A stretch of 64,000 bases of DNA from Roseateles toxinivorans (GTDB lineage: Bacteria > Pseudomonadota > Gammaproteobacteria > Burkholderiales > Burkholderiaceae_C): positions 1 to 64,000 of the forward strand of contig CAMDHE010000007.1 in the NCBI GenBank assembly GCA_945898095.1, read 5' to 3'. This document shows, one piece after another, positions 1-64,000 of this stretch; position 1 is the stretch's first letter; the number at the start of each line of letters is the position of its first letter. The notes under the pieces are model-generated. The model was not told the origin of the DNA, ran no database searches, and saw nothing but the letters and a program-made list of their open reading frames with translations. Made by a program: the position numbers and the translations under genes.

Positions 1-2
1 GC

Positions 3-638
3 GTCTTTGGTTCTGAAATGACCGGGCCCTATTACGAGTTTCTTGACGCTGGCATGTCAGTCGACCTGGCCAGCATCCAGGGTGGACAAATCCCGATCGA
101 ACCCGACTCATTTCGCTGGTTTCTTGCCGCGCCATCGGATCAGCGCTTCCTCGCCGATCCCTTGTTCCAGTCGCTGGTCAAAGCCTCGCGCAAGATCGAT
201 GCAGTCGATTTCAGTCAGTACGACATCATCTTCCTCGCCGGCGGCTGGGGGGCTGCGTATGACCTCGGCACCTCGGCGCTGTTGGGAGAAAAAATCAGCG
301 CAGCCTGGGCCGCTGGCAAGGTGGTCGGCGGGGTCTGCCATGGTCCGTTGGGCTTGTTGCTGGCGCGCGACCGGGACGGAGCCCCCTTGGTCAAAGGCAA
401 ACATCTGACTGCGGTGACCGACCGGCAGGTTGAGCAACTCGGTATCCAGATCACACCGCAACACCCGGAGCGTGAGTTGCGCGCCGCTGGCGCCTTGTTC
501 GAAAGTCGTCATGCTAGTTTTGAGCCTTTTGCCAACCATGTGGTGGTCGATGGGAAACTCGTCACCGGCCAGAACCAGAACGCCTCGGTCGAGGTCGCGC
601 AGTTGATGCTGCTGGCCGCAGGCGGCAGAACCAAATGA
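3..638 (+). CDS. DJ-1/PfpI family (type 1 glutamine amidotransferase-like) protein, 5' truncated by window
   Basis: Reading frame is open from base 3; 'IIFLAGGWGAAYDLG...GGVCHGPLGLL' matches the PfpI nucleophile elbow (VCHGP). Stop overlaps the start of the next gene. Confidence 0.85.
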   Translation, partial: VFGSEMTGPYYEFLDAGMSVDLASIQGGQIPIEPDSFRWFLAAPSDQRFLADPLFQSLVKASRKIDAVDFSQYDIIFLAGGWGAAYDLGTSALLGEKISAAWAAGKVVGGVCHGPLGLLLARDRDGAPLVKGKHLTAVTDRQVEQLGIQITPQHPERELRAAGALFESRHASFEPFANHVVVDGKLVTGQNQNASVEVAQLMLLAAGGRTK

Positions 639-2323
639 TGAAGACGAGACCTTCGATGAAATCGCGCAAAACTTTGACCATCACCGCTGTATTGCTGGGC
701 GCCCTGGCTGTACTGCTCTACGTCAATCGCCTCTACGTGTTGCAGTACACGCTGGGCTGGCATACCGACCTGATGCATCCGCGCTCCGCCAATATCCCGG
801 TGCCTTGGACTCAGGGACCCGAAAGCGCTGCCTTGCCGCCCGCGCAGCGCCCGCCGAACATCATCTTCATCATGGCTGATGACCTCGGCATCAACGATGT
901 CTCGATCGATGGCGGCGGACATGGGAACGAAGGGGTACCGACACCGAACATCGATGCCATTGCGCGCGACGGTGTGCGCTTCGACCATGGTTATGCCGGC
1001 AGCTCGGTCTGTACCGTCTCGCGCGCGGCGTTGATGACCGGCCGCTACCCCTGGCGCTATGGCGTTGAATTCACGCCACTTCCGGGTGCGATGGGCCGGG
1101 TTGCGGGCAAACTTTTTGGCGATCCTGGGCGGCTTCATCCTGTCATCGTCGACATGGACAAGGCTGGCAAGGCCAAGGACTTCAACGACCTGGGCATGCC
1201 GGCGTCTGAACAGACAATCGCGGAGTTGCTGAAGCCGCGCGGCTATCACAACATCCACATCGGCAAATGGCATCTCGGCAGCACGGCGGAGATGCGACCC
1301 AACAACCAGGGTTTTGACGAGAGCCTGTTCATGGAGAGCGGCCTTTATCTTCCGGAGAACGATCCTCGGGTGGTCAACTCGAAACAGGATTTTGATCCGA
1401 TCGACAAATTTCTCTGGCCGAATATGCGTTTCGGCGTCAGCTTCAATGCAGGCAAATGGTTTGAGCCCAGCAAATATCTGACTGATTACTTCACTGACGA
1501 AGCGGTCACCGCAATCCGCAAGAACAAGCACCGGCCTTTCTTCATGTATCTGGCGCATTGGGGTGTGCACACGCCGCTGCAGGCCAGCAAGGAAGATTAC
1601 GACGCGCTCTCGCATATTCCTGACCATCGCCGGCGCGTCTATCTGGCAATGATCCGGTCTATCGATCGCAGCGTCGGGCGCGTGCTGAAGGCCTTGCGCG
1701 ACGAAGGCCTGGAGGACAATACGATCGTCGTTTTCGCCAGCGACAACGGCGCCCCCAACTACATCGCTCAGCCCGATCTCAATCAGCCCTACCGGGGCTG
1801 GAAGCTGACGATGTTCCAGGGCGGCTTGCGCGTGCCCTATGTGGCGAAATGGCCAGGCCATATCCAGCCGGGTTTGCAATACAAACAGCCGATTTCCAAT
1901 ATCGACATGCTGCCCACCTTGGTCGCCGCAGCTGGAGGCCAAGTACCGACTGACCGGAAGATTGACGGCGTCAACCTGCTGCCTTTCCTGGGCCAGGGCA
2001 GTACAGCCAAACAAGCCGGTCGTCCGCTGTTCTGGCGCGATGGCCCTTATCGCGCAGTGCAGGATCAGGGTTGGAAACTGATCGAAGCGGTTCGGCCCAA
2101 GAAGGATTGGCTTTTCAACCTTGCCATCGATCCGACCGAAAAAACCAATCTCGCCGACAAGGAGCCGCAAAAACTGGCGCAATTGAAGGCGCTCATGCTG
2201 GCCCATCATGCCAAGATGCCGGCGCCACTTTGGGATACCTTCGTGGAAATGTCGATATTGATCGACAAGACCTCTGACCAGAAGCCTTTGCCGGAAGACG
2301 AATACGCTTACTGGTACAACTGA
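635..2323 (+). CDS. Membrane-anchored sulfatase (arylsulfatase family)
   Basis: 'PNIIFIMADDLGINDVS', 'SSVCTVSRAALMTGRYPWRYG', 'IHIGKWHLG', 'FASDNGAPN' are sulfatase family motifs; N-terminal hydrophobic anchor. Confidence 0.92.
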   Translation: MMKTRPSMKSRKTLTITAVLLGALAVLLYVNRLYVLQYTLGWHTDLMHPRSANIPVPWTQGPESAALPPAQRPPNIIFIMADDLGINDVSIDGGGHGNEGVPTPNIDAIARDGVRFDHGYAGSSVCTVSRAALMTGRYPWRYGVEFTPLPGAMGRVAGKLFGDPGRLHPVIVDMDKAGKAKDFNDLGMPASEQTIAELLKPRGYHNIHIGKWHLGSTAEMRPNNQGFDESLFMESGLYLPENDPRVVNSKQDFDPIDKFLWPNMRFGVSFNAGKWFEPSKYLTDYFTDEAVTAIRKNKHRPFFMYLAHWGVHTPLQASKEDYDALSHIPDHRRRVYLAMIRSIDRSVGRVLKALRDEGLEDNTIVVFASDNGAPNYIAQPDLNQPYRGWKLTMFQGGLRVPYVAKWPGHIQPGLQYKQPISNIDMLPTLVAAAGGQVPTDRKIDGVNLLPFLGQGSTAKQAGRPLFWRDGPYRAVQDQGWKLIEAVRPKKDWLFNLAIDPTEKTNLADKEPQKLAQLKALMLAHHAKMPAPLWDTFVEMSILIDKTSDQKPLPEDEYAYWYN

Positions 2324-2328
2324 GGCTC

Positions 2329-3417
2329 ATGAGAGCGACGCTGTATGGCTGGCATCTGTCCTATTTCACCGGCAAGGTGCTCTGCTACCTGCGCTACAAA
2401 CAGATCCCTTTCGATCATCAGGCGGTGAATCTGTTGACCTTGGCCTGGCGCATCAAGCGCAGGACGGGTGAGTTGGTGATGCCGGTTTTGGTCACCGCTG
2501 AAGGCGAATGGCTGCAGGACTCCAGCCACATCATCGATCGGCTGGAAGAGGCCTTTCCAGCGCGACCGGTGATTCCATCGACACCGGTGCAGCGCTTTCT
2601 TGCCTATCTGCTGGAAGCCTGGGGCGATGAATGGTGGGTGCCGGTCGCGATGCACACGCGTTGGACCCATGCAGAAAATTACGCCTTGTTCGAACGCGAA
2701 GCCGGCGCCAGCCTGCTGCCGAAATCGCCCGCCTTTTTGCAGCGCCTGGCTGCTGCCAAGGTGGCAAAAGGTTTGCGAAGCTATTTGCCGGCGGTGGGCG
2801 TGCGCCCGGAGCAGTTCGACTTGCTCGACGCCTGGACGGTCGACATGCTCGACCTGCTGGAGCGGCATTTCGAGCAGCAGCAATTTCTCTTGGGCGCCCG
2901 TCCTTCGCTGGGAGACTTCGGCTTGGTCGGCACGATGTATGGCCACCTCGGTCGTGACCCCTGGCCGGCCAGGGAGTTGGTGGGGCCGCGCCCGCATCTT
3001 CGAGCCTGGATCGACAGAATGGCCTCGCCACAATCGCTGCCTGACGTCGGGCATGACGGGGACCAGCTAGCACCGACCTTGCTGCCGATTCTGCGCAAGA
3101 TTTGCAGCGAGTTTTTGCCGCTTGTCGAAGGTATCAACCAGCAGGTCAGGGCGCTGCTGCCCCAATGGCCGAGCGGGAAAGTCTTGCCACGCCGCCTGGC
3201 CGATGTTGAGGTCAGGCTGGGCAATGGCGTCTTCCGGCGCGCCGCTTTGCCTTACACGCTCTGGATGGTGCAGCGAGCGCTGGACTGCTACCGGGTCATG
3301 ACGCTGGATGAGCAGGAGAAGTTGCGCGAATTCTTGGCTACAGTCGGCGGCTTGTCCTGGCTGACACTCGAGTTGCCGCGCTTGCAGCGGCGCGGCCTGC
3401 GGGTATTTTTTGAATGA
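2329..3417 (+). CDS. Glutathione S-transferase-like protein (GST N-terminal thioredoxin fold)
   Basis: 'LYGWHLSYFTGKVLCYLRYKQIPFD...VMPVLVTAEGEWLQDSSHIIDRLEE' is a GST N-domain pattern; C-terminal 'PSLGDFGLVGTMYGHL'. Confidence 0.8.
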   Translation: MRATLYGWHLSYFTGKVLCYLRYKQIPFDHQAVNLLTLAWRIKRRTGELVMPVLVTAEGEWLQDSSHIIDRLEEAFPARPVIPSTPVQRFLAYLLEAWGDEWWVPVAMHTRWTHAENYALFEREAGASLLPKSPAFLQRLAAAKVAKGLRSYLPAVGVRPEQFDLLDAWTVDMLDLLERHFEQQQFLLGARPSLGDFGLVGTMYGHLGRDPWPARELVGPRPHLRAWIDRMASPQSLPDVGHDGDQLAPTLLPILRKICSEFLPLVEGINQQVRALLPQWPSGKVLPRRLADVEVRLGNGVFRRAALPYTLWMVQRALDCYRVMTLDEQEKLREFLATVGGLSWLTLELPRLQRRGLRVFFE

Positions 3418-3427
3418 GGGAATTTCG

Positions 3428-4459
3428 ATGAAGATGGAAGTCAATCGTTGGTCCCGGCAAATCATCGTCGGTGTCTTGCTGATTGCTAGCTTGGCCGTTT
3501 GGTTTGGTTGGAGCCATCGTCCCGGGCGCGGGGTGCAGGGCGAACGGCTCAGCTGCGAATTGCCGGCACAGAAGGTAAATTCACCTCATGCGGGCATGCA
3601 ATGGGTGCCTGGCGGCAGCTTCGAGTTGGGCGACAGCGTCTATGCCGAAGAGCAACCCTTGCAGGTCACCAAGGTCGATGGTTTCTGGATCGACCGTACC
3701 GAAGTCACCAATGAAGAATTTGGTCGCTTCGTGAAAGCCACCGCTTATGTCACGGTGGCCGAACGCGAAGTCGATGCGATGACTCACCCGGAGCTTCCTG
3801 CCGATATGCGCAAAGCGGGTGCCGTGGTTTTCGTGATGCCGGAGGCGATCCAGGGCAAAAGCGACATCACCCAATGGTGGCGATATATCCCCGGCGCCCA
3901 ATGGCGCCATCCGGGCGGGCCGCAGACTTCAATCGACGGCCGTGGTGCTTTCCCGGTCGTGACGGTGACGCTTGAAGACGCAAGAGCTTATGCCAAATGG
4001 AAGGGCCGCATGTTGCCCAGCGAAGCGCAATGGGAATGGGCGGCAAGGGCGGGACAGTCCAAGGCGGGGATGGACCATGAGCAACCGGCGCAGGCCAATA
4101 CCTGGCAAGGTCTGTTTCCGGTCGCCAATTCAGGCCAAGACGGTTTTCTCGGTTTGGCGCCGGTCGGCTGCTATCAACCGAATGCACTCGGGCTCTTTGA
4201 CATGATCGGTAATGCCTGGGAACTCACGACCGATGCTTGGCGGCCAAACCATAGCCAGCCTGTGATGGCTGAACCTGACCAGATGCCTTCCGGAATGGCG
4301 GCAATGGGTGGAGCGCAGCGAGTGATCAAGGGCGGATCGTTTCTGTGCGCGCCGAATTTTTGTGCCCGCTACCGTTCCGGCTCGCGCCAGCCACAGGACG
4401 AAGACCTCGGCGCCAGTCATTTGAGCTTTCGCACCATCCTGATCGCACCCGGACCATGA
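3428..4459 (+). CDS. Formylglycine-generating enzyme (SUMF1/EgtB/PvdO family)
   Basis: 'MQWVPGGSFELGDSVYAEEQPLQVTKVDGFWIDRTEVTNEEFGRFV', 'LPSEAQWEWAARAG', 'KGGSFLCAPNFCARYRSGSRQPQDED' with the paired Cys of aerobic FGE. Start chosen at ATG 3428. Confidence 0.92.
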   Translation: MKMEVNRWSRQIIVGVLLIASLAVWFGWSHRPGRGVQGERLSCELPAQKVNSPHAGMQWVPGGSFELGDSVYAEEQPLQVTKVDGFWIDRTEVTNEEFGRFVKATAYVTVAEREVDAMTHPELPADMRKAGAVVFVMPEAIQGKSDITQWWRYIPGAQWRHPGGPQTSIDGRGAFPVVTVTLEDARAYAKWKGRMLPSEAQWEWAARAGQSKAGMDHEQPAQANTWQGLFPVANSGQDGFLGLAPVGCYQPNALGLFDMIGNAWELTTDAWRPNHSQPVMAEPDQMPSGMAAMGGAQRVIKGGSFLCAPNFCARYRSGSRQPQDEDLGASHLSFRTILIAPGP

Positions 4460-5814
4460 CGATGTTCCGGCGTTTGCTGCTGCTCTTGCTATTGCCTTTG
4501 CTGATCACTGGCGGGTTGTTGTACAGCCATGCCGAACAAATCGTGCTGGGTGCTGAAGCCTATATCTATGGCTATCCGCTGGTGATTGTCGATGTGACCC
4601 GAGCTGTTGCCGCGCAGACTATTGGATCTGAGTCTCATTTGACCCGGGTGCGCCGCTTCCCCGACGCCAGCTTCAAAGGCGTGGTCAGGCCGAATGTAGA
4701 CACGCTCTACACCACAGCCTTCATCGACATGGCGCAAGGGCCTTGGGTTTTCGAGATGGCGGCCAATGATCAGCGCTATGAGTTGATGCCCTTCATGGAT
4801 GCCTGGACCAATGTCTTTGCCGTGCCAGGCACAAGGACCAGCGGCAGCGCAGGCGGGCGCTTCCTGCTGGCTGGGCCGGGTTGGCAGGGCCTGGTTCCGG
4901 ATGGACTGACCCTGTTGCGGGCGCCGACGCAAATAGTCTGGTTGCTCGGCCGCACACAGACCAATGGCGTCGCCGACTATCCTCTGGTACACCGCTTGCA
5001 GGACGCTTTGAGCTTGCGCTCGCTGGCCGATTGGCAGACCGGCCGAAAGATCGAAAATGTAGAACCGACCCGACTGGTGCCGCAGCAGCCACCCTTGCTG
5101 CAGATGCAGGGCATGGGAACCGTGGAATTCTTCGACCGCCTGGCCCGCTTGATGGTGGGGAATCCACCAGCCGAAGCCGATGGCCCGATGCTGGTGAAGT
5201 TGAAGCGTCTGGGGATTGCGCCAGGCCAAGCGCCGCAATGGGGGCTGCTCGACCGCTGGAGCGTCAGCCTGGGGCGCTGGATCGCCGATTGGACGGTGGC
5301 CAAGGAGTTGAAAAAGCCCCGCGACCTGGTGCATGGCTGGTCAACGCCGCCAGCGCAACTGGGTCAATATGGCAGCTTCTACAACACCCGTGCGGTAGTG
5401 GCGATGGTAGGCCTGGGTGCCAACCTGCCGGCCGACGCGATGTACCCGAATACGCGCGTTGACAGCCAGGGACGGCAGTTGCAAGGTGATCACCAATACC
5501 GTCTGCATTTCGAAGCTGACCAGTTGCCGCCGGTGAAGGCCTTCTGGTCGCTGACGGCCTATGGTGCCGATGAGTTCCTGATCGCCAACCCCTTGTCCCG
5601 CTATGCGCTGGGCGACCGTGACCCGCTGCAGTTCAATCCCGATGGCTCACTCGACCTCTGGGTCCAGGCCAACTCGCCGGGACCGGCACGCCAATCAAAT
5701 TGGTTGCCGGTCAAAGCGGGCGAATCCTTCTTGCTGAACGCCCGGCTTTACTGGCCGAAAGAAGCAGCTTTGAACGGCCAGTGGGGCATGCCGGCAGTAG
5801 AACGAGTCGACTGA
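4456..5814 (+). CDS. DUF1254/DUF1214 domain-containing protein, exported
   Basis: ATGA overlap with upstream gene at 4456; hydrophobic N-terminus; 'AYIYGYPLVIVDVTR...RPNVDTLYTTAFIDMAQGPWVFE' (DUF1254) and 'FWSLTAYGADEFLIANPLSRYALGDRD' (DUF1214). Confidence 0.85.
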   Translation: MTMFRRLLLLLLLPLLITGGLLYSHAEQIVLGAEAYIYGYPLVIVDVTRAVAAQTIGSESHLTRVRRFPDASFKGVVRPNVDTLYTTAFIDMAQGPWVFEMAANDQRYELMPFMDAWTNVFAVPGTRTSGSAGGRFLLAGPGWQGLVPDGLTLLRAPTQIVWLLGRTQTNGVADYPLVHRLQDALSLRSLADWQTGRKIENVEPTRLVPQQPPLLQMQGMGTVEFFDRLARLMVGNPPAEADGPMLVKLKRLGIAPGQAPQWGLLDRWSVSLGRWIADWTVAKELKKPRDLVHGWSTPPAQLGQYGSFYNTRAVVAMVGLGANLPADAMYPNTRVDSQGRQLQGDHQYRLHFEADQLPPVKAFWSLTAYGADEFLIANPLSRYALGDRDPLQFNPDGSLDLWVQANSPGPARQSNWLPVKAGESFLLNARLYWPKEAALNGQWGMPAVERVD

Positions 5815-5819
5815 ACCGG

Positions 5820-6614
5820 TCACTCAAAATCTATCGTCAGACAGGGCAAGGCCTGGTCGAAGTTCGAGCGCCATTGCTCGCCAGCTTGCACCGGCCAGGC
5901 ATCGGTCCAGGTACCGGTGGTGACGATGTCGCCCGCGACAAGATCTGGTGTGCCGGGGCAAGAGCGCAACTCATTGAGGAAATGCAGCAAAGCGCGCAGC
6001 GGACTGTCCAGCACATAGGAGGCGCGCCCGGTTTCAATCAGTTCACCGTTTCTGGACAAGTCCAGGCAAGAGCCAGCCAGCAGATGATGCAGTTGCTCTG
6101 CGTTGCCGGCCAGATCGGCGATCGGCAACTTCTTGCCGACCAGCAACTTGCCGTGCAGACCACCGTCGGCGACGGTTTGCGCGGGTACGAATTTCCAGTC
6201 GGGTAGGTGCGACTGAACGATCTCAAAACCCGGCGCGATCCACTCCAGAGCCTCGAACAAATCCTCCAGGCTGGCATGCTGGCGCGGTGTCGCCTTGAAA
6301 CCGAACACGACCTCGGGCTCGATCCTCGGTTGGCTCAGGTGGGCCAGGGAAATCCGGCCGACGCCTTCGCATTCAGTCACGCTGCTGTCCCACATCGAAC
6401 CCCAGATCGGGGCGAACACCTGGTAGCGGGACCAGATCGTGCGGTTGGTGAAACCGATCTTGAAGCCACGCGGTATCTCGCCGCGCGCAATCCGCAGCCT
6501 GCGCACTGCCAATGCGGATTGATAGGCTTCAGGCAATGCACCAAAATCGGCGCGCAAGACCGGCCATTGTTCACCGCTGTCGCCATATGCGATCAGTTCC
6601 TGGGGTGTCAGCAT
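5820..6614 (-). CDS. 2-keto-4-pentenoate hydratase / fumarylacetoacetate hydrolase-like protein
   Basis: 'GFKIGFTNRTIWSRYQVFAPIWGSMWDSSV', 'PRIEPEVVFGF', 'GDIVTTGTWTDAWPVQAGEQW' resemble hydratase/decarboxylase family proteins. Confidence 0.8.
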   Translation of the reverse strand: MLTPQELIAYGDSGEQWPVLRADFGALPEAYQSALAVRRLRIARGEIPRGFKIGFTNRTIWSRYQVFAPIWGSMWDSSVTECEGVGRISLAHLSQPRIEPEVVFGFKATPRQHASLEDLFEALEWIAPGFEIVQSHLPDWKFVPAQTVADGGLHGKLLVGKKLPIADLAGNAEQLHHLLAGSCLDLSRNGELIETGRASYVLDSPLRALLHFLNELRSCPGTPDLVAGDIVTTGTWTDAWPVQAGEQWRSNFDQALPCLTIDFE

Positions 6615-6656
6615 TGAAGTCTCCTGAATTTTGGGACGGTTGTGCCAGCGCCTCGC

Positions 6657-7535
6657 TTATGGCTTGGCCGCGCTCGCTGCGGGCAGGGGCCGCGGCGCGG
6701 TGACCTGGACATCGATCTTTCCAGCCACCGATTGATAAGCTGATTTTTCAGCGAGTTCAAGCAATTTCTCGGCCAGCATTTCGCCGGGAAGATGGCGGCC
6801 GACATCGGCCGATTGTGAATCGGGATCGTGGTATTTGACGTTGTCAAACTGAGGCTTGCGCGACAGCACGGTCAGGCTGGCCGCATCGATTGTGATGCGC
6901 TCGAAATAGAGGTACGGCGCAACATAGGTCGACGCATTGCCGGTCTCACCGGTGCGCGGATTGATGGTCCGGTCCGGGCCTGGCGTATCGCCGGGCAACT
7001 GGGTAATTCCGCTGTCTAGAAACTGGATCGACATACTGGCCAGTGGTTGGACATAGACGCCGATGCCGCCCAGCTTGGTTCCCATGCCTTTGCGTTCGAA
7101 GCTCACGTATTTGGGCAGCAAAGCCTCGATGCGGGTCCATTGCCGCCGGTCCGGTATTGGACGCAGATGGTCGATCAAGGCTTGCAGCAGCATCGCATCG
7201 CGCTTGGCACCCCAAGAATCGTCGAGCTTTTGGCGCATCGCTGCATCGGGTTCCCAGACCAACAGCACCCGTTCTGCATCGGGCTCAACCGATTCAATCG
7301 CCCGGTCAAGACCGCGTAACAAGGTCAGATTGAGCGCCTGTCCCGCGATCGGCAATACGCCACGGTCCACCGGCTCGAGATGGCTGCCGGTGCCGGACTT
7401 CTGCCGCGAAATGCTGACTTGGTCGCCGACTGCTGCCAGCAAGGCGATCACCGGCTTGCCGGGCGCTTGAGCCATGGCGCTGGTGCAAATAAAAAACAGG
7501 CTGGCAAGCATGGCTTGGCCGGGGAATTTGTTCAA
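6657..7535 (-). CDS. Secreted hypothetical protein
   Basis: Long ORF; probable TTG start at 7535 preceded by GGAGG gives the signal peptide MNKFPGQAMLASLFFICTSAMAQA. No family recognised. Confidence 0.6.
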   Translation of the reverse strand: MNKFPGQAMLASLFFICTSAMAQAPGKPVIALLAAVGDQVSISRQKSGTGSHLEPVDRGVLPIAGQALNLTLLRGLDRAIESVEPDAERVLLVWEPDAAMRQKLDDSWGAKRDAMLLQALIDHLRPIPDRRQWTRIEALLPKYVSFERKGMGTKLGGIGVYVQPLASMSIQFLDSGITQLPGDTPGPDRTINPRTGETGNASTYVAPYLYFERITIDAASLTVLSRKPQFDNVKYHDPDSQSADVGRHLPGEMLAEKLLELAEKSAYQSVAGKIDVQVTAPRPLPAASAAKP

Positions 7536-7915
7536 TTTGTAAAGTCCTCCGTGTTCGATTATGCCGAGCGCTTTTTCTGCGGCTGGCGTTGCCCTGCAGA
7601 TTGTCGCCTTCAGGGTTCTGGATGGTTGCAGACATTTTTGCGCATTGGCGCGCGGCATCTTGTCATTCGGGTTTACATGAAGGAAAAATCGAAGCCGAGG
7701 GCTCGATACTGGAGCGCTGAAAAACATTGGTGATGATCCAGAGATACAAGCCAAGAGTCGCAAGGCTCATTGCCGCTTTTTGGCAAGAATTTGATGCCAG
7801 AGAATCCGGAACGCCCAGCCTTGACAGGCTTTGGGCCTTGCTCGCTTGAATTGATTTTTGAACCCGGATGATAGAAGTGAATGAACGAAAAATTGAATCC
7901 ACAGCAGGAGAGACC

Positions 7916-8917
7916 ATGACCCATTTCAAGCAAAGCACCATCGATTCCAACCGGGCCGGCAGATTGTTGCTGGCAGCATTGCTGGCCATCGTCCCGCTCG
8001 GCCAGGCTTGGGCCCAGGCATGGCCGGCCAAACCGGTCAATATCGTCGTGCCTTTCCCGCCCGGCGGGGGGACTGATGCCTTTGCACGACCATTGTTTGC
8101 GGTCATGAGTCGCAATACCGGCAAACAGTTCTTGATCGACAACAAAGGGGGGGCAGGGGGAACTGTTGGCGCAGGTGTCGCAAGCCGCGCCAGCCCCGAT
8201 GGGCACAACTTCTTCATGGGAGCCGTGCATCATGCGATTGCTCCGTCGATGTACCCAAGGCTCGACTACAACATCGAGACTGACTTTGTGCCGGTTGGCC
8301 TGATTTCCAGCGTGCCCCAGGTGATCGTCGTGAATCCGCAGCGTGTACCCGAGACCGACTTGAAAGGCTTGATCGAGTATTTGCGCAAGAACCCCGGCAA
8401 GCTGAATTACGGATCGGCCGGCAATGGCACCTCGCACCATCTGGCGGGTGAACTCTTCAAGTTGCAGACCCAGACCTTTATCACCCATATTCCGTACCGT
8501 GGCGCAGGTCCAGCGCTGCAGGACCTGATTGCAGGTCAGGTGGATTTGATGTTTGACGGCCTCGGATCATCGGCGGCTCATATCAAGAATGGGCGGATCA
8601 AGGCTCTGGCAGTCGCTTCTGAAAAAAGAGCGCCAGGCTTCGCCGATGTCCCATCGTCAGTTGAAGCCGGTTTGCCGAGTTATCAAGTGGCAACCTGGTA
8701 CGGACTCTGGGCGCCCAAGGGCACGCCACCTGCCTTGATCGAACAGATGCAAGCCGAGATGAAGAAAGCCCTCAACAGCGAAGAGCTGAAGGCCAGTTGG
8801 GCTTCTCTTGGCGCCAATCCACCCAATCTGTGGGGTCCGGACTTCGGCCGCTTTGTCGGCAGCGAAATCAAGCGCTGGGCCGAGGTGGTGAAGACCTCGG
8901 GTGCCAAGTTGGAATGA
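7916..8917 (+). CDS. Bug-family (tripartite tricarboxylate transporter-type) substrate-binding protein
   Basis: Signal peptide then 'WPAKPVNIVVPFPPGGGTDAFARPL...NKGGAGGTVGAGVASRASPDGH', a typical Bug receptor. Confidence 0.92.
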   Translation: MTHFKQSTIDSNRAGRLLLAALLAIVPLGQAWAQAWPAKPVNIVVPFPPGGGTDAFARPLFAVMSRNTGKQFLIDNKGGAGGTVGAGVASRASPDGHNFFMGAVHHAIAPSMYPRLDYNIETDFVPVGLISSVPQVIVVNPQRVPETDLKGLIEYLRKNPGKLNYGSAGNGTSHHLAGELFKLQTQTFITHIPYRGAGPALQDLIAGQVDLMFDGLGSSAAHIKNGRIKALAVASEKRAPGFADVPSSVEAGLPSYQVATWYGLWAPKGTPPALIEQMQAEMKKALNSEELKASWASLGANPPNLWGPDFGRFVGSEIKRWAEVVKTSGAKLE

Positions 8918-9098
8918 GCGGCATGCTTAGGGATGCTCTGCATCGATCCGTCTGAGAAGAGGGATTTTGCGGGTCGGAGCGTCTGTTTGACTGGGTAGCG
9001 TCAAGACCCTGGAGCCTTGCAGCGCCTGATTGAAGCAAGAACCCGGGTTTTGACCGCAGGCAAGCTGCTGCCAGGCAGTCTGCACAAAGCGCCCAAGC

Positions 9099-9881
9099 TC
9101 ACCAGTTCGGTTTGCGCTTGTCGATGAAAGCCTGCACGCCTTCGAGCGCGCTGTCGTCCATCATGTTGCAGGCCATCGTTCGGGTGGCATCGGCATAAGC
9201 TTCGTTGATCCCGAGCTCAAGCTGCCGATAGAACAGCGCTTTTCCAAGCGCCAGCGCGACGCGCGGTTTGGCCGTGATCGACTCGACCAGCGATGCCACT
9301 TCGGCTTCGATGTTGTCAGCAGCCACCACGCGGTTGATCAATCCCTGGGCGCGGGCCTCGTCGGCCGAAATAAATGCGCCGGTCACCAGCATTTCAAAAG
9401 CTGCTTTGCGGCCCAGATTGCGCGACAGGGCGACGCTCGGTGTGGCACAAAACAACCCGAGGTTGACGCCGCTGACCGCAAAGCGCGATTCAGCCGAGGC
9501 GACCGCCAGGTCGCACATCGCCACCAGTTGACAGCCGGCCGCAGTGGCAATGCCTTGCACTTGCGCGATCACCGGTACTGGCAAAGCCTGCAAGCTCAGC
9601 ATCATCCGCCCGCATTGCGCGAAAAGACGCTCGTAATATTCTTTGGAAGGCGCAGCGCGCATTTCCTTCAGGTCATGGCCGGCACAGAAAGCCCGGCCCT
9701 GGGCCTTGATCACCAGCAGCCTGGCGTCATCGTTGCAGGCAATCGCGTCGAGCTCGAGTTGCAGCGCGTCAAGCATCGCTTCCGACAGGGAATTGAATGC
9801 CTGCGGCCGGTTCAGCGTCAAGGTGATCACGCCGCGTGAATCCTGGCTGCGCAAGAGCAACGGGTCTTCGGTTGTCAACAT
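9099..9881 (-). CDS. Enoyl-CoA hydratase/isomerase (crotonase) family
   Basis: 'GVITLTLNRPQAFNSLSEAMLDAL', 'GRAFCAGHDLKEM', 'ATAAGCQLVAMCDLAVAS'. Confidence 0.93.
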   Translation of the reverse strand: MLTTEDPLLLRSQDSRGVITLTLNRPQAFNSLSEAMLDALQLELDAIACNDDARLLVIKAQGRAFCAGHDLKEMRAAPSKEYYERLFAQCGRMMLSLQALPVPVIAQVQGIATAAGCQLVAMCDLAVASAESRFAVSGVNLGLFCATPSVALSRNLGRKAAFEMLVTGAFISADEARAQGLINRVVAADNIEAEVASLVESITAKPRVALALGKALFYRQLELGINEAYADATRTMACNMMDDSALEGVQAFIDKRKPNW

Positions 9882-9953
9882 AGCGAATGCTCCTGTTTCA
9901 GTGGCTGCCTGATGATGCCATGCATTGCCGTCGGACTTCCAGCTCGGTCCCGG

Positions 9954-10580
9954 CTAAATAGCCACAGGCGCTTGCTGGTGCACCAGGTAACGGGTGATGA
10001 CGCTGACCAGATGGTCGCGCAATTGCGGTGAGTTCAAGGGGCGACCCAGGGCCTGAAAGCTGCCAGCGATCGCCAGGTAGAACAAAGCGGCCAGTTCCTT
10101 GGCTTTCTGGGCATCGCCGGTCAGTTGCCCGAAGCGCTGCTCAAACAGATCCAGCCGGCCCTGGTCAACCTCGGCCAGCATCTTCGCCAAGGCCGGGTCG
10201 CGTCGACCCAAGCCGCGCAAAGCCAGTTCGAAGCGGATGTCTCGCAGATCTGCATCAGCCTTTGTCAATGCGGCTTCGAGCAGTTGCTCGAGGTCAACCT
10301 TGGGGTCGCCACTGGACCCCGATTGAAGCCGCAGGTTCAGGGCCAGTTCACGTTCGCGCCAGCGCGTCAATAAAGCTGCGATCAAGGCCGGATGGTCGGT
10401 GAAATGCCAATAGAAACTGCCTCTTGTCACGCCCAGGCTGTCGGCGATCACCAGCACACGGACATTGTCGAAACCACCTTCGGCCACCGCATTGAAGGCC
10501 GCGTCGAGCCAGTCGTCGCGGTTCAATTTGGGTGTCTCGGAACGCTTCTTGGACTTCGTGGGCTTGCTGGTTTGAGTCAT
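9954..10580 (-). CDS. TetR family transcriptional regulator
   Basis: 'NRDDWLDAAFNAVAEGGFDNVRVLVIADSLGVTRGSFYWHFTDHPALIAALLTRW' TetR HTH. Start assumed at MTQTSKPT (ORF extends to 10643). Confidence 0.92.
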   Translation of the reverse strand: MTQTSKPTKSKKRSETPKLNRDDWLDAAFNAVAEGGFDNVRVLVIADSLGVTRGSFYWHFTDHPALIAALLTRWRERELALNLRLQSGSSGDPKVDLEQLLEAALTKADADLRDIRFELALRGLGRRDPALAKMLAEVDQGRLDLFEQRFGQLTGDAQKAKELAALFYLAIAGSFQALGRPLNSPQLRDHLVSVITRYLVHQQAPVAI

Positions 10581-10893
10581 TGCTTGGCTGGACAGGGTCC
10601 ACCGGAATTCAAGTCGATGCGGGTTTATTCGTGAATCGGACAAGTTTCGAACAAACAGGACTGTATGGGCATGCTACATTTTGACCGCAAACACTGCTGC
10701 ATGGGAAATTTTCATGCGAAGTTTTTCAAATTAACGAGATCCAACTTTTTACACGCTGCTGCAAGCTTCTATTACCCGAGATCGCCATGAAGCCCACTCA
10801 TCCAACCGCTTCAAGATTGCTGGCCTGCAACTGCGCTCGGTCCTGGCCTGGCAGGAGGGCGGCGGTGATTGCTGTCCTGGAACAAGGGACAGG

Positions 10894-12201
10894 ATGTCGC
10901 TGAAGTCCTGGCTGATGCCCGCCATCTCGCAGCGCCTGCTGTCGCGAGAACGCTTGCTGCGCTTGAGGGCCAAGGCCGAACGCCAGCGCTTGGCCGCCGG
11001 CAAACCGCATCAGCTGCATTACTTCCACCAGGCGGATGACCCCTACAGCGCCTTGACGGCAGCTGTCTTGCCGCAGATTCTGGCGCGCTATCAGGTCGAG
11101 TTGTTGCCCCATGTTGTCGGAGCACCGCCCGACGCTTCCGCGCCCGACCGGGATCGCCTGATTGCCTACAGCCGCAGAGATGCGCAGCTTCTGGCCATGC
11201 ATCGTGGCTTGAGCTTTGAAGATCCCGGCAGTCAACCAACAGCCCGGGCGGTCGAGCAGGCCAAGGCCTTGCTGGTTGCGGCGGCCTTGTCCGGGCGTTT
11301 TGCCGAGCAAGCTGGTCCGGTTTCGGCCAGGCTATGGCATGGCCTTGGCGAGCAAGAACAGATTGCAAGCGGGGCCAATGCGGAACAGGTCAGCACCCAT
11401 CTGCAGCAGGCCAATGCCTTGCGCCAAAGCCTTGGGCATTACCTCGGCGCGATGTTTTACTACGCCGGCGAATGGTATTGGGGCATCGACCGCTTGGGGC
11501 ATCTGGAGCGCCGCTTGCAGGCTTTGGGAGCGCAGCGCGAGGGGGTGAGTGGGCTGTTGTTCGAAGCCGACCGCGATCTGGAAGCGCCAGTGGCGGTGAC
11601 AAACCCGCCAACGATTGACTTCTTTTTCTCACTTCGCAGCCCTTATTCGGCGATCGCCGCGCCCAGGGTTTTGGCGCTGGCACGCCATACCGGCGCCAAG
11701 GTACGCCTGCGCTATGTGCTGCCGATGGTGATGCGCGGCCTGGCCGTGCCGGCAGCCAAGAGCAGTTACATCGCCAGGGATACGGCGCGCGAGGCATTCG
11801 ACCGCGGCATCAAGTTCGGCCGTCTGAATGATCCGCTCGGCCGGCCGACATTGCGTGGCTTGGCCCTGATGGCTTATGCCGAGAAAGCCGGGCAAGGGCC
11901 CGAATATCTGTTGTCTTTCATGCAGGGCGTTTGGGCCGAAGGTCTCGACGCGGGCAGCGATCGCGGGTTGCGCCGCATTGCCTTGCGCGCCGGTCTCGAT
12001 TGGGAGGCTGCAAAGCTTGCCCTGCAGGATGAATCCTGGCGCGAAGTCGCCGAAGCGAATCGACTCGAAATGCTTCAACTGGGGCTGTGGGGCGTACCTT
12101 CATTCCATGTCCGTGATCAAATCGTCTGGGGGCAGGATCGCCTCTGGGCGGTGCAGCAGGAATTGCTGGCCGCAAAACCTGATTCAATGGATCCGCCATG
12201 A
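10894..12201 (+). CDS. DsbA-family / 2-hydroxychromene-2-carboxylate isomerase-like protein, apparently two tandem domains
   Basis: C-half 'TIDFFFSLRSPYSAIAAPRVLALA...LGLWGVPSFHVRDQIVWGQDRL'; N-half 'LHYFHQADDPYSALTAAVLPQILARYQVELLPHVV' has the same pattern. Confidence 0.75.
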   Translation: MSLKSWLMPAISQRLLSRERLLRLRAKAERQRLAAGKPHQLHYFHQADDPYSALTAAVLPQILARYQVELLPHVVGAPPDASAPDRDRLIAYSRRDAQLLAMHRGLSFEDPGSQPTARAVEQAKALLVAAALSGRFAEQAGPVSARLWHGLGEQEQIASGANAEQVSTHLQQANALRQSLGHYLGAMFYYAGEWYWGIDRLGHLERRLQALGAQREGVSGLLFEADRDLEAPVAVTNPPTIDFFFSLRSPYSAIAAPRVLALARHTGAKVRLRYVLPMVMRGLAVPAAKSSYIARDTAREAFDRGIKFGRLNDPLGRPTLRGLALMAYAEKAGQGPEYLLSFMQGVWAEGLDAGSDRGLRRIALRAGLDWEAAKLALQDESWREVAEANRLEMLQLGLWGVPSFHVRDQIVWGQDRLWAVQQELLAAKPDSMDPP

Positions 12202-12464
12202 TCATCAAATTCATCAAATTTCTTTGCCTTGCGGCCTATGCGCTGGCGCTGGGGCATCTGGCCGGCCTGCTGCCCGAAGACAGCTTCAGCCTGACGCCGC
12301 TGATCGCCGTCCTGCTCTTGGCCATGCACTCGGTTGAACTACTGCTGATGTTCAAGCATGTGCGTCTTTACCGCGGGCCGCTGGCGGTCAGCATCCTGTT
12401 GACCCTGCTGTTCGGCGTGCTGCATTGGATGCCGCTGGCCAGGCAAGCGCGAAAAGCCGAATGA
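12198..12464 (+). CDS. DUF1145-like small membrane protein
   Basis: 88 aa, three hydrophobic segments, 'AVLLLAMHSVELLLMFKHVRLYRG'; overlaps both neighbours. Confidence 0.7.
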   Translation: MIIKFIKFLCLAAYALALGHLAGLLPEDSFSLTPLIAVLLLAMHSVELLLMFKHVRLYRGPLAVSILLTLLFGVLHWMPLARQARKAE

Positions 12465-14224
12465 TCAAATTCTCCATTTCAGTCCTCGCCCTGGCGCTGG
12501 GGATTTCAGGTCCGGCCCAGGCCGCCCCGCAAGCAAGACCGAATATCGTTGTGCTGCTTGCCGACGATTGGGGATTCAGTGATGTCGGCGCTTTTGGCGG
12601 CGAGATCGAGACGCCGAATCTGGATGAGCTGGCGCGGCGCGGCATGAGATTTTCGAACTTCCATGTCAGCGCTTCCTGTTCGCCGACGCGTTCGATGCTG
12701 CTGACCGGAGTCGACAACCACCGCAACGGCGTTGGCAATATGCGCGAGACGATTCCGCAATCGCATATGGGGCAGCCCGGTTATTTGAGTGTCTTGAACA
12801 CCAATGTCGTGACCGTGGCGACCCGCTTGCGCGACAGTGGTTACCGCACTTATGCCTCAGGCAAATGGCATGTCGGCAAGGAAATCCACAACCTGCCGCC
12901 GGCGCGTGGTTTCGACCGCTCGATCGTGATGGGCGACAGCGGTTCTGACAACTGGGAAACTGGCAAGCGCTACCTCGACCTGACCGACAAGGTCTACTGG
13001 TACGAAGACGGGCGTGAAGCGGTCATGCCGACCGAGTATTACTCGTCGAAGTTCTATGTCGACAAAGCAATCGACTACATCAAGTCGGGCAAGGCAAGTG
13101 GCAAGCCGTTTTTCGCCTATGTCGCATTCCAGGCCAACCATATCCCGATGCAGGCTCCGCCCGAGTTCATCGCCAAATACAAGGGCCGTTACAAGGACGG
13201 CTGGGCGGTGCTGCGCCAGCAGCGTCGCGACAAGGCTGCAGCAATGGGTCTGGTGCCCAAGGACATGCCGATGCAGGCGATGAGTACGACGACTGACTGG
13301 AACAAGTTGTCCGCAGCAGAACAGGCTTACGAGGCCAGGCGCATGGAAGTCTATGCGGGCATGGCTGACGCGATGGATTTCCATGTCGGGCGCCTGATCT
13401 CACATCTGAAAGAGACCGGCGAGTACGACAACACCGTCTTCGTCTTCCTGTCTGACAACGGCGCCGAAGCCACGGACCCCTATGCCTCAAAGCTGGCCAG
13501 CTGGTGGCTCGACCGCGAGTACAGCCGCGACATTGACCGCCTGGGTGGCAAGGGGGCATACAGCGTGATCGGGCCGAGTTGGGGCAGCGCCGTTGCGGCA
13601 CCGCTGGCAACCTACAAGTTCTATGCCGGCGAAGGGGGCATCCGCGTGCCCCTGATCATCTCGGGCCTGCCCGGCATGGCGCAAAACCAGGTCCATGCCA
13701 GCCTCGCCCATGTCAACGACATCACGCCGACCCTGCTCGAACTGGCGCAAATCGAGCGTCCGGGCGCAAGCTACCAGGGCAGGGCGGTCGAGCCCTTGGT
13801 CGGGGTCAGCCTGCTGCCGGTGCTGCAGGGCAAGGCCCGGCGAATCCATTCACCCGATGAAGCCATCGGCCTGGAACTCTCGGGCAACCAGGCCTTGTTC
13901 AAGGGCGACTTGAAGCTGCTCAAGAACATCGCGCCGGTAGGCGATGGGCAATGGCATCTTTATGACTTGAGCGTCGATCCGGGCGAGACCAATGATCTGC
14001 AGGCTGTTCTTCCTGAAGCTTTCAAGGCGATGCAGGAAGACTATGCCGCTTATGCCAAGGCCAACGGTGTGCTGCCGATGCCCGAGGGCTACGACCCGAT
14101 CCGGCAGGTTTTCATCAACTCATTTCTGAATGTCTATGTGCCACGCTACGGTTTATCGGCCGGCTTGCTGGTGGCCGGCTTGCTGGTCTTGACCCTGGTC
14201 CTGAGGCGGCGAAGAAAAAAATGA
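12461..14224 (+). CDS. Arylsulfatase with signal peptide and C-terminal membrane tail
   Basis: 'RPNIVVLLADDWGFSDVGAFGGEIETPNLDELARRGMRFSNFHVSASCSPTRSMLLTG' (CSPTR), 'ASGKWHVGK', 'LSDNGAEA'; ATGA overlap at 12461. Confidence 0.94.
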   Translation: MIKFSISVLALALGISGPAQAAPQARPNIVVLLADDWGFSDVGAFGGEIETPNLDELARRGMRFSNFHVSASCSPTRSMLLTGVDNHRNGVGNMRETIPQSHMGQPGYLSVLNTNVVTVATRLRDSGYRTYASGKWHVGKEIHNLPPARGFDRSIVMGDSGSDNWETGKRYLDLTDKVYWYEDGREAVMPTEYYSSKFYVDKAIDYIKSGKASGKPFFAYVAFQANHIPMQAPPEFIAKYKGRYKDGWAVLRQQRRDKAAAMGLVPKDMPMQAMSTTTDWNKLSAAEQAYEARRMEVYAGMADAMDFHVGRLISHLKETGEYDNTVFVFLSDNGAEATDPYASKLASWWLDREYSRDIDRLGGKGAYSVIGPSWGSAVAAPLATYKFYAGEGGIRVPLIISGLPGMAQNQVHASLAHVNDITPTLLELAQIERPGASYQGRAVEPLVGVSLLPVLQGKARRIHSPDEAIGLELSGNQALFKGDLKLLKNIAPVGDGQWHLYDLSVDPGETNDLQAVLPEAFKAMQEDYAAYAKANGVLPMPEGYDPIRQVFINSFLNVYVPRYGLSAGLLVAGLLVLTLVLRRRRKK

Positions 14225-15468
14225 GTGGCTACCTGGCCAGCCCCTGGCCTTGTGAAGATGGTGGACCAGAACGACTGCAAGCGCCGCGCAGCGGTGCAGG
14301 CCTGGATCTTCGCCCCGGCGAAAAGCTTCAATGCGTGACCCGCAACACCTTTTTTTCCACCATGACTTTGCTCGGCGCTCCCGGCGAGGTCTATTTGCTG
14401 ACCCATCAGGCGCTGCGCGCGCGCATCGGCCTGCCGACCAGCGCCCGGGTCGAATTGATCGACCCCCTGAGCTTGCGCACGCTTTGCCATTCCCCGCGCT
14501 TGGCCGGCGGGCCCATGTGGCCCGGCGGCATGGCGATCCATAACAACGGCAGCCTTTATGTTGTCTATGGCCGTTACGCCCATCAACTTGACCGGGCTTG
14601 TGCCCCGCTGGCCAGCTTCAAGCTGCCGCTCGACCAGGCTTACAACTCCTTCGTCATCCTCGACAACGGCCTGATCGTGACGAAGAACTTGTCTGACAGC
14701 CGGCCGGCGCGCCTGACCTTGCTTGATCCGGCCGGCCTGAAGCCGGTCTGCGCCGACATCGATTGCCCCGAACCCTCGATCGCGCGACTCAGCGCCAGCG
14801 GCAATACGGTCTATGTCGTCGGCGTCCGCTCGATCTTTCGCTATCACTGGGCCGAGTCGGCCCAGAGTCTGGTGCGGGATGCCGGCTGGCGCCATGATTA
14901 CATCGGCAACAGCCAACAAACCTATGGCTGGGACGTCGTGCTTGACGGACACAATGCCTGGTTCATGGACAACGGCCTGCATCGCTATTTGCACCGGATG
15001 ATCAAGGCCGGCGTCAGCCGCACGGCCAACCGTTTGATCCGGGTGTCGCTGCGTGACGCCGCTGACCATCAGGCTGTGCCGGTCAGCGGCTTGGCCGGCG
15101 GCAGCATCACCAATCCGCCGCTGGTCGATGTGCAACGCCGGATCGTCGTCGGCTATGACTCGGCCAACTGTGTGCTGCAGGCCTGGCGTTTTGATGCCTA
15201 TGGCGGCGAACTGCAAGCGCTGTGGCGCAAGACCGGTTTTGGCTGCGCCAGCCACATGATTCTCTATCCCGACAGTGGCGAGTTGGTCATCAACGATTAC
15301 CAGCGCCATGGCGAAGAACTGGTGCTGCTGGCGATCGAATCGGGCCTCGAGTTGGGCCGGGTGCGCAGCGGCGGCCTGATGCAGGGCGTGGTGTTTCCCA
15401 GCCCGGGCTGGGGGCGTGATTTCTACTGGTCCTCGATGGGACGGTTGGCCCGGGTCTTCGTCCAATGA
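14221..15468 (+). CDS. Hypothetical protein, possible beta-propeller
   Basis: ATGA overlap with sulfatase; repeated 'GSLYVVYGRY', 'NGLIVTKNL', 'GNTVYVVGVRSIFRY', 'GELVINDY' strand-like units. Family not recognised. Confidence 0.6.
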   Translation: MSGYLASPWPCEDGGPERLQAPRSGAGLDLRPGEKLQCVTRNTFFSTMTLLGAPGEVYLLTHQALRARIGLPTSARVELIDPLSLRTLCHSPRLAGGPMWPGGMAIHNNGSLYVVYGRYAHQLDRACAPLASFKLPLDQAYNSFVILDNGLIVTKNLSDSRPARLTLLDPAGLKPVCADIDCPEPSIARLSASGNTVYVVGVRSIFRYHWAESAQSLVRDAGWRHDYIGNSQQTYGWDVVLDGHNAWFMDNGLHRYLHRMIKAGVSRTANRLIRVSLRDAADHQAVPVSGLAGGSITNPPLVDVQRRIVVGYDSANCVLQAWRFDAYGGELQALWRKTGFGCASHMILYPDSGELVINDYQRHGEELVLLAIESGLELGRVRSGGLMQGVVFPSPGWGRDFYWSSMGRLARVFVQ

Positions 15469-16256
15469 GTCAAACAATCCTGATCACCGGAGCCGGCAGC
15501 GGCATCGGCCGCGACGCAGCCCTGGCGCTGGCAGCGCGCGGACATCGCGTCATCGCCACCACTTTCACCGCGGCACAGGCCCTGGAAATTCGCCAAGAGG
15601 CACAGGCCAGAGGGCTGGCGCTGGAGTCGTTCAAGCTCGACATCACGCTGTCTGCAGACCGGGACTTGCTGCTGCCCTTGACGCTCGATGTCTTGATCAA
15701 CAATGCCGGCATCGGCGAATCGGGCTCGCTGGCCGAGGTCGATGTCGACCGCATCCGGCGCATCTTCGAAGTCAATCTGTTCGCGACGCTGGAGCTGACC
15801 CAGGTCGCGCTGCGCGGCATGATCGCGCGCCGTTGTGGCAAGGTGCTGTTTGTCAGCTCGATCGCCGGGCGTTTGCCAATGCCCTTTTTGATGCCATATT
15901 CGATGAGCAAGTTCGCGCTTTCCGCGGCCGGTGCCGGGCTGCGTGCCGAGATGGATCAGCTTGGCTGCCAGGTGCAGATCGCCTTGATCGAACCGGGCGC
16001 GATCCGCACCGGTTTCAACCAGCAGATGACGGCCAGCAAATATAGCTGGATGGGCGCAGACAGTTATTTCAGCGCCCAGACCGCGCAGTTGAAAGCACGC
16101 GAAACGCGGGTCTTTGACTTGCTCGAAGCGCGCAACACCGATTCGATCGTGGCCCAGATCATCCGCGCGGCTGAAGCGAAGCGGCCGCGGCTGCGCTATG
16201 TCGCACCCTGGATACAAGGGTTTTTTGTTCGTATCGCAAGAATTTTTGGTGTTTGA
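15465..16256 (+). CDS. Short-chain dehydrogenase/reductase
   Basis: 'ILITGAGSGIGRDAALALAARGH', 'LINNAGIGESG', 'YSMSKFALSA' SDR motifs. Confidence 0.94.
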   Translation: MSQTILITGAGSGIGRDAALALAARGHRVIATTFTAAQALEIRQEAQARGLALESFKLDITLSADRDLLLPLTLDVLINNAGIGESGSLAEVDVDRIRRIFEVNLFATLELTQVALRGMIARRCGKVLFVSSIAGRLPMPFLMPYSMSKFALSAAGAGLRAEMDQLGCQVQIALIEPGAIRTGFNQQMTASKYSWMGADSYFSAQTAQLKARETRVFDLLEARNTDSIVAQIIRAAEAKRPRLRYVAPWIQGFFVRIARIFGV

Positions 16257-16276
16257 ATTGAAGAGCAGGACGAATC

Positions 16277-17362
16277 ATGAAACTTAAGAAATGGCTTTTG
16301 AGTCTGCTGGCAATCTTGTTGTTGCTGGCGCTGGCGGCCTATGCCTTTCGCGCGCCCTTGGCGGTGGCGATTGCCGCAAGAATGGCGCCAAAAATGATGT
16401 TGGCCAACGCCGAGGCCGAACTGCCTGACGGCCTGCATGCCGGGCTATGCGGCGCCGGTTCACCGATGGCCACCAACGATCGCAACGGACCTTGCACTCT
16501 GGTGCTGGCGGGCAAGCGCTTGTTTGTCTTCGACGCCGGCAGCGGCGGTTCCCGCACGATCGGCAGGATGGGATTCAACCAGGGCAAGATCGAAGCGATC
16601 TTCCTGACGCATTTCCATTCCGACCATATCGACGGCCTGGGTGAATTGATGCTGCAGCGCTGGCTGGCTCAATCGAATTCGCAACCCGTCCCGGTTTACG
16701 GCGCGCCGGGCGTCGACCAGGTGGTCGGTGGCTTCATGCAGGCCTATGGTCAGGATCAGCATTACCGCGTCACCCATCATGGCGCCGAGTTGGTGCCTCC
16801 GACTGGTTTCGGCGGCCAGGCCAGGCCCTTTGTGCTTGACGACAAGGGGCGGGTCGTGGTGCTCAAGGATGCCGATCTGGAGATCGTTGCGTTTCTCGTC
16901 GACCATGGCCCGGTGCACCCCTCGGTCGGATACCGCATCAGCTACAAGGGTCGCAGCCTGGTGATCAGCGGCGACACGAAGAAGTCAGCGGCAGTGCAGC
17001 GCGAGGCCCAAGGGGTCGACCTGCTGATCCATGAAGCGATGTCGATGCCGATGATGGCAATCCTGCAGGACGGCGCGACCCAGGCCGGCCGCCCCAAGCT
17101 GCACCAGTTGATGATCGATGTGATGAATTACCACAGCTCACCCGAAGAAGCGGCCGAAACCGCGCGCGATGCCAAGGTGGGCTACCTGTTGCTCAACCAT
17201 GTCATGCCGCCGCTGCCTTTGCCCGGTTTGGTGAAAGCCTTCCTGGGTGGCGCGCCTGATATTTTCTCCGGCAAGATCCGCGTCGGCAGTGACGGTGACT
17301 TCATCAGCCTGCCTGTTGGGTCGAAGCAGATCGATGTCAGTCGCCGTTTGACGATCGGCTAG
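16277..17362 (+). CDS. MBL-fold metallo-hydrolase (AtsA/RNase Z-like), membrane anchored
   Basis: N-terminal TM; 'IFLTHFHSDHIDGLGELMLQRW' HxHxDH motif; 'LVISGDTKKS', 'YLLLNHVMPP'. Confidence 0.88.
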   Translation: MKLKKWLLSLLAILLLLALAAYAFRAPLAVAIAARMAPKMMLANAEAELPDGLHAGLCGAGSPMATNDRNGPCTLVLAGKRLFVFDAGSGGSRTIGRMGFNQGKIEAIFLTHFHSDHIDGLGELMLQRWLAQSNSQPVPVYGAPGVDQVVGGFMQAYGQDQHYRVTHHGAELVPPTGFGGQARPFVLDDKGRVVVLKDADLEIVAFLVDHGPVHPSVGYRISYKGRSLVISGDTKKSAAVQREAQGVDLLIHEAMSMPMMAILQDGATQAGRPKLHQLMIDVMNYHSSPEEAAETARDAKVGYLLLNHVMPPLPLPGLVKAFLGGAPDIFSGKIRVGSDGDFISLPVGSKQIDVSRRLTIG

Positions 17363-17364
17363 AC

Positions 17365-18288
17365 ATGAGAGATTTGCCCAAGCTGGGTGCCTTGCTGCGC
17401 ACCCCCGAAGCCTGCTTCGACCATCTGCCTGATTTCCCCTATGCGCCGCATTACACCGACCTGAATGGTCTGCGGGTGGCGCATATCGACGAGGGCCCGC
17501 GCGACGCACCGATCGTGCTCTTGATGCACGGCGAGCCGACTTGGTCTTTCCTTTACCGCAAGATGATTCCTGTGTTGCTCGCAGCGGGATTGCGGGTGAT
17601 CGCGCCCGATCTGGTCGGTTTTGGTCGGTCCGACAAGCCGGCAAGGCGCAGCGATTATTCCTATTTCAACCATGTGCAATGGATGTCGGCCTGGATGGAG
17701 GCGAATCAGCTGAGCGGCATGACGCTGTTCTGCCAGGACTGGGGCTCCCTGATCGGCCTGCGCATGGTGGCCGAAGCGCCCGAGCGTTTCGATCGCATCG
17801 TGCTGGCCAATGGCGGTCTGCCGACCGGCATGGATCCGGTGCCCAAGGGGTTCAAGATCTGGCGTGCTTTTGCGCTTTTCAGCCCCTGGTTTCCGATCGG
17901 GCTGATCGTGCGCAGCGGTTGCGCTTTCGGTTTGAGCAAACAGGAACAGGCGGCTTATGACGCGCCATTTCCAGCGCGGCGCTTTCGCGTGGCGGCGCGG
18001 GTCTTTCCGGGTTTCGTGCCGACCAGGCCGGATGATCCCGAGCGCCAGAACAATGAACGCGCCTGGGAGATGTTCAAGCGCTGGGAAAAGCCGTTCCTGA
18101 CGCTTTTCAGCAACCGTGATCCGATCACTCGCGGCGGCCACAAGATCTTCCAGCGATTGGTCCCCGGCGCTCAGGGCCAGCCCCATGCGGTGACACGCGG
18201 GGCCGGGCATTTCCTGCAGGAAGACAAGGGCGCCGAGGTGGCGCAGGCGATCGTTGCTTTCATCCTGGCCAACCCGGCCAAGGAATGA
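17365..18288 (+). CDS. Alpha/beta hydrolase, haloalkane dehalogenase-like (HLD-I type)
   Basis: 'LMHGEPTWSFLYRKMIPVL', 'CQDWGSLIGLRMVAEAPERFDRIVLANGGLPTG', 'GAGHFLQEDKG'. Confidence 0.85.
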   Translation: MRDLPKLGALLRTPEACFDHLPDFPYAPHYTDLNGLRVAHIDEGPRDAPIVLLMHGEPTWSFLYRKMIPVLLAAGLRVIAPDLVGFGRSDKPARRSDYSYFNHVQWMSAWMEANQLSGMTLFCQDWGSLIGLRMVAEAPERFDRIVLANGGLPTGMDPVPKGFKIWRAFALFSPWFPIGLIVRSGCAFGLSKQEQAAYDAPFPARRFRVAARVFPGFVPTRPDDPERQNNERAWEMFKRWEKPFLTLFSNRDPITRGGHKIFQRLVPGAQGQPHAVTRGAGHFLQEDKGAEVAQAIVAFILANPAKE

Positions 18289-18302
18289 TCAGGCTGGACG
18301 AC

Positions 18303-19019
18303 CTATATGCCCAGATAGGCTTCGCGGATTCTTGCGTCGCCAAGCAGGTCGGCCGCCGAGCCGTGAAGCACCACTTTGCCTGACTGCAGCACAAAGGCTT
18401 CGCTGGCGACCGACAGCGCCAATTTTGTGTTCTGTTCGACCAGCAGGATGGTGACTCCCGAGCGGTGAATCTTCAACAGCGCGTCGTGCAACTCCTGCAC
18501 GATTTTCGGCGCCAGGCCATGGCTGGGTTCGTCAAGCAGCAGCAAGCGCGGCGCGCCCATCAAGGCCCGGCCAATCGCCACCATCTGTTGCTCGCCCCCC
18601 GACAAGGTGCCGGCGAGTTGCCGGCGGCGCTCGGCCAAGCGCGGGAACATCGCATAGATCTGCGCCAGACTGGTTTTCAAACCGGCTCTGTCGTCGCGCC
18701 TTGTAAAACCGCCGAGCCAGAGGTTTTCTTCTACCGACATCGCGCCGAACACATGCCGGCCTTCGGGCACATGGGCGATGCCGCGGCCGGGAATATGGTG
18801 GGCTGCCAATTTGAGCAGGTCTTCGCCGCGGTATAACAGGCTGCCGCTGACCTGGGGCACCAGACCCGAGATGGCGCGCAGCAAGGTGCTCTTGCCGGCG
18901 GTATTGGCACCGATCACGGCGATGAAACTGCCTTCTTCCAAGCTCAGGTCGATGCCGTGCAAGACCGGATTGGCGTCATAGGCAGCATGCAGATTGCGGA
19001 TTTCAAGCATCGCGGTCAT
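18303..19019 (-). CDS. livF: Branched-chain amino acid-type ABC transporter ATP-binding protein LivF
   Basis: 'GANTAGKSTLLRAISGL', 'LSGGEQQMVAIGRALMGAPRLLLLDEPSHGLAP'. Start at 19019 overlaps the livG stop. Confidence 0.93.
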   Translation of the reverse strand: MTAMLEIRNLHAAYDANPVLHGIDLSLEEGSFIAVIGANTAGKSTLLRAISGLVPQVSGSLLYRGEDLLKLAAHHIPGRGIAHVPEGRHVFGAMSVEENLWLGGFTRRDDRAGLKTSLAQIYAMFPRLAERRRQLAGTLSGGEQQMVAIGRALMGAPRLLLLDEPSHGLAPKIVQELHDALLKIHRSGVTILLVEQNTKLALSVASEAFVLQSGKVVLHGSAADLLGDARIREAYLGI

Positions 19020-19762
19020 ACACCATGCGCCTCGGCCAGATCCTGGCCCAGATAGGCCGAAATCACTTCCGGGTTCTGGCTGATTTCGCGCGGATTGCCT
19101 TCGGCAATTTTCTGGCCGAAGCAGAGCACCAGGATGCGATCGCACAAGTTCATGATCGCCCGCATATGGTGTTCGATCACCAGGAAAGTGATGCCTTCGT
19201 CCTGCCTGAGCTTCCTGATCAGCGCCAGCACATGGTCCATTTCGGATTCGTTCAGCGCGGCCATCACCTCGTCGAGCAGCACGACTTTGGGCTGCGTACA
19301 CAGGGCCCGCGCCATCTCGACCAGCGCCTTCTCTGGGAAGGTCAGGTCAGCCGCGCGTTTGTGGGCAATATGGGCCATGCCGACTTTTTCCAGGTTGACC
19401 CTCGCCAGCGCGCCGGCTTCTGCCAGCGACAAGCGCAGCAGGCCGCCGGTCAGCACGTTGTCCAGCACCGTCAGGTCCGGGAACAAGGCCACGTTCTGGA
19501 AAGTCTTGACCATGCCGCGTTGGCAGACCTGATGCGGCTTCAAACCCTTGATCGACTGACCTTCGAGGAGGATTTCGCCCTCGCTCGGCAGCGTCAGTCC
19601 CATCAGCAGGTTGAACAAGGTCGTCTTGCCGGCGCCGTTCGGGCCGATCAGGCCGAGCAACTCGCCGCGCTTGACCGTGAAGTCGACGCCGTTGACCGCA
19701 GTCAAACCGCCAAAGCGCTTGGTCAACCCGCTGACTTGCAGGATGTTGTTTTGATCTGTCAT
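19016..19762 (-). CDS. livG: ABC transporter ATP-binding protein LivG
   Basis: 'GPNGAGKTTLFNLLMG', 'KVVLLDEVMAALNESEMDHVLALIRKL'. Signature region reads 'LTFPEKALVEMARALC' rather than canonical LSxGxQ. Confidence 0.92.
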   Translation of the reverse strand: MTDQNNILQVSGLTKRFGGLTAVNGVDFTVKRGELLGLIGPNGAGKTTLFNLLMGLTLPSEGEILLEGQSIKGLKPHQVCQRGMVKTFQNVALFPDLTVLDNVLTGGLLRLSLAEAGALARVNLEKVGMAHIAHKRAADLTFPEKALVEMARALCTQPKVVLLDEVMAALNESEMDHVLALIRKLRQDEGITFLVIEHHMRAIMNLCDRILVLCFGQKIAEGNPREISQNPEVISAYLGQDLAEAHGV

Positions 19763-20724
19763 CGGGACTTGAAGCGCAAGGCAATGCGGGCATAAAGGGC
19801 TTGCAGGCCGCGCGGCTCGATCAGGATGATCGCGATCAGGATCAGCCCATAGGCCAGTTGCGAGATGCCGGCGCCATGGCTGGACAGCGTCGCGTTGAAC
19901 AACTCCTCCAGCGGCAGCAAAAAGCAGGCGCCGATGATCGGTCCGGAGATCGTGCCGATGCCGCCGATGATGCAGATCAGCGCCACCCGCACCGAAATGC
20001 CGACCAGCGAGAAGATCGATTCAGGGTCGAAGAAGAAATTGAATTGGGCATAGAGCACGCCGCATGCGCCCATCAAACCGGCCGATATCGTCGCCGCCAG
20101 CATCTTGGTGCGGGCGGTGTCGATGCCGATGACTTCGGCCGAGTCGACATTGGCCTTGACTGCCCGCAAGGCATAGCCCAGGCGCGAACTGCTGATCTTC
20201 CAATAGATCGCCGTGGTCACCAGCAGCGCGGCGAGCATGATGTAGACATAGGGCCTGGTCGAGTCGAACTGCATCTGCGCCAAGCCACTGCTGGCCATCG
20301 GCACCGAGATGCCTGACGGGCCGCCGGTCAGCGAACTCCAGGTGTTGCCGACGGCGCGCAGCACTTCGCCAAAAGCCAGCGTGGCCAGGGCGAAGTAATG
20401 GCCTTTCAAGCGCATCGTCGGCAAGCTCAGCAAAGCGCCTGCCAGGCCTGCCACGACGCCACCGGCGACCAGTCCCAGCCAAGGGGAGAGCCCGAAACGG
20501 ATCAGCAAGATTGTCGAGGTGTAGGCGCCGAGGCCGAAGAAGGCCGCATGCCCGAGCGAGATCTGATTCGCCAGGCCGCCGACGATATTCCAGGCCTGCG
20601 CCATCGCCGCGAACAGCAGCAGCAGCGTCAGTACGCGGATCAAATAGCCATTGGCGGCAATCAGCCAGGGAGCGATGCAGACTGCGCAAAGCAGCAGCAG
20701 CCAGATCAGGGATTTTCTATTCAT
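19759..20724 (-). CDS. livM: ABC transporter permease LivM
   Basis: 'AWNIVGGLANQISLGHAAFFGLGAYT', 'SGPIIGACFLLPLEE'. Confidence 0.93.
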   Translation of the reverse strand: MNRKSLIWLLLLCAVCIAPWLIAANGYLIRVLTLLLLFAAMAQAWNIVGGLANQISLGHAAFFGLGAYTSTILLIRFGLSPWLGLVAGGVVAGLAGALLSLPTMRLKGHYFALATLAFGEVLRAVGNTWSSLTGGPSGISVPMASSGLAQMQFDSTRPYVYIMLAALLVTTAIYWKISSSRLGYALRAVKANVDSAEVIGIDTARTKMLAATISAGLMGACGVLYAQFNFFFDPESIFSLVGISVRVALICIIGGIGTISGPIIGACFLLPLEELFNATLSSHGAGISQLAYGLILIAIILIEPRGLQALYARIALRFKSR

Positions 20725-21581
20725 GAGCTCTTGCGCAGCAGACCTTCGGGGCGCAAGGCCAGGGTCAGGATGAAAACCGAAAAAAGCACCATGTTCTGCA
20801 ATTGCAGCGGCAGCAGCAGGCCCGACAGCGACTGGATCACCCCGACCGCCAGGCCGCCGACGACGGCGCCGAGCACATTGCCAAGTCCGCCGAGCACGAC
20901 GACGGTGAACATCAGGACGCCGAACTGCTCACCCACGCTGGGCGAGACCGTCAGATAAGGCAGGATGATGGCGCCGCCGAATGCGGTCAGACCGACGCCC
21001 AAGCCGAAGGCCAGGCGGTAGATCTTGTCAGGGTCGATACCCATCAACCGGGCCGCCATCGGATCCTGAGCGGTGGCGCGCACCGAGCGCCCCCACCAGG
21101 TCTTGGCCAGCAGCCACCAGACCGCCAGACCCGCCAGCACCGAAGCGCCAAAAGCGATTGCATAGGGCAGGCTGATCAGCAGATCGAAAACCTCGACCGC
21201 CTCGTTCTGGTAAGGCGTCTGCACCGATTTGAATTCGGAGCCAAACGCCACCAGGGCGAGGTTTTCCAGCACGATCAGGATGCCGACGGTCAAGAAAATC
21301 TGCGCCACTTCGGGCGCTTTCAGAACCTTGCGGATCAGGCTGTGCTGGACCGCATAACCGAGCGCAAACACCAGGGTGAAGGAGAGCAGCGACCCCAGCA
21401 AGGGGTCCAGGCCCAGGTAGGCCCAGGCAAAGTAAGCCACATACATGCCGACCATCAGGAACTGCGACTGGGCGAAGTTGACGATACCGATGACGCCGAA
21501 AACCAGCGTCAATCCGATCGAGATCACCGCATAAACACCGCCCAGCATCAGGCCGTCGATGATCGCTTGCAGCAGCGCCAT
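20721..21581 (-). CDS. livH: ABC transporter permease LivH
   Basis: 'GLMLGGVYAVISIGLTLVFGVIGIVNFAQ', 'VVLGGLGNVLGAVVGGLAVG'. Confidence 0.93.
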   Translation of the reverse strand: MALLQAIIDGLMLGGVYAVISIGLTLVFGVIGIVNFAQSQFLMVGMYVAYFAWAYLGLDPLLGSLLSFTLVFALGYAVQHSLIRKVLKAPEVAQIFLTVGILIVLENLALVAFGSEFKSVQTPYQNEAVEVFDLLISLPYAIAFGASVLAGLAVWWLLAKTWWGRSVRATAQDPMAARLMGIDPDKIYRLAFGLGVGLTAFGGAIILPYLTVSPSVGEQFGVLMFTVVVLGGLGNVLGAVVGGLAVGVIQSLSGLLLPLQLQNMVLFSVFILTLALRPEGLLRKSS

Positions 21582-21583
21582 GC

Positions 21584-22810
21584 TCAGCCGGGTTGCCGCG
21601 CGACGAATTTGCTCTTGGCGTATTTCTCAGGCCAGACCGTTGCCAGTTCACCCTTTTGCCATTGCACCATCACCGGGTCGGCGTAGGTATTCAGACCGGT
21701 TTCGTCGAACTTGACGATGCCATTGGTCATCGCCTTGGCCCAGCCTTCGGTGAAGGTCATGCTGTGCAGCATCTTGGTGATGTCTTCGGGCTTGGCCGAC
21801 TTGGCCGCATTGATCGCCTGCGCCAGCACGTCCAGCGAGACCGCATGCTCGAGCGCTTCATGCACCATGAAAGCCTTGAAACGCTTGCGATAGCGCTCTG
21901 TCGCCACGGTGTCGAGGTCGTAATTGGCCGAGCAGATCGACAGCACGCCGTCGGCGTAGTCGCCCAGCGCCTTGGCAAAGTCCGGGATCACATAGCCGGC
22001 CGATCCGCCGACGATCAGGGCCGAGATCTTTTGCTGGCGCAGCGCCCTCACGATCAACAAGCTGTCGTTCAGGTAGGAGACCGGAAAGATCACCTGCGGT
22101 TTGGCAGCGCGCAATTTGTTGATCAACGGGGTCACATCGGTGATGCCCAGCGGATAGGCCTCATCGAGCACGATCTCGACATTGGCGGCCTTGGCCGCAG
22201 CGCGCAGACCCGATGCGGTCGAAGTGCCGAAAGCGGTGTCTTCATAGAGGATCGCGACCTTGTTGACTTTGGTCGTGCCGCCAAGCAGGTCAGCGGCAAA
22301 AGTGAACTGGGCTTTGCCGATCACGCTGCCTTTGGCCGTGACCTGGAAGACGTTCTTGAAGCCGCGCCCGGTCAGCAGGTCGGAATACGACATCGTGATC
22401 AGGGGCACGCCACGGCGCTCGGTCACTTCTGAAATCGCCAGCGTCAGCGCCGAGGCGAAGGCACCGAGGATCGCGCAGCAGTCGTTCTCGGCGATCATGC
22501 GCTGGGCGACGGTGGCGGCGTTGGCGGGTGCCGAAGTCGAGTCGGCAATCACCAGATTGATCTTGGCTCCGCCCAGGCCTTTGAGGCCACCGGCGGCGTT
22601 GATTTCGTCAGCGACCAACTCGATGCCCTGGCGTGAGTTGATGCCGAACTGCGCATTGGCACCCGACAGCGGCAGGATCACGCCGACATTGACTGTCTTG
22701 CCCTGGGCCCAGGCGAAACCCGGGACAGCACTTGAAACACCCAATGCGCCCAGACCCATCAGGGCTTGGCGGCGGGCGGCGTCGATTACTCGGGATTCTT
22801 TGCGTGCCAT
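21584..22810 (-). CDS. Liv-type ABC transporter substrate-binding protein
   Basis: Signal sequence, 'TVNVGVILPLSGANAQFGINSRQGIELVADEINAAGGLKGLGGAKINLVIADS' periplasmic-binding type 1 fold. Confidence 0.93.
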   Translation of the reverse strand: MARKESRVIDAARRQALMGLGALGVSSAVPGFAWAQGKTVNVGVILPLSGANAQFGINSRQGIELVADEINAAGGLKGLGGAKINLVIADSTSAPANAATVAQRMIAENDCCAILGAFASALTLAISEVTERRGVPLITMSYSDLLTGRGFKNVFQVTAKGSVIGKAQFTFAADLLGGTTKVNKVAILYEDTAFGTSTASGLRAAAKAANVEIVLDEAYPLGITDVTPLINKLRAAKPQVIFPVSYLNDSLLIVRALRQQKISALIVGGSAGYVIPDFAKALGDYADGVLSICSANYDLDTVATERYRKRFKAFMVHEALEHAVSLDVLAQAINAAKSAKPEDITKMLHSMTFTEGWAKAMTNGIVKFDETGLNTYADPVMVQWQKGELATVWPEKYAKSKFVARQPG

Positions 22811-22897
22811 GTCATCTCCGTTGAAGTTGATGCGCAAGTTCTACTGCGCTGCCCCGATTTTGTAGACAGAAACTAAAACTGTCAACCATATTGCAAG

Positions 22898-22910
22898 ATT
22901 GTCTGACAAT
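22898..22910. promoter_or_regulatory. Predicted FCD-type GntR operator, perfect palindrome ATTGTCTGACAAT
   Basis: 13-bp perfect palindrome between the divergent liv operon and gntR; fits TNGTNNNACNA and lies between TTGCAA (22891-22896) and TATGAT (22913-22918). Confidence 0.7.
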
Positions 22911-22924
22911 AGTATGATGGCGCT

Positions 22925-23635
22925 ATGGTCACCAGTCTGAAGCTGCTCAAACCCGAAACCCTGCGCGCCCAGGTTGAAAACAATCTGCGCCAGGCCATCG
23001 TCAGCGGCCAGTTGAAGGCCGGTGAAAAGCTGGTCGAACGCGAGTTGTGCGAAATGCTCGGCGTCAGCCGCCCCTCCTTGCGCGAAGCTTTGCGCACGCT
23101 TGAGGCCGAAAAGCTGATCGTGATCGTGCCGCATCGTGGCCCCGAAGTGGCGGCGATCAGCCTGGAAGATGCCCGTGACCTGTACGCGCTGCGTGGCCTG
23201 CTCGAGAGTTTTGCCGCCCATGAATTCACCCGTCTGGCCAGCGATGAACAGGTGAAAAGCCTGGGCAAGACCGTGCGTCGACTGCGTGAAGCCGGGCATA
23301 AGAATTCCCAAAGCGCGGTGCTCGAGGCCAAGGCCGAGTTCTATCGCATCCTGCTCGAAGGCTCGGGCAATGCCCTGGTCAGCGAGATTCTCGGCGGCCT
23401 GTTGGCGCGGGTCAGCCTGCTGCGCGCGACTTCATTGATGTTGCCCGATCGGCTGCCACGCAGTTTGGAAGAAATCGACGCGCTGCTGACCTGCATCCAG
23501 AACCGCGACGCCAAGGGCGCGCAGGAAATTTCGCACAAGCATGTGCTCAATGCCGAGCGTGCCGCGCTGGGCGTATTCAAGCTCGATCATCAACCTACCC
23601 CAACTGAGAATGAAAATGAACCAAGACGCGTTTGA
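22925..23635 (+). CDS. GntR family transcriptional regulator (FadR/FCD subfamily)
   Basis: 'QVENNLRQAIVSGQLKAGEKLVERELCEMLGVSRPSLREALRTLEAEKLI' GntR wHTH and C-terminal FCD pattern. Confidence 0.93.
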   Translation: MVTSLKLLKPETLRAQVENNLRQAIVSGQLKAGEKLVERELCEMLGVSRPSLREALRTLEAEKLIVIVPHRGPEVAAISLEDARDLYALRGLLESFAAHEFTRLASDEQVKSLGKTVRRLREAGHKNSQSAVLEAKAEFYRILLEGSGNALVSEILGGLLARVSLLRATSLMLPDRLPRSLEEIDALLTCIQNRDAKGAQEISHKHVLNAERAALGVFKLDHQPTPTENENEPRRV

Positions 23636-23993
23636 CAAAGGCCTGAAGACCCGCCGCGAAGTGCTCGGCGCCGACTATGTCGATGCCTCGATCAAGAATG
23701 CAGACGACTTCAATCAGCCGATGCAGGAGTTGGTGACCGAATATTGCTGGAACGAGATCTGGAACCGTCCGGGCCTGGACCGGCGCACCCGTAGCATCAT
23801 CAATCTGGCGCTGCTGACCGCCCTGAATCGCCCGCATGAGCTGAAACTGCATGTGCGCGGCGCCATCAATAACGGACTCAGCAAGGCCGAGATCAGCGAG
23901 ATCTTTCTGCAGACCGCGATCTACTGCGGTGTGCCTGCGGCGATCGACAGCTTCCGCGGCGCCAAGGAAGTGTTCAAGGACATGGGGATTTGA
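23610..23993 (+). CDS. Carboxymuconolactone decarboxylase family protein
   Basis: 'KGLKTRREVLGADYVDASIKNADDFNQPMQELVTEYCWNEIWNRPGLDRRTRSIINLALLTALNR', 'EISEIFLQTAIYCGVPAAIDSF'. Start could be 23616. Confidence 0.92.
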   Translation: MKMNQDAFDKGLKTRREVLGADYVDASIKNADDFNQPMQELVTEYCWNEIWNRPGLDRRTRSIINLALLTALNRPHELKLHVRGAINNGLSKAEISEIFLQTAIYCGVPAAIDSFRGAKEVFKDMGI

Positions 23994-23995
23994 GG

Positions 23996-24877
23996 ATGTC
24001 TGCAGCCAAAGTTGGTTTCATCGGCCTGGGGATGATGGGTGTCCCGATGGTTCGCAATCTGCTGCGGGCCGGTTTTCCTGTGCAGGGTTTCGACCTCGAC
24101 GCTGCTGCAATGGCCCAGTTCGCGGACGACGCGGGCTTCAGCGCGGCGGCATCGGCGGGCCAGGTCGCGCAGGATTGCCCGGTCCTGATCCTGATGCTGC
24201 CCGACAGCCGTATTGTCGACCGGTTGCTTTGGGGCGAGGGCGGTCTGGGCGCGCATTTGCAGCCCGGACAGTTGCTGATCGACATGGGCTCGTCCGATCC
24301 GGTGCATAGCCGCGACAACGCTGCACGTCTGGCTGAGCAAGGCGTTCCCTTCGTCGACGCGCCGGTTTCGGGCGGTGTCAAGCGGGCGCGCGACGGTACG
24401 CTGTCGATCATGATCGGCGGCGAAGCTGCGGCGGTCGAGCAAGCGATGCCCATTTTTCAGGCGATGGGCAAGACCCTGGTCCATGTCGGCGCTGCAGGCG
24501 CGGGCCATGCGGTCAAGGCCTTGAACAACTATGTGTCGGCCTCGGGTCTGCTGGCAGCCTGCGAAGCGCTGGTCGCCGCCGAAAAGTTCGGCATTGATCC
24601 GCATCTGGTCAACCAGGTCTTCAATGCATCGACCGGCAAGAACAACACGACCGAACACAAGGTCGAGAACTTCATGCTCAACGAGGCCTTCAATTCGGGC
24701 TTCGCGCTGGCGCTGATGCGCAAGGATCTGCAGACTGCGCAAGGTTTTATCGAGCGCATGGGCACGGCTGGCGGATTCGCTGCGCAATGCCTGCAAACCT
24801 GGAGTCAGGCTGAAGTCGGTCTCGAGCGCGGTGCTGACCACACGGCGATGTTCAAGTTCTTGCGGGAACAGCAGTGA
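23996..24877 (+). CDS. 3-hydroxyisobutyrate dehydrogenase-family NAD(P)-dependent oxidoreductase
   Basis: 'KVGFIGLGMMGVPMVRNLLRAGF', 'FVDAPVSGGVKRARDGTLSIMIGG', 'GHAVKALNNYV'. Confidence 0.93.
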   Translation: MSAAKVGFIGLGMMGVPMVRNLLRAGFPVQGFDLDAAAMAQFADDAGFSAAASAGQVAQDCPVLILMLPDSRIVDRLLWGEGGLGAHLQPGQLLIDMGSSDPVHSRDNAARLAEQGVPFVDAPVSGGVKRARDGTLSIMIGGEAAAVEQAMPIFQAMGKTLVHVGAAGAGHAVKALNNYVSASGLLAACEALVAAEKFGIDPHLVNQVFNASTGKNNTTEHKVENFMLNEAFNSGFALALMRKDLQTAQGFIERMGTAGGFAAQCLQTWSQAEVGLERGADHTAMFKFLREQQ

Positions 24878-26118
24878 AACTGGATCAGGCGCGCTTGCGC
24901 AGCGCCTTGAATGTCGCGCTGGCGCGTCCTGAAGTGGCGGCAGATGCCGGTCAATGCGAAGCCAGCATCGACATGCTGGCCATAGCCGGCGCAGGCGAAT
25001 CCTGGCGCCTGTCGCTCTGGCCGGGCCATTGCGAAGGCCTTTGCGCCGGCCCCGCGATCGAACTCCGGGCGACCGAGCAAGTCTGGTTCGAAGCGCTGTC
25101 GGCGCTGCCGAGCCCGGGCCGGCAATCGCTGGGAGCATTGCGCCGGCAAGCGCCCGGTTTTGCCGTTGAAGGCCCTGAACTGGCGATCGTGCAGGCCTTG
25201 CCCTTTATCGAGCGCCTGCTCGACAGCTTGCGCCATGCATTCAACCCTCTGCCAGCGCCGGCAGCCGCTGACCACAGCGGTTTGGCCTTTATCCAGGGCC
25301 GCTATCTGCAATTGAACGGCACCGACTGGGTCTATGCCGAACAAGCCGGTCTGACCACTAATCCGCCTCTGCTGGCTCTGCATACCGCCGGCGCCGATGC
25401 GCGGCAATGGCATGGCCTGATGGCGCAGGCGGAGTTGCGCCAGGACTGGCATATCCACGCTTTTGATCTGCCGGCCCATGGCCGCTCACCGCTGCCGGCG
25501 CAAACACCGAACTGGCAATGGCGCTTGACGGCCTCAGCCTATATGGATTGGGTGATCGGCTATATGGATGCTGCGGGCCTGGCCAAGGTCGCGCTGCTCG
25601 GCTGTTCGATGGGCTCGGCAATCGGCCTGGCTTTGCTGGCGCGCTACCCCGATCGCTTTGTCGGCGCTTTGTTGCTTGAAGCGCCTTATTGCTCGCCGGG
25701 CCGGCGCTCGAAATACCTGAATCATCCGCAAGTGCATGGCGCGAGGCTGGCTGCGGCCTGGGTCGGCGCGCTGCTCTCGCCGACCAGCCCCAAGGCCGGC
25801 CGGGACCAAGCGACCTGGATCTATTCGCAGGGCGCTCCCGGCATTTATGACGGCGACCTGGCTTTCTACAGCGACGATTTCGATGCGCATGACTACACGG
25901 CCGCGATCGACAACCAGCGCACCCCGCTTTATCTGCTGACCGGCGACTATGACTATTCAGCCACGCCGGCCGACAGCCAGCGCATCGCCGACGAAGTCCT
26001 TGGTGCCAGCTTTTCTGCCTTGCCCGGTTTCGGGCATTTTCCGATGGTCGAAAACCCGCAAGGGCTGCTGCCTTTCCTGAAGGCTCCGTTGCAGGCCTTG
26101 CGGCAGCGTTGCGCTTGA
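24874..26118 (+). CDS. Alpha/beta hydrolase with ~130-aa N-terminal extension (possible SCP2-like domain)
   Basis: 'LLGCSMGSAIGLALLARYPDRF' nucleophile elbow; 'GFGHFPMVENP' His; N-terminus unlike the hydrolase core. Confidence 0.82.
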   Translation: MKLDQARLRSALNVALARPEVAADAGQCEASIDMLAIAGAGESWRLSLWPGHCEGLCAGPAIELRATEQVWFEALSALPSPGRQSLGALRRQAPGFAVEGPELAIVQALPFIERLLDSLRHAFNPLPAPAAADHSGLAFIQGRYLQLNGTDWVYAEQAGLTTNPPLLALHTAGADARQWHGLMAQAELRQDWHIHAFDLPAHGRSPLPAQTPNWQWRLTASAYMDWVIGYMDAAGLAKVALLGCSMGSAIGLALLARYPDRFVGALLLEAPYCSPGRRSKYLNHPQVHGARLAAAWVGALLSPTSPKAGRDQATWIYSQGAPGIYDGDLAFYSDDFDAHDYTAAIDNQRTPLYLLTGDYDYSATPADSQRIADEVLGASFSALPGFGHFPMVENPQGLLPFLKAPLQALRQRCA

Positions 26119-26135
26119 ATCCGCGAGGAGATCGA

Positions 26136-26924
26136 ATGAGTTTGCGAATCTGGGAAGCTTTTGCGATGCGCTATGCCACCGTGCGGCGGCGCAGCCATGA
26201 AAACTTCATCATGGCCGACATCCACGATGAAGACAGCGACATGGACTATTTCGTCTGGTTCCTCAAGTCGGGCGAGGAGACGATCCTGGTTGACACCGGT
26301 TTCAACCAGGCGGCCGCAGAACAACGCAAGCGCAAGTTTTTGCGCTGCCCGATCGATACCTTGCAGGCTTCGGGCATCAAGCTCGAGGACATCCACGACA
26401 CCATCATCACCCATGCCCATTACGACCATGCCGGCAATACGGCCAGGCTCAAGGGCACGCGTTTTCATTTGCAGGAACGCGAAATGTCCTATGCCACCGG
26501 TCGTGACATGCGGCATCGCTTTTGCAGCCACGCTTATGACGCCAGAGACATTTGTGAGCTGGTGATGGCCAATTTCGAAGGTCGGGTCGATTTCCATGAG
26601 GGCGACTACGACTTGCGCTCGGGCATCAGCGTGCATTGGGTCGGCGGCCATACCCGGGGCCTGCAGATCGTCCGTGTGCATACGCAGCGAGGCTGGATCG
26701 TGCTGGCCTCCGACGCTTCGCATTACCTCGAAAACCAGCGCCGGCGCGCGCCATTTCCGATCGTCGTCGATGCCGCCGACATGCTGCGCGGCTTCGAGCT
26801 GATCGAGAAGCTGGCCGATTCGCCCCAGCACATCATCGCCGGCCATGACCCCTTGACCAATGATCTCTACAAAAGCGTCGGCAATCCCTTGCTTGAGATC
26901 GTTTCCTTGACCGACCCGCTATGA
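26136..26924 (+). CDS. MBL-fold metallo-hydrolase, N-acyl homoserine lactonase-like
   Basis: 'DTIITHAHYDHAGN' HxHxDH, 'VHWVGGHTRGLQIV', 'ASDASHYLEN', 'IIAGHDPL'. Confidence 0.85.
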   Translation: MSLRIWEAFAMRYATVRRRSHENFIMADIHDEDSDMDYFVWFLKSGEETILVDTGFNQAAAEQRKRKFLRCPIDTLQASGIKLEDIHDTIITHAHYDHAGNTARLKGTRFHLQEREMSYATGRDMRHRFCSHAYDARDICELVMANFEGRVDFHEGDYDLRSGISVHWVGGHTRGLQIVRVHTQRGWIVLASDASHYLENQRRRAPFPIVVDAADMLRGFELIEKLADSPQHIIAGHDPLTNDLYKSVGNPLLEIVSLTDPL

Positions 26925-26947
26925 AACCAGCCCCAGGAGCAACAGCT

Positions 26948-27961
26948 ATGCAGAACCGATTCAATCCCAGCCAGCGTCGCAGTTGGCTCGCCGCCATGCT
27001 TGCCTTGTCAGCTGGCTTGTCAGCCGGCTTGTCGGGCACAGCACAAGCCCAGACCGACTACCCGGCCAAGCCGATCACGATCGTGATTCCGTTCCCTCCA
27101 GCCGGTTCGACCGATGTGCTGGGCCGCTTGCTGGCGCAGGCCATGAGCAAGAACTTGCAGCAATCGGTCGTCGTCGACAACACCGGCGGCGCTGGTGGCA
27201 CGATCGGCTCCGGCCGGGTCGCGCGCGCACCGGCTGATGGTTACACGCTGCTGTTTCACAATATGGCGCTGGCGAGTGCGCCGGCCCTCTATGCCAAGCT
27301 GACCTTTGACCCGACAGCGGACTTCGAGCCGATCGGCCGGGTGGCCGAAGTGCCGATGATCCTGGTCGCTCGCAAAACCTTTCCTGCCGACAATCTGCAA
27401 GGCGTGTTGGCCTTTGTCAAAGCCAATCCGGGCAAGCTGAATTTTGCCAATGCCGGCATCGGCGCGACCTCGCATTTGTGCGAAGCTTTGTTGGGCTCGG
27501 TGACCGGCTCCAAATGGACCAGCATTCCCTACAAGGGCACCGGACCCGCGCTGAACGATCTGCTCGGCGGGCAGGTCGATTTGATCTGCGACCAGCCGGC
27601 CAGCACGCTCGGCCATATCAAATCCGGCAATCTGAAGCCGATTGCTGTGGCCACGGCGACAAGGCTGAAGTCGATGCCGGCTGTGCCGACTTTTGCCGAG
27701 TCCGGCCTGCCGGGTTTCGAACTGGCGGTCTGGCATGGTCTTTATGCGCCCAAGGGCACGCCCAAGCCAGTCATCGACCGCTTGGTCCTGGCCCTGCAAC
27801 AGGCGCTGCAGGACCCTGGGCTGGTCAAGCAATACCAGGACATGAGCGCGCTGTTTGCCAGCCCCGAGCAGTCCGGCCCGGAAGCCCTGCGCCGCTTTGT
27901 CAAGAGCGAGGTCGAGCGCTGGAAAGCCGCGATGAAGTCGGCCGGCATCCAGCCTGAGTGA
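26948..27961 (+). CDS. Bug-family substrate-binding protein
   Basis: Signal peptide then 'YPAKPITIVIPFPPAGSTDVLGRLLAQAM...DNTGGAGGTIGSGRVARAPADGYT'. Confidence 0.93.
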   Translation: MQNRFNPSQRRSWLAAMLALSAGLSAGLSGTAQAQTDYPAKPITIVIPFPPAGSTDVLGRLLAQAMSKNLQQSVVVDNTGGAGGTIGSGRVARAPADGYTLLFHNMALASAPALYAKLTFDPTADFEPIGRVAEVPMILVARKTFPADNLQGVLAFVKANPGKLNFANAGIGATSHLCEALLGSVTGSKWTSIPYKGTGPALNDLLGGQVDLICDQPASTLGHIKSGNLKPIAVATATRLKSMPAVPTFAESGLPGFELAVWHGLYAPKGTPKPVIDRLVLALQQALQDPGLVKQYQDMSALFASPEQSGPEALRRFVKSEVERWKAAMKSAGIQPE

Positions 27962-27979
27962 TGGTCGGCAGCGCCTGAA

Positions 27980-29137
27980 TCAATCGGTCCAGTCCAAGCG
28001 GTCGAGGCGGCGGTCGGCCATCAGCACACGCTCGGGAATCTCCCAGAGCAGCAGCCGGGGCGGCGTTTGCTTGAAGGCCGCGCTGCCAAGGTAGGCGCGC
28101 GCTGCGCCTGAGAAGTCGCCGCCATCGACGGCGAAATTGGCAACCCTGGCCTGCAGATGCTGGGCCAGGAAGGGCACGAAGTTGCTGTTGCGCGAAAAAC
28201 TGCTGCCGATCACCGCGATCGCCGGCAGTTCGGCATCGCCGAACAAGTCGTCATTTTCGGCATGGCCGGCATTGATGCGCAACAGCTTCGGCGTCATTGT
28301 CGCAATCGGTTCGAAGCGGCTTTGCTGCACCGATTCAGGCCTGGGTTGCAAGGCCATTGGCAGCCAATCGATGCCAGCCAGCTTCACCAGATCACCTGGG
28401 CGCGGTAACCGCTCCCGGCCGGTCATCTGCCAGCCCGGGCTGGACTGTTCTGCGCTGTTGAGTCGCTGGATTTGTTCTGAAATTCTTGCAGCAGCAGCCT
28501 CGGCGCCGGCTTCGGTCCAATGGCTGTCGGTGCGCAAGAACGGGCTTTGCCGCCTGGCCTGCAAGCCAGCCAAGGTGTCGTTCAGGTCGATCACCTCGAC
28601 CCCGGCTTGCGCCAGCCTTGCGGTCCAGTCCTTGACCCGGTTTGCGAAGATGGCCGGCCGTTGCAGGCGGCCGAGATGTTCGGACGCTACCCGGCTCTTG
28701 TCGGGGATGACCGCAACCAGCAAGGCGATGCCCTGACGCGCCAGCCGCTGGTTCAACCAGATGACTTCCTGGGCCCGCGCTGCCGCATCCCTTTCACCAT
28801 CTTCATGCGGCGTGAGTTCGTCGACCAGGAAGAGCCAGTCGCGCTCGCCTTCCCGCACCCGGGGCCCCAGGTCGCCGGCGAGCTGCCCACACAGTCCCCG
28901 GTCGATTTGTGCCGCGCCAGCTGGCAGTCCGGATTTGGCCATCGCCGAAGCGGTCTGCTGCATCGGCGTGCCAGCCATGAAGTCCTGCCAGCCCGTGATG
29001 GGCAGGCTGAAGCCGGCCTCGAACCAGGCCTGGCCATTGCTGCCTAGCCCCAGCAGCAGCAGCAAGAGGAAGCAGAGGCCTGCCATTGCGTCGGGTAAAG
29101 GCACGCGTTGGCTGGGTGCGGCGGTGGGCATGCTCAT
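27980..29137 (-). CDS. AlgJ/AlgX/WssI-like SGNH O-acetyltransferase
   Basis: 'ERDWLFLVDELTPHEDGERD', 'LRTDSHWTEAGAEAAA' (DxH) and 'AVIGSSFSRNSNFVPFL' (Ser) keep the AlgJ/AlgX-type catalytic residues; N-terminal TM. Confidence 0.85.
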   Translation of the reverse strand: MSMPTAAPSQRVPLPDAMAGLCFLLLLLLGLGSNGQAWFEAGFSLPITGWQDFMAGTPMQQTASAMAKSGLPAGAAQIDRGLCGQLAGDLGPRVREGERDWLFLVDELTPHEDGERDAAARAQEVIWLNQRLARQGIALLVAVIPDKSRVASEHLGRLQRPAIFANRVKDWTARLAQAGVEVIDLNDTLAGLQARRQSPFLRTDSHWTEAGAEAAAARISEQIQRLNSAEQSSPGWQMTGRERLPRPGDLVKLAGIDWLPMALQPRPESVQQSRFEPIATMTPKLLRINAGHAENDDLFGDAELPAIAVIGSSFSRNSNFVPFLAQHLQARVANFAVDGGDFSGAARAYLGSAAFKQTPPRLLLWEIPERVLMADRRLDRLDWTD

Positions 29138-29141
29138 TGGC

Positions 29142-30530
29142 TCAGAACTGGAAGTAGAGAAAAGGGGTGGCGCCGCGGCTGGCGATCAGCGCGTAGGAAA
29201 ACAAGAATGCCGGCAAGGGCCATTGACTGGCCAAGGTCATTGCGCGGCCAGGCAACTGCCTGGCAAACGACGCCCTCAGCGCTGGCGCCAGCACGCAGGC
29301 CAGACCCAGACCCAAGGCCAGGCCATGGACCGGACGCAACAGCACCGCCATCGCTTCGCCGATGACGATACCGTTCAAGCCGGCCTGGCCCGCATACATC
29401 TGCATGGCGCCGTCGAAACTGTGGGCGCGGAAGATCGTCCAGGCCAGCATCACGAACAACAGGGTCAGGGCGCGTGACAGCAGCGGTGAGGGCTTTGGCC
29501 AGCCCGCCTGATCCCAGGCTCTTGCGATGCAGAGCGCCAGGCCATGGGCGCTGCCCCAGAGCAGAAAGTTCCAGCTGTCGCCGCCATGCCAGAGCCCGGC
29601 GATCGCCATCGTCAGCAGCAAGTTGACATAGACCCGCAGTGCGCCGACCCGGTTGCCGCCGAAGGGGATGTAGAGGTAGTCGCGGATCCAGCTCGACAGC
29701 GACAGATGCCAGCGGCGCCAGAAGTCCTGGATGCTGGTGGCGAGGTAGGGCTGGCGAAAATTTTCCGGAAAGCGAAAACCCAGCATCAAGCCGAGTCCGA
29801 TCGCCATGCCGCTGTAGCCGGCAAAGTCGAAGAACAGCTGCAGGGTGTAAGCCAGGCAACCGATCCAGCTGTCAAGCAGCGACGGTTGTTGCAGGCTGAA
29901 TGCAAGGTCGACCACCGGAGCGAGGGTGTCCGCAATCAGCACCTTCATGCTCATTCCGGTCATGAAGCGGCGCGCGCCCTGGGCGAATTGCGGCCAGTCG
30001 AAACGCCGCGACAAGAGCTCCTGCTTGACCCATTGATAGCGGATGATGGGCCCGGCGATCAGGTGCACGAACATCGATTGGTAGGCACCAAAGCTGGTGA
30101 AACTGGGGTCAGCCGGGATGCTGCGGCGGTAGACATCGACCAGGTAGGAAATCGACTGCAGCACGATGAAGGACAGCCCGATCGGCAGCAGCACCTGCTG
30201 CCATTGCGCACTGAATCCGGCCGCCAAGGGCAGGCTTTCGACCAGAATGTTGGCGTACTTGAACCAGCACAGCAGCGCCAGGTTGATGCCAATGAAAAAC
30301 GCCAGGGCCAGGCCGCGGCCTTGGTCCAGGCGGTCGATCACCAGTCCGCCGATCCAGCCCATCGCTGCCAGGCCGACGAAGAGCAGCAGGAAAGTCGGGC
30401 TCCACCAGCCATAGAAGACCCAGCTGCAAAGCAGCAGCAAGGCGTTGCGGCGGGTCGGCCCGACCAGCGCATAGAGCGCCAGGAACAGCGGCAGGAACAA
30501 GGTCAAGAACTCGAGCGATGCGAAGACCAT
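29142..30530 (-). CDS. MBOAT family O-acyltransferase (AlgI/WssH-like)
   Basis: 'MVFASLEFLTLFLPLFLALYALV', 'FWRRWHLSLSSWIRDYLYIPFGGNR', 'GLWHGGDSWNFLLWGSAHGLAL'. Confidence 0.93.
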   Translation of the reverse strand: MVFASLEFLTLFLPLFLALYALVGPTRRNALLLLCSWVFYGWWSPTFLLLFVGLAAMGWIGGLVIDRLDQGRGLALAFFIGINLALLCWFKYANILVESLPLAAGFSAQWQQVLLPIGLSFIVLQSISYLVDVYRRSIPADPSFTSFGAYQSMFVHLIAGPIIRYQWVKQELLSRRFDWPQFAQGARRFMTGMSMKVLIADTLAPVVDLAFSLQQPSLLDSWIGCLAYTLQLFFDFAGYSGMAIGLGLMLGFRFPENFRQPYLATSIQDFWRRWHLSLSSWIRDYLYIPFGGNRVGALRVYVNLLLTMAIAGLWHGGDSWNFLLWGSAHGLALCIARAWDQAGWPKPSPLLSRALTLLFVMLAWTIFRAHSFDGAMQMYAGQAGLNGIVIGEAMAVLLRPVHGLALGLGLACVLAPALRASFARQLPGRAMTLASQWPLPAFLFSYALIASRGATPFLYFQF

Positions 30531-30543
30531 CAATACTCCCGGA

Positions 30544-31218
30544 TTACTGTGCCAACTGGTCAGCGGCAATGACCAGCCTGGAGCCGGCATCGGCCGGCAT
30601 CACGAAGATGCTGTAGCGCTGACCGGCTTGCAAGGTGCCCAGCGCCAGAATGGCCTGGTCAAGCTGACCCTGGCATTGCAGTTGCACCGAGATATTGACC
30701 GGATTCAGGCTGCGCCTTGCCAGGCTGCCACTGGCTACCCCTTCGAACAGCGCCACGCTACGGCCCAGCACGTTCAGCCCGGCGGCCTTGCAGCGCTTGT
30801 CAAGGTTGTAGAGCGCCAATGACACTTTCAATGCATTGAAGTCGTCGGGTTGCTCGCGCAACACGACCTGCTTGATGTCGCTGCTACCAGACAGCGCCAC
30901 CACGGTGGCGAACTCGCCCGGCTTGACGCTGACCGCAATCTCGCTTTGAAGCTGTTTGTCGCTGAACTGGCCTTTCACCGCCCGGTTGGCGGGTACGGGA
31001 AAAAAATTGCTGGCTGGCTTCTCCGGCGCCAATTTGGCGCTGGCCTTTGATCCGGCTGCCTTGACATCGATCGCTGCGCTGCGGGCATTGACGAAGCGGA
31101 CAAAAGCGGCATCCTGGCCGGGGCCGGTCTCGTACAAGGGAATCTCGGCGCTGTGAGCTGTAGCAGCCAAGGCGGTGATTGCCGCCGCAGCCCAAGCCTT
31201 CTTGCTGAATGTTCTCAT
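30544..31218 (-). CDS. AlgF/WssG-like periplasmic alginate O-acetylation-family protein
   Basis: Signal peptide, 'IPLYETGPGQDAAFVRFVNARS'; position between SGNH and MBOAT genes; ATGA overlap with the upstream gene. Confidence 0.75.
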   Translation of the reverse strand: MRTFSKKAWAAAAITALAATAHSAEIPLYETGPGQDAAFVRFVNARSAAIDVKAAGSKASAKLAPEKPASNFFPVPANRAVKGQFSDKQLQSEIAVSVKPGEFATVVALSGSSDIKQVVLREQPDDFNALKVSLALYNLDKRCKAAGLNVLGRSVALFEGVASGSLARRSLNPVNISVQLQCQGQLDQAILALGTLQAGQRYSIFVMPADAGSRLVIAADQLAQ

Positions 31219-31871
31219 GGCTTTTTCAGACCCTGAATCGCCGGCAGGGCAGCGATCGCCTGGGTCATCGCCTGACTCCAGGATTTGTAACCGGCCAGCG
31301 TCAGATGCTGGCCATCCAGCGTCGCCCATTGACCGGGCTTGGAAAATTTCAGCGAATCGACATAGATGCAGGGCGCCACATTGCTGGCCAGAAAGTTCGA
31401 CATTTGCTCGACCCGTTGGTCGTTTTTCTTGTACTTGCCGCCTGCCTGTCCCCAGGGCGGGCCGACCCAGACACATTGGGTACGGGTGGCAGCGATCTCC
31501 TTGGCCAGGCTGGTCACGCCTTGCCAGGCCCAGGCGCGCGGAAAGGCATCCTTGTCGTAAGAGGCCATGGCATCGCCGATGATGACGACAACGACATCGG
31601 GCTTCTCAGCCGCAATCAACTGCTTGATCGGCGTCGTCGTGGCATCGCGACCCTTGATGATGGCAGCACCAATGTTGCGGTCGCCGCCGCAGGGCACGGT
31701 GACCGTCTTGAGCCAGTCGCCCGCGCTGGCGCCGCAGGCACCGATCGCATGGACTTTGGCGCCTTGCGCGCTCAGCTCCTCGTGCAATGGATTGATCAGG
31801 TAATTGGCTTGGGACAAATGGCTTTCGCCAATGACGAGCAGGGCGAGTCCGGCGAGGGTTGACGCGGGCAT
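31215..31871 (-). CDS. SGNH/GDSL hydrolase-like protein, copy 1
   Basis: 'LLVIGESHLSQANYLINPLHEEL', 'VVVVIIGDAMASYDK', 'DGQHLTLAGY' (block I and block V residues). Confidence 0.8.
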   Translation of the reverse strand: MPASTLAGLALLVIGESHLSQANYLINPLHEELSAQGAKVHAIGACGASAGDWLKTVTVPCGGDRNIGAAIIKGRDATTTPIKQLIAAEKPDVVVVIIGDAMASYDKDAFPRAWAWQGVTSLAKEIAATRTQCVWVGPPWGQAGGKYKKNDQRVEQMSNFLASNVAPCIYVDSLKFSKPGQWATLDGQHLTLAGYKSWSQAMTQAIAALPAIQGLKKP

Positions 31872-31921
31872 GGTGGGGTATCCAGAAAGGAAGGGTGTAA
31901 AGGTGTGGCGACTGGTTCGGC

Positions 31922-32572
31922 CTAGGGCCGGGCAGGCAAGGGCAGCTCGGCGATGGCCTTGCCAAGCGCCACGCCCCAAGCCTGGTAGCCGCCCGGGAAG
32001 AGATGTTGGCCGTCGACGGTGGGCCAGGTCTTGGGCTGGCTGAGCTTGAGCGAGTCGATGTACTGGCAGGGTGCGACGTTGGCGGCCAGAAAGTCCGACA
32101 TCATCTTCACACGGGCCTCGGTCTTGCCGTACTGGCCGCCCTCGCCCCAGGGCGGGCCGACCCAGACGCAGGCGGTGCCGCTGCTGGCGATTTCCTTGCT
32201 CAGGCTGGTCACCTGCTGCCAGGCCCAGGCCTTGGCGAAGTCCTTCTTGTAGTTGGCCATCGTGTCGCCCATCACCACGACGACCAGCTTGGCCTTGTCG
32301 GCGGCGATCAGCGGCTTGACCGGCCGGGTGCTGGCGTTCTGCACCACCAGCGTCACCGGGCCGTTGCCGATGCGCTCGGCGCCGCAGACCATCTTCACAG
32401 CGCCAAGCCAGTCGGCGGCCGAGGCACCGCAGGCCGACAGGGAGTGCACTACCGCGCCCTGGCGGCTCAGTTCGTCATGCAGCGACTTGATCAGGTAATC
32501 GGGCTTGGAGAGATGGCTGTCGCCGATCACCAGCACCGCGGCACCGACGATCAGGCTTGAGAGAAGTGGCAT
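31922..32572 (-). CDS. SGNH/GDSL hydrolase-like protein, copy 2
   Basis: 'VLVIGDSHLSKPDYLIKSLHDEL', 'VVVVMGDTMANYKKD', 'VWVGPPWGEGG', 'DGQHLFPGGY'; roughly half identical by eye to the neighbouring copy. Confidence 0.8.
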   Translation of the reverse strand: MPLLSSLIVGAAVLVIGDSHLSKPDYLIKSLHDELSRQGAVVHSLSACGASAADWLGAVKMVCGAERIGNGPVTLVVQNASTRPVKPLIAADKAKLVVVVMGDTMANYKKDFAKAWAWQQVTSLSKEIASSGTACVWVGPPWGEGGQYGKTEARVKMMSDFLAANVAPCQYIDSLKLSQPKTWPTVDGQHLFPGGYQAWGVALGKAIAELPLPARP

Positions 32573-32601
32573 GGTGTGTTCCTGCTGTCAAAGAGTGTTG
32601 G

Positions 32602-35600
32602 TCACTGCCCGAACGGCGAGGCGTGGCTGCTGATCGGCAGCGACAGCGGCGCGTTGAGCGGGTGGAAGCTGTAGCGCAGCGTCAACCCGGCCGACCATTG
32701 GCGGTAGCTGCCACGGGCGTTGTTGTCGTTCTGCAAGCTGGCGTCGAGCAGCCAGTTCGGGTTGAGCTGGTACTGCGCGCTGGCGGCCAGCTTGTAAGCG
32801 GCGCCCGACGACGACACCGACTCGAACGCCGCGCCTCCACCCGCCGCGGCCATGTCCTGACTGAATTTCTGGTAGCCCAGCGCACCCTGCAACAGGAAGC
32901 TGAGCGGCCCGCTGCGTTGCGCCCAGTTCAGCGGAATCGTCAGCGCGTTGTAGCGCTGCGGGCTGAAATAGCCGCCCTGGCCGAAACCGAACTCACCGAG
33001 GTTTTTTTGGTAGGACAGGCTGTTGAGGTCCAGGCCCAGGCTCAGTTGGCTGTCGGCACGGCTGCGCAGGCTGAAGTAGCTGCCCAGGCCGAATTCACTT
33101 CGACCATTCGCTGCCACCTCGTGGCCGCGCAGATCGTGCCGGGCCACACTGCCGTAAAAGCCGTGGCCTCCCAGGTCCTTGGACAGGTCGAGGCGGGCAC
33201 CGCTGGCAACCACCCCGCCCCAGGACTTGCCGCTGACGCTGTCGCGCGCGCCGGCGAATGACAGCAAGCTGTCGGTGACCGAGCGCCGCGACAGATTGAC
33301 CCGGTAGCGCAGCGAACCGTCGTCAGCCAGCGCGCCGTCGAGCTTGACGCCGCCGACGGTGTTGCTGTGCTGAAAACCTCGCGGCGTCTGGCCGATGTCG
33401 ACCGCGATACCGGGCGCGGCATAAGCCACCGCCACCGCGACGCCCGAGGCCTTCTGGGTGATCGTTGCCCCCGTGGCAGACGATCCGGCGTCCAGTGACA
33501 CCTGGGTCAGCTGCAGCTTGACCTTGCCCTCGCCCAAAGGCAGCCGTAACTCGACCGGCAACTCGGTCTGGCGCAACAAGCTGGTGCCGGCCACGCCGCT
33601 GCGCTGACGGTCGTGCAGGCCGGCCCATGCTTCGGGGCTGCGAGCCTGGCGGATCTGGTCGAGCTCGTTGCGCAGGTTCGGTCCTGCGGGCTGGTCAGGG
33701 GTGGCGCCCTCGGTCGCAGCGGCGCTCGTCGCGGTCAATATTCTGGCCGATTTGCCGCCGGCGACCACACGCGGAGCAGTTGCCGCCTGCTGCAGCGCCG
33801 GGCGGGTCTTGGTTGGCGGGCCGCGCCAGTAGTCCATCGGTGCGGTAAGCGGCAGGCGCAGCGCCGCAGTCTGCAACTCGACGCGCCCGCTGCGCTCGTC
33901 CAAGGGCTCGGCCAGATCGCCGGCCGAGCCACCCGCCGCCAGCACCGCCTGGTGGCCTGGCGCCGGAGCGTTCTGCAGCGCGATGGCGCGTTCGAACAGG
34001 CTTGCGGCCAGAACCGACTGGCCCTGGTCGCGGTACAGCCGGGCCGCGCGGGCCAGCACTTCAGCGTCATCGGGGGCCAGGGCCAGCGCGGTCTTGATCG
34101 ACGCGGCGGCCAGCTCGCTGTCCTTGAACCGGGCAGCCAGCTGCGCCGTGCTCAGCTGGATCTCGACGTTGTCGGGGTACTTGGCGGCCAGCCTGCGGGC
34201 GGTCTCCAGCCCGGTACGCTTGTCAGCGGTGGAGATCGCCAGCCGGGCCAGTACGGCATCGGCCAGTGGGTCGTTGGGTCGTTGCAGCAGCAGCGGTTCG
34301 AGCAGGGCCCGGCCACCGGCCAGGTCGCCGCGCTCGCGCAGCAGGTCGACTTGGCGCAGCCCGTGGTAGTACATCAGGTCGTCCAGCCGCTTGCGATCGG
34401 CCTCGCTCAGCGAGCGGGCAGCCAGGTCCCTCAGCACGCCGGCGAATTCGACATCCTGCCTGGTCTTGAGCAGCAGGTTGGCGTACTGCAGCGAATCGGC
34501 CGCGCTCGGCTGGCTGCTGCGCGTCAACAGGTCGCGCAGCAGGGCCAGGCCACGGTCGGGCGCGCCGGCATCGACATAGGTCTCGGCCAGCAGGCCTAGC
34601 AAGTCGCGGTTGCCAGCAGTCAGCGGCTCGGCTTGGTCGAGCAGCGCCAGCGCCTCGGGCTTGCGGCCCTGACGCGCCAGGCTGGCCGCCAATGCCGCCT
34701 GGTGCTGCAGCCAACTGCGCCGCTGCAACGAGGCGATGTCGGCGCTGCGTTCCTTGGCCGGAATGCGGTCCAGCGTGGCCAGCGCCGAGCGCCATTGGCC
34801 GCGGCCGGCGGCGAAACTGGCACTGGCATGCAGTGCGACCGGGTTGTCGGGCTGGCTGGCGAGCAAACCGTCGACCAGGCCGCGGGCCTCGCTGTGGCGG
34901 CCCTGCAAGGCATAGAGCTCGGCCAGCTCCCAACGAATCCAGGGGTTCTTGCGGTCCTGGGCCATCGCCTTTTCGAGCGTGGCTTGGGCCAGCGCGGTGT
35001 CGCCGCGCCGCAGCGCGGCCTTGGCTTGAACGCTGGCCAGCGTGGCGCGCAGGCGGTTCAGCTCGTCGACACCACCGACCTGGGCCGGCTTCAAGCCGTC
35101 GATCAGGCGGCGCGCCTCGTCGGGTTTGTCGCCAGCGACCAGCAGACCAGCCAGGCCGCGCAGCGCCGCCGGGTCGTCGGCGCTGCGCGCCAGCACCTGG
35201 CGGTAGCCAAGCTCCGCTGCAGCCACCTCGCCCGCCTGGACCTGCAGCGCCGCCAGTGCGAGTACCGCGCCGTCCAGCCTGGGGTCGAGCTTGACCGCCT
35301 GTTGCAGCAGGCTGTGCGCCTGCGCCAGGTCGCCCTCGCGCTGCGCGGCCGTGCCCTGTTCGATCAGCATCCCGTAGCGTGCCGACAGCTGCACCTTGGC
35401 CCAGTTGTGACCGTTTCGCTGCTGCGTGGCCTGGGTCAGCAGTGCCGCCGATTCCTCCCAGCGGCTCTGCTGCATGCGCACCAGGCCGAGGCCGCCGAGC
35501 GCATCTGCATCCTTGGGGCTGGTCTTGAGCCGGGCCTGGTACTGGGCCTCGGCCTGCGCCAGATCACCCTGGCCGAGCGCCTTCAGCCCGGCGGCGATCT

Positions 35601-36441
35601 GCGGCTGCGCCTGGCCCGGCGCGGCGGACTTGGCCAGCTTCTTGACCGCGGCGGCGCGCATTTCGACGACCTCGTTGTCGCCCGGGTGCAGTTTCAGGAA
35701 GGCGTCGAACAGCGCCAGTATCTCGGGCTTGGTACTCGGCCAGCTCAGGGCCATCTTCCAGCACTCGATGGCGAAGCCGCTGACGCTGGGCACCAGGGAT
35801 ACCCGGCCCAGGCGCTGGATGCCCTCGATGCGGGTGTCCCAGTTTGGCTCCTCGCCGCGGGCCAAGTGGAATGCCAGGTGCAGCTCGATCTGCGCCTCGC
35901 CTGGGCTATCCTTGGCCAGCCGCTCGAAGCCGGCGCGCGCGGTCTTCCAGCCGCTCGGCAGCTTGCTGACGACGCGGAAGTATTCGAGCCCGACATCGCC
36001 CACCGGCTCGCTGCCGCCTAGCGCACGCTGGTACTGCTCGACCGACTTCTCGATGTCGCCCGACTCGTGCAACAGCCGCGCCTGGTCCAGCGCCTTGGGC
36101 GCATCGCCGCTGCCCAGGGTGATGTCCTGTGCCAGCTGAGTCGCCCAGCGGCCGTTGGCATCCAGCGCGCGCAGGCGGAGCAGGATCTCGCTCGCGCTCG
36201 CGCTGCGCTTCTGGGCCAGTTCGCCCTGCGCCAAGCCGTAGAGCGCACGCGGCTCGTCGGGTTGCAGTCGCAGCAGCTTTTTCCAAGCCTCGGCGGCGCG
36301 GGCTGGATTGCCTTGCGCTTGCCAGAACAGCCCTTGATCAAGCAATGACTTGTTGGCGGCTGCGTAGACGTTACCGGCCTGGCAGCTCGCGCCGACGATC
36401 AGACTTAGGGCTAGTTTGCTGGGGAACATGAGTTTTGCCAT
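32602..36441 (-). CDS. bcsC: Cellulose synthase outer-membrane/TPR subunit BcsC
   Basis: 1279 aa, TPR repeats followed by C-terminal barrel domain; follows bcsZ; BcsC-typical end '...WSAGLTLRYSFHPLNAPLSLPISSHASPFGQ'. Confidence 0.92.
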   Translation of the reverse strand: MAKLMFPSKLALSLIVGASCQAGNVYAAANKSLLDQGLFWQAQGNPARAAEAWKKLLRLQPDEPRALYGLAQGELAQKRSASASEILLRLRALDANGRWATQLAQDITLGSGDAPKALDQARLLHESGDIEKSVEQYQRALGGSEPVGDVGLEYFRVVSKLPSGWKTARAGFERLAKDSPGEAQIELHLAFHLARGEEPNWDTRIEGIQRLGRVSLVPSVSGFAIECWKMALSWPSTKPEILALFDAFLKLHPGDNEVVEMRAAAVKKLAKSAAPGQAQPQIAAGLKALGQGDLAQAEAQYQARLKTSPKDADALGGLGLVRMQQSRWEESAALLTQATQQRNGHNWAKVQLSARYGMLIEQGTAAQREGDLAQAHSLLQQAVKLDPRLDGAVLALAALQVQAGEVAAAELGYRQVLARSADDPAALRGLAGLLVAGDKPDEARRLIDGLKPAQVGGVDELNRLRATLASVQAKAALRRGDTALAQATLEKAMAQDRKNPWIRWELAELYALQGRHSEARGLVDGLLASQPDNPVALHASASFAAGRGQWRSALATLDRIPAKERSADIASLQRRSWLQHQAALAASLARQGRKPEALALLDQAEPLTAGNRDLLGLLAETYVDAGAPDRGLALLRDLLTRSSQPSAADSLQYANLLLKTRQDVEFAGVLRDLAARSLSEADRKRLDDLMYYHGLRQVDLLRERGDLAGGRALLEPLLLQRPNDPLADAVLARLAISTADKRTGLETARRLAAKYPDNVEIQLSTAQLAARFKDSELAAASIKTALALAPDDAEVLARAARLYRDQGQSVLAASLFERAIALQNAPAPGHQAVLAAGGSAGDLAEPLDERSGRVELQTAALRLPLTAPMDYWRGPPTKTRPALQQAATAPRVVAGGKSARILTATSAAATEGATPDQPAGPNLRNELDQIRQARSPEAWAGLHDRQRSGVAGTSLLRQTELPVELRLPLGEGKVKLQLTQVSLDAGSSATGATITQKASGVAVAVAYAAPGIAVDIGQTPRGFQHSNTVGGVKLDGALADDGSLRYRVNLSRRSVTDSLLSFAGARDSVSGKSWGGVVASGARLDLSKDLGGHGFYGSVARHDLRGHEVAANGRSEFGLGSYFSLRSRADSQLSLGLDLNSLSYQKNLGEFGFGQGGYFSPQRYNALTIPLNWAQRSGPLSFLLQGALGYQKFSQDMAAAGGGAAFESVSSSGAAYKLAASAQYQLNPNWLLDASLQNDNNARGSYRQWSAGLTLRYSFHPLNAPLSLPISSHASPFGQ

Positions 36442-37610
36442 TTGAGTTGTACCTGTCCATTGCGCGCGAAGCTGAAGCGCTGTTCAATCCAGCCGAGCCC
36501 GAACAGGCTCAGCACATGGTCGTAATAGAGCGGCAGGCCCTTGGCGAGCTGCTCGGGCAGCAGCGAGGCGGCGCGCATCGAGCGCGCCCGTTCTACCTGC
36601 TGCAACATCGGTCCGCTCGCACCGATCTGCTGCAGATAGGGCGCTATGGCTGCTGAAAATCCGAACGGCCCGGTGCCGCTGGCCAAACCGGTCTGCGTAT
36701 CGACCGATTCAGGTGGCCAGGCGTCTTGTGGATTGCTCCGATTCATGCCGCTCAAGGATTTCAGCAAGGGCGCTGCCAAAGGATCATCAGCCGCCGTCAT
36801 ACCGGCCCACAGATAAACGCGGATCGCGTCATAGCTGCCGCGTGCGCCGAGCACCGGATCGACCGTGACCATCGGTCGGCGCTCTGCGCTGGCGCGATAG
36901 CCGACCCAATCCGCCACCAGACCTTTGGGGCTCGCCATCGCAATCAGCAGGACGGTGTTCGAAGCGATGTCGTTCCAGGGCCCTTGCGGATCTTCTTGCG
37001 CGAAGCGGCGCAGCTGCGGCAAGGCCAGATAGCTGGGATTGAGCCGCCAGCTGCCATCGGACTGCACAAAGCCATAGGGCGCAGGCAACAGCATCGGCCC
37101 GATGCCGGGCAGGTCGACGACTTCCTGTTTGGCAATCGCCTTGAGAAGCAATTGGCCGTCGCGGACCAGATCGTCGCGCGCCCAGATCCGGCCGGCTTCG
37201 AGCAGGGTATAGGCGAACCATAGATCGGCATCGGCGGCTGAATTGCTGTCGAGTACGCGCCAGTTGCCGTCGCTGGCCCGGCCCCAATGCCAGGCAGGCA
37301 ACTTGCCGGCAGCCGGATCTGCGCCCAGCAGGTTCTGTATCGACCAGCGCCAGAGCTGGTTGAAGGCCTGCTGGTCGTTGGCCACCAAGGCGAAAAACAT
37401 GGCATAGGACTGCGCTTCAGAAAAACTATCACGCATCGCGCTATTGGCAGCCAGCACGCGTCCGTCCGGCTCGATGAAATGCTGCTTGAAGTCCTGCCAA
37501 TGGGGCCAATCCTGGGAACTGCATCCTGTGGCGTAGACGCCCGGGACGCCTGAGACGGCCGCGCTCAAGGCCAGGCCGACGGCAGCCAGCCCTTTACCCA
37601 AATTGCTCAT
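36411..37610 (-). CDS. bcsZ: Periplasmic endoglucanase BcsZ (GH8)
   Basis: 'WPHWQDFKQHFIEPDGRVL', 'SFSEAQSYAMFFALVANDQQAFNQLWRW', 'NSAADADLWFAYTLLEAGRIW'. Confidence 0.93.
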   Translation of the reverse strand: MSNLGKGLAAVGLALSAAVSGVPGVYATGCSSQDWPHWQDFKQHFIEPDGRVLAANSAMRDSFSEAQSYAMFFALVANDQQAFNQLWRWSIQNLLGADPAAGKLPAWHWGRASDGNWRVLDSNSAADADLWFAYTLLEAGRIWARDDLVRDGQLLLKAIAKQEVVDLPGIGPMLLPAPYGFVQSDGSWRLNPSYLALPQLRRFAQEDPQGPWNDIASNTVLLIAMASPKGLVADWVGYRASAERRPMVTVDPVLGARGSYDAIRVYLWAGMTAADDPLAAPLLKSLSGMNRSNPQDAWPPESVDTQTGLASGTGPFGFSAAIAPYLQQIGASGPMLQQVERARSMRAASLLPEQLAKGLPLYYDHVLSLFGLGWIEQRFSFARNGQVQLKWQNSCSPAN

Positions 37611-39895
37611 GGCGCTGAGCGCTTTTTCGCCTGGGCGCGCAGGATTGCTATTGTCGGCCAGGCCAGCAGCAAGGCGCCGATGGCGCCGACCAGCAGCAGC
37701 AAAGCGAAATTTTCCGACAAGGTCAGGCGCGTCTGGGTGAACCAGTCCAGGTCGCCGACATGGTAGGTCGGCTTGGAGCTCAGCATCTCGACCTGCTGGC
37801 CGCGCAGCACCGCCAGGCTGCCGGAAATTTTCGACGTCAGCAGATCATCGCCGAGCAGCGCGCCGATGCCGGCCTGCAGCCGATCGGGGTCAGCACCCCA
37901 GAGCAGCACCACCGATCGGCCGCTGCGCAGCGGTGACTCGAATCCGGCCGCGTAGGCGCTCATGCCCTTGCTGCTGAATTCGTTGGCCGGTGCAGCTTTA
38001 AGCGATTCAGGCAGGAACCCGGTCAGCCAGGCAAGCGCCTGGTCGAACATGCCGGCCAGACCTGCACGCTGGCCATCGTCGAGTCCTGCTGGCATAGCGC
38101 CGGCCCAGGACTTCAGCAAGGGCTGGTTGTCGCCCGAAGCGATCAGCAGCAGGTCCTTGGATGCAACGCTGTCGACCTGTGCGCTGCGTACCACCTCGAT
38201 GCCGGTACCGGGATAGCCGGTCGATTCGCCGAGGCGGCCGAGCAGGTCCAGATAGGCCGAGAGTTCCTGAACCTTCGGTTGATCCGGTAGCACGACTGCA
38301 GTCTGCGACAGATCAGCCAGACGGGTGAAAGGAAAGCCGATGCGACCGAATGCGGCCAGATCAGGCATGGCCAGAAAATGGCTATAACCCGAGATGTCGA
38401 TGGTCGAATCAGGGTCGATGGCGCCGCGTACGTTGTCGATGATGACGTCGCGGCATTCGCCTTGCTTGATGTAGTCGTATTGGTAGCGCAGGTCGATCTG
38501 CGACCGCGGCTGCAGCATCGCCAGCGGAATTTTTGCCATTGCCTGCATCGGCAGCGTTTCATCGGATTGCAGTTTTGCCAGCATCGGACCGGTGCCGAGT
38601 TTTTCGATCGGCAGCAGAGGCACTGACTTCACGAATTTGCCATTGACGTCGACCGTCAGCGATGAATTGGCCGAGGTCGGTTGTGGCGTGTAGCGGTATT
38701 TCAGATTCAGCGGTACGCCTTTGTCCTGCCAGCTGAACAGGTCAGGGGGCAGGCGCAGCTTGATGGCGATCGCGCCCGGGTCGTAGCCGGTGACATCAAG
38801 CGCTTGGGAACTGCTCAATTCACCCAGCTTGACCGGCCGGTCGGCGCGCAGCCAGTTCGGCGCGTCGTAGGGCCGGCGCGGACGCAGTTCGGGGACCTCG
38901 GTGATCGAAGCCAGCGGCCCAGTCAAGGCTTTCGATTCATTGGCCAGCGCCCTGGCTGCCAGTTTCAGGTCCTGGCTATCGCGCCCCATCACCAGCAGCA
39001 GCTTGCCATTCGGATCATTCGGATTGGCAAGCACCGCCAGAGCCGGGCCCGATGCGGTGGGCATTTTCATCCCGCTGATGGCTGCCTGCCCGTTGAGGAA
39101 GACGATCGCATTGCCTTTGGCTGGAATCAAGTCGATTGCCGCCGGGAAATGCAGGATCCTGCCGTTGGCACGGGCGCCGAACCAGGAGACCAAGGTGCCT
39201 GCGGCTTCCAGCATGCTGTTGTCAGGTTGGCCCTGAAACACCACCGGCAAACGCAAGTTACGGCCGTCTCTGGCATCGAAAAATGGTTCGGGCAATCCGG
39301 CAAGTTCGTTCGGCAAGGGGTTGGCGTCACTGCTCAGCTCGAGCTCGCTCTGGTTGCTGATATTGGCCCACAAGCTGCTGTGTTGGGGATCTTCGCAACC
39401 GGTCGTGTAATGCCCGATCAATTGCAGGGTCAGCTGGTTGTATTCGGTCACCAGATGCGGCGGCAAGTTGACGACCTGGGTCACCTGTGCGCCGGCCGCA
39501 TCCTTGGGCAAGGTCAGGCTGGCGGCGACTTCGCCGTTGATCAATACATTTATTTTTGACAGCTCGCTGAGCAACTCGGGTGAATAGGCATAGCTGAGCT
39601 TGAGCGTCGCTTTGCTGATCACCTCATCGGCCCGGACATTGAACGGGATCGAATAACGGCCATCGACACCGCGCAGATTGAAGGGATGCTTGACGCCGAG
39701 CTGCTTGAAGCTCAGGCGGTAAGGGAGGCCGTCGGCCGCAGCCGTGGTGGCAGGGCTGTCGGGCTTGCTGGCAGGTTGGGCGCCCAGGGTGGCGCAACAG
39801 CTCAGCATGGCTACCGCCATCAGCCGCACAAGTTTGCTGGCGGCCGGATGCGCAGGGGTCGGAAATCTTGACATCGATGACATCGCTTGGTTCAT
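37607..39895 (-). CDS. bcsB: Cellulose synthase periplasmic subunit BcsB
   Basis: 'LSFKQLGVKHPFNLRGVDGRYSIPFNVRADEVISKATLKLSYAYSPELL', C-terminal TM; between bcsA and bcsZ. Confidence 0.94.
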   Translation of the reverse strand: MNQAMSSMSRFPTPAHPAASKLVRLMAVAMLSCCATLGAQPASKPDSPATTAAADGLPYRLSFKQLGVKHPFNLRGVDGRYSIPFNVRADEVISKATLKLSYAYSPELLSELSKINVLINGEVAASLTLPKDAAGAQVTQVVNLPPHLVTEYNQLTLQLIGHYTTGCEDPQHSSLWANISNQSELELSSDANPLPNELAGLPEPFFDARDGRNLRLPVVFQGQPDNSMLEAAGTLVSWFGARANGRILHFPAAIDLIPAKGNAIVFLNGQAAISGMKMPTASGPALAVLANPNDPNGKLLLVMGRDSQDLKLAARALANESKALTGPLASITEVPELRPRRPYDAPNWLRADRPVKLGELSSSQALDVTGYDPGAIAIKLRLPPDLFSWQDKGVPLNLKYRYTPQPTSANSSLTVDVNGKFVKSVPLLPIEKLGTGPMLAKLQSDETLPMQAMAKIPLAMLQPRSQIDLRYQYDYIKQGECRDVIIDNVRGAIDPDSTIDISGYSHFLAMPDLAAFGRIGFPFTRLADLSQTAVVLPDQPKVQELSAYLDLLGRLGESTGYPGTGIEVVRSAQVDSVASKDLLLIASGDNQPLLKSWAGAMPAGLDDGQRAGLAGMFDQALAWLTGFLPESLKAAPANEFSSKGMSAYAAGFESPLRSGRSVVLLWGADPDRLQAGIGALLGDDLLTSKISGSLAVLRGQQVEMLSSKPTYHVGDLDWFTQTRLTLSENFALLLLVGAIGALLLAWPTIAILRAQAKKRSAP

Positions 39896-39898
39896 GGG

Positions 39899-42067
39899 TT
39901 AATTGGGACGGCTGGCGCCGCGGCGCAACTTGACAGGCATGCCAAAGCCTCTGCCCAGAGACAGGCGCAACAGGTTGGCACTGCCAAAGCTCAAAACATT
40001 GCGCAGCGAGGTCAAGGGCGCGTCGATCGTCGAGCGGCCCCATTCGCCCAGCCAGGCATCGGCGCGGGAGAAGGTGACCTGCGCCAACTCGCGTTGCTGG
40101 GTCACGGTCAAAGCAGCGAACTCGATGCCGACGATCGATCCTTCGCTGACCACGGTGCCGGGCAACACGGTCTCGAAGCTGCTGCTGCTCAGCGCAATAT
40201 TGATCTTCTCGCCCAGCTTGACGCTGGTTTCGGCGGGCAAGGCCAGACTGACGCCATCGGTTGACAGATCGCGGGTTTCGCAGACCAGGGTGCGACCATT
40301 GGGCAGGTGGATCGTCGCCGGCAGCACCGCATTGACCCGCGGCGTGGAACGCATCTGACTGGCTTCGTTGGCAACGAAGACGGCCGCGCTGGTGATGGTG
40401 ATGTTGTAGAGCCCCCAGACCAGGTTGATCACCACGGTCGAAGCGCTGCCATCGCCGGACAGCAGTCGCCAGGCACCCGCGGCTATCCCGGCCAGATTCA
40501 GCAACAGCAGCACCAGATAGGGCGAACCCATGCGCCAGTCGTAATAGTTTTCCTTGACGATCCCGCCCTTGGCCGTGACATTGAATTTGCCGAGCTTGGG
40601 GCTGAGCAGGGCCAACAGCACCGGCCAACTGATGTACCAGGCCAGGACGGTCTCATAGACCTCGTTCCAGAAGCTGTGTCTGAACTGGCCCTGCAGTCTC
40701 GAATTGGTCGCGATACTCAGCAGGATATGCGGCAAGGCAAAGGTCAAGACCATCACCCCCGAAGCCTGGAAGATCTGCGCGCCGAAAAAAAGATAAGCCA
40801 AGGGCGCTGTCAGGAACACCAGACGCGGCAGCCCATAGAAGAAATGCAGCATCGCATTGGCGTAGCAGAGTCTTTGTCCCCAGGTCAGCCCGCGACCCAG
40901 AAACGGGTTGTCGATGCGGAAGATCTGGGCCATGCCGCGCGCCCAGCGGATGCGATGTCCGATATGAGCAGACAGGCTTTCGGTGGCCAGTCCGGCGGCC
41001 TGCGGGATCGCCAGATAAGCCATGTTGTAGCCCTTGCGGCTCATCTTCAGCGAGGTATGTGCGTCTTCGGTGACGGTCTCTACGGCAATACCGCCGACCT
41101 CCATCAAGGCCTTGCGTCGCAACACGGCGCAGGAACCACAGAAGAAGGCCGCATTCCAGAGGTCATTGCCGTCCTGCACCAGGCCATAGAACAATTCGCC
41201 TTCGTTGGGGACGACCCGGAAGGTATTGAGGTTGCGTTCGAACGGATCGGGCGAATAGAAGACATGCGGCGTCTGCAGCATGGCCAGCTTCTTGTCATGC
41301 AGGAAAGCGCCCAGGGTGAGCTGCAAAAACGACCTTGTCGGCACATGGTCGCAATCGAAGATCACCACGAACTCGCCTTGGCTGCGCGCCAACGCGGCGT
41401 TGAGGTTGCCGGCCTTGGCATGGGAATTGTCATTGCGCGTCAGGTAAATCACTCCAGCCGCCTGGCTGAAGACTTTGAACTCTTCGCGGCGTCCGTCGTC
41501 GAGCAGATGGACGCGCAAACGGCCGGTCGGCCAGTCCATAGACTGCGCGGCCAGCACCGTGGCACGGACCACGCTCAGTGGTTCGTTATAGGTCGGAATG
41601 AAGACATCGATCGTCGGCCATGTGTTGATGTCGGCGGGCAAGGGTTGCGGCTTGCGCTTCAAGGGCATGGTGGTCTGCACATAGCCGAGCAGCAGGATGG
41701 TCAAGGCATAGATCTCGGCCAGCACCAAACCCCAGCCGAGGATGCCGTCGAGCAGATGATCGAAGTCGAGCGTATTGCTCAAGCGCCAGAACATATAGCG
41801 CAGCGATGCGGTCACCGACAGCACGACCATCACAATCACCCCGATCTGGCCCGGCACCGAACGCCTGATCCAGAGCGCTGCGATCACCGTGAGGCTGCCG
41901 AAGGCGAATTGCTGATAGACGTCGAGCGGCACCGCAATCACCATTGCGGTCATGACAGCGGCGACCAGCAGCAAGGCTTTGCTCAGCAGCGGATGGGCCT
42001 GCCAGCGAGTTTTGACTTTTGTGCCTGACAGCCATTCAGCAGGCTGGGCGGGTGTTGCGCTTTTCAC
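39899..42067 (-). CDS. bcsA: Cellulose synthase catalytic subunit BcsA with PilZ domain
   Basis: GT2 motifs 'HLLDDGRREEF', 'FDCDHVP', 'TVTEDAHTSLK'; PilZ 'RSTPR' and 'DLSTDG'. GTG start at 42067 overlaps bcsQ stop (GTGA); ORF extends to 42115. Confidence 0.95.
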   Translation of the reverse strand: MKSATPAQPAEWLSGTKVKTRWQAHPLLSKALLLVAAVMTAMVIAVPLDVYQQFAFGSLTVIAALWIRRSVPGQIGVIVMVVLSVTASLRYMFWRLSNTLDFDHLLDGILGWGLVLAEIYALTILLLGYVQTTMPLKRKPQPLPADINTWPTIDVFIPTYNEPLSVVRATVLAAQSMDWPTGRLRVHLLDDGRREEFKVFSQAAGVIYLTRNDNSHAKAGNLNAALARSQGEFVVIFDCDHVPTRSFLQLTLGAFLHDKKLAMLQTPHVFYSPDPFERNLNTFRVVPNEGELFYGLVQDGNDLWNAAFFCGSCAVLRRKALMEVGGIAVETVTEDAHTSLKMSRKGYNMAYLAIPQAAGLATESLSAHIGHRIRWARGMAQIFRIDNPFLGRGLTWGQRLCYANAMLHFFYGLPRLVFLTAPLAYLFFGAQIFQASGVMVLTFALPHILLSIATNSRLQGQFRHSFWNEVYETVLAWYISWPVLLALLSPKLGKFNVTAKGGIVKENYYDWRMGSPYLVLLLLNLAGIAAGAWRLLSGDGSASTVVINLVWGLYNITITSAAVFVANEASQMRSTPRVNAVLPATIHLPNGRTLVCETRDLSTDGVSLALPAETSVKLGEKINIALSSSSFETVLPGTVVSEGSIVGIEFAALTVTQQRELAQVTFSRADAWLGEWGRSTIDAPLTSLRNVLSFGSANLLRLSLGRGFGMPVKLRRGASRPN

Positions 42068-42840
42068 GCGACCGTCCGGTAACTCATTGTCAGACGGGAC
42101 AGCACCTGCTCGCAAATCAGCGCCAGGTCTGCGGCCCCGCGGCTGTGTTTGTCGTAATCGCAGACGAACTGGTTGCAGGCCAAGGCTTCAGGAATGGCCT
42201 GGTCCTGATGCACCAGCCCCATTGCCTTCTTGCCGAACTGCGTGCGCATGACATAGGCGACATCACTATTGAGTTGGCGCGAATGGTCGACCTGGTTGAC
42301 CAGATAGGCATAGTCATTGAAGTCATTGCGATTCAGGCAATAGCGTTGGATCAGACCGATCATCGAGGGCAGGGTGGCGTAAGAAGCCGCATCCGACAGC
42401 ACGACGATCAAGGCCATATTCGCTGCCGTCAAGGCTTGGGTCAGGTAGACCGAGGGCCCGGGTGGGGTGTCGACGATGACCACCGCATCTTCAGGCAGGT
42501 TCAGCATTTCGAGCCTTTGCCGCAGCAGCATTGGCTGCTCCCTGAGCAGATGTTCGAAGGCCTCTCGGTCTTCTTCCTCGACCTGCCCGTAAGGCATCAA
42601 GTCACAACCGAACTCTGTTTGCAGCAAGGCATGGCGCCAATCCATGCCGGTCAAGGCGGCTTCGACGAGTCCATCGTCGTGCGGCAAATCGAGGCCGAAA
42701 TGCAACTGCAGGGCGTTCTGTGGGTCAAGGTCGACGGCCAATGTCGGAACGCCGGCGCGCGAGATGGCCATGCTGAGGTTGGCGCTAAGGGTGGTCTTGC
42801 CGACACCACCTTTGGCCGAAACGATGGCAATGATTTTCAT
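42064..42840 (-). CDS. bcsQ: Cellulose biosynthesis ParA/MinD-like ATPase BcsQ
   Basis: 'MKIIAIVSAKGGVGKTTLSANLSMAI' deviant Walker A; adjacent to bcsA. Confidence 0.93.
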   Translation of the reverse strand: MKIIAIVSAKGGVGKTTLSANLSMAISRAGVPTLAVDLDPQNALQLHFGLDLPHDDGLVEAALTGMDWRHALLQTEFGCDLMPYGQVEEEDREAFEHLLREQPMLLRQRLEMLNLPEDAVVIVDTPPGPSVYLTQALTAANMALIVVLSDAASYATLPSMIGLIQRYCLNRNDFNDYAYLVNQVDHSRQLNSDVAYVMRTQFGKKAMGLVHQDQAIPEALACNQFVCDYDKHSRGAADLALICEQVLSRLTMSYRTVA

Positions 42841-42842
42841 GT

Positions 42843-43319
42843 TCAGGCCGCCTTCTTGAAGAGTGACAGCTTGATGTCGGCCGCCTGGCCGGCTTCAACG
42901 CGCTGGGATGCCTCGATTCGCTTGAAAAGCTGGCCGAGTTCACTGTTTGATTTGGCTGGCTGTTGCATCGATTCCGGCCTTGCTGGCTGGGCCGCAGCGT
43001 TGACCACCGCGGCCAACAATGGCATGGCCGCCTTGACAGGCGCAGGACTGCGAATCGGCATTGGTGCAGCAGGCATGGCGCGGCTGCGCTGCGCTGCGGC
43101 AGGCAAATCGGCCGGCAAATCGACGCTGGTCCATGGGCGCTCGCGGCGCCTACCGCGCCGCGCCGCTGTTGCCACAGGTTCTGCGCTCAGGCCCTGGGCC
43201 AGCAATGGCCAGCGGGCCTGGCATTTGCTGGCCAGTTCGTCGCGAACGATTTCGCGGTAATCACCAAAGTCGTCACCAACGATGGATCTCAGGCTCTGGA
43301 TGTCTTTTGCCATTTTCAT
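42843..43319 (-). CDS. bcsP: Cellulose biosynthesis accessory protein, BcsP/BcsR-like
   Basis: 'SIVGDDFGDYREIVRDELASKCQARWPLLAQG' resembles the BcsR/BcsP RWPLL motif; Ala/Pro-rich remainder; position between bcsD and bcsQ. Confidence 0.7.
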   Translation of the reverse strand: MKMAKDIQSLRSIVGDDFGDYREIVRDELASKCQARWPLLAQGLSAEPVATAARRGRRRERPWTSVDLPADLPAAAQRSRAMPAAPMPIRSPAPVKAAMPLLAAVVNAAAQPARPESMQQPAKSNSELGQLFKRIEASQRVEAGQAADIKLSLFKKAA

Positions 43320-43366
43320 TGGGTAGCTTGTTATGGGTTTGATGGACGGCTTGCTTGCGTCAAGGC

Positions 43367-43837
43367 TTACAGACTGAGCTCGAGTTCGAGCGTGCCGAAT
43401 TCGTCGACCTGGCTGACTTGCCGTACGCACAACTCGTTGCTCGCCCCGAGGCTGGCCAGCCACTGCTGGTAGACGCCGCTGAGGAATGAAGGCACCCAGA
43501 CCTTGGTGTCATCACCCAATGCCGCGGCCAGCAAGTCGCCGTTGCCCGCGCCATGGTGGACGATGCGCAACTTGCCGCCGGCATCGTCGAGGTCGATCCA
43601 GCCCCAATCCATGCTTTGCCAACGGGCCGAAATGGCGATCTGCAGTTCTTCCAGATTGCTGCAGACCGCCAAGGCCGATTGGGTTGCGTAGCGTTGGCCG
43701 ATGCGGTGAGCGAAATCATGGCCATTGCTGTGCCGGCTGGTGCCGGACAGCTCCTGCGCCATCGCCGCGAGTACGCTGCGCCATTGGCGTGAACATTCAC
43801 GCTGAATCTTGTAATCTGTATTTTTGGAAGGGGTCAC
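43367..43837 (-). CDS. bcsD: Cellulose synthase subunit BcsD
   Basis: 'LAAALGDDTKVWVPSFLSGVYQQWLASLGASNELCVRQV' BcsD C-terminal pattern; GTG start at 43837 with AGGAG upstream. Confidence 0.87.
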   Translation of the reverse strand: MTPSKNTDYKIQRECSRQWRSVLAAMAQELSGTSRHSNGHDFAHRIGQRYATQSALAVCSNLEELQIAISARWQSMDWGWIDLDDAGGKLRIVHHGAGNGDLLAAALGDDTKVWVPSFLSGVYQQWLASLGASNELCVRQVSQVDEFGTLELELSL

Positions 43838-44197
43838 GAATCGATACTCCTGTTGGGGTGAAGTGTGGAAAGTCAGCCTTGGCCTGGGGTGGCTCGAACG
43901 ATCTATCAGGCTTCGCCGGCAAGGCGACCTTCGCTGCCTGTTTTCTCGCTTCTCTCGAGGCGGTGTGGCCGAAGATTAATGGGCCTGGCGCTGTTTTGGA
44001 CGGGCCATCGAGATGAGGCCGTGACCTATTGACGTTTTCAGCCGATTGCGAAGAAAAGACGCGGTTGGTCGTTGTTTTCACTCAATGCAAGGGCCTGTAT
44101 TGGATCGATGTCCGAAGCGGGAAAGCGGCGGCTCGCCTGGCAAAAAGCGGGGATTGCTGATCGGGTGGGGGCTGCGCTGTCGCGCAATTCGCCGCTG

Positions 44198-45607
44198 TCA
44201 GCGCAGGATGCGCCCTGGGTTGAAAATATTCTGCGGGTCGAGGGCCCGCTTGATGGTTTGCATCAGGCCGATGGCGACCTTGCTCTTGCGCGCAGCGAGC
44301 TCGTCGACCTTGAGTTGACCGATCCCATGTTCGGCTGAAATGGAGCCGCGGTAGCGGTCAACTGCGTCGTAGACGATGCCGTTGATCACCGCCTCATGCG
44401 CGGCGAGGAAGCCGGCGGGATCGATCCCCTCGGGAGCCTGCACGTTGTAATGCAGATTGCCGTCGCCGAGATGGCCGAAGTCGACCAGACGCACACCCGG
44501 AAACGCTGCCGCCAGAGCGGCATCAGTGCTGGCGACAAATTCCGCGATGCTAGAAACGGGCAGGGCGATGTCATGTTTGATATTCAGGCCTTCAAGACTT
44601 TGGGCCAGCGGAATCGATTCGCGCAGATGCCAGAAATTGCGCGACTGCAGCAGGTTCTGCGCTACGGCGGCGTCGCCGATCAAGCCACGCTCGAGGGCTG
44701 TTTCGAGCAGGCCTTCAAAGACCGTTTTGGCATGGGCTTCGCTCTCGCTGTCAGACAACTCCAGCAGCACGGTCCAGGGACTTGCGGCCAGCGGTTGGGG
44801 TAATTGCGGGAAATGCCGCTGCACCAGTTCGAGCGAGAAACGATTCATCAACTCGAAGCCGGTCAAGCCGGCGCCGGCGCGTTGCTGTGCCAGGCCCAGC
44901 AACTGCACTGCGTCTTCAAGGCTGGCGCAAATCGCCAGGGCGGTGGTGCGTGCCAACGGTTGCGGGTAGAGCTTCAAGGTGGCCGCTGTCATCACGCCCA
45001 GCGTGCCTTCGCTGCCGATGAACAGGTCGCGCAGCGAATAGCCGGTGTTGTCTTTGCGCAGACCTGACAAGCCGTCCCAGATTTCGCCGTCTGCCGTCAC
45101 CACCTCGAGCCCCAGACAAAGCTCGCGCGCATTGCCGTAGCGCAGCACCTGGGTACCACCGGCATTGCTGGCCAGATTGCCGCCGATCGTGCAACTGCCC
45201 TCGGCCGCCAGGCTCAGTGGAAACAGCAACCCTTGAGCCGCGACCGCCTGTTGCAAGGTTTGCAGCACACAGCCCGCTTCGACCGTGACGGTCAGATTGG
45301 CGGCATCGATGGCGCGAATGCGCTGCATGCGGGTCAGGCTCAGCAAGATCTGGCGGCCGCTGTCGTCGGGGGTCGAACCACCGACCAGACCGGTGTTGCC
45401 GCCTTGCGGCACCAGGCTGACGCCATGCCTTGTGCAGAGGCGCACGATCTCGGCCACCTGGCGGGTATCGGCCGGCCTGACCACCGCCAGCGCGCGGCCG
45501 CGATAGCGTTTGCGCCAGTCCTGTTCATAGGCAGCCATGTCGCCGCCAGTCAAGAGACCGGCATCGCCCAGCAGGTCCTGCAGCGATTGCAATAGCGGCG
45601 TGCTCAT
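44198..45607 (-). CDS. FAD-binding oxidoreductase (D-2-hydroxyacid dehydrogenase / GlcD-like)
   Basis: 'LVPQGGNTGLVGGSTPDDSGRQILLSLTRM', 'GGNLASNAGGTQVLRYGNARELCLGLEVV', 'FGHLGDGNLHYNV', 'SAEHGIGQLK'. Confidence 0.93.
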   Translation of the reverse strand: MSTPLLQSLQDLLGDAGLLTGGDMAAYEQDWRKRYRGRALAVVRPADTRQVAEIVRLCTRHGVSLVPQGGNTGLVGGSTPDDSGRQILLSLTRMQRIRAIDAANLTVTVEAGCVLQTLQQAVAAQGLLFPLSLAAEGSCTIGGNLASNAGGTQVLRYGNARELCLGLEVVTADGEIWDGLSGLRKDNTGYSLRDLFIGSEGTLGVMTAATLKLYPQPLARTTALAICASLEDAVQLLGLAQQRAGAGLTGFELMNRFSLELVQRHFPQLPQPLAASPWTVLLELSDSESEAHAKTVFEGLLETALERGLIGDAAVAQNLLQSRNFWHLRESIPLAQSLEGLNIKHDIALPVSSIAEFVASTDAALAAAFPGVRLVDFGHLGDGNLHYNVQAPEGIDPAGFLAAHEAVINGIVYDAVDRYRGSISAEHGIGQLKVDELAARKSKVAIGLMQTIKRALDPQNIFNPGRILR

Positions 45608-46008
45608 CAGTTTGCAGCGGCTCGCGCTGCGGCCAGACGCAATCTGACATGCAAGGCGCAGGCCATGAAAATCAAGCTGCTGAGCATCAACTCCAGGCTT
45701 GCCAGCCAGACTGACAGGCCTTGGTCGCTGGTGGCGCGCACCGCGCCCTCGGCAAAGTACAGCCAGATCATCAGGCTCAGCCAGCGGAAGGTATAGAGCC
45801 GGTAGCGCCACAAGCCCAACATCGGCACCAGCAGCGGCAAGGCCTTGATCGCCAGCCTGCCACTGCCGGTCGGCGCGAGCCACAGTTCCCAAGCCAGACA
45901 AAGCGCGAACAGCAAGACCAAGGACCACAAGGCCAGGTTGCGGGAAAAGGCTTCGCGGCCGCTTGCCTGCGTTCGCAAAGGGGCTGTTTTTTCTTGGTTC
46001 TCGCTCAT
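45607..46008 (-). CDS. DUF2069-like membrane protein
   Basis: 'KALPLLVPMLGLWRYRLYTFRWLSLMIWLYFAEGAVRA'. Confidence 0.8.
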   Translation of the reverse strand: MSENQEKTAPLRTQASGREAFSRNLALWSLVLLFALCLAWELWLAPTGSGRLAIKALPLLVPMLGLWRYRLYTFRWLSLMIWLYFAEGAVRATSDQGLSVWLASLELMLSSLIFMACALHVRLRLAAARAAAN

Positions 46009-46026
46009 GCTGGCATCATAGCCAGC

Positions 46027-47274
46027 ATGAGCAAGTCAACTATCGATGCGCAAGACGCTTTTCCCAAGCCCGAATCGCTGCTTGTCACGCTGCTGCATTG
46101 GCCCTGGCGGCAAACGCTGGTCAGCCTGATCGAACGCTTCAAGGAGCACCGTCTGGGCCAGACCGCTGGCAGCCTGACCTTCACCACGCTGATCTCGCTG
46201 GTGCCGCTGCTGACAGTGACGCTGGCGCTGTTTACAGCCTTTCCGATTTTTTCTTCCTTCCAGATCGCGCTTGAAAAATATTTTCTGAAAAGCCTGATTC
46301 CCGACAACATCGCGCGTCCGGTGCTTGGCGCCTTGACTCAGTTCGCGGCCAAGGCAAACCGTCTGGGCAGCGTCGGCCTGGTGGTGCTTGGCATTACCGC
46401 GCTGGCCTTGATGTTGACGATAGACCGCACCTTGAACTCGATCTGGTGCGTGCAACGCAGTCGCCCGATCGCACAGCGCGTACTGGTGTACTGGTCGGCG
46501 CTGACCCTGGGGCCCTTGTTGCTCGGTGCCAGCCTGGCGCTGACCAGCTATGCGGTTTCTACCGGTCAGGACTTGGTGGGCAGCTTGCCGCAAAGCATCT
46601 CGGCCTTGTTGAATCTGCTCGAGTTGGCCATGATGGCGGCGGGCATGGCCGCGCTGTTTCACTATGTGCCCAACACCGATGTGCGTTGGCGCCATGCCTT
46701 GCTCGGCGGCATCTTTGTCGCCCTGGCATTTACCGCAGCGAAGAGCGGCCTGGCCTGGTATGTCAAGCAGGTGCCGACTTTCTCGACGCTCTACGGCGCT
46801 TTCGCGACCTTGCCGATTTTTCTGGTCTGGCTCTACCTCGGCTGGACCATCGTGCTGATCGGCGCAGTATTGGCGGCGAACGCGCCTAGTCTGGCGCAGG
46901 GTATGAGGCGCCGACCTGCGATGCCGGGCCTGGCCTTCGAGATGGCGATTGATCTGCTACGCCAGCTATGGCTGAGCCATCTGCGCGGCGAAGTCGGGCT
47001 CAGCAGTCTGTCGCTGGCTGCGCGGCTGCGCATCGATCCACTGCAGCTCGAGCCGGTGATTGACGAATTGGTCGACATGGACTGGGTCGGCCGGCTCGAG
47101 GAGGCTGGCGCACAGCGCCTGGTGCTGCTCTGTGCGCCGCAGCAGACTGCTCTTGAACCTTTGCTGGAATCGATGCTAGCCAGTCGCAGCAAGGGCCTGG
47201 AGGGGTTGTGGCTGCGCAGCGATTGGAAGCAGCTGAAACTGGCCGATCTGCTCGATCAACCGGCCCTGGGATAA
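46027..47274 (+). CDS. YihY family inner membrane protein
   Basis: 'HRLGQTAGSLTFTTLISLVPLLTVTLALF', 'PNTDVRWRHALLGGIFVALAF', 'TFSTLYGAFATLPIFLVWLYLGW'. Confidence 0.93.
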   Translation: MSKSTIDAQDAFPKPESLLVTLLHWPWRQTLVSLIERFKEHRLGQTAGSLTFTTLISLVPLLTVTLALFTAFPIFSSFQIALEKYFLKSLIPDNIARPVLGALTQFAAKANRLGSVGLVVLGITALALMLTIDRTLNSIWCVQRSRPIAQRVLVYWSALTLGPLLLGASLALTSYAVSTGQDLVGSLPQSISALLNLLELAMMAAGMAALFHYVPNTDVRWRHALLGGIFVALAFTAAKSGLAWYVKQVPTFSTLYGAFATLPIFLVWLYLGWTIVLIGAVLAANAPSLAQGMRRRPAMPGLAFEMAIDLLRQLWLSHLRGEVGLSSLSLAARLRIDPLQLEPVIDELVDMDWVGRLEEAGAQRLVLLCAPQQTALEPLLESMLASRSKGLEGLWLRSDWKQLKLADLLDQPALG

Positions 47275-47346
47275 AACGAAAATCCTTGTCAGGCTCGGCG
47301 ATCCTGAACTGGGCAGGCTGGCAGATCCCCTTGCTGATAATTGCGC

Positions 47347-47931
47347 TTATTGGTGCACGACCACCAGCAAGGCAATGGCAACTTCCACTTTCGAGGGATT
47401 GCGGATGGCATGCGGCGCATCTGCGGCGTAGCGCGCGGTGTCGCCGCTGCTGAGCAGTTTTTCGCCGCCTTGGGCGCTGAGCAACAAGCTGCCGTTGTTG
47501 ACGGTCAGGTGCTCGCGCGAACCTGACTCATGGGCCGCTGATTCAATCGCGCCGCCGGGTTGTATCGTCAGTTCGTACCACTCGAACTGGCCGGCCAACT
47601 CGATCGGTCCGAGGATATGCATGCGGCACAAACCGTCAGGGCTGCTCAGTGAAGGCATCGCATGATTGCCCACCAGTTCGATTGACTTTGAACCGGCCTT
47701 GGCACCGCCACCAAGCAGTTCCGAGAGTTCAACCCGCAAGGCATTGGCAAGGCGCCAGACGACGGCAACTGTCGGATTGGCCTGGTTGCGCTCGATTTGC
47801 GACAACATCGATTTTGAGACGCCGGCACGGCGCGACAACTCGTCCAGTGACAGCGCCTGCGCCTGGCGCAATGCTTGCAAGGCAGCTCCGACCCTGGGCG
47901 GTTCAGTCGCTGTTTGTGGGGATTTGGACAT
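47347..47931 (-). CDS. XRE-family regulator with C-terminal cupin domain
   Basis: 'LRQAQALSLDELSRRAGVSKSMLSQIERNQANPTVAVVWRLANAL' HTH; C-terminal 'HESGSREHLTVNNGSLLL' cupin pattern. Confidence 0.9.
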   Translation of the reverse strand: MSKSPQTATEPPRVGAALQALRQAQALSLDELSRRAGVSKSMLSQIERNQANPTVAVVWRLANALRVELSELLGGGAKAGSKSIELVGNHAMPSLSSPDGLCRMHILGPIELAGQFEWYELTIQPGGAIESAAHESGSREHLTVNNGSLLLSAQGGEKLLSSGDTARYAADAPHAIRNPSKVEVAIALLVVVHQ

Positions 47932-47971
47932 GCTTGACCTCGAAGTTGAAATCCTTGATACTGGACATTCG

Positions 47972-47985
47972 TTCGATATATCGAA
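47972..47985. promoter_or_regulatory. Predicted operator, perfect palindrome TTCGATATATCGAA
   Basis: 14-bp perfect palindrome in the 84-bp divergent gap between the XRE-cupin regulator and kbl. Confidence 0.6.
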
Positions 47986-48015
47986 TAAACCAGGATATTG
48001 TGCACCCGGAGCGCC

Positions 48016-49226
<1,211 letters not shown>

Positions 49227-49230
<4 letters not shown>

Positions 49231-50168
49231 AGATCCTCATCATTGGCGCCAACGGCCAGATCGGCACCGAGTTGGCGCAGTCGCTGGCGCTGCGCCATGG
49301 CCAGGCCAATATCATCAGCTGCGACCTGGCACCGCAGGGCCGCTCGCCCGAGCTGACCCATGAAATGCTCGACGTCACCGATGCCGCGGCGCTGGCGACG
49401 GTGGTCAAGCGGCATGGGATCCGGCAGATTTACCACCTCGCTGCAGCGCTATCGGCCACAGGTGAGCAGCATCCGATGTGGGCCTGGGACCTGAACATGA
49501 AAGGCCTGCTCAATGTGCTGGAACTGGCCCGGGTGGCAAAGCTCGAGCGGGTTTTCTGGCCCAGCTCGATCGCGGCCTTCGGCCCGTCGACGCCGGCGCT
49601 TGATACGCCGCAGACCTGCGCGATGGACCCGAGCACCGTCTACGGAATTTCCAAACTGGCGGGCGAACGCTGGTGCGCCTGGTACCACGCCAAGCATGGC
49701 GTCGATGTGCGCAGCCTGCGTTATCCCGGCCTGATCAGCTACAAGACCGCACCCGGCGGCGGCACCACCGACTATGCGGTCGAGATCTTCCATGCCGCGC
49801 TCAAGCATGGCCGCTACCGCTGTTTCCTGGAAGCCGGCCAAGCCCTGCCGATGATGTATATGCCCGACGCGTTGCGCGCCACGCTCGAATTGATGGAGGC
49901 CCCAGCGGAAAAAATCAGGCAACGTGGCAGTTACAACCTGGCCGGTATCAGCTTCAACCCGGCCGAAATCGCCGCCGCGATTGCCGAGCGGATTCCAGGT
50001 TTCGAGATCAGCTATGCGCCCGATTTCCGTCAGGAGATCGCCGCCAGTTGGCCGCAGCGCATCGATGACAGCGTGGCCCGCGCCGACTGGGGCTGGCGGC
50101 CGGATTACGACTTGCGCGCGATGGTGGCGGAGATGTTGCAACAGTTGACACAACCCCAAGTTCGGTGA
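49227..50168 (+). CDS. SDR-type L-threonine 3-dehydrogenase (NAD-dependent epimerase family)
   Basis: 'ILIIGANGQIGTELAQSLA', 'VFWPSSIAAFGPSTP', 'YGISKLAGERWCAWYHAKHGVDVRSLRYPGLISYKTAPGGGTTDYAVEIFHAA'; ATGA overlap with kbl. Confidence 0.92.
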
Positions 50169-50202
50169 ATCGACCGGGCGGACGCACTGCTAAGCTGTTG
50201 GC

Positions 50203-51015
50203 ATGTTGAAACAGCTTCTCATCTCCATCAGCCTGCTCACCGGCGCAGGATGCGCAAGCGCACAGCCGGTTGACGATGATTCGTTTCGCTATCTTTTGGG
50301 CCTGGGCATCAACAACGGCCCGGAAGCGCCTGGGGCTGCGCATCGAAGCAGCGGCGGCGGTTTGATCTGGGCTGTGCATTGGGGTAAATGGCGGCTCTCA
50401 ACTTCGGGGGCTACGGCCCTGATGGGTTTCGGCAATGTGACGGTAGGGCCGGGCAGTGGTGCCAGTCGCGATCTGCTGCGCAGCGAGAACTTCCGACTCG
50501 GTTTCGGACTGCGTATTGACAACGGCCGCAAGAGCGAAGACCTGGCGCTGACCGCCGGCCTTCCCGATGTGCAGAGAACCCTGCTTGGGCGCGTTTACGC
50601 CAGCTACACCTTGTCGAAGGATTGGCAGCTTGCCGCCGCAGTCAACCAGGATCTGCTTGGCAAGGGCGGCGGTCTGGTCTGGAACGCCGACCTCAGCCAC
50701 CAACTGTTTGCCTCGAAGGCCAGCGCACTCAGCGCTGGAATCGGCATTTCAGGCACCGATGGCCGGCATATGCGCAGCTATTTCGGCGTGCCGGTCGATT
50801 CGGCAGCAGCGCTTCGATTCGGCCATGCTTATCTGCCCGATGCCGGCCTGCGCGATGCCGCGGTCGGTGTCAGCTACACCCGTGCGATCACGCCGCGCTG
50901 GGTTGGTTTCGCCAATCTCAGTGCTTCCAGACTGCTTGGTCAGGCGGCAGACAGCCCCTTGACCCAGAACCCGACCGGCGTCAGCTGGAGTGTCGGGCTG
51001 GCCTACCGGAATTGA
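50203..51015 (+). CDS. MipA/OmpV family outer-membrane protein
   Basis: Signal peptide; 'RYLLGLGINNGP', 'GKGGGLVWNADLSHQL', terminal 'WSVGLAYRN' barrel strand. Confidence 0.75.
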   Translation: MLKQLLISISLLTGAGCASAQPVDDDSFRYLLGLGINNGPEAPGAAHRSSGGGLIWAVHWGKWRLSTSGATALMGFGNVTVGPGSGASRDLLRSENFRLGFGLRIDNGRKSEDLALTAGLPDVQRTLLGRVYASYTLSKDWQLAAAVNQDLLGKGGGLVWNADLSHQLFASKASALSAGIGISGTDGRHMRSYFGVPVDSAAALRFGHAYLPDAGLRDAAVGVSYTRAITPRWVGFANLSASRLLGQAADSPLTQNPTGVSWSVGLAYRN

Positions 51016-51027
51016 TCGGGTCGGCGG

Positions 51028-51834
51028 TCAAACCTCCAGCGCTTGGCGGATCGCCAGCAGCAATTGATCGGGGCGCTCGGCCATCAACGAATGCCCGCAA
51101 TCCAGCGTGACGACGCTGGCCTGCAAGGCTTCGGCCAAGGCCCGGGCTTGCTTGGGCGCGGTCATCTGGTCCGAGCCGCCGAGGATCATGCCGGTCCTGC
51201 ATATGACCCTGCTTGCAGCCGACATTCCGCCGGCATAGGCATCGCAGATCCGGAAATCATGTTCGAACAGATTGACCCCTGTTTGCAGCTTCAGCATGCG
51301 GCGCTTCAAGGCGATTTCACCACCCTGCAGCCAGGCGCCGGGGCCTGGGTAGGAGGGCTTGCCGGCCCAACTGGCAAAGGAAAAGCCGTTCACCATCTTG
51401 ATGGCCTGCAGCGGTTGCGTACGTGCCAAATCGAGCAAGGCAGGCGAAACCTTCATCGGGCAAGCCGTGGCCAGCAGGAACAGATGGCTGGCCCGCAATG
51501 GCGCTTGTGCGGCCGCTTCGAGGGCGATCAACGAGCCCATGCTGTGTCCGACCAGCGCGGCCTGCTGCACGCCCGCAGCATCGAGCAGTTGCCAGATCCA
51601 GGCCCCCAGGTCTTCGACGCTGTCGAGTGGCAGCGAAGCGCTGCGCCCATGGCCGGGCAGGTCGACCGCCAGCACAGCCCAGCCATGATGGGCGAACCAG
51701 CGCGCCAGCAAAGTCCAGACGCTGTGGTCATTCATCGCTCCATGGATGAAGACGATGCAGGGCAGGGCAGGGTCAAACGTTTTTCCGCCGCTGTAGGCAT
51801 AGACGGCTTGGCCATTGAGTTGGATGTTCATCAA
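51028..51834 (-). CDS. Alpha/beta hydrolase
   Basis: 'IVFIHGAMNDHSVW', 'LVGHSMGSLIALEAAAQAP', 'LDCGHSLMAERPDQLL'. Confidence 0.92.
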   Translation of the reverse strand: MMNIQLNGQAVYAYSGGKTFDPALPCIVFIHGAMNDHSVWTLLARWFAHHGWAVLAVDLPGHGRSASLPLDSVEDLGAWIWQLLDAAGVQQAALVGHSMGSLIALEAAAQAPLRASHLFLLATACPMKVSPALLDLARTQPLQAIKMVNGFSFASWAGKPSYPGPGAWLQGGEIALKRRMLKLQTGVNLFEHDFRICDAYAGGMSAASRVICRTGMILGGSDQMTAPKQARALAEALQASVVTLDCGHSLMAERPDQLLLAIRQALEV

Positions 51835-51843
51835 GACTCCAGC

Positions 51844-53148
51844 TTATCGGCAGGCGATCTTCAGCGCGCGCTTCAGGTCGTCGATCAGGTCATCAGCGTC
51901 TTCGAGACCGATCGACAGCCTGATCGTCCCGGCGCTGATGCCAGCCAAATGCAGCGCCCCATCGTCCATCCGGCTGTGCGTCGTGCTGGCCGGGTGGATC
52001 ACCAACGAGCGGCAGTCGCCGACATTGGCCAGATGCGAAAAAATCTTCAACGCCTGGATGAAGTCACGGCCTTGTTCGCGGCTGCCTTTCAGGTCGAAAC
52101 TGAAGACCGATCCGCAGCCCCGCGGCAGCAGCCTTTGCGCCAAGGCGTGGTCAGGATGGGATGGCAAACCGGGATAGCCCACGCCCAGCACGGTTGGCTG
52201 GGCAGCGAGGAATTCAGCGACCTTCTGCGCGTTTTGCACATGGCGCTGCATGCGCAGCGGCAGCGTCTCGATGCCCTGCAAAATCAGCCAGGCGCTGTGC
52301 GGACTGATGCAGGCGCCGAAGTCGCGCAGACCCTCGCGGCGCGCCCGCAGCAGAAAAGCGCCGACAGTACTTTCCTCGCTGAAGACCATGCCGTGGAAGC
52401 CGGCATAGGGCTCGCAAAGCTCGGCGAACAAGCCATGCTTGTCATGCGCTGCCTGCCAATCGAAGGCGCCGCTGTCGACCAGCACGCCGCCGACCACGGT
52501 GCCATGGCCCGAAAGGAATTTGGTCGCCGAGTGGTAGACCAGATCGGCGCCATGCTCGAACGGGCGCAGCAAATAGGGTGTCGTCAGCGTCGAATCGAGC
52601 AGCAGCGGCAGGCCGGCCTCATGCGCAATTGCGGCGACCTGCGCAATGTCAAGCAGGTCCATGCCCGGGTTGCCCAAGGTTTCGCCGAACAGCAACTTCG
52701 TGTTCGGCCGGATCGCTGCGCGCCATCCGTCGAGGTCGCCGGGACGCACAAAGGTCGTCTGGATGCCGAATCGCGCCAAGGTGTAATGCAGCAGATTGTG
52801 CGAACCGCCATAGAGCGCGCTGGATGAAACGATATGTGAGCCGGCGCCGGCCAATGTGGTGATCGCCAGATGCAGGGCGGCCTGTCCGCTGGCTGTGGCG
52901 ATGGCGCCGATGCCGCCTTCGAGCGCGGCGACCCGCTCCTCGAAGACCGCCGTGGTCGGGTTGGAGATGCGCGAGTAGACGTGGCCGGCGCGTTCCATAT
53001 TGAACAGCGAAGCGGCTTGTTCGGCGCTCTCGAACACGAACGATGTCGTCAGGTGCAGTGGCGTCACGCGGGCGCCAGTGGCCGGGTCAGGGCTGGCGCC
53101 AGCATGCAAGGCCAGGGTATCAAAACCAGGGTCTGAGTAGCCGGACAT
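51844..53148 (-). CDS. O-acetylhomoserine/O-succinylhomoserine sulfhydrylase family PLP enzyme
   Basis: 'DTLALHAGASPDPATGARVTPLHLTTSFVF', 'YSRISNPTTAVFEERVAALEGG', 'VYHSATKFLSGHGTVVGG'. Confidence 0.94.
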   Translation of the reverse strand: MSGYSDPGFDTLALHAGASPDPATGARVTPLHLTTSFVFESAEQAASLFNMERAGHVYSRISNPTTAVFEERVAALEGGIGAIATASGQAALHLAITTLAGAGSHIVSSSALYGGSHNLLHYTLARFGIQTTFVRPGDLDGWRAAIRPNTKLLFGETLGNPGMDLLDIAQVAAIAHEAGLPLLLDSTLTTPYLLRPFEHGADLVYHSATKFLSGHGTVVGGVLVDSGAFDWQAAHDKHGLFAELCEPYAGFHGMVFSEESTVGAFLLRARREGLRDFGACISPHSAWLILQGIETLPLRMQRHVQNAQKVAEFLAAQPTVLGVGYPGLPSHPDHALAQRLLPRGCGSVFSFDLKGSREQGRDFIQALKIFSHLANVGDCRSLVIHPASTTHSRMDDGALHLAGISAGTIRLSIGLEDADDLIDDLKRALKIACR

Positions 53149-53238
53149 AGGCGATTTCGAAAGTCTTGGGTGGCTTGATTGTGTGCTATGTTTGAAGGCA
53201 ACAGTCGCCCACAAAGGCGGCCCCGAAAATTTGAGGAG

Positions 53239-53715
53239 ATGAACATGAAAGTCATCGATATCCTGCGCGTCAAGGGCGGCACGTTGTTCACGGTCTCGCC
53301 CGATGAGTACCTGTCGGTCGTTGTTACGACGATGGCCGATCAGGACATCGGCTCACTGGTGGTGATGGCGCATGGCGAACTGGTCGGCATGTTGACCTTC
53401 CGTGAAGTCATCGAGGCGCTGGTCCGAAACGGCGGCAGCATCGGCAGCTTGCAGGTGCGCGGCGTGATGGACGACCATCCGCTGACCTGCACGCCCGAGA
53501 CCGACATGGACGAGGTGCGCCGCATGATGCTGGGCCGCCATGCGCGCTATATGCCGGTGCTCGATGGCCGCACCTTGATGGGCGTGATTTCGTTTTACGA
53601 CGTGGCCAAGGCGGTGGTTGACGGCCAGGATTTCGAGAACCGGATGCTCAAGGCCTATATCCGCGACTGGCCGCTCGAAGACCAGCCGGCCGCGAGCGAG
53701 ACACCTAACCCATAG
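53239..53715 (+). CDS. CBS domain-containing protein
   Basis: Two CBS units: '[34 protein letters not shown]' and '[31 protein letters not shown]'. Confidence 0.93.
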
Positions 53716-53756
53716 CCGCCGGTAGAATCGGGGGCTTCAGCAATCACGGGTTCCCC

Positions 53757-54857
53757 ATGTCAGGCAGCACTTTCGGCGAATTGTTCAGGGTCACCAATTT
53801 CGGCGAAAGCCATGGCCCGGCGATCGGTTGCGTGATCGACGGTTGCCCGCCCGGATTGACTCTGTCAGAGGCTGACATCCAGCCCGAACTGGATCGTCGG
53901 CGACCCGGCACTTCGCGCCATGTCACGCAGCGCCAGGAGCCTGACATCGTCGAGATCCTCTCCGGCGTCTATGAAGGCCGGACCACCGGCACGCCGATCT
54001 GCCTGCTGATCAAGAATACCGACCAGCGCAGCCGCGATTACGGCAATCTGCTCGATACCTTTCGCCCCGGACATGCTGACTACAGCTACTGGCGCAAATA
54101 CGGGCTGCGCGACCCGCGCGGTGGCGGCCGGTCTTCAGCCCGATTGACCGCGCCGATGGTTGGCGCAGGGGCTGTCGCCAAGCTTTGGTTGAAACAGAAA
54201 TACGGCTGCGAATTCCGCGGCTGCATGACCCAGTTGGGCAGTATCGAGATTCCGTTCGAGGGCTGGCAGCATGTGCCGAACAACCCGTTTTTTGCTGCCA
54301 ATGTCAGCAAGATCGACGAGCTCGAAGCCTATATGGATGCGCTGCGAAAGTCCGGCGATTCGGTCGGCGCGCGCATCCGGGTTGAGGCCGTCCATGTGCC
54401 GGTCGGCCTGGGTGAGCCCTTGTTCGACAAGCTCGACGCTGACATCGCTTATGCGCTGATGGGCATCAATGCGGTCAAAGGTGTCGAGATTGGCGCCGGC
54501 TTTGGCGTGGTCGCGCAGCATGGCAGCGAACATGGTGACGAGTTGACGCCGCTGGGCTTTGCCAGCAACAACTCGGGCGGCATGCTCGGCGGGATTTCAA
54601 CCGGGCAGGACATCGTCGCGTCGATCGCGATCAAGCCGACCAGTTCGATCCGCAGCCCGAAGGCGTCGATCAACCGTGCGGGAGAGCCAGCTATCGTCGA
54701 AACCTTTGGTCGCCATGACCCCTGCGTCGGCATCCGTGCCACGCCGATTGCCGAAGCCATGCTGGCCCTGGTGCTGATGGACCATGCCTTGCGGCAGCGC
54801 GCCCAATGCGGCGATGTGGAGTTGCCGATCGCCGCGATAGCCGCAGCAGCACCCTAG
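53757..54857 (+). CDS. aroC: Chorismate synthase
   Basis: '[34 protein letters not shown]', '[30 protein letters not shown]'. Confidence 0.97.
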
Positions 54858-56050
54858 TGCCGGCTGATTCGAAGCGTTCGCTGAGCGCCTGCGCAGCGCT
54901 GTCATGCGTCTATTTCGCAGCCATCGGCGGCTTCAATCCTTACGCGCCGCTCTGGTACAAGGAACTCGGCATGTCGGTGTTTGCAATCGGCGTGCTGGTC
55001 TCCCTGCAGAGTTGGACCCGCATCTTCGCGACCTATGCCTGGGGCGCGCTGGCGGACCATAGCGGGCAGCGGGTGCAGATCATTCGCTGGGCGGCGCTGG
55101 CCAGTTTTGTGGCCGGGCTCGGATTCCTGGCGCCACCGCATTTCGCGACCCTGGCGCTGGCGACCTTGCTGATGTTTTTGTTCAACGCAGCCATCGTTCC
55201 ACTGAACGACACCGTGGTCGCTGCACACTTGGTCAGTGAAGACGGTCAAATGGACGCCAAGCGCTACGGTCGAGTGCGAGTCTGGGGTTCGATCGGCTTT
55301 TTGCTGACCGTCGTGCTGGCCGGTTGGTGGTTCCAGCATGCCGGCATGCAGGCCTTTGCCTTCACCATCATCGGTTTGCTGGCGCTGGTGGTCTGGGCGG
55401 CTTGGCGCTTGCCGATTCAGTCCGGCCAGATGATGGTCAAGGCGGACCCCGAACAGGCGCAACTGTCGATTGGCGCGGTGCTCGGCAGGCCCGAAGTGCG
55501 CTGGTTCTTTGTCAGTGTTTTTCTGACTGTCCTCGCGCATTCTTCGATCTATGCATTTTTCAGCCTGTACCTGGTCGAACTGGGTTTTGGCAAGCAGGTC
55601 GTCGGCATGCTCTGGGCGGTCTCGATCGTGGTCGAGATCATCTGGTTTGCCTTTCAGGGACGCATGCTCGAACGCGGTACGCTGCACCATTGGTTGATCG
55701 GCGCGGCCTTGTTGACGGCCTTGCGCTTCGCAATGATCGTCGGTGGCGGCGCCAACTTGGTCTTGCTGGTGCTGGCGCAATGTCTGCATGCGATCACTTT
55801 TGCCGCCCAGCACACCGCCTGCATTGCCCTGATCACGCGCTACTTCCCCGGGCGTTTGCGTGGTCGTGGTCAGGCCTTGTATTCGGTAATGGGTTACGGA
55901 CTTTCCGGCGTTGTCGGCAGCATCGGCGGGGGCTGGCTGGTGGCGAGTCTGGGTTACCAAGCCTTGTTCATCGCTGCAATCGCTGCGGCCTTGGCCTCGG
56001 CCTTATGTGCCTGGCAAAGCCGACGGCTCGATTCGACTGCGATCGGCTGA
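54857..56050 (+). CDS. MFS transporter
   Basis: Twelve-TM-like protein; GTG start at 54857 overlapping aroC TAG (TAGTG); 'YFAAIGGFNPYAPLWYKELGMSVFAIGVLVSLQSWTRI'. Confidence 0.9.
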   Translation: MPADSKRSLSACAALSCVYFAAIGGFNPYAPLWYKELGMSVFAIGVLVSLQSWTRIFATYAWGALADHSGQRVQIIRWAALASFVAGLGFLAPPHFATLALATLLMFLFNAAIVPLNDTVVAAHLVSEDGQMDAKRYGRVRVWGSIGFLLTVVLAGWWFQHAGMQAFAFTIIGLLALVVWAAWRLPIQSGQMMVKADPEQAQLSIGAVLGRPEVRWFFVSVFLTVLAHSSIYAFFSLYLVELGFGKQVVGMLWAVSIVVEIIWFAFQGRMLERGTLHHWLIGAALLTALRFAMIVGGGANLVLLVLAQCLHAITFAAQHTACIALITRYFPGRLRGRGQALYSVMGYGLSGVVGSIGGGWLVASLGYQALFIAAIAAALASALCAWQSRRLDSTAIG

Positions 56051-56203
56051 AATGAAGCAGCTTTCCACGCTGCTGCTGTCGGCCGATCAATGCGGCTTGC
56101 AGTTCAAGCGCTGAAATCGGCATTTCGTCGCAGCACCAAGGTCAAGGGTTTACGCTAGCCCTACACTGCGGCCAGTTTCAATTGAAGAAGAATGGAGTCT
56201 TGC

Positions 56204-57322
56204 ATGCGCAAGCAATGGTTGATCGGCGGCATCGCCGCGGTCTTGCTGACGGCAGGCGCTATTGGCGCTGTGAAAGTCATCGCCAGCCGGGGTGACAAAT
56301 CCGGCGACAAGCCGCCGGCCACGCTGGAATTCTTGCCGACCGAAGTGGTCAGGCCGATGCTTGCCAGTATGCCCGGCGAGATCGATTTTTCGGGCCCGCT
56401 GGTCGCCCCCGGTACCGTGATCGTGCGCGCCAAGTCAGCCGGTACGCTGCTGAGTCTGAGCGTTCAGGAAGGCAGCCGGGTCAAGGCAGGCCAGTCGCTC
56501 GGTCAGGTCGATATGGAAGAGTTGCGCTATCGGATTGCCGAACGCAGCGCCAGCGTGGCGGCGGCCCAGGCCCAGATGCAGCAGGCCGAGCGCCAGTTCA
56601 AGGCCAGCCAGGGCCTGGCTGAACAGAACTTCATCGCTTCGACTGCCCTTGATACAGCGCGTGCTAGCCTGGAAGCGGCGCGCGGCCAACTCCTCGCTGC
56701 CCAGGCCCAATGGGACAGTGCGCAGGTGACGCTGCGGCAGGCTGCGCTGGTCGCGCCGATCAGCGGGGTCGTTTCGAAGCGCCATGCCTTGCCGGGTGAA
56801 AAGCTGGCGCCGGAACAGCAAATCCTCAGCATCGTCGATTTGAGCCAGCTCGAATTGGCCGGTTTGGTCGGCACCCATGAGGTCAGCCGACTGCAGGCGG
56901 GCATGGCGGTGCAGGTGCAAGTCGAGGGCGCTTTGACCGGAGTCGAGGCGCGTATCAGCCGCATCGCGCCAGCGGCCGAACCGGGCACGCGTTCGATCGG
57001 CGTCACGCTCTTGTTGCCCAATCCGAAAGAGGAATTTCGTGCCGGCCAATATGCTTCGGCGAAGGTCATGCTTGTCGATTCGACCCAGCGCATGACCTTG
57101 CCAGAGTCCGCGGTCAGCAATCTTTCGGGCCAGTCGCAGGTCTGGTTGATCGAGAACGGCGCCTTGCTGCGCCGCATCATCAGCACCGGACGACGCGATC
57201 AGCGCGAAGGCCGGATCGAGGTGTTGCGAGGTCTGAAGGAGTCTGACCAGGTGCTTGCTGCACGTTTTGACAATCTGCGTGAAGGTGCCAAGGCTCTGGT
57301 ACTGACCAAGGCCAAGAGCTGA
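56204..57322 (+). CDS. RND efflux periplasmic adaptor subunit
   Basis: 'GTVIVRAKSAGTLLSLSVQEGSRVKAGQSLGQVD', coiled-coil hairpin, 'LVAPISGVVSKRHALPGEKLAPEQQILSIVD'. Confidence 0.94.
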   Translation: MRKQWLIGGIAAVLLTAGAIGAVKVIASRGDKSGDKPPATLEFLPTEVVRPMLASMPGEIDFSGPLVAPGTVIVRAKSAGTLLSLSVQEGSRVKAGQSLGQVDMEELRYRIAERSASVAAAQAQMQQAERQFKASQGLAEQNFIASTALDTARASLEAARGQLLAAQAQWDSAQVTLRQAALVAPISGVVSKRHALPGEKLAPEQQILSIVDLSQLELAGLVGTHEVSRLQAGMAVQVQVEGALTGVEARISRIAPAAEPGTRSIGVTLLLPNPKEEFRAGQYASAKVMLVDSTQRMTLPESAVSNLSGQSQVWLIENGALLRRIISTGRRDQREGRIEVLRGLKESDQVLAARFDNLREGAKALVLTKAKS

Positions 57323-57337
57323 ACCGGCGCCAAGACC

Positions 57338-60300
57338 ATGTGGATCACTAAAGTATCAATCCAGAACCCGGTCTTTGCGACGATGGTGATGGTGGCCTTG
57401 TGCGTGCTGGGGATGTTCTCCTATGCCAGACTAGGCGTCGAGCAGATGCCCGACATTTCGATGCCGGGCGCCTGGATCGATGTTCGCTACCCCGGCGCTT
57501 CGCCCGATGCAGTCGAGCGCGAGGTGGCCAAGCCGCTCGAAGAAGCGATCAACACGATCTCGGGGGTCGATCGGATCCAGTCGCGCAGCTTCGAGGGCCG
57601 TGCCCAGGCCAGCGTCGAGTTCAGCCTGAATACCGATATGAGCCGGGCGATGCAGGACCTGCGCGACCGCGTGGCAGCGGCGCAAGCGGCTTTCCCGAAG
57701 GATGTGAAAGCGCCGACCGTTTCGCGCTTCCAGGGCGACAACGCGCAACCGGTGGTCGTGATGGCCTTGATGAGCAAGACAAGGCCAGCGCGCGAGTTGT
57801 CGTTATTGGGCGAATTGGTCATTGCCAAGCGGCTCGGCCGGGTCGAGGGTGTGGCCAAGGTCGACGTCGGCGGCATCGTCTCACGTGAGGTACGCATCGA
57901 TCTTGACCCTTTGAGACTGCGCGCCTATGGCGTGACGCCGGCTGAAATCGCCTTGGCGCTGCGCGAAGCCAATAGCGACCAACCGGTGGGACTGCTGTCA
58001 GATCAAAGCAGTGATGCGATCCTGCGCGTCGAAGGTCGGATCAAGGATCCGAAACAGTTTGCCAACATGGTCGTGGCCAGGCGAGGCAATCTGGTGCTGA
58101 CGCTGAGCGATCTCGGTCACTTGGTCGAACGCGAGCGCGAACCCGACAGCATCGCCCGCATCAACGGTGCGCCGGCCATCACCTTCAACATCTTCAAGCA
58201 GCAGGACGCCAACATCGTCGCCACCGGTAATGCGGTCAAGGAGGCGATGGAGGAATTGAAAAAATCGCTGCCGGAAGGCGTCGAGCTGAACCTGATCTAC
58301 GCCAACAGCGACTGGGTCAAAGAATCGCTGACCGGCCTCAAACACACGCTGATCGAAGGTGCTTTGCTGACGATCGCGATCGTCTTCCTGTTCCTGCACA
58401 GCTGGCGTTCGACCATCATCACCGGGCTGACCTTGCCGATTTCGGTGATTTCGAGCTTCATCGCGGTGCAAGCCTTTGGCTTCACCTTGAACTTCATGAC
58501 GATGATGGCGCTCAGCCTGTGCATCGGCCTGTTGATCGACGACGCAATCGTCGTGCGCGAAAACATCGTGCGCCATCTCGGCATGGGCAAGAACCATCAC
58601 CGGGCCGCATTCGAAGGCACCAACGAGATCGGTCTGGCCGTCATGGCCACGACCTTTGCGATTTGTGCGGTCTTCGTGCCGGTGGCCTTCATGGGCGGCA
58701 TCATCGGCAAGTTCTTCTACCCCTTCGGCATCACCGTGGCGGTGGCGGTACTGGTCAGCCTGTTCGTCAGCTTCACGCTCGACCCGATGCTGTCGTCGGT
58801 CTGGAAGGATCCGCCCAGCGACCGCTTGCGCCATTTGCCTGTGCTCGGGTCGATGATGCGCGGCACTGACCGATTGATGGATGGGCTGCACCTGCTTTAT
58901 GAACGCTTGATCCATTGGGCTTTTTCGAGCAAACGCTACCGCTTGTTTGTGCTGCCGGTCTGGGCCCGGCCCTTCGACGCACAAGGCCAGTGCGACCGCA
59001 GTCAGCCACGCCGGTTTCGAATGGCGACGCTGACGCCACGCGGCATCGTGCTGGCTGGCGGCTTGGCGAGCTTTGTGCTGGCGCTCGGGCTGACACCCTT
59101 GGTCGGCAGTGAGTTCATACCGCAAACCGACCAGGGCTTTACCCAGGTCAACCTGCGCATGCCGGTGGCATCGAGCCTGGATCGCAGCAATGCCAAAGTG
59201 CTGCAGGTCGAAGAGATCCTTAGCCGTTTCCCTGAAATCAAGAACGTCTCGACGGTGGTCGGCAGCAGCGGCGAGGGGATGTCGACCGGCAGGAATCAGG
59301 CGGCCTTGAATATCTCGCTGCAAGATCGCAGCCAGCGTCAACGCAGCCAGAAGCAGGTGGAGGATGCGATCCGCGCCGACATCGCCAAGATTCCCGGCGT
59401 CGAGGTCAGCGTCGGTTTCGATCGACCGATCTGGGTCACCATCCTTGGCAACGACCCAGAGGCTCTGACCTTGGTGACGAATGAATTTGCAGCCAAACTG
59501 AAGCTGATCCGCGGCGCGGTCGATGTTGATTCGACCGTCAAACCAGGGTTGCCGGCCTTCGCTGTGCGCTTGAAGGATTCTGCGATTCGTGAGCTGGGTC
59601 TGACTGCGCCGCAGTTGGCGGCTTCGTTGCGCAGTTATGTCAACGGCGAGGTGGCAACTTACTGGACCACGCCGGACGGCAACCAGGTCGAAGTACTCCT
59701 GAGACTGCCGCGCGAACAGCGTCAGCGCATTGAACAGATGCTCAAGCTGCCGGTCGCCTTCGCCAAGGATGGCTCGCCAATCGCGCTTGATCAGGTCGCG
59801 ACGATCGAAGCGGTCTTCAACCCGGAAGTGATCCGGCGTCAGAACCTGCAACGGCGCGAAGCGGTCTACGCTGGCGTGCAGGGCCGACCCTCGGGCGATG
59901 TCAACGACGAGGTGCAAAAGCTGATCAAGTCGACGCAGTTGCCGCCCGGCATCAGCTTCAATGTCGATGGTGCTGGCAAGCAACAGGCCGAGGCTTTCAA
60001 GGGCCTGGTCGGTGCCATGGGACTGGCGGTGATCTTCATCTACATCGTGCTGGCGAGCCAGTTCGGCAGCTTTTTGCAGCCGATTGCGATCATGGCCTCG
60101 CTGCCGTTGGCGCTGATCGGTGTGATGTTGTCCTTGTTGCTGTGGCGTTCGACGCTGAACGTCTTTTCGATGATTGGCCTGGTGATGCTGATGGGTCTGG
60201 TGACCAAGAACGCGATCTTGCTGGTCGACTTTGCCAATCAGGCGCGCAAGGCCGGCGCGACAGTGCCCGAAGCGCTGCTGCAAGCCGGCCTGATCCGGAT

Positions 60301-60529
60301 GCGACCCATCATCATGACAACTTCAGCGATGGTTTTTGGTATGTTGCCGATGGCGATTGCCTTCAATGACGGCGGCGAAATCCAGGCGCCGATGGGCCGC
60401 GCGATCATCGGCGGCGTGATCACCTCGACCTTGTTGACCCTGCTGGTCGTGCCGGTGCTCTATTCATATCTGGTGCGCGAGATCAAGCCTGCACCGGCGC
60501 TTGCCCTGGCAACGCAGGGCGGGGACTGA
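57338..60529 (+). CDS. RND efflux transporter permease (AcrB/MMPL superfamily)
   Basis: '[35 protein letters not shown]'-type N-terminus, '[18 protein letters not shown]', '[23 protein letters not shown]'. Confidence 0.95.
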
Positions 60530-60831
60530 CACCCGCCAGGCCCGTTTTGGCCAAAACCTGACAATCACTTTTCGAGTCATCGGCCCTGCTTGAATCAAAC
60601 GCCTCCAGCGCCTGCGATCAATCCGTAAGTGGTTTCACTTAAATCCAAAGTGTTGATAGTTTTGGCGCCAGATGCTACCTTGAGCTCAGTCGCAAAAGGG
60701 CTGAGAAAGGCTCGATGCACAGGATCCGGGCTAGTTGTCATGATCGATCCATTCGATTCGATCTCAGGCCGGGTCGGTTACAGGCTTCGCCTGCCCGGGA
60801 GATTCTTCCGGGCGTGAATCATGGAGAGACT

Positions 60832-61318
60832 ATGTTCAAAAAAATATTGATTGTCGGCCTGCTGTTGTCGACCTTGATCGGCATCGAACCCGCCCTTGCA
60901 CAAGCCCCCGCGCCCTATGAAGTGACACCGCAATTGATTGCCGCCGCCGTCAAGGAAGCCAAGGTCGTGTTTCTATGCGTCCACCGATGCGCTGGTGTCT
61001 GAGAAGGTTGCGGGCACCTTCGAGGCGAAATATCCCGGCATCAAGGTGCAGGTCGAGCGCGCCGGCGCTGAGCGCCTGTTTCAGCGCATCAATCAGGAGT
61101 AAGGCAGCAAGATCTACATCGTCGACGTGATCGAATCAGCCGCTGCCGTCAACTTTCTTTATTTCAAGCGCAAGTGCTGGTTGCAAGCAGCCCAGCCGGC
61201 CGATGTCGCCAAGTTCCGGCCTGCTACCGAGAAAGATATTGACTTGCCGTGCTCATCTGTTGGTGATTGCCTACAACAGCAATGTGCTGAAGAAGGAAGA
61301 CGCACCGAAGAGCAATGC
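60832..61318 (+). pseudogene. Decayed extracellular ABC-type substrate-binding protein gene (frameshifts, nonsense codon, 3' truncation)
   Basis: Intact signal peptide MFKKILIVGLLLSTLIGIEPALAQAP; continuation reads through three frames: KVVF / YASTDALVSEKVAGTFEAKYPGIKVQVERAGAERLFQRINQE* / GSKIYIVDVIESAAAVNFLYFKRKCWLQAAQPADVAKFRPATEKD / RAHLLVIAYNSNVLKKEDAPKS. Confidence 0.88.
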
Positions 61319-64000
61319 CTAGGCGTAGTCGCTGATCGGCGGGCAGCTGCAGGACAGGTTGCGGTCACCCCAGACGTTGTCGACGCGGCCCACCGGCACC
61401 CAGTATTTCTGCCGGCGCAAACCTGGCAAGGGATAGGCCGCTTCTTCGCGGCTGTAGCGATGCGGCCAGTCGGCACCAAGCAGGCTTTCTGCCGTATGCG
61501 GCGCATTGACCAGCGGGTTGTCGTCCAGCGGCCAAATGCCTTGCTCGACCTTGGTGATCTCGGCGCGGATGGCCAGCATCGCGTCGCAGAAACGGTCGAG
61601 TTCGGCCCTGGATTCGCTCTCGGTCGGTTCGACCATCAAGGTGCCTGCCACCGGGAATGACAGCGTCGGCGCGTGGAAGCCGTAATCGATCAGGCGCTTG
61701 GCCACATCTTCGGCGCCAATGCCGCTCGACTCCTTCAGCGGGCGCAGATCAAGAATGCATTCATGCGCCACGCCGCCGCCCTTGATGCCGGCGATCTGGC
61801 TGTTGAAGTGAATTTCATAAGCATCAGCCAGGCGCGCCGCGACATAGTTGGCCGACAGGATCGCGATCTCGGTCGCCGCCTGCAGCCCTTCCGCGCCCAT
61901 CATCCGCATATACATCCAGCTGATCGGCAGCACCGCCGCATTGCCCAACGGCGCGGCCGAAATCGCACCGATGGCTTCGAACGAAGCGATGCCAGCCGTG
62001 CGGTGTGCTGGCAGATAAGGCACCAGATCAGCGACCACGCAAACCGGCCCGACGCCAGGCCCGCCGCCGCCATGCGGGATGCAGAAGGTCTTGTGCAGAT
62101 TCAGATGGCTGACATCGCCGCCGAATTCACCTGGTGCGGCCACGCCGACCAGCGCATTCATGTTCGCGCCATCGACATAGACCCGCCCGCCATGGGCATG
62201 GACCAGTGCGCAGATCTCCTTGACCTGCGGGTCGAAGACGCCATAGGTCGAAGGGTAGGTGATCATGATCGCAGCCAGTTCCTGGCTGTGCAGCGTGCAT
62301 TTGGCGCGCAGGTCGTCGAGGTCGATATTGCCGTCGCGGCCGCAGCGGGTCACCACCACCGTCATGCCGGCCATCTGCGCCGATGCCGGGTTGGTACCAT
62401 GGGCTGATTCGGGAATCAGGCAGACCCGGCGCTGGCTCTGGCCCTGTGCCGTGTGGAAGGCCTTGATGATCAGCAGGCCGGCATATTCGCCCTGCGAGCC
62501 GGCGTTCGGCTGCAGCGAGATCCCTGCATAGCCGGTAGCCTGACAGAGCCAGTCGCGCAACTGCCGGTCGAGCAGGGCATAGCCTTGCATCTGGTCCTGC
62601 GGGGCGAACGGGTGAATATCGGCAAACTCTGGCCAGGTGACGGGGACCATCTCGCTGGTCGCGTTCAGCTTCATCGTGCAAGAACCCAGCGGAATCATCG
62701 TGCGGTCAAGCGCCAGGTCCTTGTCGGCCAGGCCGCGCAGATAGCGCAGCATTTCGGTCTCGGAGTGATAGCGGTTGAAGACCGGGTGAGTCAGGTATGG
62801 CGATGCGCGTAGCAACTCGGCCGGGATCAGCGAGTTGAGGCCTTTCTCGAAAGCCTCGAAGCCCGTCACGGCGCGCCCGCCCGAAAAGACTGCCAGCAGC
62901 ACCTTCAACTCGCTCCTGGTGGTGGTTTCGTCAAGCGAGATGCTGACCGAGTCGTTGGAGGCGCGGCGCAGATTGATGCCTGCATGCAAGGCGGCCGACA
63001 TCACGCCTTCGGTCTTGCCGCCAGTTTGCACTTGCAACGTGTCGAAGGCCGAACGATGCGTCAGCGTCCAGCCCAGCGCTTCCAGTCGCTGCGCCAGGAT
63101 CGCGGCGTAAGTGGCGATGCGCTGCGCGATCCTTTTGAGCCCGACCGGGCCATGGTAGACCGCGTACATGCTGGCGATGACGGCCGGCAGCACCTGGGCC
63201 GTGCAGATGTTCGAAGTGGCTTTTTCGCGGCGGATATGCTGCTCGCGGGTCTGCAGCGCCAACCGGTAGGCCGGCCGGCCATGCACATCGACGCTGACGC
63301 CAACCAAGCGCCCCGGCAGGCTGCGCTTGTATTCGTCCTTGCAAGCCATGTAAGCGGCATGTGGTCCGCCATTGCCCATTGGCATGCCGAAGCGCTGGCT
63401 GTTGCCCACGCAGATGTCGGCCCCTTGCTCGCCCGGCGACTTGATCAAGGTCAGCGCCAGCAGATCAGCCGCAGCGATCAGCAAAGCGCCTTGCCCATGC
63501 AGCGCATCGGCCGCACCTTGCAGGCCGCGCAGCTCGCCATTGACGCCTGGATATTGCAGCAAGGCGGCAAAGCAGCCGCTGCTGCCGGCGTCCGCTGCCG
63601 GGCCGACCTGCACATTGATGCCCAGCGGCCTGGCACGGGTCTGCACTACTTCCAGCGTTTGCGGCAGCACATCGTCGGCGACAAAAAAGACCTGTGATTT
63701 ACTCTTGCCGACACGCATTGCCAGCGTCATTGCCTCGGCCGCAGCAGTCGCTTCGTCGAGCATCGAGGCATTGGCGATCGCCATGCCGGTCAGGTCGGTG
63801 ACCATGGTCTGGAAGTTGACCAAGGCCTCCATCCGGCCTTGCGAAATCTCGGCCTGGTAGGGCGTGTATGCGGTGTACCAGGCGGGGTTTTCGAGGATGT
63901 TGCGCAGGATGACGCCGGGGGTCAGCGTGCCGTGGTAACCCTGGCCGATATAGCTTTTCAGCACCTGGTTCTGCGCCGCGATCGCCTTCAATTCGGCCAA
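61319..64000 (-). CDS. gcvP: Glycine dehydrogenase (decarboxylating), P-protein, N-terminus beyond window
   Basis: '[20 protein letters not shown]' PLP-Lys region, 'NTGKSQ-like' N-half '[11 protein letters not shown]', terminal '[15 protein letters not shown]' pattern; ORF runs off the window end. Confidence 0.96.

Follow-up and report, generated by a model that had tools for sequence, protein, structure and literature searches.

Can a cellulose synthase of the BcsD type, a class associated with ordered cellulose, be the source of an acetylated polymer, and is it an anomaly when the genes for both lie side by side? This question is raised by a locus of Roseateles toxinivorans (contig CAMDHE010000007.1; the window, i.e. 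the whole stretch of DNA that was analysed, is 64,000 nucleotides long), where positions 27980-43837 of the minus strand hold 12 genes in the order BcsD-BcsP-BcsQ-BcsA-BcsB-BcsZ-BcsC-SGNH-SGNH-AlgF-like-MBOAT-AlgJ-like. In that order, the genes are:

43367..43837, minus strand: BcsD, type I cellulose secretion subunit, a cytosolic scaffold protein (start codon GTG; Pfam Cellsynth_D, PF03500, 1.3e-16)
42843..43319, minus strand: BcsP, partner of BcsD (BcsR-like N-terminus, PF10945, 1.1e-9; proline-rich tail)
42064..42840, minus strand: BcsQ, MinD-like ATPase (TIGR03371, 5.9e-69, above cut-off; Pfam BcsQ, 4e-39)
39899..42067, minus strand: BcsA, cellulose synthase (GT2 and C-terminal PilZ; TIGR03030, 894 bits, above cut-off)
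37607..39895, minus strand: BcsB, periplasmic co-catalytic subunit (Pfam BcsB, 5.8e-218)
36411..37610, minus strand: BcsZ, GH8 endoglucanase (Pfam GH8, 1.2e-59)
32602..36441, minus strand: BcsC, TPR domain and outer-membrane barrel (Pfam BCSC_C, 1.3e-79, and TPR families)
31922..32572, minus strand: predicted WssF-like SGNH protein, copy 1 (AlphaFold model, SGNH fold matches, invariant S19/D187/H190)
31215..31871, minus strand: predicted WssF-like SGNH protein, copy 2 (97% to its nearest relatives, which have this copy in common with it)
30544..31218, minus strand: WssG, AlgF-like periplasmic protein (Pfam AlgF, 2.6e-9; signal-like N-terminus)
29142..30530, minus strand: WssH, MBOAT O-acyltransferase of the AlgI/DltB type (Pfam MBOAT, 2.1e-24)
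27980..29137, minus strand: WssI, AlgJ/AlgX-family O-acetyltransferase (Pfam ALGX, 8e-75)

The sequence-only reading had described 12 same-strand genes in this order, with short gaps or overlaps as in an operon. All are present, their Pfam and fold identities agree with that description, and the measured intergenic spacing ranges from -31 to +50 nt. Pfam names 10 of the 12, the other two being the SGNH pair. The bcsQ/BcsA junction is a GTGA overlap with the revised GTG start of BcsA at 42067, and the starts of four further genes were revised, namely those of BcsP (ATG at 43319), the second SGNH protein (ATG at 31871), the AlgF-like protein (ATG at 31218) and the MBOAT protein (ATG at 30530). 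Upstream, a 360-nt gap separates the operon from an FAD-linked oxidase gene on the same strand, and downstream the cluster is bordered by a convergent TctC gene. A promoter scan found no sigma-70-like promoter, so that the case for co-transcription of the 12 genes is the spacing by itself.

The synthase part of the locus has the composition of a type I Bcs system, with bcsD inside the bcs cluster and a proline-rich partner, BcsP, whose tail contains 11% Pro beyond residue 50 and whose match to the NCBIfam BcsP model (NF040718, 1.2e-9) lies under that model's own cut-off. The best solved relative of BcsD is 8pkd, 'Cellulose synthase operon protein D' (5.7e-23), and its N-terminus has no hydrophobic or signal-like stretch. 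The Walker A motif of BcsQ is intact (KGGVGKTT), while BcsA matches E. coli BcsA structures (E 1e-236) and has both PilZ motifs, RxxxR and DxSxxG. An assembly-wide search gave a single bcsA. The earlier remark that no phosphoethanolamine (pEtN) route is seen in the window can be extended to the entire assembly, in which bcsG (PF11658) was not found by a search whose E. coli control was positive; being without bcsG, the operon is not a type II (pEtN cellulose) Bcs system.

One residue of the synthase departs from expectation:

40955..40957, minus strand: codon CAT (His) at the QxxRW position of BcsA (BcsA alignment)

Residue 371 is His, so that the motif reads HRIRW (HxxRW), while Gln occupies this position in all of the 36 other aligned BcsA sequences, and the codon in the two nearest relatives is CAG. 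Judged from the alignment, the substitution could mean either lowered activity or an assembly error. A lost or diminished function of the operon in this strain, with little or no polymer made, would be in keeping with such a departure from an otherwise uniform Gln. However, none of the 12 genes contains a frameshift or an internal stop, the remaining motifs that were checked are intact, and a one-base difference in a draft assembly may itself be an error; loss or reduction of function is therefore considered quite improbable.

As to the acetylation part, neither SGNH protein is matched by a Pfam or NCBIfam model, and the two are 58% identical. Among PDB structures, the AlphaFold (AF2) model of copy 1 (pLDDT 91.4) resembles PatB, a peptidoglycan O-acetyltransferase, and SGNH esterases. 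Ser19, Asp187 and His190, the residues of an SGNH site, are invariant across 31 homologues, both copies among them. On the model and the alignment, the two proteins left unassigned by Pfam are predicted to be WssF-like SGNH proteins. WssH has a WHG motif at residue 314 and matches DltB structures (1.4e-23). The structures closest to WssI are those of AlgJ (4o8v, 1.1e-32) and AlgX (1.6e-19), and its DSH (TDSHW) and GSS (GSSFS) motifs are present. As in Wss acetylated-cellulose systems, wssF-G-H-I lie directly 3' of bcsC, and the catalytic residues of WssI (SGNH) and WssH (MBOAT His) are in place.

Because these proteins are homologous to those of alginate acetylation, it might be supposed that the genes merely adjoin bcs and modify another exopolysaccharide, such as alginate. 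The genome, however, holds a single ALGX-family gene (assembly-wide search), so that the pair of AlgJ and a separate AlgX found in alginate systems is missing and the operon is not one for alginate biosynthesis. The cassette, moreover, lies 3' of bcsC in nearly every wssF locus that was fetched, and it comes and goes with bcsA within the genus. With one bcsA, one ALGX-family gene and no bcsG in the genome, cellulose is the obvious substrate, and a different target polysaccharide is highly improbable. We regard the locus as very likely a hybrid operon, in which a BcsD/BcsP type I synthase is joined to a Wss-type acetylation module, and its product as most likely a partly O-acetylated cellulose of the biofilm matrix. 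The gene identities and motifs, the inheritance that the genes share, and the lack of any other ALGX-family or pEtN system are features seen directly.

The distribution of the combination was studied by a WssF scan of GTDB contigs, which gave 178 relatives, from which 80 loci were kept. In nearly all of these that were long enough to tell, bcsA-B-Z-C is followed by wssF-G-H-I. Among 49 wssF-bearing genomes tested, bcsD was present in 21, which take in nearly every one of the Burkholderiales; it was not found in Pseudomonas, Herbaspirillum or the metagenome-assembled genome (MAG) G835. A search for other genomes with bcsD and MBOAT/AlgJ genes in one operon, as had been advised, thus returned many among the Burkholderiales: both gene sets lie together on one strand, in a single cluster, in Castellaniella defragrans DSM 12141, Pararobbsia silviterrae and Polynucleobacter aenigmaticus, and also in two Pigmentiphaga, three Paraburkholderia and several MAGs. 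Many related bacteria of soil and freshwater carry the same gene set, and its order is often retained. Polynucleobacter aenigmaticus and the Alcaligenaceae MAG bin.388 have the identical 12-gene order, tandem wssF included, and the layout D-(P)-Q-A-B-Z-C-F-(F)-G-H-I recurs in Polynucleobacter, Sheuella, Alcaligenaceae and other loci. Minor variations were seen in Pigmentiphaga, Xylophilus and Paraburkholderia, and a tandem bcsB in Castellaniella, Pararobbsia, Paraburkholderia and Parapusillimonas. The bcsD gene is uncommon overall, being present in 8 of 399 Burkholderiales genomes sampled and, by an automatic tally, in 2 of 369 of a thinner class-wide sample. The idea that the pairing of bcsD with acetylation genes is rare was ruled out by the count among wssF genomes and by the loci read through.

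Within the genus (18 species), bcsD, wssF and a true bcsA all occur in the same four species and none of them in the other 14, so that the cluster comes and goes as one unit. The idea of a clean empty site in non-carriers agrees with one side of the locus: the FAD-oxidase flank keeps its synteny throughout the genus, but what lies beyond it in non-carriers is not the TctC gene found next to the cluster in the window. For wssF on plasmids, only four distant matches were obtained, in Roseomonas, Pseudoroseomonas and Methylobacterium.

In the BcsA tree, the synthases of wss clusters are set apart from those of clusters that have bcsD but not wss (support 1.0). For two exceptions, L090 and L110, the sequence in the tree comes from an additional bcsA at the distal end of the locus, another bcsA lying upstream, and so their positions are not those of the wss-linked synthase. 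In the MBOAT (WssH) tree, the Burkholderiales that have BcsD are united in one group (support 1.0), separate from Pseudomonas, and Herbaspirillum is nested within Pseudomonas. Both trees thus separate a group without BcsD (Pseudomonas/Herbaspirillum) from the Burkholderiales with BcsD, and their agreement indicates that the pairing of BcsD with acetylation genes is old and has long been co-inherited in Burkholderiales. The BcsD-less form in Herbaspirillum was probably acquired from Pseudomonas. As the outgroup was picked for having bcsD, the trees do not fix the sequence in which gains and losses took place.

How the product would be made can be outlined from homologues, from which catalysis, the acetyl relay, the scaffold and the acetylation of the product are all taken. 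Cyclic di-GMP would bind the PilZ domain of BcsA, and a cytosolic scaffold of BcsP, BcsD and BcsQ would hold and activate the BcsA-BcsB synthases, the glucan chain passing into the periplasm. There, WssI, which is AlgJ-like, would receive acetyl that WssH passes through the inner membrane, the AlgF-like WssG would bring the acetylation enzymes together, and WssI and/or the WssF SGNH proteins would put acetyl on the glucan, which BcsZ would trim and BcsC export. The WssI proteins of Pseudomonas fluorescens and Achromobacter insuavis move acetyl onto cello-oligomers, and cellulose acetylation is affected in wssFGHI mutants (PMC10302187), while AlgF is a protein-protein mediator joining AlgJ and AlgX (PMC10641220). 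According to a 2024 paper, BcsP, whose N-terminus resembles BcsR, recruits BcsD into intracellular cytoskeletal scaffolds, and scaffolding by BcsD inside the cell, with BcsP or BcsH, is reported for relatives (PMC11470070).

The sequence-only reading had considered the coexistence with BcsD mechanistically odd, as acetylation would be expected to disturb chain packing. Wss acetylation is periplasmic and the BcsD scaffold cytosolic, so a direct conflict need not arise. A conflict would be expected if BcsD ordered chains outside the cytosol, with crystalline and acetylated cellulose then separated in time or space, and older work did place BcsD in the periplasm (review PMC4646962). This alternative is nevertheless given a very slim chance, considering the N-terminus of BcsD, which is not signal-like, the recent structural work that puts BcsD inside the cell, in scaffolds formed with BcsP or BcsH (PMC11470070), and the long life and wide distribution of the pairing. 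The supposed oddity is therefore not supported: the compartments differ, the pairing is the common form in wssF-bearing Burkholderiales, and hybrid systems are in the literature. The accompanying proposal, that an acetylated cellulose is made by a BcsD-type synthase, is retained as probable from the gene content, considering the one synthase, the one ALGX-family protein, the all-or-none cluster in the genus and the position of F-G-H-I 3' of bcsC.

The operon also bears the trace of an exchange:

31900..36350, minus strand: recombinant tract, nearly all of bcsC and wssF copy 1 (identity profile, informative sites)

Outside the tract, identity to genome G016 is 0.83-0.98 in coding windows; within it, identity to G016 and G017 drops to about 0.60-0.79, while that to the MAG loci L040 and L041, where they cover it, rises to 0.80-0.94. 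Informative sites favour L041 by 550 to 115 in the tract and G017 by 407 to 63 beyond it; at the edge with the lower coordinates, the nearest relative thus changes (Fisher p = 2e-128). G016 and G017 are without wssF copy 1 at that place. The tract of about 4.4 kb (31.9-36.35 kb) was exchanged by recombination, and the operon is a mosaic. The TPR protein AlgK is a binding partner of AlgX in alginate export (PMC10641220), and by analogy the joint movement of bcsC and wssF suggests a BcsC-WssF contact like that of AlgK and AlgX. A single event involving adjacent genes is weak evidence for such a contact. Tentatively, and with more doubt than confidence, bcsC and the first wssF may be viewed as an exchangeable export-and-acetylation unit, in which the TPR domain of BcsC would be the docking site for WssF, as AlgK is for AlgX. 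If so, the two genes would recombine together and set the finishing of the polymer en route to the outer membrane, and the tract would be a trace of that coupling.

That BcsD scaffolds can be combined with modification of cellulose is already known from the literature: the 2024 paper credits BcsD systems with scaffolding "both crystalline and modified cellulose", names hybrid operons and discusses beta-proteobacterial bcsP-bcsD-bcsQ operons, citing Sana et al. (2024, Curr Biol) (PMC11470070). Because BcsD and acetylation genes are co-inherited across Burkholderiales, the presence of BcsD should not be taken to indicate a crystalline, unmodified cellulose. The carriers include isolates (Castellaniella defragrans DSM 12141, Paraburkholderia guartelaensis, Polynucleobacter aenigmaticus and Pigmentiphaga humi), so the joint action of scaffold and acetylation is open to study in bacteria with both bcsD and wss.

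With the beta-proteobacterial type I and hybrid Bcs operons, as discussed in PMC11470070, the present operon has BcsD, BcsP, BcsQ, BcsA, BcsB, BcsZ and BcsC in common; it differs in the tandem wssF, also found in Polynucleobacter aenigmaticus and the Alcaligenaceae MAG. With the wss operon of Pseudomonas fluorescens SBW25, which makes acetylated cellulose, it shares BcsQ-A-B-Z-C followed by WssF-G-H-I, the order of the Pseudomonas loci fetched, but BcsD, absent from the Pseudomonas relatives tested, makes it a hybrid rather than a Pseudomonas-type wss operon. The beta-proteobacterial Wss machinery is common to Achromobacter insuavis and Bordetella avium 197N (PMC10302187, PMC7112194), although the acetylated-cellulose operon of B. 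avium has a tandem wssC (BcsB) in place of a tandem wssF (PMC7112194). The MBOAT, AlgJ/AlgX-family and AlgF-like parts recall AlgIJFX of Pseudomonas aeruginosa, where, however, the polymerase is that of alginate and not a cellulose synthase; the SGNH candidate WssF, for its part, falls outside the ALGX Pfam family. Finally, BcsX of the Komagataeibacter bcsII operon (BcsX, BcsY) is reported to be similar to WssF, while wssGHI-type genes, present here, are reported missing from Komagataeibacter xylinus E25 (PMC9318390).

On identity comparison among the loci, the nearest relative of the operon switches along its length. The segment that holds bcsC and the first wssF copy is matched by the loci of two metagenome-assembled genomes (L040 and L041, identity 0.80-0.94), whereas the parts of the operon outside it are matched by the genomes of the nearest relatives, G016 and G017. 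One breakpoint lies near the start of bcsC and the other between wssF copies 1 and 2; as judged from the sequences compared, this segment is a recombinant tract. The wssF of L040 is 94% identical to copy 1 of the window, and the title of its source genome, Bordetella parapertussis, is probably a misnaming. The features concerned are:

31900-36350, recombinant tract as read from the comparison, holding bcsC and wssF copy 1
26921-27961, convergent with the operon, TctC-family gene beyond the AlgJ-like gene

A TctC-family gene past the AlgJ-like gene was also observed in the Pigmentiphaga and G033 loci (L178, L179, L039). The gene for the FAD-linked oxidase and the divergent gene beside it (44198-47274) are syntenic throughout the genus, and in several species devoid of the cluster its place after the oxidase is taken by a gene 35-38% similar to the ORF at 57323-60526 of the window.

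In BcsA, codon 40955-40957 (CAT) places His in the QxxRW motif, where all 36 other aligned sequences have Gln; this may be an assembly error or a natural variant.

The wss genes of Herbaspirillum (L079, L087, L088, L092, L096, L098) were probably acquired by horizontal transfer, because the four loci placed are nested within Pseudomonas in the BcsA and MBOAT trees. No bcsD was found in the wss-bearing Herbaspirillum genomes tested.

In L015 and L182 (G033 and a Xylophilus metagenome-assembled genome), bcsZ is flanked on both sides by bcsC matches, a pattern that would fit a split or duplicated bcsC. Finally, bcsB occurs in tandem in clusters combining bcsD with acetylation genes from Castellaniella, Parapusillimonas, Pararobbsia, Paraburkholderia and CAII-53 (L023, L175, L176, L180, L181, L185, L186), resembling the tandem wssC reported in Bordetella avium.
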